This document shows positions 1 to 64,000 of a stretch of 64,000 bases of DNA, piece after piece. The DNA lies in contig NC_044922.1 in the NCBI RefSeq assembly GCF_003576645.1, forward strand, positions 23,580,886 to 23,644,885. The letters are read 5' to 3'. Below the pieces are notes generated by a model. That model ran no database searches. It was not told where the DNA came from and was given only the letters and a program-made list of their open reading frames with translations. A program made the translations under genes and the position numbers. The stretch is from Ipomoea triloba (Eukaryota > Streptophyta > Magnoliopsida > Solanales > Convolvulaceae). Numbering within the stretch: position 1 is the first letter of the stretch; each line of letters starts with the position of its first letter.

Positions 1-67
1 TTTTTTTTTTTTTTTTTTTTGTCCTGTGGTCGAACTGATCACTTCTTTGTGCACATGGCAGGTGACC

Positions 68-901
68 ATGCAGGCTGTCGCTCTCCAAACACGTTTGCAT
101 GCTATTTCCCAGGAGTACGCGCAGTTAGAGGAGGCGCACCAGAAATTGGAAGAGGAACTTAATCAACTTCGTGCCAGTCATAACACCTTGCTTGAGGAGC
201 ACAACACTCTTAGGAACAACCACTCGCGCCTTAGGCGGGAGCACGAGGCCTTGGAGAAGGAATTCAAGGAGCAAGGGGACAGCCATGCCTCGGCTCTTCA
301 GAGTGCCATCTACGAATGGCGAGGTTCTGAAGATTTTGTACGGGCCGCAGATGCACACGCCATTACCTGCATGCCTACCTTATTGCGATCTTGGTTGAGT
401 ACCCCCTACATGTCAGGCGAGCCTATGGTAGAAGCCATGACTAGTTGGCAGGATGGTCAGGATTATCGTCTATTTTCCAGTCCCCCTTCTGTACAGATTC
501 TCCAAGATTGGGTTAGGACACCAGGTGGTAGGGCTGCCATGGGACCCATTGCAGAGGTATGGTTACGTGACACAGACAAGGGTCGAGGTCGCCTAGTGCG
601 CGAGGGGGAGGCCGCTTTCTACATGGGTCGGCGAGAGATGCAAGATCATCTGTATGGTAAGTTAAGACGACGGTTCTCCTCTTTCAGTATACCAAGTTGG
701 AAGCTACCAGACTACTTGCCACTTGAGCGCCCCACGTCTTTAGTGATACCTTCATCCTTGTCTACCCTTGCCAATGCCTTCTTAGTCACGCCCGAGAGGG
801 CACAAGCAGGGGTAACATCGTCTGTCGCCATACCCTCCGAGAAGCAGACGCATGATCATTCAGATCCAGTCACAGACGGTTCAGGTGCTGTTGGGATGTG
901 A
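68..901 (+). CDS. Coiled-coil protein of unknown function, probably the last exon of a gene or retroelement ORF cut by the window edge
   Basis: An open frame runs to TGA at 899-901. The first ATG is at 68. The frame is open upstream, and a pyrimidine-rich tract ending in GCAG (about 58-61) could be a splice acceptor, so the true 5' end may lie outside the window. The first ~75 residues are a Glu/Leu/His-rich heptad coiled coil. After that comes a globular part rich in Trp and Arg, then a Ser/Thr-rich tail. I do not recognise the family. The length, the coiled coil and the repeat-rich surroundings fit a retroelement-associated ORF, but a host gene is possible. No enzyme motif is visible. Confidence 0.45.
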   Translation: MQAVALQTRLHAISQEYAQLEEAHQKLEEELNQLRASHNTLLEEHNTLRNNHSRLRREHEALEKEFKEQGDSHASALQSAIYEWRGSEDFVRAADAHAITCMPTLLRSWLSTPYMSGEPMVEAMTSWQDGQDYRLFSSPPSVQILQDWVRTPGGRAAMGPIAEVWLRDTDKGRGRLVREGEAAFYMGRREMQDHLYGKLRRRFSSFSIPSWKLPDYLPLERPTSLVIPSSLSTLANAFLVTPERAQAGVTSSVAIPSEKQTHDHSDPVTDGSGAVGM

Positions 902-1196
902 ACCCTTCCAGTACAGGCGGATACACTATTCCCTCTAGTTCTAGCTTGTCAGGTTCAGCTGAAAGATTGGCCGCCCCACTTTCCTGAGTGAGTTGAGGAT
1001 CTGTTCCGGTCACTTTATCATTTTTTTTATGTCGTTGCCGTATGTAGTTCTATACTTTCTTACTTTGACGCTATGTAGTTTTGATACCACAATCCCACTT
1101 TCAGATTGATTGAATATCTTCCTTCTGCGTCATTCTTGTTGTATGTAGCTACTTGTTCCAGCGTAGGGGCTGCACCTATCGCTTAGGCATTTAAGT
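902..1196. other. Probable 3' flank of the first ORF
   Basis: This stretch has no credible reading frame. It is T-rich after 1020 and repeats the phrase 'tatgtagtt' several times. It probably holds the 3' UTR of the ORF ending at 901. Confidence 0.3.
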
Positions 1197-1530
1197 GTGT
1201 GGATTGCCTGCTGCCTTAACACCATGCATACTTTTCTTTTTAAGGATGTACGTTTGGTTGTGTATCTTACATGAGTTTAAGGGCTGCGTCTCGTTAACTC
1301 GGATGTACTTTTTTTTAGTGTGTGTGCTGCCTGTTGCCATATGCAAGCACCATGCATACTTTTTTTAGGATGCACGTTAGGCTGTGTACTTTACTCAGCA
1401 GGCCCAGGTGGAAGCGCGTACCCTCTGAGTTTAAGGATTGCGTCCCATTAACTCGGTTGTACTCATTTAGTGTGTGGGTTGCCTGTTGTCTCATGCTAGC
1501 ACAATACACACTTTTTTTCTGTGGCAACCA
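1197..1530. repeat. Imperfect tandem repeat, about 3 units of 120-150 bp
   Basis: Three related blocks begin near 1197, 1319 and 1471 with a GTGTGGRTTGCCTG-like phrase. Each continues through 'caccatgcatac', a T-run and a 'ttaactcgg' phrase. Short open frames on both strands here follow from the repeat and are not convincing genes. Confidence 0.6.
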
Positions 1531-2530
1531 TTACTTCCGATGGAGTGGAGTGGGCCCACTTGGCTCACCTATTGGCCCCTCCGTGGTCGTCAAGTGGTGC
1601 ACTTTCAGTTCCAAGAGTAGGTGGGGACCGCCTGCTCAAATCCTGCATATCCTTCTTGGTTCCACGGGGATTCGATGAATTTCACTTTGGGATTCGGCCA
1701 TTTTGGCGTATTTGGGTTTATGTGAGATAATAAGGGTGAAAACTAGGAATGTATACTTTTTGTAACAATTCCCACAGACGATGCCAATGATGGTTTTATC
1801 GGGACCGGATCCACTATAAAACGCATTTAAGAAAACCGGATCCACTATAAAACGCATTTAAGAAAATAATAAAATTTATTGCAGGGGATGTGAGGCCCAA
1901 TACAATGTATACGAGCCCAAGAATACCGCTGAAAAAATGGCGACCCAAAAAAAAAACAAACAAATAAATAAATAACACTAAATAGGTTACCCAAGAAATC
2001 GATCACAGGCACGCTAGTAAGAGGGAGGAGACCAAACCACTAGACCAAGGAAGTCTTTATGACTTGAGGTCCCCCCTCCTTTTATACTACAAGCCATTTA
2101 ACCTGATCCGTGTCCGACATCCAAGTAACGCCAACCTCCTCCAGACACGCGACCCACGCCATCTTATCTCTCCCAACCCCCTCCGCTAGCTTCCATCCTC
2201 CACGTGATTGGCTCATGCGAGAACTACGGCGAGTGTAATACTCACACACCTGACTCAACCCCGGGGTGGTGCACAACTAGCCGCCACCCCGGGTGCTGCA
2301 CCACACTGCGGGGGCATTGGGCATGCGCTCGTGCCCGGCTCCGGGTGGCAACGTGGCCAGCTGCCACCCCCTCAGCCTCGCGCCCTGGCACCCCTGAGGT
2401 GCCTCGGCTGCCAGCGACCTCCTCCTCCGACCTCTGTGTTGCACTACTGCACACCCTGCCTTGCACCCCTCCTTCCAGGCTTCATTTTTGTCATCAACCT
2501 TCCTTGGGTTTAGCCCAACTAATCAATTAA
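1531..2530. other. GC-rich unassigned sequence, possibly an old LTR or retroelement end
   Basis: The part at 2100-2500 is much more GC-rich than its surroundings and has short frames on both strands without family motifs. A TATA-like 'ccttttatactac' lies near 2078. Positions 1804-1834 and 1835-1865 form a perfect 31-bp direct repeat containing GGATCC. I could not find LTR ends. Confidence 0.3.
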
Positions 2531-2859
2531 GAAAAAATAAGTTACGTTTTACCGACTCATCAATATCGCATTAAGAAGACTTAATTTATTTTAATATAAA
2601 AATTGTTAAGATATGATTTTTATTATAGATTATAATTATTTACACCAATATTCATATTTACTACATAGTACTACTTTTATTATAATTTGAAAATACTTAT
2701 TTTGATTATATTGATAATAATCATTTTTATTTTATATTAATTAACTTTGATATTTAAAAATTATACTAAGTATTTACTTATTTTAATTTACGTGTTGGAC
2801 ATTAATTTAATCCTGCAATGCGCGTATTATAATTAGTACATACAATTACTTAGTAACGT
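2531..2859. other. AT-rich spacer, nothing recognised
   Basis: Very AT-rich sequence without reading frames or clear repeats. Confidence 0.4.
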
Positions 2860-3036
2860 GTCACGGGACATGCCTAACTGCCATGGGACGTGCCTAACCA
2901 CCTTGGGACATGCCAAACCACCTTGGGACGTGCCTAGCCGCCACATGATGTGCCCAACCACCTCGGGACGTGCCTAGCCCCCATCGGGCGTGCCTTAACC
3001 ACCTTGGGACGTGCCTAGCCGCCAACCTTGGGACGT
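2860..3036. repeat. Short tandem repeat, unit about 20-22 bp (gggacgtgcctaaccacctt-like)
   Basis: About eight degenerate units share GGGACRTGCC followed by TAACCACCTT or TAGCCGCC. The array is GC-rich within an AT-rich flank. It ends just before the left edge of the large duplicated block. Confidence 0.75.
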
Positions 3037-3194
3037 AATAACATAATGGAGCTAAAGGATTTAATCACTTAAGATACATTAGGACAATTTTTTTTATAAC
3101 ATAATTCACCCTTAGGCTAAATATGGACTGTCACTTTCCTTTCAAGAAAATCTAGAAATATGATTAGTTGGCGTAATAACTGTCTATTTATATG

Positions 3195-3376
3195 ATTTAC
3201 TGGACTCAGATATATACATGAAAATTTTAGAGGGGTTAAAGTTAACAAAGACAAACTCTCCTCGAGAACTCTATTTGATCAAGTTACAAAGATCGCTTTA
3301 TGGTTTGAAGTAGTTTGTGCAAATGTAGTACCAACATTTGAATGAGTATCTTATAAAAGAGGGATATAAAAATTAA
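3195..3376 (+). pseudogene. Degenerate Ty1/copia reverse-transcriptase fragment (copy A)
   Basis: Pieces in shifting frames resemble the copia RT core: an SLYGLK-like stretch near 3296-3315, then a short LIKEGY-like stretch ending near 3376. Stops and frameshifts interrupt it. The B copy (about 12680-12776) has lost the central piece. This is a dead retrotransposon relic. Confidence 0.6.
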
Positions 3377-3632
3377 TGATAGACATTTCGATTTAGGTTA
3401 TCTGAATTGAACCGAGTTGAACTGAACCAAATGGTTAGACTTTGGTTTATTATTAAAAACTGATAAGTTATATATTTTATAAATCGAATGGCTTCGATTA
3501 GGTTTAGTTTAAAATCGAATCGAACTGAAAATCCAAATGATTTGTGTGTGTACGTGTGTAATTATTATTATATATTTTATTTATACCCAAATGTCTTTAT
3601 ATTTACAGATTTACCTAAATATATATACTAAA

Positions 3633-4507
3633 GAGTTAATTCCAATGGAGCTCCTTTGTCTTTGGTGGCAATTCTAAATTTAATCCAGACTATCGTTTTT
3701 GTCATTTAACACCCCAAACTATCATATTTTGGACACTTTTGATCCTTCTATGACTTTTCCAGTGAGACTCTATTTTAGGAAAGGATATTTTCATCTTTTC
3801 AAAAAAAAAAAATTATATTATTTTCTCAATGAGTTAGTTTTATCGAAGATCCCTTGTCTTTGGTGGCAATTCCAAATTTAGTCACAGACAACTGTTTTTG
3901 CATTTAACAACCCAAACTATTATATTTTATATTTTGGACATTTTTATCATTCCAATGACTATATTTACAGTAAAACCCTATTTTAGGAAAGGGTATTTTT
4001 CGATGACAAAGAAGAGGCTTTTTTTTTTCCTCATTTTTTTTTGCTCTACAGCTATTGTGGATGATTCACATAATCATGGACTAAATAATAGCAATCAGAT
4101 TGAAGCCAACCAAGTGGCGACATTCTAAGCTTTCCAACTGCGTTGCAGAATGATTGCCCCGCACCCAGAGGTTCTCACGCACTCGGTATCGCCATTGACG
4201 AAGGACGATTTGGGGCCAAGTTGAAGGAGATGAAAACAAGAGCCTAGGTGAAGGAGATGGTGTAGTGCACGACTGAAGAGATGAAAATCAGGAAAAAAAT
4301 CAGTGCAGAAAACCAAAAAATAAATAAATAAATAAATAAAGAGATGAAAATGACCTTGCCTAAAGCATGGTTTCACCGGAAAAGTCATAGAAAGGACAAG
4401 ATGTGTCCAAAATATGATAGTATGTGTTGTTAAATGGACAAAACGATGGTCTTTGACTAAATTTGAAATTTTCACCAAAGACAAAGGATATTCGTTGGAG
4501 TTAACTC
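3633..4507. mobile_element. Foldback (long inverted repeat) element, copy A
   Basis: The two ends are inverted repeats of ~150 bp (about 3633-3790 and 4350-4507). Both start with GAGTTAA and contain 'cctttgtctttggtg'. A second, internal set of related sub-repeats is present. No transposase frame is visible, so it is non-autonomous. The counterpart in copy B is at 13035-13905. Confidence 0.7.
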
Positions 4508-5087
4508 ATTGAAAAATAATTAAAGAGACAAAAACACCCTTTTCTAAAATAGGGTTTCACTCATAAAGTCATCAGAATGGCCAAAAGTGTCCTAAATAGG
4601 ATGTTAAACTATTTATCAAATTTGTTCTTATCTAATGGAACGTTATTTGATCAAATGACAAAGACTTTGTTGAGAAGAAGATGACTTTTCCAGGATGAAA
4701 TGAAAATTGGATTCATGTAACAGGAGAAAGATTCTCTATAAACAATATGTTGCTGCTGAAACACAAAAGAATTGAAATCTTAGATCAAAACGCTATGTAT
4801 GGATTGTATGAACTGCCTAAACAAGATTTTTGAACAACAAACAACCGGTTTAGATATTCACAACCAAGAAATACTAGATTCTCTTTCGGATAAACGCTGA
4901 AAGGATAAGGAAGGCTAGAATGCCAACAAACGACTATTATTAAATTCATGTGACCAAAAAATTTTGCATATTAAATAAAAGTATAGATACTCCTACAGTT
5001 ATTTTTGAAGATAATGTTGCATGAATTGAATTGAACCGTTGCATGCATTGAATTGAACTGTTGAAGGGGGATTACATTAATGGTGAA

Positions 5088-5285
5088 AAGACAGCACATT
5101 TCACCCAAGTTCTTCCATACACATGAACTTCAAAAATACTAGACAAGTTGATATTAAACATATTAGATCCAATGAAAATCTTGCAAACCATTTTACTGAG
5201 TCCTTGTCTAGTTGTCTGCTTCAACTTTTGATAAACTTGTTTATGGAATAGGCACGAGAAGGAGTTTTGAAAAGCAAATTAATGT
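5088..5285 (+). pseudogene. Degenerate Ty1/copia RNase H C-terminal fragment (copy A)
   Basis: One frame carries a KFFHTHELQK-like start and a STFDKLVYGIG-like end, as in the C-terminus of copia polyproteins. Several stop codons lie between them. The corresponding relic in copy B is at about 15135-15330. It cannot encode a functional enzyme. Confidence 0.7.
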
Positions 5286-6104
5286 AAGTTACACGATAAG
5301 GAATCTTAAAAGGAACCAAACACTTATTTACCAGGACCTTTTTACTTAATGTAAGTTATACAATAAGGTATATATTCTAAAAAGTATAAACAATATGAAA
5401 TTTTTAGGAGAAATGATCAAATAGACCATTAAACTTTATAAAAAAAATTAAATAATTAAGCCCATTAATTTTAAAAAGTTACAATTAAACATTTCAACTT
5501 ATTAAAATCATTCATCTAAGCCATGTTTACCAGGAAACAACATGTTACTAGTAAAATTATGATGACGTGGCATGATAGTTGTCATTAACAGCTACTTGCC
5601 GTCGTTGATCGTTTTAAATCACCATTAACCATTGTTGATAACCATTGGTCACTGAAGAAGGCGACCAACGATCATTTGCCAGTCGCTGATTTTGTTACTG
5701 AAATCTTAATGACAAGTTATTATAGGTGGATAATCGACTATTGGGCTCAGATGTATAAAAATGACAAGCTAAAGTGTTTATTTATAACTTTTTAAAGTTC
5801 ATGGGTCTAATTACTTTTTCATATAAAATGCAGACACTTATTTTCTTATTTGATCATTTTTTAAATATTAAACATATTCTTAACCAGGGAGTAGGAGATG
5901 ATCATTAGTTTTATAGGGTGACTCGTTTCTTTTCTTTTCTTTTTATTCTAGTTAATGTATGCACAAGGGAGTATATATTGTGAAAAGTATAAATAATATG
6001 TAAAATGCTAAGAATAATTTAAGAAATTATTCTCATTATGTGGTTTTTATTATAGGTGTACACAAAGAAAAAATGGGTTACCAGTATTTACAAAAAAAAA
6101 AAAA

Positions 6105-6222
6105 GTAAAATAAGAGCAATTCTGATAATAGGGTTTTGTTGAGTTTTTTGTGGACCAACTTTTGGCGTTGGGGCCCTTGCATGATTCCACTTACGTGTTT
6201 CTTTTGCTCTCTCTTCTTCCTT
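6105..6222. repeat. Single unit of the leader-proximal ~119-bp repeat (copy A)
   Basis: It starts GTAAAATAAGAGCAAT and ends in a CT-rich run. Copy B carries five units of it at 16069-16702, so the array expanded in B or contracted in A. Confidence 0.8.
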
Positions 6223-6370
6223 GTAATCTCTATCTTTTTTAAAATTTGTATTTATTTCTAAACTTATTCCTATTGTCACATGTTAGGTTAACACAATTAT
6301 AAAACCATTTTATATTTATAAATTAATCGATTTTATTATAAATATTACCTTAATAATTAAGCAGTACAAC

Positions 6371-6379
6371 TATATAAAG
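6371..6379 (+). promoter_or_regulatory. TATA-like element of the duplicated (orphan) SUVR promoter
   Basis: TATATAAAG lies about 90 bp before the conserved leader block and is preserved in copy B (16917-16925). Promoter activity is inferred from this conservation only. Confidence 0.4.
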
Positions 6380-6459
6380 ATAAAAATATAACATCACACT
6401 TTCTAATTTAACTCAAATAATATTTTATTAACATTCAAAGTATTTCATTTCCCCATTTT

Positions 6460-6560
6460 CTTACAGACAGCACCTTTTCTTTCACCCACTGTCGGAGCTT
6501 GAGCTTTTCTGCAGCAAGGCGTCGCAATCTGTTCTCATTTGATCTTCGCATCTCAGCAGG
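6460..6560 (+). pseudogene. Orphan copy of the SUVR 5' leader exon
   Basis: This ~100-bp block is nearly identical to the leader exon at 17004-17105. It ends CAGCAGG followed by a GTGAGC splice donor at 6561. No SUVR coding exon follows within copy A. It may be silent, may start a noncoding RNA, or may splice across to the coding exons 14.6 kb downstream. Confidence 0.65.
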
Positions 6561-7871
6561 GTGAGCTCCTATTTCCCGTTTCTTAGTCCATATTTTTTCT
6601 TCTTTCCAATAGCTGTAGATTTTCCGTTAAATTTCAGTTTCTTTATCATTTTTCGCTTCAATTAAAGTGTTTATCTTTTTCGGTTTGTGTCATGGATAAT
6701 ATATATTATTTTTATTTCTTTAAAAATTTAATGCTAATATATATTTCCATTTTGCTTTGCACATACATTACCTGTGAATGTAAGTGTAAATGGCTTATAT
6801 TGGTGGAGGAAGAATTCTATGACTCGGTTACGCAATTAATTTTCATTTGTATAGTTATTTATTATGGGAGAAAGAAATGAATTGTAGAAGAAAAGAGAAA
6901 TAAATTTCAATTTACTTTGTTGTGGAATTCTGAATTAGGAGGAAATGTGCTTTGAAATGTAGTTTTGGGAGGTTTATGATCTTAGGATTCCAGTGTGGCA
7001 GTGAAGAGTTTGGTTCTCTGTTGGAAGGAGTTCCTCTAGTAAGAGCCGGATAGTACATTGGGATAGATTTAAGAGACTAGGATTTTCCAATATGGTGGAG
7101 AAGAGTTCAAATTGTTGTTGGACCTGTGTGACAGTACCTTGGGGATTAGGCCTCCCGGCTTAACGAGTATGTCACTAGACTTCAAGTTCTTTGGAAGTAA
7201 TTCTTCTAGGCTTCATTGGTGCACAATGTATTCAAGTTAGTGAGATTGTTATATTGGCCTTTCTGGGGCTGAAAGGGTAATTTATAAAATAGGCAAAAAC
7301 TAAAAGAGAATGCTATTTTAAACTGTTTGGAATGAAAGAGATTAGAGACAGCATTGCACATGTATCAAACACAAACTTAGAAAAAATGGAATGAATGGTA
7401 TTAAGCAAATATATATTCAAGCAAAGGAACTGATTGTGGTTAGAAAAATAGTGCCATTTGTAATTTGAAAGAAATTATAACAATTTTAGGTTTTTTTGTT
7501 TTTTGTTTTTTTTAATGAATCTGTATCAGGCTGGGTATACTTAATGGAAACTATGACTCTAGAAGAAGTAAAATGTAGAAATTTGCAAATTTGAAGCACT
7601 TCTTCAATATGTAATTGGCTTAGTGGTTGGCGGTGGCTTAGTTAAGTTGTGTGTTAAGCTGCTTAGTTATTGTAATACGTAGTCAATTGCATCTACTTAT
7701 GGTGAATTTAAGATTATGATTCCCTTAATTGCTGCCCCATTCTGGATTAAAGCAAAAATTACTGTATGTATTTTACGGTTCACACCATTTCTTGAGCCAA
7801 CAAGTGTTGAAGGTTAATTTGCTAACTTCCTGGGATCTATCCTAGAAAAACCAAAATAAGATTCACAATAA

Positions 7872-8635
7872 CTCTTGTGGGGCGTATAGTGGTTTAATGG
7901 AAGCTTAACACGTGTTTTATGGTTTTGATGTTTCATAACACGTGCTATTTGACTCATTTGGATAATAGCTTAAAGAGGTTTGTCGGAGTGGTATTTACAG
8001 AATTCTCTCATAAAAGGAGTCTAGGTTTTCCTATTTTCTTATGCCAATTGAACATCCTTTGTTCTCACTTTTCCTTGGCAACCTGCGAATCTTATTTTGG
8101 TTTTTCTAGAATAGAACCCCGGAAGTTGGCAAGTTAACCTTCAGCTCCTGTGGGCCATGTAGTGGTTTCATGGAAGTTTAACACTTCTTTTATAGCTTTG
8201 ACGCTTCATAACACGTGCTATTTGACTCATTTGGATAATGGCTTAAAGAGATTTGTCAGAGGGGTATTTACAGAATGCTCTGGTAAAAGGAATCTATATT
8301 TTCCTATTTTCTTATGCCAATTGAACCTCCTTGTTCTTGTGTTTCCTTGGCAACCTGCGAATCTTATCTTGGTTTTTCAAGAATAGAACACAGGGAGTTG
8401 GCAAATTAACCTCCAACTCCTGTGGGGCATATAGTGGTTTTATGGAAGTTTAACACGTGTTTTATAGCTTTGACGCTTCATAACACGTGCTATTTGACTC
8501 ATTTGGATAATAGCTTAAAGATATTTTTCAGAGGGGTATTTACAGAATGCTCTCATAAAAGGAATCTATGTTTTCCTACTTTCTTATGCAAATTGAACAT
8601 CCTTTGTTCTCGTTTTTCCTTGGCAACCTGCCAAC
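7872..8635. repeat. 273-bp tandem repeat, 3 units (copy A)
   Basis: Units start at 7872, 8145 and 8417 with CTCYTGTGGGSC. Each carries up to two CACGTG cores about 45 bp apart, five in total in copy A. Each unit is open for 72-86 codons because 273 is divisible by 3, but no frame crosses the whole array. Confidence 0.9.
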
Positions 8636-9242
8636 CTCAGATGAGGATGAAAGTTTCTACCTCACAAGGTATTGGACTTTAAGGAAGAGGAGATTTTTTA
8701 TCAATCAGGCTTCTGAACTACCAGAGTGTTGCTAAGAGCACATTTTATAATATTATGTCCCTTATTGACTAACTCTTTATAATCAAATTCTGGTTCAATG
8801 TGCTTGTATCCATTTCGTGCCAATTTCTACAATTTAGATCTGTATTACTGCTTAGATTCTGATATTATTTCCATGAAAGAGAATTGATATGTGTGTAATG
8901 GTAGAGAAGGTTTTTTGGTCATAGCTGAAAAGCATGAGAGATGACATTTAGGGGACTAATTTTAGGGGCCATAGCTTTTGCCGCAAAATGTTGAAGGACT
9001 AGCACCATAACCATTTGTTTTTTGGGTTGTGGTGGTTGGGAGAGATAACTAACTGATGTGCACAAGCACCAAAATACACACCTGCTCTTTTTATCAAATT
9101 ACATGAACATAGCTTTTTACATAGGTTTATGTATATGTGTTTGTAGGTGGTGTTCCATGTCCCTGTTACTAGATAGATTCTGTCACATCCTCCATGCTCC
9201 CTGTTTTATATAATACAGAGTAACATTCACATATTGCCTTCT

Positions 9243-9519
9243 GAACTATTTTCTGGGCATTTTTAAACCATAAATGACTATGCCAATTGTCTAGTGGGCT
9301 TTTTCAGTTTACAGAATTTGTGTTCTTCATATCACTGTGGAGAACCAAGAAGAACGAGAAACTCATGCAACGGAAGGACGAATTTACCCTTGAATTTCAC
9401 AGCTACCTAACACTAAGATGAAGAAAGGGCTAATGATGGAAACATCTTGATAGTTAAGTGTCATATTTGTCCTGTTTACATTATATGTGGCGCAGAGTTC
9501 CGAACCCATGACTTTTTGC
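9243..9519. other. Unique spacer after duplication copy A
   Basis: No gene is seen. The stretch ends at a hAT insertion. Confidence 0.4.
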
Positions 9520-9728
9520 CACTGTTGCAAAAATCCCCGCCTAGGCGCTCCTAGACCGAAGCGAATTGCTCCCTAGGCGTCTGCCTAGGTGGCCGGCCGC
9601 TTAGGAGACCGCCTAGCACCTAACTTGGCCGACTGGGCCAAATTTGGCCGAGTTAACTCGCCCAACTCGACAGAGTTAGCCGAGTTACGTTAACTCGAGC
9701 TAGTCGGCCTTGTTAATTTATATAAGTA

Positions 9729-9784
<56 letters not shown>

Positions 9785-9910
9785 CATACGCCCACGCACA
9801 TGAATTAATTTTTTGTTTTTATAGGTCACCACCTAGGTACTGCCTAGACCGCTTAGACGTTAGGCGCTAGTCGGCCGCCCGACTAGCGCCTAGCGCCTAC
9901 TACAACCATG
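9520..9910. mobile_element. Non-autonomous hAT element with an (AT)n tract inside
   Basis: A perfect 8-bp target-site duplication, CTTTTTGC, lies at 9512-9519 and 9911-9918. The ends are inverted (CACTGTTG and, reverse-complemented, CATGGTTG). Subterminal regions carry many CGCCTAGG/GCGCCTAG motifs in both orientations. A pure AT microsatellite runs from about 9730 to 9782. There is no transposase frame. Confidence 0.8.
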
Positions 9911-9920
9911 CTTTTTGCAT

Positions 9921-9933
9921 GGCTCTGATACCA
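9921..9933 (-). other. Initiator-Met tRNA primer-binding-site-like sequence of an old LTR retroelement
   Basis: The minus strand reads TGGTATCAGAGCC, the usual primer binding site of plant LTR elements. An LTR should lie just to the right, but I could not delimit one. The hAT element at 9520-9910 sits in this relic. Confidence 0.4.
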
Positions 9934-10615
9934 AATTGAATCATGTGCTCCATCCAACTAAAAGCATAAGCTAATAGTTAGACTACACATTTATTGTTTA
10001 CGTTATATTTATGCTCACAGCAACATCTCGTAGGAATATATAGACACTGTGCTTATTGAATTGGCACCTTAAAATTTCTCATGATTTATACAACAAAAGA
10101 ACCATCATCTTTAATCAATCAAATAATACAAGATGAAGAAGAATCTGTGCAAAGAGTAGCATGTTTCTGTTTCTTTCAAACCAAAAATTCTTTTACCTGC
10201 AAACAACAAATAAATTAAGCAACCTCCATGTCTGTATACTATCAAACAAGGTTACTCACGATTCATCTGGAGGGACTGCAATTGAGCGGCAATACTTTCA
10301 TAGTCCGGAAGCTATATTTTGGCATGTTTAGAAAAGTAGATATATTTTGTTAATTAGAAATAAAGAGTTTCCTAATAAAATAGAAGTCTTAAATATTTTG
10401 CAAAAATGTACCCGGTCAATATTGACTTTTTTTAAAAAAATGATGTGGCATCTTTTCCTTCACTGTCGGTGTATCAAATATTAATCCATAACTTTAAATA
10501 TAAGTAAATAAGTTATGTTTAAATAAATAATGCAAGTAGAAAAGATGGAAGATGGTGATAATAAGTAAGAGAAGATGATAATGAATGTAATTTTAATAAT
10601 GAATAAATATATAAG
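9934..10615. other. Intergenic sequence, possibly LTR remnant
   Basis: No reading frame or clear terminal motif was recognised. Confidence 0.3.
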
Positions 10616-10760
10616 TAAGCTAAAGACCTTGTGGTCGAGTGGTACCTGATTGCACCTCACATGAAAGGGGGTGAGTTCGAGCCTCAATGGAGATAAATGG
10701 ACACTAAGAACTTAGCAGATCCTTGAGTTTACTATTTGATTTGTAATACTAGTTGATTTC
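10616..10760 (+). mobile_element. tRNA-derived SINE
   Basis: A box-A-like segment (TGGTCGAGTGGT, about 10631-10642) is followed ~40 bp later by a box-B-like segment (GAGTTCGAGCCTC, about 10672-10684), as in plant SINE heads. The body is short and target duplications were not resolved. Confidence 0.5.
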
Positions 10761-11227
10761 TCTTTAGTTTGTGTTATCACTTAGCATATAACTAATGTAA
10801 TTATGTGTAGTTACTGTGAATTATAAAGCTTGATTCTTTAAGTTGGTTCTTAGTGGTGGAAAATTACATTTGAGTTAGTTTACTTAATATGTGTCCTTGT
10901 ACTAAAATCGTGTTTCAAACTAACTTTTTCGCCCCCATTTAGTAAGCTTTTTAAATCCGCCATAGAAGCTGCTTTATTTTAATGCAGTTACAATGATTTA
11001 ATGAATGACACAATTCAAGGAATTTTCTCTAGCAGTACATTAATTGTTTTGCAAGATTAACATGCAATTAGGGGTGTCAATGTGAGTTGGCTTGTCCCAC
11101 GGCAGGTTGTAATTTTGTGGGTCTTTGCCGGCTGACCCATGGGTTAAAATTCTTCAATCTTAACCGGCCTCAAACGTGTTAGCCAACGAGCCAACTTCAA
11201 GAAAAAATAATTATAATAATAGTAATA

Positions 11228-11259
<32 letters not shown>

Positions 11260-11280
11260 TCTCTCTCTCTCTCTCGTTCA

Positions 11281-11576
11281 AGTGAGAATACCTCTTAACG
11301 TGAGAGCATGCAGACTTTTTTAGTAATGCACAGTAAATTCTTTATGAATGTATAATAACTACTCTAGCTTTGAGACTACAATATGAATACACTGCATCTA
11401 CTACATATATGAATGCACCGAATTTACTACATAAATGCACCACAATTATTACACGAATGCACAGTGCACTTATGTAGTAGTCACGGAGTTAGAGTAGTTA
11501 TTGTGCATTCATGTAGAACTTACCATGCATTACTAAAGAAGTTCGCATGTTCTCTGGTTAAGAGATGTTCTCACCT
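11281..11576. mobile_element. Foldback MITE inside the composite hAT-like element
   Basis: Arms of ~95-100 bp at 11281-11378 and 11475-11576 are inverted repeats. Both carry 'tttagtaatgca' and 'taataactactcta' in mirrored positions. The centre is AT-rich. No coding capacity. Confidence 0.75.
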
Positions 11577-11599
11577 ACAAATAAATAAATAAATACATA

Positions 11600-11635
11600 T
11601 GTATACACATGTATATATATATATATATATACACA

Positions 11636-11682
<47 letters not shown>
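11600..11682. repeat. AT/GT dinucleotide microsatellite
   Basis: Alternating TA runs with a short GTGTGTGTGT core. The open frames here are simple-sequence artefacts. Confidence 0.85.
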
Positions 11683-11684
<2 letters not shown>

Positions 11685-13034
11685 GTTCCCTTGCGGTTGC
11701 GCGGTTATGCAGATTAAACATTACAATGGCGCAAAAACCACACACCTTAAACAAACAAACAAAGCACTTTAAAAACATAAACCACGCACCTAAAGCATAC
11801 AAACAAAGCACCTTAAAAACGCAAATCACGCGCACTTAAAGTTTTAGGCCAACACACCTTAAGTACACAATCACACACGAAGGTTTTAAAATGGCGCACC
11901 TTAAGTTTCAATAACTCACGAATCTTAAGAAGGAAAACCATGCACTTTAAGCTTTAGGTTCACTCGCCTTAAGTTTCAGCACAGACGCACCTTAAATTTC
12001 ACTCGCCTTAAGTTTCAGCACGGACGCATCTTAAGTATACAAACCACGCACCTTATGAAAGAAAACCTCACGCACCTTCAGAAAGAAAATTATGCACATA
12101 AAACAACCGCACGAAAACTCACACACACGCACACACATATATATAATATTTTTAGCCCTTGGGTTGGCTAGCGGCCCGCACAGGCAAGCCTATGAGACCA
12201 GCATTTTCACAAGTCAAAAATTTTAAGGATTAGCCCGCCTCATCACAGGGCGATTTACGGTTGGGCTGCGAGTTTCGGTCCACTTTGATATTGCTACATG
12301 TAATGATTGAGCAGGTTTAGGAATCAATGAGAGATGTGTTAAGTTTCCCGACTCACTTCTTTGTATATGTGTAGATGAGGTGATGATTGGAGATTGAGCT
12401 AAATGACCAAAAAAGTTGGCATGATCACTTGACAATTCTTTCATTCTTTAGTCATGGTAAAAAGTTTTAAGTTTTGGTATCTTCTTACTTTATATGGAAC
12501 TAAAGGATTTAATCACTTAAGATAAATTAGCACAATTTTGTTTAATAACATAATTCACCCTCGCTTAGGTTAAATATGGACTTTCACTTTCCTTTTCCTA
12601 AGTATGGTTGTCCAAGAAAATCTAGAAATATGATTAGTTGGCGCAGTAACTGCCTACTTATATGGTTTACTGGACTCAAATATATACATGAAAATTCTAG
12701 AGGGGTTAAAGTTAACAAAGGCAAACTCTCCCCGAGAACTCTATTTGATCTTATAAAAGAGGGATATAAAAATTAATGATGGACATTTCGATTTGGGTTA
12801 TCTGAATTGAACTGAGCTGAACTAAACTAAATTGTTAGGTTTTGGTTTATTATTAAAAACCGATCAGTTCTATATTTTTTAAATCGGGTGGTTTTGGTTA
12901 GGTTTAGTTAAAAATCAAGCCAAACTGAAAAACCGAATAATTTGTGTGTGTGTGTGTGTAATTATTATTATATATTTTATTTACACCCAAATATTTTTAT
13001 ATTTACATATTTGCCTAAATATATATATACTAAA

Positions 13035-13905
13035 GAGTTAATTCTAGTGGAGGTCATTTGTCTTTGGTGGCAGTTCTAAATTTAGTCCAAACTATCATTG
13101 TTGTTATTTAACACCAGGCTATCATATTTTGGACACTTTTGGTCCTTTCATGGCTTTTCTAGTAAAACTCTATTTTAGGCAATGATATTTTCATCTTTTC
13201 AATCTTTTTAATATTATTTTCTCAATGAGTTAGTTTCATCGGACGTCTTGTGTCTTTGGTGGCAATTCCAAATTTAGTCACAGACAATCATTTTTGCATT
13301 TAACAACTCAAACTATTATATTTTGGACATTTTTTATCCTTCCAATGACTATTTAATTTCCAGTGAAACCCTATTTTAAGAAAGGGTATTTTTTTATGGC
13401 AAAAAAGATGCTTTTTTCCTCTTTTTTTTTTTTTTTCTCTACAACTATTGACTATTGTAGATGATTCACATAATCATGGACTAAAATAATAGCGATCAAA
13501 TTGAATCCAACCAAGTGGCGACATTCTAAGCTTTCCAACTGCGTTGCAAAATGATTCCCCATCACCCAGAGGTCCTCACGTACTCGGTATTGCCATTAAC
13601 GAAGGACGATTTGCACTCAGGTTAAAGGAGATGAAGGCAAGAGCCCACGCAAAGGAGATGGTGCAATGCACGAGTGAAGAGATGGAAATCAAGAAAAAAA
13701 TCGATGCAGAAAATTGAAAAAAAATAAATAAATTAAAGAGATGAAAATGCCTTTGCCTAAAATAGGATTTCACCGAAAAAGGTCATGGAAAGGACAAGAC
13801 GTGTCCAAAATATGATAGTATGGGTTGTTAAATGACAAAAACGACAGTCTTGGACTAAATTTGAAATTGTCACCAAAGACAACGAATATCCGTTCGAATT
13901 AACTC
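13035..13905. mobile_element. Foldback element, copy B
   Basis: Counterpart of 3633-4507, with the same GAGTTAA ends and inverted ~150-bp arms. Confidence 0.7.
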
Positions 13906-14231
13906 ATTGAAAAATTAATTAACAATAATTAAAGAGACAAAAATACCTTTCCTAATATAGTTTCGAGCTTACCTCGAAGACAATATAATGGAACAGAACT
14001 AAACATATTTCACATTATCTCAAAGGGACAATGAATTTAGGGTTACTATACGATAAAAATTTAAAAAAAAAAAAAACATTAATTCTGGATTAACAGGGTA
14101 TGTTGATCTTGTATTTAGATCGAAAGCATGCTCATTGACTAGTTATAAAGTGTGTTTGGTTGAGATCAGTTACAAGTCATATATGAGATTTATCACTCTT
14201 ATTAATATTTAACTATTTATCAAATTTGTTA

Positions 14232-14489
14232 CTCCCTCTGTCCCAATTTATCTGTCCTACTTACTATTCATTGGTCAAACCAACTATTTCTTCTTTATTT
14301 ATTTTCTTTAGTATATTTTACTTATTTTTAAATTTGATTTTTTGTGTTTAATAGTATTTTTAGTGTAGTTTCTAAATATATAAATTTTGTATACTAATAC
14401 TAAACTTAATATTATCAAAAATTGGATTAAAAATAACCCCAGTCAAGCCTCGTTAACCGAACCGGACACATAAAATGGGACGGAGGGAG
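14232..14489. mobile_element. Stowaway (Tc1/mariner-type) MITE
   Basis: Inverted ends CTCCCTCTGTCCCA and TGGGACGGAGGGAG are flanked by TA on both sides. The orthologous site in copy A (about 4629) is empty, so the element arrived after the duplication. Confidence 0.9.
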
Positions 14490-14526
14490 TATTATCTAAT
14501 GGAAAGCTATTTGATCAAATGACAAA

Positions 14527-14801
14527 GGTCCTGTTTGGTAAATAATCAGCCTATCAGCCAATTTTGGCTTATTTGACCACTATTAGTTGTTTGGTTAATA
14601 AGCTTTTTGTAACTCGAAAATACTAAATTCAAAAGGCTACTCAAAGCAGCCTTTTCAATTAGCTTTTTGAGAAAAGAAATTATACCAAACAGCTAATTTT
14701 ACTAAACAACTTTCTACAATCAGCCAATATTATTAACAAATCATACCTTCTAACCCAAACAGCCAACCCAATCAGCCAACAGCCATTTATCAAACAGGGC
14801 C
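14527..14801. mobile_element. MITE with GGTCCTGTTTGGTAAAT ends (hAT or Harbinger type)
   Basis: The right end, reverse-complemented, reads GGCCCTGTTTGATAAAT. The site is empty in copy A, where 'gacaaagactttg' is continuous. The target duplication is ambiguous, so the superfamily is not settled. Confidence 0.75.
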
Positions 14802-15134
14802 AAGACTTTGTTGAGAAGGAGATGGCTTTTCCAAGATGAAATGAAAATTGAGGGGATGGGGGTAGAGCCATGGAAACCCTTGTTTCTTCCATATTTTGGA
14901 CCAAACAAGAATTATTGAACAACAACAACCGGTTTAGATATTCTTAACCAAGAAGTACTATATTCTCTTTCGGATAAACCTTGAAAGGATAAGGGAGGCT
15001 AGAATGCCAACAAACGACAATTATTCGACCAAAAAGTTTTGCATATTAAATACAAATATAGATACCCCTACAATTATTTTTGAAGATAATGTTGCATGCA
15101 TTGAATTGAACCATTGAAGGCGGATTACATTAAA

Positions 15135-15330
15135 GGTGAAAAGACAAAGCACATTTCACCCAAGTTATTCCATACACATGAACTTCAAAAATACTAGACA
15201 AGTTGATATTAAACATATTAGATCCAACGAAAATCTTGCAAACCATTTTACTAAGTCCTTGTCTAGTTGTCGGCTTCAACTTTTGATAAACTTGTTTATG
15301 GAATAGGCACAAGAAGGAGCTTTGAAAAGC
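15135..15330 (+). pseudogene. Degenerate Ty1/copia RNase H fragment (copy B)
   Basis: Same relic as at 5088-5285, with stop codons. Confidence 0.65.
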
Positions 15331-16068
15331 AAATTAATTAATGTAAGTTACACGATAAGGAATCTTAAAATGAACCAAAAACTTATTTACAAGGACCTTT
15401 TTACTTAATGTAAGTTATGCAATAAGGTATATATTCTAAAAAGTATAAATAATATGAAATTTTAAAGAGAAATGATGAAATAGACCATTGAATCTAAGCC
15501 ATGTTTACCAGGAAACAACATGTTAGTAGTAAAATTATGATGACGTGACATGATAATTGTTGTTGACTACTACTTGCCGTAGTTGATCGATGCAAACCAC
15601 CATTAACCATTGTTGATAACCATTGGTCACGGAAGAAGGTGACCAACGATCATTTGCGAGTCGCTAATATTGTTACTGAAATCATAATGACCAGTTATTA
15701 TAGGTGGGTAATCGACTATTTGACTAAAATATATAAAAGTGACAAGTTGAAATGTTTATTTGTAACTTTTTAAAGTTAATGGGTCTAATTACTTTTTCAT
15801 ATAAACTTCATAGACTTATTTAATATTTTTTTAAATATTATACTTATTCTTATCTAGGGAGTAGGAGTTGATCATTAGTTTTATGGGGTGACTCTTTTAT
15901 TTTCTTTTACTTTTATTCTAGTTAATGTATGCACAAGGGAGTATATATTGTGAAAAGTATAAATAATATGCAAAATGCTAAGTATAATTTAAGAGATTAT
16001 TCTAATTATGTGGTTTGCACTGGAAGTATACACAAAGAAAAAATAGGTTACCATTATCTACATAAAGA

Positions 16069-16702
16069 GTAAAATAAGAGCAATCACGAGAATATGTTTT
16101 GTTGAGTTTTTCGTGGACCAACTTTTGGTATTGGGGCCCTTGCATGATTCCACTTGCGTGTTTCTCTTTCTCTCTCTTCCTCCACAGTAAAATAAGAGCA
16201 ATCCCGAGAATAGGTTTTGATGAGTTTTTTGTGGACCAACTTTTGGTGATGGGGCCCTTGCATGATTCCACTTGTATGTTTCTCTTTCTCTCTCTTCCTC
16301 CACAGAAAAAAAAAAAGAGTAAAATAAGAGTAATCCCGAGAATAGGGTTTTGTTGAGTTTTTCGTGCACCAACTTTTGGTATTGGGGCCCTTGCATGATT
16401 CCACTTGAGTATTTCTCTTTCTCTCTCTTCCTCCACAGTAAAATAAGAGCAATCCCGAGAATAGGTTTTGTTGAGTTTTTTGTGGACCAACTTTTGGTGA
16501 TTGGGCCCTTGCATGATTCCACTTGTATGTTTCTCTTTCTCTCTCTTCCTCCACATTAAAAAAAAAAAAAAAAAAAAAAAAGTAAAATAAGAGTAATCCG
16601 AGAATAGGGTTTTGTTGAGTTTTTCGTGCACCAACTTTTGGTGTTGGGGCCCTTGCATGATTTCACTTGCGTGTTTCTCTTTCTCTCTCTTCCTCCACGG
16701 TA
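16069..16702. repeat. ~119-bp tandem repeat upstream of the SUVR promoter, 5 units
   Basis: Units begin at 16069, 16187, 16319, 16438 and 16582, each with GTAAAATAAGAG. The larger spacings are due to A-runs at the junctions. Long minus-strand frames of up to 239 codons arise from the repetition and are not taken as genes. Confidence 0.9.
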
Positions 16703-16916
16703 AAAAAATGAGTTCTTGCAATCTCCGTCATCTTACAAAAAATATCTCATTAAATTGTTATGAAATATGTAATTAAATTTTAAAATTTGTATTTATTTCC
16801 AAACTTATTCCTATTGTCACATATTAGGTTAACGCAATTATATTTTATATTTATTACCAATTTATAAATTAATCGATTTTATTATAAATATTAGCTTAAT
16901 AATTAAGCAGTACAAC

Positions 16917-16925
16917 TATATAAAG
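16917..16925 (+). promoter_or_regulatory. TATA-like element of the SUVR promoter
   Basis: TATATAAAG is conserved with copy A and lies ~90 bp before the conserved leader exon block. Confidence 0.45.
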
Positions 16926-17003
16926 AGAAAAATATAACACCACACTTTCTAATTTAACTCAAATAATATTTTATGACATTCAAAGTATTTCATTTCCCCA
17001 TTT

Positions 17004-17105
17004 TCTTACAGACAGCACCTTTTCTTTCACCCACTGTCGGAGCTTGAGCTTTTCTGCAGCAAGGCGTCGCAATCTGTTCTCATTTGATCTTCGCATCTCA
17101 GCAGG
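17004..17105 (+). other. SUVR 5' leader (noncoding) exon
   Basis: This pyrimidine-rich block ends CAGCAGG at 17105 before a GTGAGC donor and has no ATG. The likely partner acceptor is at about 21151 (ttattatacag). That gives a ~4-kb leader intron containing the 273-bp array. The exact transcription start is unknown. Confidence 0.6.
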
Positions 17106-18486
17106 GTGAGCTCCTGTTTCCCGTTTCTTAGTCCAAATTTTTTTTTTCTTTCTAATAGCTGTAGATTTTTCCGTTAAATTTCAGCTTCTTTATCATTTTT
17201 CGCTTCAATTAAAGTGTTTATTTTTTCGGTTTATCTCATGGATAATATTTATTATTTTTATTTCTTTAAAAATTTAATGCTAATTTTTTATTTCCATTTT
17301 GGTTTACACATACATTACCTGTGAATGCAAGTGTAAATGGCTTATTTTGCTGGAGGAAGAATTCTATGATTCGGCTGCGCAATTAGTTTTCATTTGTATA
17401 GTTATTTATTATGGGTGAAAGAAATGGATTGTAGAAGAAAAGAGAAATAAATTTCAATTTACTTTGTTGTGGAATTCTAAATTAGGAGGAAATGTGCTTT
17501 GAAATGTAGTTTTGGGAGGTTTATGATCTTAGGATTCCAGTGTGGCCGTGAAGAGTTTGGTTCTCTGTTGGAAGGAGTTCCTCTAGTACCAGTGTGGCCG
17601 TGAAGAGTTTGGTTCTCTGTTGGAAGGAGTTCCTCTAGTAAGAGCCGGATAGTACATTGGGATATATTGAAGAGACTAGAATTTCCTAATATGGTGAAAA
17701 AGAGTTCAAATTGTTGTTGGAAGGGGCCTGTGTGACAGTACCTTGGGGATTAGGCCTCCCGGCTTAACAAGTATGTCACTAGACTTCAAGGTCTTTGGCA
17801 GTAATTCTTCTTAGCTTCATTGGTGCACAATGTATTCAAGTTAGTAAGATTGTTATGTTGGCCTTTCTGGGGCTGAAAGGGTAATTTATAAAATAGGCAA
17901 AAACTAAAAGAGAATGCTATTTTAAACTGTTTGGAATGAAAGAGATTCGAGACAGCATTGCACATGTATCGAACACAAACTTAGAAAAAATGGAATGAAT
18001 GGTATTAGCAAATATATATTCAAGCAAGGGCTCTGATTGTGGTTAGAAAAATAGTGCCATTTGTAATTTGAAAGAAATTGTAACAATTTTAGGTTTTTTT
18101 ATTTTTTTTTATTTTTTGTTTTTTAATAATGAATCTCTATCAGGCTGGGTATACTTAATGGAAACTATGACTCTAGAAGAAGTAAAATGTAGAGATTTGC
18201 AAATTTGAAGCACTTCTTCAAGATGCAATTGGCTTAGTGGTTGGCGGTGGCTTAGTTAAGTTGTGTGTTAAGCTGCTTAGTTATTGTAATGCGTAGTCAA
18301 TTGCATCTACTTATGGTAAATTTAAGATTATGATTCCCTCAATTGCTGCCCCATTCTGGATTAAAGCAAAAAATTACTGTATGTATTTTACGGTTCACAC
18401 CATTTCTTGAGCCAACAAGTGTTGAAGGTTAATTTGCTAACTTCCTGGGATCTATCCTATAAAAACCAAAATAAGATTCACGATAA

Positions 18487-20338
18487 CTCTTGTGGGGCAT
18501 ATAGAGGTTTAATGGAAGCTTAGCACGTGTTTTATGGTTTTGACGCTTCATAACATGTGCTATTTGACTCATTTGGATAATAGCTTAAAGAGGTTTTTCG
18601 GAGGGGTATTTACAGAATTCTCTTATAAAAGGAATCTAGGTTTTCCTATTTTCTTATGCCAATTGAACATCCTTTGTTCTCGCTTTTCCTTGGCAACCTG
18701 CGAATCTTATTTTTGTTTTTCTAGAATAGAACCCAGGAAGTTGGCAAGTTAACCTTCAACTCCTGTGGGCCATATAGTGGTTTAATGGAAGCTTAACACG
18801 TGTTTTATGGTTTTGATGTTTCATAACACGTGCTATTTGACTAATTTGGATAATAGCTTAAAGAGGTTTGTCAGAGTGGTATTTACAGAATTCTCTCATA
18901 AAAGGAGTCTAGGTTTTCCTATTTTCTTATGCCAATTGAACATCCTTTGTTCTCACTTTTCCTTGGGAACCTGCAAATCTTATTTTGGTTTTTTTAGAAT
19001 AGAACCCAGGAAGTTGGCAAATTAACCTTCAGCTCCTGTGGGCCATGTAGTGGTTTCATGGAAGCTTAACACGTGTTTTATAGCTTTGACACTTCATAAC
19101 ACGTGCTATTTGACTCATTTCAATAATGGCTTAAAGAGATTTGTCGGAGGGGTATTAACTGAATGCTCTCGTAAAAGGAATCTATATTTTCCTATTTTCT
19201 TATGCCAATTGAACATCCTTTGTTCTTGTTTTTCCTTGGCAACTTGCGAATCTTATTTTGGTTTTTCTAGAATAGAACCCAGGGAGTTGGCAAATTAACC
19301 TCCAACTCCTGTGGGGCATATAGTGACTTCATGGAAGTTTAACACGTGTTTTATAGATTTGACGCTTCATAACATGTGCTATTTTACTCATTTGGGTAAT
19401 AGCTTAAAGAGGTTTGTTGGAGTGGTATTTACAGAATTCTCTCATAAAAGGAGTCTAGGGTTTCCTATTTTCTTATGCAAATTGAACATACTTTGTTGTT
19501 GTTTTTCCTTGGCAACCTGCGAATCTTATTTTTGTTTTTCTAGAATAGAACCCAGGAAGTTGGCAAATTAACCTTCAACTCCTGTGGGGCATATAGTGGT
19601 TTAATGGAAGCTTAACACGTGTTTTATGGTTTTGACGCTTCATAACACATGTTATTTGACTCATTTGGATAATAGCTTAAAGAGGTTTTCCGGAGGGGTA
19701 TTTACAGAATTCTCTCATAAAAGGAGTCTAGGTTTTCCTATTTTCTTATGCCAATTGAACATCCTTTGTTCTCGCTTTTCCTTGGCAACCTGCGAATCTT
19801 ATTTTGGTTTTTTTAGAATAGAACCCAGGAAGTTGGCAAATTAACCTTCACCTCCTGTGGGCCATGTAGTGATTTCATGGACGCTTAACACGTGTTTTAT
19901 AGCTTTGACGCTTCATAACACGTGCTATTTGACTCATTTGGATAATGGCTTAAAGAGATTTTTGGGAGGGCTATTTACATAATGCTCTCGTAAAAGGAAT
20001 CTAGGTTTTCCTACTTTCTTAGGAAAATTAACATCCTTTGTTCTTGTTTTTCCTTGGAAGCCTGCGAATCTTGTTTTGGTTTCTCTAGAATAGAACCCAG
20101 GAAGTTGGCAAATTAACCTTCAACTCCTGTGGGGCATATAGTGGTTTCATTGAAGCTTAACACGTGTTTTATAGCTTTGACTCTTCATAACACGTGCTAT
20201 TTGACTCATTTGGATAATAGCTTAAAGAGGTTTTTCGGGAGGGGTATTTACAGAATTCTCTCATAAAAGGAATCTAGGTTTTCCTATTTTCTTATGCCAA
20301 TTGAACATCCTTTGTTCTCGCTTTTCCTTGGCAACCTG
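18487..20338. repeat. 273-bp tandem repeat, 7 units, in the SUVR leader intron
   Basis: Units start at 18487, 18760, 19033, 19306, 19579, 19852 and 20124. Spacing is 272-273 bp, and the last unit is truncated at a 'ctgccaacctcag' junction. Reading by eye gives 11 CACGTG cores across the array; others have decayed to CATGTG or CACATG. Copy A has three units. Confidence 0.95.
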
Positions 20339-21227
20339 CCAACCTCAGATGAGGATGAAAGTTTCTACCTCACAAGGTATTGGACTGTAAGGAAGAGGAG
20401 GTTTTTTATCAATCAGGCTTCTGAACTACCGGATGTGTTGCTAAGAGCACATTTTATAATATTATTGCTTGTCCCTTATTGACTAACTCTTTATATTCAA
20501 ATTCTGGTTCAATGTGCTTGTCTCCATTTCGTGCCAATTTCTACGATTTAGATCTGTATTACTGCTTAGATTCTGATATTATTTCCATGAAAGAGAATTG
20601 ATATGTGTGTAATGGTAGAGAAGTTTTTTTGCTCATAGCTGAAAAGCATGAGAGATGACATTTAGGGGACAATTTTAGGGGCCATAGCTTTTGCTGCAAA
20701 ATGTTGAAGGACTAGCTAGCACCATAACCATTTGTTTTTTGGGTGTGGGGGTTGGGAGAGATAACTAACTGATGTGCACAAGCACCAAATTACACACCTG
20801 CTCTTTTTATCAAATTACATGAACATAACTGTTTACATAGGTATATGTATGTGTTTGTAGGTGGTGTTCCATGTCCCTGTTACTAGATAGATTCTGTCAC
20901 ATCCTCCATGCTCCCTGTTTTATATAATACAGAGTAACATTCACATATTGCCTTCTATCTTCCTCTTCTATATTTCTCCTTTCAAAATTGCTTCCTTTTG
21001 GGTCATTAATATGAAAATGGATGGTGCAACCTCTAAAAGAAGCTAACTTCCAAAGTAGAAGGGCGTTAAGACAAATGCAAAGTGAACAAAGTACTTTCTG
21101 TTTCAAAATCAATGCTTTATGTTTCCTTCTACAATTACTTTTATTATACAGATTACTTATGATAAAGGGTAATTGTAGTTTTATTGAATAATATGAAAGC
21201 TGCGTGAAGAAATTTGTGGAGTAAACA

Positions 21228-24200
21228 ATGCCACCCAATCAAAGAACCAGAAAAGCCTATAAAGCTATGAAAGATATTGGAATTGATGTCTCTGTGGTGA
21301 AACCAGTGTTGAATGACCTTTTAAAATTATATGATAGAAAGTGGGCACACATTGAAGCTGAGAATTATAGAGTCCTTGCAGATGCTATCTTTGAGATGAA
21401 GTCAGAGGTTCAATACTTCTTTCATTTTCTTTTTTATTCTCTGTTTCGTACTTCTATTATGGACCATATTTTTCTCAACCTTTATTTTCGAAATATTGAC
21501 TTTACTCCATATCATATGCAGGTTGCACAGAATAAAGAGTCTGAGAATAGTGAAGTAATGAGATTGTTTCTAATTTGTTACCCTTTTGGTGATTTCCCAA
21601 TATATTGTTTTAATTTTCTCTGGTTTATCCCCTTATTTTTTCTTTTGTTCCTGACAACCCAACTTTTGTAGCAAGGACCTTTGGAGGAAGAAACCTTATG
21701 CAAGGAGTCTGAAAAACCACTTAAGCGACTGCAGTCAAAACATCAAGATGATCAACCTTCACTTTCCTGTGACAACTCTAGCTCCACCTTGGCTGGGGCA
21801 TCATTCAAGAAGCCTAAAGTGAAGTGCAATGATGTATCTGGTGAAAGTTGCCCGAGTGTCTTACAAGGCATGGTGGCCTCACATCAGCTCAGTCATGGAG
21901 GGAGGGAAGCTCAAACCCCTTCTGCCTCATATCAGACATATACTAGAAGCAAAGGAAAGGAACCCATTTTACCAAAACCTATGGTGTTGCCAGATAAATC
22001 TCTTCCAACTCAGCCTGCTGGCGCTGACAGAAATCAGACTAATGTCTTGAGGAAGGCTAAGGCTGGACCAAAGCCTAGCTCTCATCCAATGCGGCTTAGA
22101 GATAGACAAAGGAAACCTCAAACTCTTCAACCTGCCAGAGATAAGACATTGGCCCCTGGACATTCTTCTCATGTCTTACACCTTAAAGAGCCAAAGACTG
22201 AAGCTTGCCTTGTGCTAACCCCACAGCAGAAAATGCTTACTGCTCATGATTTTATAAAGCCTAAGGATGAGCCATTCACTGATGATGCGCCACACCCAGA
22301 GGTTCCCATTGCTGTTATCCCCTCTGGTAATTATTATGCTTAGTGTGTCATTTGCTTATTTTCCTTTGTTGACGATATGTTGATACTTGATATAATAATT
22401 TCTTGGTAAAATCTAATGTGATCATTATTTATTCAACAGAGTCATTATACAAGGATGATGTTCCAAGTGTAAATGGTTTGCTAAAAGATCACAGTGCTTC
22501 TGAAAACTTAGCAGCAGATTCCAGTGGAGCCATGGATGGAACTTACTGTATTGCAACTTCATCCAGTGAAATGAAAACCAATCAGCAGCTGGTAAGGATA
22601 AAGGATGGATTTTCATCTAACCTTGAAATTGCTTCATCTCCCTTTGGAGAAGTGAAAATCTCAATAAATTGTGACTTTGCTCTTGGAAGACCTGATTTTC
22701 ATTTGCCTAGTCTAGAAAACGTACTTATATTGGGTGGAGGATAAGTGACTGGTCATTTCCTGGCCCCAAACTTCTCTGCACTGAAACTGATGAAAGATTT
22801 GTCATTGCTTTTGGGATTTGGGGACCAACTCTTCTCATTAATGCAAGAAACAGAAAACATGACAACAGCTAATAATCTGTTGGAAGTATCTCTTGTGAAA
22901 AATGCTTTTGATTCTAGAGACAGGCCTCTTGATTCTGCAAATGAATTTATCAATGCTCAAGTTGATGCTGGTTTGGTTCTTTTGCAGATACAACAACTTT
23001 CTCCTCCTTGCAATGGTGTGGATGACAGGTCACTACCTGAGGAAGATGCATCTGGGAACAACCACTGCAAAGTTGCTGAAAATGGTCAAAGTGTTCTTGA
23101 AGAGATGAATTCTCAAAGTCCAGAGGTTGTGGAGTCACTTCAAGTATCTCATGATAACACAAGCTCTTTAAATGAGGGCATTGACATTACTAAGGGGCAA
23201 GAAAAGATTGCAATTTCAGTAGTGAATGAAGTTAATAGCGAGCATCCACCATCCTTCCAGTACATACCTCAAAATACAGTATTTCAGAATGCATATGTAA
23301 ATATTTCTCTGGCTCGTATTGGGGATGATCATAGTTGTTCAACTTGTTCTGGTGATTGTTTGTCATTGTCGGTACCTTGTGCTTGTGCATATGAAACTGG
23401 GGGTGAGTTTGCATACACCGAAGAAGGCCTCGTCAAGGAAGAATTTCTGAAAGAGTGTATTTCTATGAACCGTGACCCAGGAAAGCACTGCCAGTTCTAC
23501 TGCACAGAGTGCCCACTTGAAAGATCTAAAAACGACAACGTTATAGAACCTTGCAAAGGTCATCTAGTGAGGAATTTCATCAAAGAATGCTGGAGGAAGT
23601 GTGGATGTAATATACAGTGTGGCAATCGTGTAGTACAACGAGGAATTAGTCGAAAGTTACAGGTACGCATTTTCAGATAGGTGGCGGTTTGGTTTAACCC
23701 TGGAATTCCACATCTTTTGTTAATGTTTGCATTATACCACTTTATATTTCATTACCCATGAGTGGTTGATTCCAGTGAAGTACCTAATACATCTTTTGGA
23801 ATTGTGGTCTAATTTGTTCCATAAGTTGCATCTAATTCTGCTTCATTCTTATGTTTTTTCAGGTGTTTATGACACCTGGAGGGAAAGGATGGGGCCTACG
23901 CAGTCTAGAGGACCTGCCAAGAGGTGCATTTGTTTGTGAATATGTTGGAGAAGTTCTTACCAATGCAGAACTGTTTGAACGAGTTTCACGGGGCTCTAGT
24001 AGCGAGGAACACTCGTATCCTGTGCTGCTTGATGCTGATTGGGCTGCTGAAGGTGTGTTAAAGGATGAAGAAGCTTTGTGTTTGGATGCTACCTATTATG
24101 GGAATGTTGCGAGGTTTATAAACCACAGGTAAAGTTCCTACAAAAGGGATGGCATTCTGGTCACGCCATTAATTTATTGATGCTGTGTTGGATTGTGTGT

Positions 24201-25110
24201 ACATATATTTTCATCTATTTGGAATTGTTTTGGTTCTTTGCCAGATGTTTTGATTCAAATTTAGTTGAGATACCTGTTGAGATAGAGACACCGGATCACC
24301 ACTACTATCACGTATGCAATCTTATCCTCTGTGGTTCAAACTTATTTAATTTCTAGTGTCATTGGTGTTTTTAATTTCTCAAGTGTCATCGGTGTTGACT
24401 GTTCTACACTAATGGTTATTTTGTACTGTATACTGGGTTTGCTACCTTCATACAGCTTGCCTTCTTCACTACAAGAAAAGTTAAAGCCATGGAAGAGCTG
24501 ACTTGGGTGAGTTGAAGTGTGTTAAATTCTATATTTACTTGTTTATAGCCTCGAGTATTAGATGCATACTGTTGAAACAGAAATTGTTGACCTGACCACC
24601 CATTGGAGTAAACTTGTTTAGGGATTTTGGTGAAGGGAGCAACAAAATATGATGCATGTGCCAACTACTATGTAGTGTGATGGCACCTCTGTTACCATTC
24701 CAAATGGTTGGTCACTGAATCGAACCCCGGTGGTGGGGGCATTAATTCTTTGGGCTGAAAAAGATGTTACAACACTCTAGTTCACCTAGAGCAATTCATG
24801 CATGCGAAATTAGTCTTAGGAGTTGGGTTAATCGTGTTGTGTTTTCAGGATTATGGAATTGATTTTGATGATGTTGAACACCCAATCAAAGCATTTAAAT
24901 GCCAATGCGGGAGCAGGTTCTGCAGAAACGGCAGACGTTCAAGCAGTAAGTACCAACCGAACAGAAGGATAATGTTATCCTATTCTGTTTTATTGAATTC
25001 AGTTGTTACAACTTATACCTACTTTTCAGTTTTGACTGAGTGGTTGGCCATTCTTTAGTAACCTCCATGGTGTGGTATGTTCAGGGTCTAGATCAAAGAG
25101 GAGGAGATGA
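21228..25110 (+). CDS. SUVR1/2/4-clade histone H3-lysine methyltransferase (WIYLD, pre-SET, SET, post-SET) with an in-frame stop
   Basis: This family methylates histone H3, usually at K9, in the nucleus to silence transposons and repeats. Exons: 21228-21407, 21522-21554, 21672-22326, 22440-23662, 23863-24128, 24245-24311, 24456-24506, 24849-24945 and 25085-25110, 866 codons in all. Codons 1-60 form the WIYLD domain that marks SUVR1/2/4. A Ser-rich linker follows. The pre-SET is Cys-rich (SCSTC, PCAC, CGCNIQC), the SET has GKGWG and [10 protein letters not shown], and the post-SET has CQCG..FC. The tail RSRSKRRR resembles a nuclear signal. A TAA at 22742-22744 (codon 391) interrupts the frame in a stretch that looks locally scrambled; the same frame resumes directly. 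This could be an allele, a pseudogene, a base-call error, or an unrecognised 22721-22987 intron. The exact paralog is not assigned. Confidence 0.85.
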
Positions 25111-25709
25111 GAATACATTTGATGATTATTTCAGCAGAGTATGTTGTATCAACCCTGCCCTGGAAAGCTGGTGGCTTGGTGAAGCTTTTGTTCAAATCAA
25201 TGGATCTTTGTTCTGGATTTTTTTTAATTGGTTTATTTATTTAAGATATTGATCAGACCCTGTGCATTGTTATTAATGCAGCCTGTTGTACAATTAATTA
25301 AATTCTGCTCCCAGCCCCAGCTTTAATGTTAAGGTTCAGTTTATTATCAGGTTCACAAGTTAGTCCAGAAAATAGATAATATTCCAAAAAGGGTGCAAAT
25401 TGTCACAAAACATAACATTGGAGATCTACAGCCTGGCTAGCTTGCTGGCTGGCAAGTTTCAGAATGATCAACCAAAAGACCAGAAAGCATTTGATCACCT
25501 CAGGTTCTAGCCAAAAAGCTCTCTCTTCTTCTAAATACTTTCTACTAAACCAGTGAAATCCGTGTGAACAGTTGAAAAACTATTTCATATGGCTGGAGTG
25601 CGGGAAAATGGAACACCCACACCCCATCCAACAGATGAAGCAGACATTGAAGAAGTTAAAATTGTTTGTTGTGGGCAAAATTGGAGAAGAAAGTGAGATG
25701 GGGAGAGGT
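25111..25709. other. Convergent 3' flanks of SUVR and FLU
   Basis: No frame worth calling. It should hold both 3' UTRs; the stop codons are 600 bp apart. Confidence 0.5.
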
Positions 25710-28282
25710 TCAATCTGTCTCCAATCTTGCAATATATTGGTCATAGTAATTGGCAGCTCGCTCCAAATCTCCAAGCTCTGTGTAGCAATCAGCAATTGCT
25801 CCATAGGCTTCAGTATTCCCAGATTCCTCTCCTTCTCTTGCTGAAATTTCCAGAACCATAGAGTGGTATTTAATTGCTTCCCTGTACTTACCCTGCCTTT
25901 GCAATGATGCCCCTGAAAGTGAAACAAATCATGGGGTATCCTTGATCAAAGTGTAAAAATCAACAAAACAACAAACAGAAGAAGAAGAAGAAGAAGAAGA
26001 AGAAGACTTACCTAATCCCCTAGCAGCCTTCTTTTCCTCTATTGGGTCCTTTAGATTCTGTGCAAGCTCAAGTGCCGTTTTAAACTCTGTAAACGCCTTC
26101 TCCGGAGCTTGATTTCTCAGAAAGTTCTTCCCATTTTTCAAGCGAGCAATCAATTCCTCCTTTCTCGGGTCTACAATAACTTCACTTTCTGCTATCCTTC
26201 CACCAACAGGAGCATAGCTCAAGCTTGGTGCATAAGACTCAATTTTAGCTTGCCTTCTCAAAGCAGTGTTTATCTGCCGCAACTGTTCATTCAGCCGCCT
26301 CAATTCTCCTCGTCTCTGTCTAGCAAGTAGTCCTGCAGCCCTCAATTACATATAATCTCACACACTATAGGAAGTAAACCCCAAATAAAATGCAATGTAT
26401 ATCACTAAAAATCAAAGAACCATGATAACCATAGGCTGTGCATCAAAGAAGGAGATGGACACAAAACCATTTCTTACTTCTAAGCAGCAAATGAAACTTT
26501 TATAAATCCAAATGAGTGAATTGCAGATATACAATGCTTGAATTTCTTGAGTTGTCAACATCAAGGTGTAAGAGCAGATTAAATAAAAAGAGTTTAAATT
26601 CTTTCTCATTAATGAATTGGAGGAATAGGGGGGAAACTATAGGGAATGGTTAAGATGAAAAGAAAACAAAAGAAAAAGAATGATAAAATACGCGCATAAG
26701 AAACTACTTATAATTTTCTATCTTTGTTTGAATAAAGCTAATTAGCCTAACAATTCCTAGATACCACGCTCAAATTCATCTAAATCTCTTGCCCCAAAAG
26801 GTTGAATCCCCAACCCCAAGGGCCCCCCTACACCCGACAGAGCATTTAAAAGGATGAAAATCACGGTAACTCAGTGGCTTAGTAGACAAGGCCAAATGTT
26901 GGTGTGCACAAGGGATCTGCCCACTTTGGACATAATCCTCACAATGTTGCTGCCGAATTCCAAACCTTGGTCTTTCCCAAATACTGGCTACTGAACCAGT
27001 GAGCTAAGCTCGTGCGGGCAAATTCATCTAAATCTCATGTTGAGAACTCATAGCTACGGCCATATTTTTTTAAAAGTACACAGAGAAGACCTGGAACAGG
27101 ACTGGAAGCCAGTATGTACACAAAGATGAAGTACATACCTCCAACAGTGGCCCCAATAAGGGCAACAAACAGCAGCAAGGGCATATTGAACGCAGAATTA
27201 TCTGCTTCACATGTTTCTGCTATGGCATCTAATGGGGTAGATATCAGCAATGCATTAGCAATAATAAGTGGCATTGTGGGGATCCTACAAGCCACCATTG
27301 CCTGCCATGGGAATGATATTGGAAGTCAACTCAAAGGAAGAATAAATAAACGAAGAAAGGATGATTCGAAGGCAAGACACACATAGAAACAACTATAAAG
27401 ACAAACTTAGCAGCTACGGTATAAGTTGCATCCGCTAAGGCCCTAATCTGTTCATCACCATCTTTTGCTTTGTTCTGATTTGGTAGAACGGCTAAGAAGC
27501 AAAGTAAAGGTTCATCGTGCCAGTGTACCACTTGTTAGATCAAATGCTTACCACTACCGCCAAAAGCTATAGCTTACAAGGAATGCGCAACTTTATCAGT
27601 AGTTATACCATAGACCCATCACAATTTACATATTGAATGTTCACAATTTACATACTGAATGTTCACAAAATATAAATTGTGAACATTCAATAGGTAAATC
27701 GTAAACCTTCAGTATATAAATTGTGAACGTTCAATATGTAAATTGTGTATTTTAGACCCGGGTCCACAGAATAATTTGCCCAACTTTATTTACTTATACA
27801 GTTATACACCATCACTACATTTTCGACTTGACCTTTCACCGGCCTAACAATCTCTAGTAACTAATTGGTGGACTTGAGGCTAAGCCCAACACTACTGACT
27901 GAACCTAAGCTGAATATAACCGACGATGAATCAGAATTGAACCAACCACTAATTCAAATCTCAACTCGCACTTAGCTACAAAACAAATCAAAGAAAAGGG
28001 GGCAGGCAGAATAAGAGAAGCAATTTTGCAAGAGAACCATGAACTACCCCAAATCGTTGTAAATTCGAAACTCCATACCTTGAAATGAATGGGCAGGCAT
28101 TGAGAAGACTTATTGGGGGTTCTGTTGATAAGCGTCTCCTGAACAAGTAGTCGTATCTGGCGTCCGAGTTGTCTGTTGTGCTTGAATGGCTGGAGAGTTG
28201 CCAAGAAAATGGGTTTAAGAGTGTGGGTTTTGGGAGGGCAGGAATTCCATGGCAGAAGAAGGCCTTGCTTCATCATCATCAT
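25710..28282 (-). CDS. FLU: FLUORESCENT IN BLUE LIGHT (FLU)-like chloroplast TPR protein
   Basis: FLU represses chlorophyll precursor synthesis in the dark by binding glutamyl-tRNA reductase at plastid membranes. Minus-strand exons: 28282-28079, 27301-27139, 26332-26012 and 25912-25710, 296 codons (Arabidopsis FLU is a little over 300). The first ATG of a run of four is taken; the open frame upstream begins only with GTG. Residues 1 to ~68 look like a transit peptide. A hydrophobic segment (NMPLLLFVALIGATVGG) is followed by a basic coiled coil (RRLNEQLRQINTALRRQAK). The C-terminal TPR part contains AYGAIADCYTELGDLERA and ends YIARLETD. All introns are GT-AG and phases agree. It is convergent with SUVR. 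Confidence 0.92.
25979..26006. repeat. (GAA)n microsatellite next to the FLU third-intron donor
   Basis: On the coding strand this is a (TTC)n run starting within ten bases of the GTAAG donor at 26011. Confidence 0.9.
26789..27018 (-). mobile_element. tRNA-derived SINE in FLU intron 2 with an 18-bp target duplication
   Basis: An 18-bp direct repeat (caaattcatctaaatctc) lies at 26771-26788 and 27019-27036 and bounds a 230-bp insert. On the minus strand the head carries a box-A-like TAGCTCACTGGT. The long target duplication and size fit LINE-dependent retroposition of a SINE. Confidence 0.75.
27600..27755. repeat. Hairpin-forming AT-rich repeat in FLU intron 1
   Basis: Alternating copies of 'caatttacatattgaatgttca' and its reverse complement form an inverted structure. 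It ends in GACCCGGGTCCACA, a phrase shared with the element near the RPL23 promoter. Confidence 0.6.
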
Positions 28283-28806
28283 CGTTGTCTTCTCCACTGC
28301 TTAGTCTAGAATAGAATCTTGATTCCTTTTCCTATCTAGTTCCAGAAAACGGAAGGAAAATCACCAAAAATTTAACGTAGTATTCTTTAAGTACAATACA
28401 GTGGTGTTCCGGCTGTGTGCCCATTGACCAACGCCCATTTGATTTGGGTTCCTATCTTCAAACCTTCTACCGTTCTACTACTACCACCACTTGTGCTTCT
28501 TATTATTATTACTTCGTATTATTATTGTTTGGGTAAATTGCAAGAAAACTTTGAAAGTATTGGTAATATTTTTTTATAAATAATTATTATTTTATTTATA
28601 TTTATAAAAAATGTCATCTATTGGGGATATGTGTGTCGCACCCATACTTGGAAATCTAGTGACGAGGCCAAACAAGATTATATACCATCGTACAATTGAT
28701 CATGTTCTACCTAAGATAAATCATTGATATAAATTACACTTTTAGCATATTTGATGTTTTATTTTTAATATATTGAATGCTCACTTTTAAATGTTTAAAA
28801 TTTTTT
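28283..28806. promoter_or_regulatory. FLU upstream region
   Basis: This holds the FLU 5' UTR and promoter, with ATT and ACC trinucleotide runs near 28480-28530. No specific element was recognised. Confidence 0.3.
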
Positions 28807-29713
28807 GGATATATCAAATGTTCATTATTTGATATACTATCTAAAAATGAATTTTCAGTAAATTAAAAATGAATGTTCAGTATGCTAAAAATGAATATGT
28901 ATGCATGATGTATTTATAATGCGGATCATGGTCCACAGTATAATTTGTCGAGGACCTAGCAAAGAAGTTTAATGAGGAGCGATGGATCGATAATAGGCGT
29001 ACTCAGTCAGGGTGGATGGTTAGGCAAGTAATCGGATAGTGGAGTTAACCAATTAGCCAATCAGGTGCACATATCGGGGGTTGTAAAGTGCCTAAGGATA
29101 ATTGGAGAAGAGTTACCGAAATTGTCCATCGACTATTGCGAAATTATCAATTTGGTCATCGACAATTTTTTGTGTCCAATTAAATCCCTCGACTTTAAAA
29201 CTTTTAACCAATTTGATCATCTGTTTATTTTGCCGTTAAATCGGAATTAAATTGATAATTTTGCTATAAGCTTTTTACGCGCCCAGAGCATTGTGCGCAC
29301 AATGTGCAAAGAACAACAAAGCTTTTTCCCTTTTCTTTATTCTCATGAGTCCCACCAAAAAACATTTCTCTTGCAAATATAATTTCTTATATCCCCCCTC
29401 TCCTCTCTCCTCTAAATCATCATCTCTCAGCTCCAATTATAAAAAAAATTCACAAAAAATGAAGATGGAGATGATCTTAGCAAATTATATTATAGACAAT
29501 AATCTATACTGTATTGTGTACCCAATTATTTATTTACATGTACTGAAATTGTTAATTGTAGGTACAAAATATGTTGATATAAATTTTTTGTATCAATGTT
29601 CACAATTCAATATAAATCTTGGTTCATGGTATAACAATTTGTTGGGTTGTCCCCAACGTAAAATTCTTTTATACATCTACTATGTAGTTAACAAATGAAA
29701 CGATGAGGCCCAA

Positions 29714-30325
29714 ATTATGCTGTGGACCCAGGTCCACCTTGCAAGGTCGACCTGGGTCCAAAACTACGTCATTTTTTTTTAATTAGTAAACATATTGCTG
29801 AATATAGAGTTGTCCAAAAATGTGTGAATGTAGAGATTTCAAAGTGTAAATGTAGAGTATAGAAATCGTGAATGTAGACTTATGATTGTGTGAATGTAGA
29901 GTTGCCTAGAAATGTGTGAATGTGGAGGTTTCAAATTGTGAATATGGAGTATAGAAATCGTGAATGTAGAGTTATGCATGTGTGGATCTGTAATAGAGTT
30001 AAGAAGTTCTAGCAACTTGTAGCATTGTAATGTGTGAATGTGGAGTTCTCAAGTTGTGAATATGGAGTATAGGACATGTGAATATAGAGTTTTGAATGTG
30101 TGAATGCATAACAGTGGTAATATACAATAGTTACTAAACATATAAGCTTGTAGTGTGTGAATGTGGAGTTTACAAAGGGTGAAGGTAGAATATAGTGTAT
30201 GTAAATATAGAGTTTATGTTCCACATTTCAGGCCAATATGTAAAAAAGAAAAAAAAAAAAAAAAAAACGGCGTCGTTTTTGGACCCAGGTCCACCTTGCA
30301 ATGTGGACCTGGGTCGACGGCATAA
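29714..30325. mobile_element. Element with ~60-bp terminal inverted repeats upstream of RPL23 (left copy)
   Basis: The ends (about 29718-29780 and 30262-30325) are inverted copies around GGACCCAGGTCCACCTTGCA. The interior is a degenerate repeat of 'gtgtgaatgtagag'. Outside it, an approximately 50-bp direct repeat (about 29660-29710 and 30338-30388, containing TGTAGTTAACAAATGA) flanks the element. The right copy is at about 33049-33660. Confidence 0.65.
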
Positions 30326-30405
30326 CTACTGCCCAATGTGACATTCTTTTGTACATCTAATGTGTAGTTAACAAATGAGACGATGAGGCAATTGGGTTGG
30401 CTTCA

Positions 30406-30487
30406 GGCCCATATTGATGACTCAGTAGGCTTAAGCCCAACCCATCAATCAATATTCATTTCTTAGAAAAATTCTCACAAAACCCTA
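30406..30487 (+). promoter_or_regulatory. RPL23 promoter: site II motifs and telo box (left copy)
   Basis: GGCCCA at 30406-30411 and AGCCCA at 30434-30439 are site II (TGGGCY) elements on the minus strand. The telo box AAACCCTA is at 30480-30487. The pair is typical of plant ribosomal-protein promoters. A pyrimidine-rich leader follows up to the ATG. The right copy has the same elements at 33741-33746, 33769-33774 and 33815-33822. Confidence 0.7.
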
Positions 30488-30560
30488 GCCACTGGACTGA
30501 TATAAACTCCACCGCCCCCTTTCTAGTTCTCCTGTTTCTGGGAGAGAGAGCGGATCAACC

Positions 30561-32116
<1,556 letters not shown>

Positions 32117-32141
32117 NNNNNNNNNNNNNNNNNNNNNNNNN
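32117..32141. other. Assembly gap (25 N)
   Basis: Run of 25 N separating the two near-identical 3.3-kb copies. Confidence 1.
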
Positions 32142-33048
32142 GGATATATCAAATGTTCATTATTTGATATACTATCTAAAAATGAATTTTCAGTAAATTA
32201 AAAATGAATGTTCAGTATGCTAAAAATGATATGTATGCATGATGTATTTATAATGCGGATCATGGTCCACAGTATAATTTGTCGAGGACCTAGCAAAGAA
32301 GTTTAATGAGGAGCGATGGATCGATAATAGGCGTACTCAGTCAGGGTGGATGGTTAGGCAAGTAATCGGATAGTGGAAGTTAACCAATTAGCCAATCAGG
32401 TGCACATATCGGGGGTTGTAAAGTGCCTAAGGATAATTGGAGAAGAGTTACCGAAATTGTCCATCGACTATTGCGAAATTATCAATTTGGTCATCGACAA
32501 TTTTTTGTGTCCAATTAAATCCCTCGACTTTAAAACTTTTAACCAATTTGATCATCTGTTTATTTTGCCGTTAAATCGGAATTAAATTGATAATTTTGCT
32601 ATAAGCTTTTTACGCGCCCAGAGCATTGTGCGCACAATGTGCAAAGAACAACAAAGCTTTTTCCCTTTTCTTTATTCTCATGAGTCCCACCAAAAAACAT
32701 TTCTCTTGCAAATATAATTTCTTATATCCCCCCTCTCCTCTCTCCTCTAAATCATCATCTCTCAGCTCCAATTATAAAAAAAATTCACAAAAAATGAAGA
32801 TGGAGATGATCTTAGCAAATTATATTATAGACAATAATCTATACTGTATTGTGTACCCAATTATTTATTTACATGTACTGAAATTGTTAATTGTAGGTAC
32901 AAAATATGTTGATATAAATTTTTTGTATCAATGTTCACAATTCAATATAAATCTTGGTTCATGGTATAACAATTTGTTGGGTTGTCCCCAACGTAAAATT
33001 CTTTTATACATCTACTATGTAGTTAACAAATGAAACGATGAGGCCCAA

Positions 33049-33660
33049 ATTATGCTGTGGACCCAGGTCCACCTTGCAAGGTCGACCTGGGTCCAAAACT
33101 ACGTCATTTTTTTTTAATTAGTAAACATATTGCTGAATATAGAGTTGTCCAAAAATGTGTGAATGTAGAGATTTCAAAGTGTAAATGTAGAGTATAGAAA
33201 TCGTGAATGTAGACTTATGATTGTGTGAATGTAGAGTTGCCTAGAAATGTGTGAATGTGGAGGTTTCAAATTGTGAATATGGAGTATAGAAATCGTGAAT
33301 GTAGAGTTATGCATGTGTGGATCTGTAATAGAGTTAAGAAGTTCTAGCAACTTGTAGCATTGTAATGTGTGAATGTGGAGTTCTCAAGTTGTGAATATGG
33401 AGTATAGGACATGTGAATATAGAGTTTTGAATGTGTGAATGCATAACAGTGGTAATATACAATAGTTACTAAACATATAATCTTGTAATGTGTGAATGTG
33501 GAGTTTACAAATTGTGAATGTAGAATATAGTGTATGTAAATATAGAGTTTATGTTCCACATTTCAGGCCAATATGTAAAAAAGAAAAAAAAAAAAAAAAA
33601 AACGGCGTCGTTTTTGGACCCAGGTCCACCTTGCAATGTGGACCTGGGTCGACGGCATAA
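33049..33660. mobile_element. Element with ~60-bp terminal inverted repeats upstream of RPL23 (right copy)
   Basis: Same element as 29714-30325. Confidence 0.65.
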
Positions 33661-33895
33661 CTACTGCCCAATGTGACATTCTTTTGTACATCTAATGTGT
33701 AGTTAACAAATGAGACGATGAGGCAATTGGGTTGGCTTCAGGCCCATATTGATGACTCAGTAGGCTTAAGCCCAACCCATCAATCAATATTCATTTCTTA
33801 GAAAAATTCTCACAAAACCCTAGCCACTGGACTGATATAAACTCCACCGCCCCCTTTCTAGTTCTCCTGTTTCTGGGAGAGAGAGCGGATCAACC

Positions 33896-35441
<1,546 letters not shown>

Positions 35442-35449
35442 GATCTGTA

Positions 35450-36007
35450 GTTTTTTGTTTGGTGTGTTCAAGTCTTGGAAATTTAAAGTTAGTGCATGAA
35501 CCTCATTACTATTTGCTGTCAGAATTTTGTTAAAACTGTTATATTTGTGGTTTAGAGTTTTTAATTTTACAAATGATCCTTCAATTCTGCAAGAATATGC
35601 AGAATTCACACCTTTGGGCAGTGCGAAATTGTGTTACTTCTGATGAGTTCTACCATAATATTAGCTAGTACTTGGAACTACATTTATCACTCTGGTGTTT
35701 AGGGCTGCAAAATGCAATTCAGATTTTCAGTTCTCTATTGTTATTAGAATTCTTTATACAGTGTTAATTTGCTAGTGGAAAAGAACTGGTTAAGGTGAAG
35801 GTGCGTAATTGTAGGGGGGAAGGGGTGCATTTTTTTTTTTTTTTCTGAAACAGGGAGGGGGTGGAATTTTTTATTTTTTTTTAATTTTTGAAACAGGGAG
35901 TGGGTGGAATTTTTTTATTTTTTATTTTTGAAACAGGGAAGGGGTGGAATTTACATGTACTTGTGTACTTGAGGAAAAAAGCCATAAAAGGAAGTAGAAA
36001 ATTAAAA
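35450..36007. other. RPL23 3' flank with short repeats
   Basis: The 3' UTR should end here. Near 35848-35952 a phrase 'gaaacagggagggggtggaatttt' occurs three times in tandem with T-runs. No gene is seen. Confidence 0.5.
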
Positions 36008-36206
36008 TTAAGAAAATGACTTCTTTTGATTTTTTTTTGAAAATGAGTTATTTTTTAAAAAATTATTTTTATTTATAGTGTTTGATTACAGTCGAGAAAA
36101 TATTTTGTTGTGCTTGGTTCGTTTTTAAAAAAATGAGCAGAATTACATAATTAAACATTTTAATTATTTTTTTAAAATATAAACAATATTTATAATAATA
36201 TTATAA

Positions 36207-36252
36207 ATGGTGGTGGTGGTGATTGTAGTAGTGTAGTGGTGGTGGTGGTGGT
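36207..36252. repeat. (GGT)n microsatellite
   Basis: Two blocks of GGTGGTGGT separated by GATTGTAGTAGTGTA. Confidence 0.9.
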
Positions 36253-36375
36253 GGAAATTGAAAAATAATTTTTCTAAAAAAAGAGAAGTTATTTTCAAGA
36301 AAATGAGGGTATTTTTTCCATTTTTTGTTTTAAAAAAAGAAAAACACTCATTTTCCATTTTCCATTTTCCATTTA

Positions 36376-36810
36376 GGGTATGTTTGGAAAGTAGGAAAAT
36401 GATTTCTGAAAAAATATTTTTTTTGAAAATGAGTCATTTTTTGGAAAATGAATTCATTTTCGGTGTTTGGATGTATTCTGGAGAACTCTGTGTTTGGTTC
36501 ATTTTCTGGAAAATGAGTAGAAATGTATAATTATTATATTTTTATTATTTTATTTAAAATATAAAATATATAAACAAATAATATTTATTAAAAATTAGAA
36601 ATAATTTTTTTTTACAAGAAAAGGTCGCAGTCGTTTTCCGTTTCTGGAAAATGACTTTCGAATTTTTTGTCCGACAATCATTTTTCGGAAAAATAAGCTC
36701 ATTTTTCATGGTCAATGAAAATCTGTTGACCACATTTTCTAAGTGTTGCCAAACACCAAAAGTCTGAAAAATAATTTTCGAAAATTATTTTTTGAGTTAC
36801 CAAACACATC
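36376..36810. mobile_element. hAT-type MITE rich in GGAAAATGA motifs, copy 1
   Basis: It starts GGGTATGTTTGG, and the right end, reverse-complemented, reads GATGTGTTTGGTAAC. Subterminal GGAAAATGA/TCATTTTCC motifs lie in both arms. A badly decayed relative lies just left (36008-36170), and a truncated relative is at 38360-38692. Confidence 0.65.
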
Positions 36811-36944
36811 AGTGCAAGTATACAAAATATTATCTCCTCTAACGTAAACTCCAACGAAAGCCACGTGGCGCATCCCAGTTCCTTTGTCCGCCGTGGAACC
36901 GAGCAGCTCCAAGAAGCTCGGGAGATTCAGAAAAGCTCTAGAAA

Positions 36945-37043
36945 ATGCACATGCATTGCCATTATCCTAAATTCCTAATCATCGTTCTCATCATTTCCTC
37001 CTTTTTCCAATTTGGTACACAATCTCTTGATGATTCATTTGAG
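36945..37043 (+). CDS. Orphan first exon encoding a signal peptide
   Basis: The exon gives 33 codons from ATG to a GAG|GTACGT splice donor at 37044. It begins [10 protein letters not shown], followed by a strongly hydrophobic core ([13 protein letters not shown]) and a polar end ([10 protein letters not shown]), a textbook secretory signal. Upstream at about 36863 is CCACGTGG, as in a promoter. No convincing downstream exon was found before the next transposons, so this is probably the remnant of a secreted-protein gene. The family is not recognised. Confidence 0.35.
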
Positions 37044-38359
37044 GTACGTATATTCATAGATTGATAGACTAATGAATCGTGGGGCCGGGTCTTATTCATG
37101 CATATATGCATCTCAAATCATCTCATGATAGATAGATGATTCATTACAGGCCATGGAGGGATTGGAATTAAATTGATTGAAGTTTCTCAAGCTAATTAAG
37201 CTGTGCCTCCGATCCAATGAAAAATCCTAACGTAACCTCACTAATCAAATATCGTCCCAAGATTCAATTAATTATTCACATGCCTGCCTGCATGCCTTAA
37301 ATGAAATGGAAAATTAAAGATAAATCAAAGTCAAAATATAATTAAGAGAGACAACTAACAGAGTCAGCAGACCAGTCAGGAATAAGCTCCGATCCAAGCT
37401 AAGTGCTAATCGAATCACCCGATTTAAAACCTTAATTAAATGTGTATATTAATAATTTTAGAATAAGAGTCAAATAGGCCACCGAACTACACACGAAACT
37501 GCTAAAATACTCTTAATTTATCATCAGATGATGCAGATATTTGATCTTAGAATTAGGTCGATTTATAGTCTTCCTCTGGCACTAGATTGTAACAAATGAT
37601 TGAGCACCTATGTTTTGATACCATCTAGATTTGCATCATTAGTTTCTCTTGATGGCATATTGAAACAAGTCAATGAAGTATGGAACATCTTCTATGTTAC
37701 GTCATATTCCTAAATGTGTTGCTCCTCTATCTTTCTAATGTTGGGACAATGATGTTAAACGTTTTATTTTAATAATTAAAATTATTTTTAACAAAATGTC
37801 AGCTGCCAACTTTCAAATTTCTCTTTCTTAATTATTTATTTTTGCAGATACCATGGGCGCACTATCTGTCAATATATGTCAAAAAAAAAAGACCCTATAT
37901 GTCAATATTCTTATATTTAATCAGACGGTGGCGAGACAGAGGCAAACCAAGCGATGGCAAGGCAGAGAAGCAATCGCACAGAGCAGAGAATGTTTAGGAA
38001 ATTTGAGGAAATTGCGCAGAACAAATGAAATGAAAAAATTATATATATATATATATAACAACCCAAAATGACGACGTTTTGGGATTGTCCAATTGTTCAA
38101 TTTTTTACAGTGGGGGCAGCTGCTCCATGGAAGCTCCGCCCTTCATTGTACAATATGGCAAGTGATTACTCTTTTAGAAAAGAAATGTCTCCTTTGTTAA
38201 TTAATTCTCAAGTATAACCACTGAGATTCATTCCTAAATCTCAAACAAGATAACCGAGAATTTAATTGCAAATTAAAGAATCCAGGATGTAATAAAAGAG
38301 GTAACAACAAAAAACACACAAAAATCAGAATACTCAGATTAGCTAGATGGGATTAAGAC
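37044..38359. other. Intergenic, no gene recognised
   Basis: AT-rich sequence with a TA microsatellite near 38041-38058 and short unsupported frames. Confidence 0.3.
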
Positions 38360-38692
38360 TTCTGAAAAATATTTTCTGGAAAATGAGTTTATTTTCGGTG
38401 TTTGGATGTACACTGTATGTGTGTGTTTGGTTCATTTTCCGGAAAATGAGTAGAAATGTATAATTATATATTTTTATTATTTTATTTAAAATATAAAAAT
38501 ATATAAACTAATAATGTTTATTAGAAATTAGAAATAAAAGTTTTTTACAAACAAAAGGCCGCACAAAGCCATTTTTCAGAAAAATGAGACCACGGAAAAT
38601 GATCCGTTGACCACATTTTCCGGGTGTTGCCAAACACCAAAACCCCGGAAAATGATTTCCGGAAATTATTTTCCGGGTTACCAAACACACCC
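38360..38692. mobile_element. hAT-type MITE rich in GGAAAATGA motifs, copy 2 (left end lost)
   Basis: Related to 36376-36810 along its length. The right end (CCAAACACACCC) is intact and the left terminal repeat is missing. Confidence 0.65.
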
Positions 38693-38796
38693 TTAGGTCT
38701 GTTTGAAAATTCGAAAAATGATTTTCGGAAGTTATATTTTTTTTTTTGATTTTTTCGTGTTTGGGTACTCAAGTAAAATGAAGTAAAAATTTATTA

Positions 38797-39065
38797 CTCC
38801 GTTCGTTCAATTTTATGTGCTTGGTTTGGTTGTCAAGACTCGACTATAGTTATTTTTAATCCAATTTTTCATAATGTTAAGTTTAGTATTAGTATATAAA
38901 ATTTATATATTTAGAAACTACATTAAAAATGCTATTAAATATTTTTTTTTAAAAAAAACTAAATTTAAAAATAATTTAAAAATACTAAAGAAAATAAGCA
39001 AAGAAGAAAGAATTGATTTGACCAATAAATAGTAAATATGATAGATAAAATGGGACATATGGGAT
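38797..39065. mobile_element. Decayed Stowaway-type MITE
   Basis: Ends CTCCGTTCGTTCAATTT and AAATGGGACATATGGGA are flanked by TA. The interior matches the Stowaway at 14232-14489. Confidence 0.65.
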
Positions 39066-40539
39066 ATTAAATACTCTGTAACTTGTAAGTTGTAAGTCAT
39101 AAATGCCACCTAATAGTATGTCATGATTACCAGTTGATAATTAAAGGGATTATAATGAATCTTTAGTTACAAATATCATGCAATAATATCATTCCACACA
39201 ACACTTGTTCTGAATCAGGTAGAGGTCATTGGCAAACTTTTTTTTTTTGAAAACGGTCATTGGCAAACTTAGTCAAACCCGTAAACCTAGTTTAAAATAT
39301 CTATTAAATAATAATAACTTAAAGTCAAATTCATTATACTTTGGTTAGAGATTATTGTTGTAATATTATTGAACTGCTTCGAAAGTGATTTTGAACACCA
39401 TTTTGGGACCAAAAGTTCCTCAATCGCATCAAGCTTTATACTATTTTTGCAATAAGTTGGCTAGTAATATTTGGTGATTCTCCAAGAAAGAGAAAAAGAA
39501 ATAACGTTAACTATATCCATTAATATTCTTAAAGTATAAAATACGTTGTCATATTTTTATAACATTTTGGTAAGCTTTTTAAGTGTTCGGCGTTTGTTTG
39601 ATCCCCATAATGCCATACCTTGGATTGGCTATGTATTTTTCTCTATTGTGGTATGATAACTGCCTAAATGTTCATGTTTTTACCTTGAATTTAAGCTTAT
39701 TTTCCTTTTCATTTGTTATAATTTTGCCTAAAGTGTTCCTCATTTGATTCATTCGTGTGTTTAGGTGTAATTCTTGATGATTTAGATAAATTGAATGATT
39801 TTTGGAGCATTTCGCCGGATACATGTAGAGTCAATCGGAGCCAATGAGAAGCTATGAACATGGGGTCAATACCTCTTAGAGAGCCAAATTATAGTATGTT
39901 CAATGGTCTTGGTCATTTTGACAAACAAAGGCAAAAGTGGAGCAAAGGAGCAAGAAGTTGAAATTCTCGCACAACTCGTCCATTGCTTGGTATTTTGGTC
40001 ATATCTCTAAGTAAAAATGTCCAAATCAAGTGATATTTATATCATTGGAAAGCTAACTTGAAGGACTGCAATTTTGATGAAGACCATAAACGCTACTTCA
40101 AAGGATTCCAGGATGAAAAGTAGCTTAGAAGACAGACAATATGCACAGGAACACTGCCAGGCCTGCATGTGCCCCCTGAATGCCCGATGAACGCCTAGTG
40201 TTTTTTGCAATCTTGCTTTAGAGGTGAGGTTTTGGAGGGCAAGATTAGTCTAACAAAATTGAAATACCTAATGTTAATAAAAAAAAAAGTACATTTCATT
40301 TGTAAAAATTTTTAAAAATAATATGTGTGTGTGTAGTAATAATCAAATGATATCAGTTTGGTCGCCTTTTCTGACGACATGTTGGTCACATCTTTGTTGG
40401 AATTTCGAAGCTTCGCTGGTGCATTATTAGGATTCTATTACTGGTCAGTATTAGAATTTTGAGTTTTAATACTAAATTAATATGTTAACGTGTTTAATTG
40501 TAACTTTTAAAAGTTTAAGAGTCTAATAATTGAGTTATT
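39066..40539. other. Intergenic; possible old retroelement sequence at about 39600-40210
   Basis: The middle part (39760-40200) has a texture like plant LTR-retroelement noncoding DNA, but I found no LTR ends, primer site or coding motif. Confidence 0.2.
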
Positions 40540-41074
40540 GAGTAAATTCCTTTTTTGGTCCTAGACTTATTGTGCATTGGACACATTTAGTCCGATTTTA
40601 TTAATTTGACCACATTTTGCCCAGACTTTGTTAAAGTTGGACAATGTTAGTCCAAAGTTAGTCTTACCGTTTGTTAGCCGTGTATTTGAGGGGCATTTCC
40701 GTCCTTTCAAGTCCAAGACTTAATCGTTCCTAATTTTAAGTTTGACTCACGATTGGATCTTTGCTTTGGGCTTGGATCTGCAAATCGCCGGTGTCTCCGC
40801 CTTCGAAAGCTGCGACGATTCGAGGGTGAAAATCGTCGAATTCTCGGCCCCGTGAAGTCCATAATCGCCACCGTGAAGAGTTGCCACGATGTCGCTAGGA
40901 GGGGCGATGAGAGCGGCGGCGGTATCACCTACGAGCTTATATATCTTCTGCACGAATGCTCCATTCGGCGACCATATCCACTGTCTACAACCTCATACAA
41001 TTTCTGCTCAAAACTGGTTCTTCTTCTTCTTCTTCTCTGTTTGTATTAAAGATTTAATATTTGGTTGTTGATGG

Positions 41075-41225
41075 ATTTTGTGGTTTTCGAGATGAGATGG
41101 TGAAAGTTTGTTAGGAGGATAGTGGTTTTCGAGATGAGATGGTGAAAGTTTGTTAGGAGGATATGGCGGGTGAAGAAGAGATGGTGAAAGTTTGTTAGGA
41201 GGATATGGCGGGTGAAGAAGGGGAA
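41075..41225. repeat. Tandem repeat of about 45-50 bp inside the Mutator-like element
   Basis: Three copies of 'gagatggtgaaagtttgttaggaggata' with variable linkers. Confidence 0.8.
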
Positions 41226-41354
41226 GGGAAAGGAAGCTCATCGTCTATGGTGACAAATTCAGGGTATTAGTACAGTGATGCTGGCATGCTGCAATAAATA
41301 CTCATATTCAGAGTGGTCATATGGTGAGTCAACTCCAAAGCTTTGAATCAAAAT

Positions 41355-41858
41355 TAGGGGTGTAAACGAATCGAATCGAGTCAAATACTTCAGTATTCGA
41401 TTCGAATTCGATTATTTTGATGAGTATTCAAATTCGAATTCGTTTAGTGTTCGAATCTTAAATTCCGATTCGTATTCTATTTGACCAATTTATTCGAATA
41501 TATTCGATTCAACTCAAATATTCGAATTCGAAATGACTATCTTAATTTTTTTCTAAATTTTTCAATAAATTAAGATAAAATATAACAAAAATTCCGATTA
41601 TTGGGAAAACTAAAGGGTGAAGCACTGAAGCGGCTACTCTCACTTTTATTTTAGCTTTGGGTTTATGCCTTTACTAATTTAGTTTCTTTATATATATATA
41701 TATATATTCGAATATTCGAATATACTATTCGAATCGAATCTATCCTCATTTGGATTTGAATAACATTCGAATCAAAATGTGTATTCGGATTTGTATTCGA
41801 AATATTCGAATTCGAATCACGAATCGAATCAAAATTATTTGATTTGTTTACACCCCTA
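41355..41858. mobile_element. Non-autonomous hAT element nested in the Mutator-like element
   Basis: A perfect 8-bp target duplication, ATCAAAAT, lies at 41347-41354 and 41859-41866. The ends are TAGGGGTGTAAAC and GTTTACACCCCTA. The interior is full of TTCGAATTCGAA-type motifs. Confidence 0.9.
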
Positions 41859-42547
41859 ATCAAAATACTGAGCTTAACTCCGGAGTGTTGTTTCAGCTTC
41901 AAATTACCCTTAATTGTTACAATTCAGTTTTTATTCTTGCTTAATTTGGAGTTAAATCCATGTGAAAGAGTTAACTCCGAAGTTGGGATGATTGATTCCA
42001 TAATTTCTTTGATTCTTTTAATTTGGAGTTTACACCCCTAATCTTTATGGCTTTCTTGAATACATACGGATTAACTAATTTGAATATGAGGGCCGGGATT
42101 TTTCCGGTGAAACATTGTATTAATTTCGGCAGTTGCGGCCTCCGGTTTCACACATATATGCTTCGCCGGTAGCCTGAGTTTGTGAGGATAGCCGACAACT
42201 TGGAAGGGAGAACGTATACGTGAGGGTCAAAAAACACAGTCAACAGCATTCCTTACGTTATTTGTTGGAATAAAACAAAAGTTATGTATTCCTGGACTTG
42301 AAAGGACGGAAATGCCCCTTAACTTCACTGTTGACAAACGGCAATGGTAATTGTGGACTAACATTGTCCAATTTTAACAAAGTCTGAACAAAATGTGATC
42401 AAATTAATAAAATCGGACTAAATGTGTTCAATGCACAATAAGTCTAGGACTAAAAAATGAATTTACTCAGTTATTACATAAAGTTAAATGGTATATTTAT
42501 CCCTTCTCCCTTTTTATTTTATAGGGCAAACTTCTATGACATAAAAT

Positions 42548-43145
42548 GAGGGGAAATGACGTTTTTGGCCCCTCAATTGTTTTACTTTTAGAAATTTAGC
42601 CCCTATCATTTGATTTGAACAAATCTAATCCTTTAATTGTTCATAATGCACCACATTTGGCCCCTCATGTTATATAATTAGAATTGTTTTTAATAATTTA
42701 TTTTTCATTAGGTTATAATTGTCCAATTCTTTCAACCATTTAACTTTCTTCTCCTCCTTCTACGTAATTGGTGGTTATGCATGCCCTCGTACTAGCTTTT
42801 GACAAATCTGTGTGTCCCAGGAATGTTGTATTGTTACTTGTTGGTTGAGTTATATAATTAATTAAAAAAGCTTCTACCTAGCTTATACATCCATTTTATG
42901 TCAATGCTCTTGCTCTCCTTTAATGATGCTATTGTGCTGTCATTCTAATTTAAATGGTTGAAAGGATTGAACAATTATAACCTCACGAAAAATAAATTAT
43001 TAAAAACAATTCTAATTATATAACATGAGGGACCAAATGTGGTGCATTATAAACAATTAAAGGATTAGATTTGTTCAAATCAATTGATAGGGACTAAATT
43101 TCTAAAAGTAAAGTAATTGAGGGGCCAAAAGTCCCATTTTCCCTC
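42548..43145. mobile_element. Foldback element with ~190-bp inverted arms
   Basis: Arms at 42548-42740 and 42955-43145 mirror each other, both containing GGCCCCTCAATT and TACTTTTAGAAATTT. No coding capacity. Target duplication not resolved. Confidence 0.8.
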
Positions 43146-44379
43146 AAAAGTAATACTGCTAAACTTTTTGGGTGGAGAAAGTAAAATTTGATTCGTAAAT
43201 TTATGGAGTTCCTGTGTATAACAGTTGTAACCGCAATGAACGCTAGAACGATAGGTGCTTCTCTCTGGTACTCCTGGGGATGGAACCCACGAAATCCCCA
43301 CGTGCGTATACATATTCGTCGTCCGTTTACGGTATATGTTCCTGGGATTTCCATGTATGGAGCTGTTTGATTCTGAATTTCTAGGTTTTCTCAGTTTTGG
43401 AGGTAATAATTTCTCGTTCCGCTTATATTTGTACTAGTCTCATCATTTATTGAATTTTGAGTTGTGTGAACTTATGAACTTGTCTTTATCCATTAATGGC
43501 TTAAATCGGCCTTGCATATAGTTACCACCTTTTTTCTTACTTTTCATTAAGAAGAAAATCTTTTCCTTCTATTATTCAGCTCCCAAATTAATTGCTGTTT
43601 GTTACGTTTATATGGTGTCTTGTGTGTGTGCGGGCGTTTTTTTTTTTTTTTTTTTTTTTTTTTTGAAGAAGAAATCAAGGTTGTAAGAAATATTGAGGTC
43701 TTAGGACTATGGGTTCTTCTTTCCATCATCTTGATTTTCTGAGCACTCATATGGTGTCATTAAACTGGATTTTGGATTATGGATGGAGCTCTGTTAAGCA
43801 TTTAATATGGATAACCTGTTGCTGAAATTGACTTTTGTGCAGCTTTCTATAGACCCAGTGACTGAAGAATAAAAAATTTTTGGGGTTTGAAACTGCAGAT
43901 TTTCTACTCTTTTCTTTCTTAAAATTTTAATTTTTTTTTAATAGTGTCCATACATCTTAATGTTTTAAGGTGTAATTTTTCATATTTGGGTGGCAAATAA
44001 ATCAGCAAATATTAGCAAGGCAGCAATTAATATGTCTTATCAGGACCAATTTCCATTGTTACAATCATACTTCATGCATGCACAAGATTTAGATGAGTTT
44101 CACTTCTCATCAATTTTAGCTAATATGCCTCCCTTGTTTTATTTCATGGATAGTTGTTATTCTCTACTTTTACCACTTATGTATACATAGTTGATAGTTC
44201 TAATTATTTGAGAATCTTTTCCCCCATACCTAAAGTTCTTTTGAGGTTTTTGCCCCGTGGAGTTACAAATATTATGCCCCCTTGTGTTGCAGGATTCATG
44301 ATTCAGCTTAGGTTATTGAAATTAAGGAAATTCTAGTTTAGGTGATTTCGCTATATATATAAAAAGAAGAAAAGAAGAA
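43146..44379 (+). promoter_or_regulatory. Upstream region of the PHR1-like gene
   Basis: It probably holds promoter, leader and a leader intron. CACGTG lies at 43299-43304, a poly-T run at about 43630-43663, and a likely acceptor TTGCAG at 44292 within 90 bp of the start codon. No P1BS site was noticed by eye. Confidence 0.35.
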
Positions 44380-47300
44380 ATGGAGGCACGCCCTGCTCTA
44401 TCTGTCCAAAGCACAGGTGCTGGGCAACTCAGTAATTGTGATGCATTTGGGGCTCTTTCCTCTCCTTTACATGTTCTTCCTACAAATCTCAAAGAGATAT
44501 ACCCCAAGTTTCCAGAGTCGCAGCAGGTTTCCTTGGGGAGGGATATTATCCAACATCCTCCAGCTGTTCTATGTCCAATTCCTTCAGATAGTGGAGTTGT
44601 TGGTCATCTGCTTTCTTCATCGTCTGGATCATCCGGATTTTCTAGTGATCTTAAATTTTCTTCTGTTCCACCCCATGAAAAGCACCCAAAGCAACCCTCT
44701 TTTCTTTCTCAGTCAACAACTCATTCTGTCATTCTTGAAGCAGCAACGTCAAGCCATTATGCCCAAGAAAATAACAACTCCTGGTGTATAGATTCATTTT
44801 CTGATTTTCTTGATTATCCAGTAAATGCCCCCGTGCAGAACAGTCAGCTGGATTACAGTAACAATGGTGATTGTGTATTTACATCTGAGGATCTTAGTAA
44901 ACACAGTGATTGGCAGGAATGGGCTGAGCAACTAATTGCTGATGATGATGCTTTTACTCATGATTGGAACAATATTGTTGCAGATACATGTCCCACAGAT
45001 CCAGAGGCAAAGGTGGATTCCATTTCATTACTTTAATGCTTTTTCTGATATAATTTTCGTTATTATTTTTGCTTTAATTTAGTCAGAGGTAGTGTTCCCA
45101 TAGAAAGACCCGTCTTGCAGAAACAGTCTACTCTTTATTGGTGGTATGCCATGTGCTTCAGTGGTTACACCTTGCTTTGGCAGGATGATTATTTTTCTAA
45201 GCCATTATCCTTTATTTTATTGCACCCATTTTAACGTTTTCCCCATTCTGTGGTTACAGATGCAATATCAGGCACCCAATCAATTTTCAAATGTCCAAAA
45301 TCAGCAGCATCAGGCATCACATCATCCTGCAGCTTTATCTGGAGAAGCATTAATAGTTGGTTCTGCTTCATCCACCATAAGTGGTGCTACAACCAAACAA
45401 CGTATGCGCTGGACACCTGAACTTCATGAAGCATTTGTGGAGGCTGTCAACAAGCTTGGTGGAAGTGAAAGTGAATTTCTCTCCTTAATGAACTTGTTAA
45501 GGTGATGGGGTCAGATATATTAGACTACTGTTATAATTAAATGTCTTTACTTGAACCGCAGGAGCCACTCCCAAGGGTGTCCTAAGGCTAATGAAAGTTG
45601 AAGGTTTAACCATTTACCAAGTTAAAAGCCACCTGCAGGTGTGTACTGCTTTCTTATCCAGATAATAGCTCCTTGCTAGATGGACCTCTTGTTGCCTTTT
45701 ATCAATTTAATTGTGGAATCTACAGAAATATCGAACTGCCCGGTACAAACCAGATTCAGCAGAAGGTCTGCTATTGTCTTCTTGTTGTTTTGTATTTAGA
45801 TTTTTTGTGTTTATCATGTTTGTTATCCTATTTTGGAATCCTCAAGTTTCATATAACTGATGTTCTGTCAGAGAGGGTTGAGTATTCATGCATGCTAGGC
45901 ATATGTGATACAATATAGATCCTGGGCTGCCAAATGCTAAAATTGATTGGGAATCAATTTAGTTATCTTATTTCCTAGTTTATTAGTAGTTGCCTTTTTT
46001 TACTTTTAGCATATTTTAGAATATTGTTTCCTTATGTTTTAAGCTTTTAACTCCTATATATAGGGAGAATATTAGATTGTCTGAGTAAGTTGGAAATTGA
46101 ATAAAATCAAAAGGAAGTTTCTTCCTCCAACTTCTCCCCAACTCTCAGTTCATATTCCTCAAGCTTCTCCTTATCTCCACCATAGGTAGATATAAATCTT
46201 CATCCTCTTCCTTCTCCTTCAGTGTTGCATAGGCCCATAATGCGAAGCCAAACCCGTGAACATAACAATATGATCAGTAGCCTCTCAATTTCATGGCTTC
46301 CTCAGCCTTGATGTTTCATGCTACTTAGTTTTTGCCTGCAGTTTTTTCTGCAATTTACTATCCTTAATCCTAAAAGTGCTTTCATTTCCAGAGGCCTGCT
46401 TAAATTGCTGGAGGTTGATTTGTTTGCTTATGAAGCCCTTCTCCAATTTCTATTGCAGGATCCTCAGAAAAGAAGCAGACTTCTGTTGATGATTTGCCAT
46501 CTCTGGACTTGAAAACGTAAGCTGATGAATCTGTTCATGAAGGTTTTTTTTTTTTGGCTCAGTAGTTATCAAAGAATAAATAATATAATGTGATTTTTAA
46601 ATGATGACTAGAAAATTGCTCATGGTCCTTTCTCATCCAGAGTGTGAATTTCCCTGGTAGTGAGTATAAAATTATGGGATTGCTATATTTGATCCGTAGC
46701 ATTTTGGAAATGCAAGCTGATTCCAATTTGAGTGGCTATGTAGATCCATTGCCCCATCAGTTTGCTTATGTTAGGGTTGAGAGTTGAGACACTAGATGGT
46801 TGGCTGTGTTTTCCTTGAAGCTTTTGCATAGAGTGTATACACTTTGCTGATTAATATACATATATACGGTTTTATACAGGGGAATTGAGATCACTGAAGC
46901 ATTGCGACTGCAGATGGAAGTTCAAAAGCGACTCCATGACCAGCTTGAGGTATGAATTCTTGCTTTTAAAATGTATTATGATCTCAATCAAGGGCAGTCA
47001 TCGGGAAACCCATAGTCACTACCCCGAGGGTGTGCATTGGGTAAATCTTGCCTTGCGACCTTAGCCGGCAAAGGACCACAATGAGGTAAACCAGCCTAGG
47101 TTGCCCATAGTTACCTTCTCAAACTAAGAAGGCTGGGATTCGAATTCGTGAGCTTGTGGTTATAAGTTTGTATCCCTTAGCCATCTTGGCTGGGGTTATG
47201 ATACATGTTGAGGAAGTCTTATTTTATTATATTACATAGTTTAGATATTAATAAATTACTAAATAGTTATTTAGAAACTATAAGTAGTTATCTAGAAATT

Positions 47301-48477
47301 ACTAAATAGTTATTTAACTTATTACTCTTAGTCTTTGAATTAGTTTAGGTAGATTAATTATTTAGAAACTACCAAATAACTATTCTTAGTTTAGGAACCT
47401 TTGTAAACAACCCTATAAAAGGGAGTGTTATTTGGAATAATAGAACAAGCAGAAATTCAATCCCAAAAAGGGTCTAAGGGAGTTTTGAGTCTCAAACAAA
47501 CTCAGTATTTTCTTCTTTTCATTTTCAAATTATTATTCTTTCTTTCTTTTCCCTTATGTTTTCTTGCCCATGACGGGAGCACATAACATTGGTTCTGTTG
47601 TCGGGAATCGAACCCGGGTCTCTCGGGTGAGAGCCGAGTATCCTAACCGACTAGACTACATAAGGAAAACACTGTTATGTGTTATGTGCTCCTGTCATGG
47701 ACAAGAAAACATAAGGAAAAAGAAAGAAAGAATAATAGTTTGAAAATGAAAAGAAGAAAACACTGGGTTTGCTTGAGACCCAAAACTCCCTTAGACCCTT
47801 TTTGGGATTGAATTTTTGCTTGTTCTATTATTCCAAATAACACTCCCTTTTATAGGGTTGATTACAAAGGTTCATAAACTAAGAATAGTTATTTGGTAGT
47901 TTTTAAATAATTAATCTACCTAAACTAATTCAAAGACTAAGAGTAACAAGTTAAATAACTATTTAGTAATTTCTAAATAACTACTTATTAGTTTCTAAAT
48001 AACTATTTAGTAATTTATTAATATCTAAACTATGTAATATAATAAAATAAGATTTCCTCAGCATGTATCAGGTTACCCCAGCCATTTTCCCTTTTCTTTG
48101 TTGGGAACTGCTGCACTGTAGAAATGAGGTTCATCATGTTGGCTCTGGTCTCTGGTTGAAATTCCATGTTAACACTTGATCTTGACGTTCTTTTGAAGAT
48201 CCAACGGAATTTGCAGCTGAGAATAGAAGAGCAAGGACGATATCTCCAGATGATGTTTGAGAAGCAGTGCAAGTCAATGCCAGGTATAGGTTTGCTCAAG
48301 GGATTGCCATCCACAGCAGAGAACCCCAACGAAAGTGATCCAGGAGTGCCACATAGTGATCACCCAAAAACGGATGATGTAGTTAATGTAGTGACATTGT
48401 CGGACGACTCTCAAATTCTGTGTGAGAAGCAATGTGGGGAAGAAGTTACAGAAATTCCAGAAAAAAAATGTGGCTAG
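44380..48477 (+). CDS. PHR1: PHR1-like MYB-CC transcription factor (phosphate starvation response)
   Basis: PHR1-type factors switch on phosphate-starvation genes in the nucleus through P1BS sites and are held back by SPX-inositol pyrophosphate complexes. Exons: 44380-45012, 45260-45470, 45562-45638, 45726-45765, 46459-46516, 46880-46949 and 48199-48477, 455 residues. Residues ~256-318 are the single MYB (GARP) domain: TKQRMRWTPELHEAF, then ATPKGVLRLMKVEGLT, then VKSHLQKYRTARYKP. Residues ~344-387 are the MYB-CC coiled coil with QKRLHDQLEIQRNLQLRIEE, which keeps the Lys, His and Arg positions reported for SPX contact. The N-terminus is acidic and Ser-rich. Intron 6 (46950-48198) carries a SINE and the LTR-tRNA palindrome. 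The clade is clear; the exact paralog is not. Confidence 0.92.
46985..47190 (-). mobile_element. Au-like SINE in PHR intron 6
   Basis: On the minus strand a box-B-like segment (ATTCGAATCCCAG) is followed by 'ttgtggtcctttgccggcta', a phrase I associate with plant Au-type SINEs. The target duplication was not found. The LTR-tRNA element sits just beyond its 5' end. Confidence 0.55.
47199..48070. mobile_element. Palindromic LTR element: LTR, antisense tRNA-Glu, inverted LTR
   Basis: LTR-like arm 1 is 47199-47588 and starts TGATACATG. It contains CTATAAAAGGGAG and ends ACATAACA. Arm 2, 47673-48070, is the same sequence reversed, differing at about 17 positions plus an 8-base end duplication. Between them lies a tRNA-Glu copy whose CCA complement (TGG, 47590-47592) starts one base after arm 1, exactly where a primer binding site belongs. 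GGTTA is duplicated at 47194-47198 and 48071-48075. The joined target, TGGCTGGGGTTACCCCAGCCA minus the insert, is itself nearly palindromic. There is no gag-pol. Confidence 0.8.
47590..47666 (-). tRNA. tRNA-Glu(CTC)-like sequence including 3' CCA, probably a retro-copied tRNA
   Basis: The minus strand reads through a D-arm (TAGTCTAGTCGGTTAGGA), an anticodon loop CTCTCAC with anticodon CTC, a T-loop GGTTCGATTCC and a terminal CCA. Plant nuclear tRNA genes do not encode CCA. The acceptor stem is mismatched (TCCTTATG against CAACAGA), and one T-stem pair is broken. It is therefore probably not an active tRNA gene. Confidence 0.65.
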
Positions 48478-49336
48478 ACGGATCATCTAATTCACGGGCA
48501 ATAAACCGTGCCAAAGTGGACGAGTAAAAATAAGTGTTGGAGCATCTTTTGGCAACTCTTGGAAGTGGTAGGGAACTTGTCAGTGCATTATATACAATGC
48601 TTAAAAGCTTATGCTAAGTAATTGGTGTTTTATGAGCAAATGGCATATCCTGTCCTTTTGGAAAGTTGGCAACCAAATTATGCTCAAGGAGAAGAAAAAA
48701 AGTAATTTTGTTGTTTACCCATCCATATGGGCAGGGCAGGGTGTGTTTTGTAGCTGAAATTATTGGCAGCTTTAATTTGTAGTCAGAGTCATAGATTATT
48801 ATAGGTTATAAGTTAGAAAATGATGATGACAGCACTCCAAAATATTTGAAGAATGGAAAAGTAATGAAGCTTTCATTGCAGGTGAAGAGGTACTATCATT
48901 TTTGTTGGATGGATATGTAATGTTATATGATGTTAATGGCTCCTTTAATCTGTTGAAATCACTGGCAGTTTGTATAGCTGTGTGTATGACAAATTGCTGG
49001 CTTATTTGTGACTCAATTTGTAGACGAAGTTGGGAAACTTATGTTATAAAAAAAAATTAAATAGTTCTTGGTGTAATAAAGTGAATAACATCCGGTCTTG
49101 TATTTTATTATTATTTTTTTTAATTGTCTTAGATATGAAGCAATTAAAGAAAAGATGCTGTGAAATTTTCAACATTATAGAGTGTTTTAAGAAGTGAAAC
49201 CCAACTAAAAATACTAAACCATTTAGAAAGTGAACTCGTTGGTGCACTTTGTATTATTGCTCAATGTAATTTATATTGTAGCTAGGTACTCTAACTACCT
49301 TAACTTTAAAGCAAACTTCTAAATAAAAAAAAAAAG
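48478..49336. other. PHR1-like 3' flank
   Basis: Holds the 3' UTR and intergenic DNA. No gene or clear repeat is seen. Confidence 0.4.
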
Positions 49337-50492
49337 GGAAAATTGCGAGTTTGGTTCCTGAGTTTTAACCAAGTTTCAACTCAATTTCTAAGATATGACT
49401 GTATCCGAGTTTAGTCCCTCAGTTATTTACGAAGTGGCGAGTTTAGTCATCGGCTGTTAAATTTGACGGAAAAATTAAAAAATATTTAAAAGTTGAGGGG
49501 CAAAATAGGAAATTCACATTTTAGTCTCTTTATTATATCAAAACTACTTTCACAACATTATTTTTTCACTTCTTAGTCTCTCATTTCAAGATTAATCTTC
49601 AATTCTAAAAGCATTTCAATAATTTTAGTATGACTTGTTGGGAACCTGGTTCTCGTATAACAAACTTAAGACAACACTTGATCATTGTCTTCAGGCGTGT
49701 GAAACATACCATCCTAAAAGTTTATGATTTATCTTACTAAACATCATGGGTAATCAAACCATAACTTTTGAAATACAAGAAGATGTCAAATTTCTCAAGT
49801 TATTTTTATGACAAATTCACCAAGGGAGTAACTTGAGATTTTTAGTACGTAAAATTCTTTCGTAAGCTCTGCAGTAACTTTATCAAGAATCGTATATCAT
49901 GACAATATATGAAAATTATATTATATATATCCATCACCTCATCTGTCTTCTTAAAAACCAGAGTAATGAATGAAGAACCTAAGACTTAGTTATGGAAATT
50001 CTAAAAACGATTATTGACTAAATTACTGCATATGAAATAATTATTTTTTACATACTAAAAATCTCAAGTTATTCCGTTAGTGAATTTCTCATAAAAGCAA
50101 CATGAGAAATTTGACATCATTTTATATCTCAAAAGTTCTAGTCTGATTACATTTGTTACTTAGTTAAGAAAATCAAAAATTGTAAAGATAGTGTGTTTGG
50201 GAGAAAAAAAGTTATTGAAATGCTTTTAGAATTGAAGAATCTTGAAATAAGAGGCTAAGAAGTGAAAAATAATGTTTTGAAAGTGATTTTGATATAATAA
50301 AGAGAATAGAATGTAAATTTTCTACTTTACCCTTCAAATTTTAAATATTTTTTAATTTTTTTTCGTCAAATTTAACGGTCGGGGATTAAATTCGCCACTT
50401 CGCAAATAACTGAGGGACTAAACTTAGATACGGTCATATTTTAGGGACTGAGTTGGAACTTGATTAAAATTCAGGACCAAACTGGCAAAGTG
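49337..50492. mobile_element. Large foldback element, arms ~290 bp or more
   Basis: The outer arms (about 49340-49625 and 50205-50490) are inverted copies containing CTGAGGGACTAAA-type and ATGCTTTTAGAATTGAA-type phrases. The inner parts also mirror each other (for example 'acttgagatttttagta' and 'tactaaaaatctcaagt'), so nearly the whole ~1.15 kb can fold back. No coding capacity. Confidence 0.8.
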
Positions 50493-51064
50493 TTGCTAGT
50501 TTGTTGCTACATACACTTAACGTTAAAATTGTTTATGAATGTCATGTCATTGCAATTTCTCACACACCAATTAATAATTACTAAAATAATTATATGTTTC
50601 AATACAATTTAAAAAGGGGGTTAGAACTTGTAGTCATTATTTGAGGGGTTGCTCTTGATGAATTCCATTTACTCATACCTGATTGATTCAAATTAATTGG
50701 GTGAAAAAATTTGTACATCTAATCTATTATCGGTGTCTGTCACATCAGACAGTCAAATTTGAAAGTATATGTAGGTGACAGTAAAATTTAAAAAGTAAAA
50801 TATGAAAGTACATGTAGTAGAACGCGCAGCTAGCTTGTGTAAAAATTGAGGTTGTTGTAAGCAGTAGGCAGTCATGGCACCAGCCTGTGGTTGCTTCCCT
50901 TCCAATCAAATAAAGCTAAAGCTAACGCTAGGAAGACCCCTGAACAACCATCCCATCCCATCAGTTGGTGCCGCCATCATCATCAACATATATGCACACA
51001 TCTTATTAATTCCGATCCTTAAAAACCCCACCCCAAATCCGCCAGTTTCCCATTCTCCCTCGCC
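50493..51064 (+). promoter_or_regulatory. CESA4-like upstream region
   Basis: Promoter and leader sequence. A short upstream ATG frame starts at 50874 and runs past the CESA start in a different frame, so it could act as an upstream ORF if transcribed. No specific secondary-wall motif is claimed. Confidence 0.3.
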
Positions 51065-54000
51065 ATGGCTGGTCTCTTCACAGGCGGTTCGCATTTGCAT
51101 GCTGCAGATCACGACGAGGTAAATTAAGTCCGCTCCGCTCCTTCAATTATATTGCTTAATTTTTCTATCTCAGCTCCTGGTTTTACACATGCGTGCGTGT
51201 TTATATATGCATACAGCGGCGAGAGCTAGATAGAGAGAGAGACAGTCCGGCGGCGAAGAAGATCTGCCGGATATGCAGAGACGAGATAGGGGTGATGGAG
51301 AATGGTCAAGTGTTTGTGGCGTGTAGGGAGTGTGGTTTCCCAGTTTGTAAGCCTTGTTATGAGTACGAGAGGAGCGAAGGCAATCAGTGCTGCCCTCACT
51401 GCAACACTCGTTATAAGCGTCACAAAGGTACCATCTTTTTACACCTTTACTATTTTAATTACAACTAACAACTAACTTAGATTCGCACATGAAAATCAGA
51501 ATTAAATATTTAGTAATTGTAATAAGTTTTGGTGGAAGTATTTTGTATTTTGGTAATACGATGAAATTGAAATAATTATCAATATTAATGCTTGGTTATG
51601 TATGACCCTATAATAAGAATAAATGTTTAAAAAAAAACAGACAATTAATTATAATATAATGACATTTAAAGCATTAATATGAACAAAACAAAAATCTAAA
51701 AGCATTAATTCAAATTTAAAAATCAGATTACTAATAATATTGAATAATACTGTTTTTAAGTAGGGAATATGGTAGAGTTTAATTATGTTTTAAAAATTGT
51801 GAATTAAATACTAACTATGATTTTGATTGATTTCTATACTAAGTCTGTGTATGAACCAAACACACCCATAACCTTAATTGAGAATTAATTCATTCCATTA
51901 CATACCTGGATCAGGCTGTCCTAGAGTTGTGGGGGACGATGAAGATCATTTTGAGGGCGAAGACTTTGAGCAAGAGTTTCAGACCAAGAACCATCCCCCC
52001 CTATCAGTACGCTTCATTATCTCATCATCCCATCCATCTACACTACTTATTTCTCTTAATTGGTTTCATTTCATTATTACTATTCACTAATTTGCAGGAG
52101 AATGGAGACTACCATAACAATCAGCTGCACCACAATACTTCAAATGCTGCCGCTTTTCAACCCACTGCACCACCAGGAAGCGGTAAAAATTAAAACTTCT
52201 CTTTTTCCTTTAGTTTCCCACTATCTATTTCATTACAAAGAATAATACTATCTATTGCTATTAGCTACAGCTTTTTATGTAGCTGTAAATGTTTGATCCT
52301 AACAATATGTATGTAAACAGTGGGTGGAAAGGATTTGGAAGATGAGCAGAAAGAGGTTTTCAGTAACGCGGAATGGAAAGACAGGGTTGAGAAATGGAAA
52401 ACCAGGCAAGAAAAGAGAGGGCTGGTCACCAGGTTTGATGATGATAATAAAGGCGGCGCCGATAATGAAGATGACGACTTCCTGTAAGATCGATTTACAT
52501 TGTTAATTGGTTGAATAATCTAATCAAACCATAATTTAATTGGGGATTTAACTTGTTTGTGTTTTGATAATGATCTGATCAGCATGGCGGATGCTAGGCA
52601 ACCACTATGGAGAAAAATCCCAATTTCATCAAGCCTAATCAGTCCATACAGGATCGTCATTGTTCTCAGGCTAGTCATTCTTTGTTTCTTCTTCCATTTC
52701 CGCATATTAACCCCCGCCTACGATGCTTTCCCTCTATGGATCATCTCCGTGATATGCGAAATCTGGTTTGGCCTATCATGGATTCTGGATCAGTTCCCCA
52801 AATGGTGCCCTATCAATCGCGAAACCTACCTGGATCGCCTCTCTCTCAGATTCGAGCGAGATGGGGAGGGTGAGCCCAACACTTTAGCCCCTGTGGACGT
52901 TTATGTTAGTACAGTGGATCCTCTTAAGGAGCCTCCGATTATCACTGCCAACACAGTGCTGTCCATCTTGGGCGTTGATTATCCCGTGGACAAGGTGAGC
53001 TGCTATGTATCAGATGATGGTGCGTCTATGCTGCTTTTTGATACCTTAGCAGAGACGGCTGAATTTGCAAGGAGATGGGTCCCCTTCTGCAAGAAATATT
53101 GCATTGAGCCAAGAGCTCCTGAGTTTTACTTCAATGAGAAGATTGACTACTTGAAAGATAAAGTCCAGCCTACATTTGTCAAGGAGCGCAGAGCCATGAA
53201 GGTATGTATGTATCTCATATCATTCTTAATTAATTCAAGAAAATATAATCTTCCTGTTGGGTGGAGTTTGATGAAGAGTCAAATCCAGCATCATGTGATT
53301 AAAGGATTGGTGGGCAAAAGTCTAAAAGGTCAAGTCCATCACCTTACCTATAGAAAATGTATTGGGTATAAAAGATACGGGCTATAGCTTTTGGCATAGT
53401 GACTAAGGTGGCTAGTGACTTATTGGGTGGAGATTGGTGAAGGGCCAAGTCCAACACCACCCGGTGCCTAGGGATTATTGATTGGAGGTCCGAAAGGCTG
53501 GACTACGGACTATAGCTTTTGGGGGAGGCGGCCAAGCCTAGCACTAGCTGGCTAGACGGATTGTTGGGTGGAGGTCCGGAGGAGCAAGTCCAACACACTG
53601 TCTATCGAAAATGTGGCGGGTATTATGGGTTATAATTTTTGACCTAGTGGTCAAGTGGCTAGGAGTTGTTGGTCGGAGGCCCGTGAGGGTCAAGTACAGC
53701 ACCAAGGTGACTAGGGTGATTGTTAGGCGGAGGTCTAAAGGGCTAGACGCCTAGACTACTGGTTATAGCTTTTGACATAGTTATGAGCTTTTCATCCTAA
53801 CACTTCTTAATTTTGTGGCAGAGAGAATATGAAGAATTTAAAGTAAGAGTGAATGCATTAGTGGCAAAGGCACAGAAGAAGCCAGAGGAGGGATGGGTTA
53901 TGCAAGATGGAACTCCCTGGCCTGGGAACAACACTCGGGACCACCCTGGAATGATTCAAGTTTATCTAGGAAGTGAAGGCGCTCTTGATGTGGAAGGGAA

Positions 54001-56497
54001 GGAGCTTCCAAAACTTGTGTATGTTTCGCGTGAGAAACGCCCTGGTTATGATCATCACAAGAAGGCTGGTGCCATGAACGCTCTGGTTCGTTACTACTTT
54101 AATTTGCACCTACTCACAATTTCTCAGAAATTATTTCATTGTTCATTGCACTCACTTTCTTCAATATAATAATCTCAACTTCTGCAGGTTCGTGTCTCTG
54201 CAGTTCTAACTAATGCACCCTTTATGTTGAATCTTGATTGTGATCACTACATCAATAACAGCAAGGCCATTAGAGAAGCAATGTGCTTCTTAATGGACCC
54301 CCAGTTTGGGAAGAAGCTCTGCTATGTCCAGTTTCCTCAGAGGTTTGATGGCATTGATCGCCATGATCGATATGCTAATCGCAACGTTGTCTTCTTTGAT
54401 GTAAGTAGAATAAACCAAACCCCGTTTACGAAACAAACAAACCTCAATACACAACCTGAACTATGTTTTTTGGGGTGACAGATCAATATGAAAGGGCTAG
54501 ATGGGATTCAAGGGCCAGTATATGTTGGGACTGGTTGTGTTTTCAACAGGCAGGCTTTGTATGGCTATGATCCACCGGCTTCTGAGAAGCGGCCTAAGAT
54601 GACATGTGACTGTTTTCCCAAGTGGTGCTGTTGCTGCTGTGGTGGTTCGAGAAAATCCAAGTCTAAGAAGAAAGGTCTCAAGGCTTTGCTAGGCCTTGAA
54701 GGGTTATATAGCAAGAAAAAGAAAGTTGGTGGGAAGAACTATACTAGGAAATCATCTGCACAGTTGTTTGATCTGGAGGAGATTGAGGAGGGCCTTGAAG
54801 GGTACGATGAGCTCGAAAAATCATCTCTCATGTCCCAAAAGAACTTCGAGAAAAGGTTTGGACAGTCTCCGGTTTTCATCACTTCCACTCTTATGGAAGA
54901 TGGTGGCCTTCCTGAAGGGACAAACCCAACAACACTAATCAAAGAAGCCATTCATGTTATCAGTTGTGGGTATGAAGAGAAAACTGAGTGGGGAAAAGAG
55001 GTAAGACTATAATATTTTGTTAGGATCAAGCGCTAGTAGTGAAGGCGCAACTTTATTATAAGACAGTCATCACATTTTCGAGAAGCAGGGTGCTAGGCTT
55101 GGCCCTTACTGGCCTCCCCTCAACATATTTGTTCTAAGGGGGGTGTTCCTAAGCTAACTACTAACAATTAAATTGGTTTTTTTTGCAGCTTGGATGGATT
55201 TATGGTTCGGTGACAGAAGATATTCTGACTGGATTTAAGATGCACTGCAGAGGGTGGAGGTCTGTGTACTGCTGCCCAAAGAGGGCTGCTTTTAAGGGAT
55301 CAGCTCCTATCAATCTATCAGATAGATTGCACCAAGTCCTGAGATGGGCTCTTGGTTCTGTTGAAATCTTCCTTAGTCGCCATTGCCCGCTGTGGTATGC
55401 CTGGGGTGGCAAACTGAAATTGCTAGAAAGGCTTGCTTACATTAACACCATTGTTTACCCTTTCACTTCCATTGCTCTCATTGCTTACTGCACTCTTCCG
55501 GCTGTTTGCCTTCTCACTGGAAAATTCATTGTCCCAACTGTAAGTAATGTAAATAAAACACACACACTGAAAATAGGTCCTCTTTGTTGGGTGGAGGCCG
55601 GTAAAGGCCAAGTCTAGCACTCAGTGGCTGAGTAATTGTTAGGTGGAGGCCAGTAAATGGCTTTAAAGGTCAAGTCTAACACCTAGCGTCTTGAAAATGT
55701 GTGACAATATATGGAAATGAAGGCCAGGTCACGGATTTGTTGGTGCTGGGAGGGAGAATTGTCGGACGGAGGCCGGTAAATGCTAAGTCTAGCACCCTGT
55801 GATTGGGAGGTCAAGTCCAGCACCAGCGTATTCACTACTAGATATAACTTTTGGTTTAAGTGATATGCGCTTAATCTTAACCGTTTAACTCTTTTTTTGC
55901 TTGGTTTTTGGACAGCTGAACAACTTTGCTAGCATATGGTTCATGGCTCTTTTCCTCTCCATCATAGTAACAGGCATCCTTGAGCTGAGATGGAGTGGGG
56001 TAAGCATTGAAGACTGGTGGAGAAACGAACAGTTCTGGGTAATTGGCGGCGTCTCAGCCCATCTTTTTGCAGTGTTCCAAGGCCTCCTCAAAGTCCTTGC
56101 CGGTGTAGACACAAACTTCACAGTGACATCAAAAGCAGCAGACGATACCGACTTTGGGGAGCTCTACCTCTTCAAATGGACCACTCTTCTCATCCCCCCA
56201 ACCACTCTCATCATCTTGAACATGGTTGGGGTTGTAGCTGGCATTTCTGGTGCAATCAACAATGGCTATGGATCATGGGGTCCACTCTTTGGGAAGCTGT
56301 TCTTTGCATTCTGGGTCATTCTTCATCTCTACCCATTCCTCAAGGGGCTAATGGGAAGGCAAAACAGGACTCCTACAATTGTGGTTCTCTGGTCAATCCT
56401 TTTGGCATCAATCTTTTCACTGGTTTGGGTTAGAATTGATCCTTTCTTGCCCAAACAGACTGGCCCTATACTCAAACAGTGTGGAGTAGAGTGCTAA
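51065..56497 (+). CDS. CESA4: Cellulose synthase catalytic subunit, CESA4 (IRX5)-like, secondary cell wall
   Basis: A plasma-membrane glucosyltransferase that polymerises UDP-glucose into cellulose as part of the rosette complex. Exons: 51065-51118, 51217-51427, 51915-52006, 52098-52182, 52321-52483, 52583-53201, 53822-54085, 54188-54400, 54482-55000, 55189-55539 and 55916-56497, 1050 residues, as expected. A RING-type zinc finger spans C35-C80 with eight Cys. Membrane segments flank a large cytosolic domain with the catalytic set D346/D347 (SDDG), D513-C-D515, TED 749-751 and QVLRW 789-793. The C-terminus is KQCGVEC. The lengths and variable regions fit CESA4 better than CESA7 or CESA8. Residue 969 is Gly in [11 protein letters not shown] where I expect Asp. 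Introns 6 and 10 hold repeats. Confidence 0.95.
53240..53790. repeat. Degenerate repeat in CESA4 intron 6
   Basis: At least five imperfect units of ~100-110 bp share GGGTGGAG, GTCAAGTCCAACACC and CTATAGCTTTTG phrases. Related sequence occurs in intron 10. Confidence 0.75.
55575..55860. repeat. Degenerate repeat in CESA4 intron 10, related to that of intron 6
   Basis: Repeats of GTGGAGGCCGGTAAA and CAAGTCTAGCACC, ending with 'tataacttttggt'. A short related piece (about 55020-55135) is in intron 9. Confidence 0.65.
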
Positions 56498-56737
56498 GTT
56501 AATCAAAAACCCACCCTGCCTGCTTGTATGTGTCTCTCTGCTTGCCAATTTTGCTACTTGGTGAAACACAGTGTCCCCCCTCACTTACAGCAATAACACC
56601 AGATTTGTGAAAATATTAGACCTGTGATATACATATATATGTGTTTGTTTGTATACATGATTCTCATAGCTTTATAAAGATTTCTTTTTGATAATAAACA
56701 CAGCTAATACTCCAAAAACTAACAATTGCCCAATTGC

Positions 56738-59700
56738 CTAAAACTTTTTGAAATTTGTCAAAGTGTTGATTGTTATTGTTTCCAGTGGCTCTCCAAGCAA
56801 AACCTTAGTTCTAGCTGATAGTTGTTGTGCCACGGAACGCATGGTAGGCCGTGAGTCTGGTGTGGTGCGCGTGCAAGCCAACGCCATGCTCATCACAAAC
56901 ACGACTTCATCTGCAAATTTTCCGGTGGGAGGAAGAAGTCTCGGGTCAAGCAGATCCCTCAAAGGTGTGTTTGCAGACAATTCTGGAGAAGAAGATAGCA
57001 GCAGCTCCCCAGGATGCCTTCCCATCATAACTTCCAGTGCCACCACTCCGAAGCTATAAACATCTGATTTCTCCGTTACCCGCATCGTGAATGCAAGCTC
57101 TATTCATCAACAAACAAACACAAAACGTTATGTATATTGGAAAAAAAAAAAGAAAAAAAGAAAAAAAGAAAAGAGAAAACGTTTAAATGCAGGCCCGATC
57201 GACATGGCAAGAAAAATAGGTCTTTGTCCAGGCAGCTAACTGGTCACATGGGTAAAATTTGAAAAAAGAAAAATAAGTCCTACCTCGAAAGAATATATAT
57301 TTTCATACTTAACAATTTTACATACATTAAAATTCTAGGTGCTTTCCTAAATGCAAAATAATAAATAACCTCATCAAATGTCTTCATAAATAAGTAATTA
57401 TAGTTTATAAAATGAATAAATGATTCTTTTTTTTTTTTTTTGAGTACAAATGAATAAATGATCCAAAATCAAATAAGCTTACAAACAATAACATTGTTAT
57501 CATAATAAATACGGAATAATAAATTAATTATTGAGAAAAATTTATATAACAATTTAAAACTTACAAATCGATGTAGATCTGGAAATCTTTTTGATTGGAG
57601 GTAAAAAACTTTAAAATGAGATAAAAAAAATATAAATAACAAAATATGAAATATAATTAATTGGATAAAATTGTTGGAATAGAAAATATATTATAAATCA
57701 CACATCTTCTATATTTATATGATTTTTATAAATACCGTTTCTTTTAGTTGGATCAATTTCAAGTTTTTCTAGAATAATATGAATGCGATGACACGTAATA
57801 GAAACTTCTATATAATATACTTTTTAAATATAAGTATTAAAATTACTTATTAGCTATAAATAAATTTTAAAATTATAAATAAATCGCACAAATTAAAATT
57901 TTATTTTCTAAAATGTAAGGAAAAACTTTATTAAAAGAGGTTAGCAATAAAAACTAACCCCTTGACCTTTACGGTGTATTGATTATGTAACTTACCAACC
58001 AAGCTACTTTAATTTCAATTAAATTGTATCTATATTATTTACTTATACATATATATACTCTATATATAAAAGAGGGGGAGGGGGAGGGGAAGGTGGGCCC
58101 TGAACAAGCCCCAGGGCCAGCTCTGTTTATTAAGGCTATGATCGAGTTAGATCAATTAATTGATTGGATTCTATTTTTAGTGTAGTTTTGGTCCATGTGC
58201 ATTACAGCTAAGTTAGTGACCTTAGTCCAATTATAACATCATAGCCACTACTTGCAAGCAATTCTGATGCTGAAACTCTGATGCACATTGCAGACAAAGT
58301 ATATTTGATCTGCAAAGAGCCTAAGTTCTCACAGAATGGCCTATTTCACATTGCAGCCAAAGTATATTTGATCTGCAAGAGCCTAAGTTGTCACAAAACA
58401 AAATGCCCTATTTGTAATTCAATGGAAGAGAAAAAGAAAACAATTCCACCTAAACTTTATATATACCTGGTGCCATATATCCATATGCCCCAGCAACCGA
58501 GGTCCAAGTCGATGAATCCGAAACCAACAGCTTTGCTGTTCCAAAGTCTGAGAGCCTCGGCACAAATTCTGACTCGAGCAGAACGTTATTCGGGGATATA
58601 TCGCGATGCACAATAGGCGGACAGCAGTCATGGTGCAAATAAGAAAGTGCATGAGCTATTCCTTGCACAACTTTCACCCGCATATCCCACCCGAATTCTA
58701 CTGCCATTTTATCATCATACAGGACTTTTCCCAAGCTGCCCTTCTCTACATACTCATAAACCAGGTACAAGAAACAGCTCCTGGAACAGTAGCCATAGAG
58801 TTTGATGATGTTTCTGTGGCGTACCTCTGTCAATGTCCGGACCTCGTTCTCAAAACCATGCCGGTTTGTCAGTGGAACGTCGGTGGAGTTAGACACGTCG
58901 AGCCTTTTGACTGCAACAACCTGTCCTGTAAGCAAATCGGCTCGGTACACACTTCCAAAACCTCCTCTTCCTATGCAGTACTTCTCACTGAAATCTTCAG
59001 TGGCTTTCACTATATCCCTAAATGTGAATTTCCCTTCTCGGTTCCATATCAGAGAGATTGATGTCTCATACTTATCGCCCGATCTTTCCTCTTCAATCTC
59101 TTGCTTCTTTCTCCTTCTAAGCACATAACACCAAACAGCAGTTACAGCTACTATTAGGCTGATTGCTAAAACAATTACACCTATGATTGCCTTGCCTATA
59201 TTGATCTTTGCCTTACTCGAATTAAGCCTACATTGAGGCAATCCTGCTATATTTCCACACAAACCGGAGTTTCCAAGAAATGCTTCAGCTGTTGCTCCTA
59301 GGAATCTTCCATCACGAGGAACCGGTCCACACAATTGATTGTAGGAAAAATCCATAACCTGCAAGCTCACCATGCCGGTTAAGGCAGGAGGAATTTCGCC
59401 CGAGAGCTTGTTATGGGATAGGTTCAGATTCTCCAAGGTGATAAGTTTTCCCAGGTTTTGTGGGATCATCCCTGAAAGTGAATTGCTGCTAAGGTCCAAA
59501 AGGATGCTTAGCCCAAATATGTTGCCAAGTTCAGAGGGAATATAGCCTGATAACGAGTTGTTCCTCAGATTCAAGCTCAATAAGTTCTTGCACTTGCAAA
59601 GCTCTCCAGGCACTTCTCCATTAAGCTTGTTTGCTGAAAGATCAAGATATTGGAGCAGGCTTAAGTTCCCAAAACTCTTAGGAATCTCCCCCACCAGACC

Positions 59701-61755
59701 ATTATTGCTCAAGCTGAGATTTAACAGCAGGCCTAGATTTCCCAGTTCTGCAGGAATTTCACCACTCAATTCATTTCCATCTAAGTTAAGGACATGAAGC
59801 TGTGCCAACTTCCCAAGCTCACTCGGGATCGAACCAGAAACTTTATTACCATCCATTCTCAGAGCCATAAGCTGTGTATATTGGCCCCAGCGAGGCGAGA
59901 GTTGGCCTGTGAACTGATTCTTACTAACGAAAACAAAACGAAGACCAGGGTGGACTCCAAACGCCTCGGAAATGTTTCCAGTGAACTCGTTTTCTTCAAG
60001 GCGTATTCTACTTAGATTTCTGCAGTTCTTCAAGCAATCTGGCAGCTCCCCGGAGAAGCGGTTCCCATTTACTGTCAGCTCCTCAAGAAGATAGCCACTG
60101 CATAATCCAGGAGGTAGTTCTCCAGAGAAGCTGTTATTAGAGAAGCTAACATTGGCCAAATAAGGGCTATTTAGACCCAAGTCCCTTGGTATCTCCCCCA
60201 CAAAATCATTGGTAAACAAAGAAAGAGTTTGCAGATTACCAAGCTCAGAAATGGTGTAGGGAAGCTCACCACTCAAGTGGTTACAGCTCAGATCAAGAAA
60301 AGTGAGTGATTTTAGATTCCCAATCTCAGGTGGGATTGTTCCAGTGAGATTGTTGGCAAAAACACTTAGCCAAGTGAGATTTGTGAGGTTTCCAATCGCG
60401 GGAGGTATTGGACCAGAAAGATGATTTTGCGAAAGGTCGAGTGAGTCCAAATGCCTCAGCTTTCCTATCTGAGGAGGAATGGTGCCTGTGAACTGATTTT
60501 GGTACAGGAAGAGAATTTCAAGATTTGTCAGTAGCCCAATTTCATAAGGAATCCTCCCAGTGAAGGAGTTGTTGAAAAGTTGCAATGATGTTAACTTAGT
60601 CCAATTGGAGACCAAATATGGTGCTATTTCCCCAGAAAGAAAATTGGCTGATAGGCCTAAGTCTGTTAACTTGGTCAAAAAGGACAAGGATGAAGGGAGG
60701 TCTCCAGTTAAGGAATTTAAAGCCAAACCTAAAAAGGTGAGGTTAGTGCAAAGGCCAAGCTCTGGAGGAATACTAGAGTTGAGTCGATTCTCTTCGAGAT
60801 TCAAGTGCTGAAGGCCCTTGAGTTTGCCTATGGAAGATGGGATCATCCCTTGGAATGAATTGTTATGCAATTCAAGAACTCGAAGAGCGGGTAACGAACC
60901 GATATGATGAGGAATGGAGCCAGAGAAGTGGTTTATTCCTAACCTAAGATCTTTAAGGTTTGACAGTTTGGTGAAGTTTGGAGACAAAGGCCCTGAAAAC
61001 TGATTTTCAGTGAGATTGAGATACTCAAGCTTGTTCAAAGAGGTAAATACTGGTTCTGGAATGGAACCATTGAAGTGGTTTTCTGACAAATCAAGAAAAA
61101 CCAGGCCCCTGCAGCCCAGTATGAAATCAGGAAAACCTGATCTGAGTTCATTCCAATTCAAGCTGAGGTGTGTGAGTCGAGGGAAATCCCGGATTTTCGA
61201 CCAGTTAGGAGCCTCAAGAAGATTTGATCCAAGGTCCAACAACCTTAACTTCTGAAGATTGCCTATTTGGATAGGAATCAAACCAATAAAATTGTTGTTA
61301 TAGAAGCTTACATACCTAAGCTCCCTCAATTCCCCAATCTGGGGTGGGATCATGCCACTCAAAACATTGTTGCTCAAATCCAGGAGTCTCAGCTTGGAGA
61401 GATCACCAACACTGGGAGGAATTGACCCACTCAAGCTGTTCCCATTGATGTTGAAACTGGTGAGGCTGGGAAAAGAAGTGAAATTGAGGTGATCAAGAAC
61501 ACCTGAAAGGCCTGCATTTGGAAGGTCGATCCCGGAAACACTTCCCGATCCGTTGCAGATTATGCCTGTCCAGTTGCATAGGTTTTTGAGGTTGGAAAGT
61601 GACCAATTTCTTAGGGAATAAGATGGGGACAGGCTGCTCTTCCATTTTAGAAGAGCTTCGGCTTCGGGTCTTTCTGATGCTACTATTGATAGAATGGAAC
61701 AAAAGAGTACAACATGAAAGATGAGAGGTACAGAGAATGTGTGAAATGTTGTCAT
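56738..61755 (-). CDS. Leucine-rich-repeat receptor-like protein kinase
   Basis: A plasma-membrane receptor kinase. Minus-strand exons: 61755-58467 and 57099-56738, joined at GYMAP|ELAFTM, 1216 residues. The start at 61755 gives a clean signal peptide ([19 protein letters not shown]); the ATG at 61833 would bury it. An LRR N-cap ([17 protein letters not shown]) is followed by more than 25 plant-type LRRs (LxxLxLxxNxLxGxIP). The membrane span is around residues 856-880 ([19 protein letters not shown]), followed by RRRKK. The kinase has [27 protein letters not shown] and DFGTAKLL, so it looks active and of RD type. The ligand is unknown. I place it near the MIK/At1g35710-like receptors with limited confidence. 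It converges on CESA4, with stop codons 240 bp apart. Confidence 0.93.
57100..58466. other. Intron of the LRR receptor kinase
   Basis: AT-rich 1.37-kb intron. It contains a GA-rich run near 57140-57180, a GGGGAG-rich patch near 58070-58100, and a 40-bp direct repeat ('gcaaagtatatttgatctgcaa'-like) at about 58293 and 58353. No gene is seen. Confidence 0.6.
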
Positions 61756-62125
61756 ACCTAAGATTGTTCCAGGGGGATTCTCAGCTTGTTTTTTTCCTTG
61801 TTTTAGTGTTGTTGTTCTCTCATATATTACCATATCAGGGTCTCAAGGGGAGTGGAATGTGGAATGTGGTGGATAATGACTTGACAGAATGGCACTATTT
61901 AAAAAGGAAGCAAAAACAATCACAAATCTGGACTACATATAAAACACATGTTTTTGGTTTAATGCTGAGGTTATTTTCAAGAATTGAAATCATGAAGCTG
62001 TGTGAATACTTTATACTTTATAGGGCTATATAACAAATTGATATATATATTTAGTGGTTCCTGGGATTGGATGTTAGCCACAGGGGTCAAATCCTAGTAT
62101 ATATAGACTGGCTAACTTAGCATAT
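61756..62125 (-). promoter_or_regulatory. Upstream region of the LRR receptor kinase
   Basis: Contains the leader, with an in-frame upstream ATG at 61833 and the promoter. No specific elements are claimed. Confidence 0.3.
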
Positions 62126-62499
62126 TGTCACGGGCATAGAGTCCAGCGCAGCGCAATGCGCCCGTGCGGCGTCCCGAGGCCTCTAATACCCCGGCGACCA
62201 GCCTTCCCTCATACGTTCCAACCGGTTTCGCCTTGCCATAGGCTCATCAGGGATGCGGCAATAGCATCTAACCAGTTGTGCCGTCGAATCGCATAAGTCC
62301 GCTTCATCGTCAAGTCCTAGACTAGCGACAGGCTCCCCAAACTAAATCGGGTCGGCGTGCCTAACTCGGCCAAACTTTAGCGTCTAAGGCAGAACATCCT
62401 TATCCGCTATTGTCACCCCCTTCACCCGTAAAGCAAGCTCACCAATTGGTCCGTTCACATTCATTAGGACTACACGGTCACGGAAAAACGTCCGTGACA
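62126..62499. mobile_element. Solo-LTR-like GC-rich insert
   Basis: It starts TGTCACGG and ends CCGTGACA, flanked by ATAT on both sides (62122-62125 and 62500-62503). The body is far richer in GC than its flanks. The TG...CA ends with an inverted TGTCACGG fit a gypsy-type LTR left by recombination. The target duplication is short and overlaps a palindrome, so the boundary could shift by a base or two. Confidence 0.6.
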
Positions 62500-62503
62500 A
62501 TAT

Positions 62504-64000
62504 GCATGCCTAAACTTTCAGTGAGCACTACTATCATAGCCTCATAGGGTTATCTGGACAAAAATCCAACTCATTCACACCATCAAATGTTGTCATGTCA
62601 ACATAAGGCATTTTTTCTTTTTTTAGACAAAAATCCAACCTAAGCCTTAGAGCATCCTTATTAGTAGAGTTTTTCTCAGTAATTGAGGAGTTTTTGTAAG
62701 TGTGATTAGAAAAGAGAAAATGGGAGGAAAGAAAAAAAATAGAAAAAGAAAATAGAAAAAGAAAACAAATTCTGACAATTTAAAAAAAAAAAAATTCTGA
62801 CTCGCCCGCTGGGGAGCGAAGTGCGCCCAACCGTGCACTTCGCATCTGTTTGTTTATTTATTTATTTAATTTCTCAGCCAAATCTGACATGAACCCCATA
62901 TTTGCAGAGAAATTATTTCTTCAAACTTTAGCCTCCACACCAGTTCAAGTTTGTTTCTTCAAGTTCATAATCTGACATAAATCACACAATATATACTGAT
63001 GTAGATGCTCTTAATACCTAAACATCATCTTGCTATATAGGATGTCAATTCTATTCCCACCAACCTGTTATTCATGTTATCGCTTCAATGGATACTAAAA
63101 TACTTATATGATTTAAGTAATAAAGCAGATATGAAATATATTTTATTTATTGGCGTGGGTATGGGGCAAGTGCGGGGAAAGGTATTCCCGTTTACATGCA
63201 CTTATAGATAAATAAATATATATTTTTTGAATCTTTGAATGTTTAGAAGAAATAAATATATGTATTAAGTTATAAATATAATTTATATGTTAAATTTTAT
63301 ACGATATAATGAAAATTTTTCAGGATTATTTTTATTTATTTTGAACCTTGAGATGTTAGGCACATATTTAAAGAATTAATGTTGAAATTTGTAATTATTT
63401 TTTGTACTAAGGCAATGATTTGACTATCAATATGAAGTTTGCAATTGAAAGCTAAAGTTTATAATTATTATAGTTTTGGGACTAAGGGTAAGGATTTGAC
63501 TTACTAATGTTGAAGTTTGTAGGTATTTTTTGGTATTAATGATGAAGATTTAATACACTAATGTTAAAATTAGAAATAAATAGTAATGTTAAGGTTGGAG
63601 TTATTACTTATTAGGACGCACTAATATTGAAATTTGTAGCTATAAACTTTATATAAAATATAAATATAATGTATAATGTTAAGTTATCACTATCCCTGCA
63701 ATATTATCTCACTTAATTTTAAAAGTAAATTTTACATCCACATCATCAAATTTGTAAATTCTCTACTATTTTCTCTACATTCTTGCAATGCTCTCTCAGG
63801 TTCAAAAGTAGTTATACTAGACTTTTATATTATAAATATAATAATAAAATAACAAATATAAAAAAAAAATGCCAATTGCAAACTTGCTATTATAGCAAGC
63901 TTGCAAGCCACATAAGCTATAAAAAAAAAATTCACATTATCTTCCACGTCATCTTAAAAGGAGTTTACTTGCTAGAATAAGAATAGTCTTAGTCGTTAAA
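62504..64000. other. AT-rich intergenic sequence, nothing recognised
   Basis: Simple-sequence A and T runs and short frames only. A GC-rich patch at 62800-62840 is too short to interpret. Confidence 0.4.

Follow-up and report, generated by a model that had tools for sequence, protein, structure and literature searches.

A palindromic LTR-like unit with a central tRNA-Glu copy in an intron of a PHR1-like gene of Ipomoea triloba

How do two LTR-like sequences come to face each other across a copy of a tRNA, inside one target-site duplication? The question arises from a locus in a 64,000-nt stretch of Ipomoea triloba (GCF_003576645.1, NC_044922.1, 23,580,886-23,644,885, forward strand), which we call the window, where arm 1, a single T, an antisense tRNA-Glu(CTC) copy, a 19-nt filler and an inverted arm 2 follow one another (Table 1). 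In the titles and abstract openings that we searched, a weak coverage of the literature with few subscription papers, there was no described case of a palindromic LTR-tRNA-LTR layout.

The palindrome and its setting

The palindrome is real. Counted from their alignment, the arms share 374 identical positions and differ by 16 substitutions and one 1-nt gap, and the 91 nt between them hold the single base, the tRNA copy and the filler and nothing else. Of the substitutions, 14 are transitions and 2 transversions; each arm accounts for 7 of the transitions, a balance that decay of the two arms from a common starting sequence would produce. As an RNA the unit folds at -598.4 kcal/mol, against an average of -167.3 (sd 6.9) over 20 shuffled versions. 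Among the ORFs of the window, none of at least 150 aa overlaps the unit.

Table 1. Positions of the features in the window
Feature	Position	Strand	Description or basis
Arm 1, LTR-like	47199..47588	+	390 nt; inverted repeat; U3 end TGATACATG outward, U5-type end CATAACA inward
Arm 2, LTR-like, inverted	47680..48070	-	391 nt; inverted repeat; U5-type end inward, U3 outward
TATA-like CCCTATAAAAGGG	inside arm 1		label by eye
One-base spacer (T) before the primer-site sequence	47589	+	sequence
tRNA-Glu(CTC) copy	47590..47660	-	71 nt with 3' CCA, without about the first 5 nt; ARAGORN, Rfam
Filler TAAGGAAAACACTGTTATG	47661..47679	+	19 nt; tiled with preceding ACA by three exact arm-2 pieces
Presumed template, filler piece 1 (ACATAAGGAAAA)	47709..47720	+	arm 2 position 30
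Presumed template, filler piece 2 (GAAAACACTG)	47756..47765	+	arm 2 position 77
Presumed template, filler piece 3 (TGTTATG, now tandem)	47680..47686	+	arm 2 position 1
Left target-site duplication (TSD) GGTTA	47194..47198	+	5 bp; sequence
Right TSD GGTTA	48071..48075	+	sequence
Palindromic target site, left half TGGCTGGGG and TTA	47187..47198	+	sequence
Palindromic target site, right half CCCCAGCCA	48076-48084		sequence
Last intron of PHR1-like gene	46950..48198	+	1249 nt; contains the element; splice joins by eye
Flanking exons	46880-46949 and 48199-48476	+	splice joins by eye

We infer that the arms are LTRs from their TG..CA termini, the TATA-like box, the neighbouring primer-site sequence and the target duplication. 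The two LTRs of a retrotransposon insertion stand in direct orientation, and here they are inverted. The marks of an integrase-made insertion, TG...CA termini and a target duplication of 4-6 bp, are present nonetheless (TGATACATG...CATGTATCA are the outermost sequences of the unit, and GGTTA occurs twice), and the CCA-bearing 3' end of tRNA-Glu lies one base past arm 1, the place of a primer binding site beside a 5' LTR. In most plant LTR families duplications of 5 bp predominate, according to the portion of PMC6911290 available to us, and from base composition an exact GGTTA pair has a chance of about 0.0012-0.0014. Judged from its sequence, the unit is an LTR-like arm, one base, a CCA-bearing tRNA copy and an inverted arm, bounded by TG...CA and an exact TSD.

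No third LTR copy was found in the window, the remaining matches there being short and weak (75% identity over 56 nt for the top one, E 0.002). The LTR pattern had 0 matches in viral contigs and 0 in prokaryote contigs, and the pattern of LTR end plus tRNA-Glu primer site had 0 in viral contigs, these being collections unlikely to hold plant elements.

The surrounding PHR1-like (MYB-CC) gene has Myb_CC_LHEQLE and Myb domains and is open when spliced by eye; its product is colinear with an Ipomoea batatas protein and 97% identical to an Ipomoea protein, and the predicted gene is intact. Since the gene reads across the element and the window holds no close second copy of the flank, a fold-back artefact of assembly is argued against. 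A preliminary description of this locus had proposed two LTR-like arms of about 390 bp with their U5-type ends facing, a clean GGTTA duplication around the whole unit and a location in the sense intron of a PHR1-like gene. The coordinates and orientation of the arms, the exactness of both GGTTA copies and the location (gene on the plus strand, last intron) all agree with it. Absent from that description is the observation that the empty site is a short palindrome, TGGCTGGGG-TTA-CCCCAGCCA.

The tRNA copy and the filler

ARAGORN calls a tRNA-Glu(CTC) on the minus strand, and Rfam RF00005 matches it at 48.1 bits (gathering score 29, E 3.3e-07); these two tools, used in place of tRNAscan-SE, uphold the antisense tRNA-Glu(CTC) with CCA that had been described. 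It does begin one base after the LTR end, the T at 47589 being followed by TGG at 47590-47592, which is the CCA end and stands where a primer binding site would begin. What has to be given up is the claim that the tRNA is complete, since about 71 of its 76 nt were copied and the copy ends about 5 nt before the tRNA 5' end, the filler replacing the 5' acceptor strand. The reference for this end was what we take to be the 5' start of plant tRNA-Glu. This start sequence is found among the small RNAs of five papers. With the 5' acceptor strand replaced, and with non-standard pairs in the Rfam alignment (3 of 7 in the acceptor stem, 1 in the T stem), the copy is not a working tRNA gene; we rejected that candidate for its broken acceptor stem and for the CCA encoded in DNA. 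As the accessible text of PMC6317226 has it, CCA is added post-transcriptionally and is absent from genome-predicted tRNA sequences. The word "Glu" is absent from the main text, additional files aside, of a plant LTR-element survey.

The filler looks templated. Together with the ACA before it, the sequence is covered end to end by three pieces (12, 10 and 7 nt) that lie on the same strand as their arm-2 sources and overlap by 2-5 nt. Exact 7-mers of arm 2 cover 22 of the 22 nt of ACA plus filler (P 0.0014 under a Markov null and 0.00096 under a window null), while tiling with both strands allowed is weaker (P 0.004-0.009); over the whole arm the chance is 0.001-0.009, depending on the null model and the strands allowed, for statistics picked post hoc, once the filler had been seen. 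At the two diagnosable sites the filler matches arm 2 and not arm 1; to explain one of them, either arm 1 mutated from T to C, or the filler lost one base, or the two arms already differed at the outset.

How the unit may have formed

The A58 of the primer tRNA is the normal stop of plus-strand strong-stop synthesis. We think it likely that the unit is an abortive LTR-retrotransposon cDNA with U3 ends that was still integrated, after read-through of the tRNA and joining to a second LTR. Minus-strand synthesis would have been primed by tRNA-Glu, and plus-strand strong-stop synthesis would then have copied U3-R-U5 and nearly the whole tRNA, beyond A58; copying past A58 would make the normal second strand transfer impossible for this product. 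Next, template switches at microhomologies, made by reverse transcriptase or by repair-type end joining, would have linked the end of the tRNA copy to the U5 end of another LTR copy, the three filler pieces (12, 10 and 7 nt) being picked up from the LTR's inner end on the way. The resulting linear DNA would have been inserted by integrase through both U3 ends, after which the arms would have diverged to about 4%.

The order expected of such a strong-stop product, U3-R-U5 followed by a tRNA copy past A58, can be read at the level of sequence. The outer ends appear to be of U3 type by the orientation of the primer site and the TATA-like box, implying that a molecule with two U3 ends was inserted. 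For HIV, the available part of a review (PMC13191261) relates that unmodified tRNA is copied in vitro to its 5' end and that loss of m1A58 lets plus-strand synthesis continue in cells. The preliminary description had reverse transcriptase copy the entire primer tRNA and an aberrant head-to-head cDNA integrate as one piece through two U3 ends. Copying past the usual stop fits best, but "entire" goes too far, since the copy stops about 5 nt short and LTR-derived filler follows. One-piece integration through two U3 ends is what best fits the CCA at the primer site, the 5-bp TSD and the TG...CA termini; and a head-to-head cDNA is supported as the product, with no single route (template switching, end joining or fold-back) favoured.

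Against an integrated cDNA of this kind stand the missing "Glu" in the survey text, the agreement of the filler with arm 2 at both diagnosable sites, the post hoc choice of the filler statistics, and the target site, itself a palindrome with 9-bp arms such as an inverted duplication would also give. Suppose that an element of one LTR and a tRNA copy inserted, and that a later template switch at a replication fork or during repair added an inverted copy of the LTR together with no fewer than 9 bp of its flank. The palindrome would then continue into the flanks, as it does (TGGCTGGGG left, CCCCAGCCA right; the BLAST self-match spans 47187-48084 and so reaches past the LTRs), and GC-rich repeats of this sort are rare, only 1 of the 46 perfect 9-bp inverted repeats with a spacer of at most 5 having at least 6 G/C (window as is, overlapping registers counted separately). 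However, the duplication predicts TAACCCCAGCC at the right. The actual GGTTACCCCAGCC deviates by a mismatch and two additional bases at precisely this point, and it is these changes that complete a perfect direct repeat of GGTTA (chance about 0.001). Nor would the duplication dispense with aberrant copying of the tRNA, and we regard this course of events as unlikely. It would be incompatible with an empty orthologous site TTGGCTGGGG-TTA-CCCCAGCCATTTT in a relative, were one to exist.

The clean ends and TSD would equally suit a multi-copy non-autonomous family whose normal form is a palindromic LTR-tRNA-LTR and which is moved in trans by an integrase. This we find very unlikely, as 64 kb contain no second copy, we can reason out no evident route from a palindromic transcript to U3-ended DNA, and the filler resembles a one-off repair scar; the unit is probably a single accident. 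One molecule would suffice for the palindrome if the DNA copy of the whole tRNA folded back, its 3' end annealing to the acceptor strand of the same copy and priming synthesis along the same LTR to U3. The filler is indeed loosely similar to the acceptor-CCA sequence expected from such folding, if weakly so (P 0.037), but it departs from that expectation by several changes in about 12 nt, whereas the LTR tiling is exact, and the hairpin would have a single U3 end until copied open, so that we give this route little credence. Palindromes are also prone to assembly artefacts, and the arms resemble long terminal inverted repeats (TIRs), yet both an artefact and a DNA transposon of TIR type that has no LTR relatives are improbable in the extreme. 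The 16 differences between the arms appear to have arisen in each of them, the junction lacks symmetry, the unit is bounded by a TSD left and right, and the gene reads on. A fold-back assembly artefact was rejected on the divergence of the arms, the TSD and the reading of the gene, and a TIR transposon because it gives no account of a CCA-ended tRNA copy at the primer position, one base from an LTR-like end. A human retrovirus-related element is said to resemble a DNA transposon.

Known elements and wider meaning

With an ordinary LTR retrotransposon the unit shares TG...CA, a 5-bp TSD and the complement of a tRNA 3' end with CCA one base past the LTR; it differs in its inverted LTRs, in having no internal region and in a tRNA copy of about 71 nt rather than a short primer site. 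A DIRS-type element, which is not known to make a target duplication, was rejected: the centre is 91 nt, no ORF of at least 150 aa overlaps the unit and a TSD is present. Inverted LTRs are the likeness to DIRS-1-type elements, which have three ORFs and a tyrosine recombinase in place of the canonical integrase (PMC5633606, in its available text). TRIMs are likewise short and non-coding, with LTRs and a primer-site-like sequence, but what could be consulted of PMC6934838 gives them direct terminal repeats and a polypurine tract that closes the internal domain; a TRIM was rejected, the repeats here being inverted and the centre consisting of one base, the tRNA copy and filler.

The HIV scheme in the accessible part of PMC13191261 includes a plus-strand strong-stop DNA, product P1, that reads through the primer tRNA beyond A58, as the unit seems to do. 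P1 is described there as a dead-end intermediate: it was seen in vitro when the tRNA was unmodified, and past A58 in cells mutant for the methyltransferase. The plant unit, by contrast, appears integrated and joined to a second LTR. 2-LTR circles and autointegration products likewise come from LTR cDNA ends joined aberrantly; the part of PMC4751563 at hand describes them as circles from 5'-3' LTR joining or from self-integration of the element, whereas the unit would stem from a linear molecule with two U3 ends and a tRNA centre.

More generally, and as a speculation that we think doubtful, tRNA read-through could be a recurrent side route, in which tRNA-capped LTR DNAs are joined pairwise and inserted by integrase through two U3 ends, while copies landing in transcribed introns yield long hairpin RNAs of the LTR, from which silencing of the parental family might start. 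If our preferred reading of an integrated abortive cDNA is true, the locus would be a genomic fossil of a normally hidden step, the failure of reverse transcriptase to stop in the primer tRNA, and it suggests both that joining can rescue a dead-end DNA and that the integrase of an LTR element is able to use two U3 ends. Its layout, in which an LTR is followed by one base, a long tRNA copy ending in CCA and an LTR in inverse orientation, is a searchable signature by which the frequency of such events could be gauged. The near-perfect inverted repeat of 390 bp, lying in a sense intron, might also give rise to small RNAs.

Structure and age of the palindromic unit

The unit, an LTR-like palindromic insertion with a tRNA-Glu copy at its centre, consists of arms of 390 and 391 nt that start outward with TGATACATG and terminate inward in GAGCACATAACA, and folding predicts its RNA to be a near-perfect hairpin. 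From base composition, matching GGTTA flanks would arise by chance with a probability of about 0.0012-0.0014. The alignment rows of the two arms give 16 substitutions, 14 of them transitions, and one 1-nt gap, with the C or G state retained by arm 1 in 7 cases and by arm 2 in 7. With assumed rates of 1.3e-8 and 7e-9, the arm divergence of 0.041 (0.042 corrected) translates into an age of 1.6 or 3.0 million years, respectively, provided that the arms were initially identical. Changes of C-to-T type show a tendency towards CG and CHG sites (3 of 7) over CHH sites (11 of 95), with the site totals taken from arm 1 only; the tendency is not significant (Fisher P 0.052).

Features of the unit, its intron and other repeats and frames in the window
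Feature	Position	Strand	Description
Unit	47199-48070		872 bp; two inverted arms around a 91-nt centre
GGTTA, both flanks of unit	47194-47198 and 48071-48075		target-site duplication
tRNA copy	47590-47660	-
Filler	47661-47679		19 nt; separates tRNA copy from arm 2
Intron holding unit	46950-48198	+	1249 nt; PHR1-like MYB-CC gene; splice sites placed by eye
SINE-like stretch (presumed)	46980-47198	-	tRNA-promoter-like boxes (by eye)
Tandem duplication	28807-35449		~3.3 kb; copies 28807-32116 and 32142-35449, 99.4% identity
Segmental duplication	3046-9242 and 12494-20956		older; several blocks, ~84-94% identity
Long inverted repeat	49343-50488		outer pair 286 nt, 86%; inner portion ~70%
Inverted repeat	42547-43146		arms 200 nt, 92% complementary, spacing 200 nt
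Further inverted pair	40539-40718 and 42290-42469
Stop-to-stop frame	58450-61842	-	1130 aa; leucine-rich repeats and partial kinase match (Pfam)

The tRNA copy and the filler

Arm 1 ends at 47588 and is followed by a single T and then by the complement of a CCA-ended tRNA, which ARAGORN calls tRNA-Glu with anticodon CTC and Rfam scores at 48.1 bits; neither program finds another tRNA anywhere in the window. Our reference for the tRNA 5' end was a presumed 15-nt plant tRNA-Glu start, looked up in the literature. UCCGUUGUAGUCUAGUUGGU is common to small RNAs printed in five papers, on poplar, olive, soybean, strawberry and Astragalus, where positions 1-15 agree by construction of the lookup and the published RNAs add only positions 16-20. 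These small RNAs, published there as miRNAs, mostly novel ones, we take to be the tRNA-Glu 5' end. The copy matches the reference from about position 6 on, with position 17 (C instead of U) as the exception, and is without roughly the first five bases; thus about 71 of 76 nt were copied, and the complete tRNA of the preliminary description is not borne out. Two more positions have apparently decayed, as judged in one case by T-stem pairing and in the other by pairing with the presumed 5' end. Against the 1.4 differences expected from arm decay, a total of three in 67 nt is not unusual (P 0.16). Position 58, in a numbering that we assume, is A, so that no misreading is seen there.

The C at position 17, a usual dihydrouridine site, stands against U in the small RNAs of the five plant papers, and might reflect misreading, an isodecoder or later mutation. 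A working tRNA gene was rejected, since 3 of 7 acceptor-stem pairs are non-standard (Rfam) and free folding of the copy does not yield a cloverleaf.

Once the ACA (3 nt) that it shares with the tRNA is included, the filler is fully covered by three pieces, ACATAAGGAAAA (12), GAAAACACTG (10) and TGTTATG (7), each of which matches arm 2 exactly and on the same strand. The pieces overlap one another by 5 and 2 nt; the final piece and the arm start form a tandem TGTTATG. The longest match (12) has P 0.0022 under a Markov null and 0.00145 under a window null; in the same order, 8-mer coverage (17/22) gives 0.007 and 0.0036, and 7-mer coverage (22/22, same strand) 0.0014 and 0.00096, or 0.009 and 0.004 with both strands allowed. 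Confining 7-mer coverage to the first 100 nt of arm 2, a limit set post hoc, gives 2e-05 and 0.00026. Matches to arm 1 are shorter (<=8 nt). A fold-back model, where the copied tRNA DNA folds and its 3' end primes copying of the same LTR, gives a loose fit to the non-LTR part (P 0.037).

Host gene and neighbouring repeats

The spliced PHR1-like product has 455 aa with Myb (2.1e-10) and Myb_CC_LHEQLE (5.1e-25) domains. Among the best 120 of 2836 matches, the top one is an Ipomoea batatas protein, 97% identical over its length and colinear with the product across the unit-bearing intron; the host is therefore likely to be an Ipomoea or one of its close kin. The palindromic element lies at the head of a stretch that we tentatively label SINE-like. 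Elsewhere, the tandem duplication is recent or may be an assembly duplication; the segmental duplication includes a 273-bp tandem array with about three units in one copy and about seven in the other; and the long inverted repeat is perhaps a foldback or MITE-like element.

Origin of the unit

Integration of an aberrant cDNA best explains the unit, because a CCA-bearing tRNA copy occupies the primer position, the outer ends are U3-type and a target-site duplication is present. The LTR ends would have been joined by serial microhomology switching, either by reverse transcriptase or by polymerase-theta-type joining, which is compatible with such switching; either fits. In HIV, according to PMC13191261, modified A58 normally halts plus-strand synthesis, unmodified tRNA is copied in full, and methyltransferase mutants show read-on. 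By analogy, we infer that such a read-through scheme may apply to this plant element.

Alternatively, the second arm could stem from inverted duplication, that is, post-insertion copying of the LTR and its flank in inverse orientation. Palindromic flanks speak for this: without the unit and one GGTTA, the reconstructed site reads TTGGCTGGGGTTACCCCAGCCATT, a short palindrome. The window as it stands holds 46 comparable inverted-repeat matches (9-bp arms, spacer <=5, pure AT left out, overlapping registers counted separately), one of them with at least 6 G/C. A weak palindrome preference is reported for plant LTR elements (PMC6911290). Inverted duplication, however, accounts for the junction only with a mismatch and two additional bases there, which by chance form the target-site duplication.

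In a plant LTR-element survey (PMC6317226), the commonest primers are Met, Arg, Lys, Asp and Asn and 'Glu' is absent from the main text, so the parent of this unit may have been unusual.
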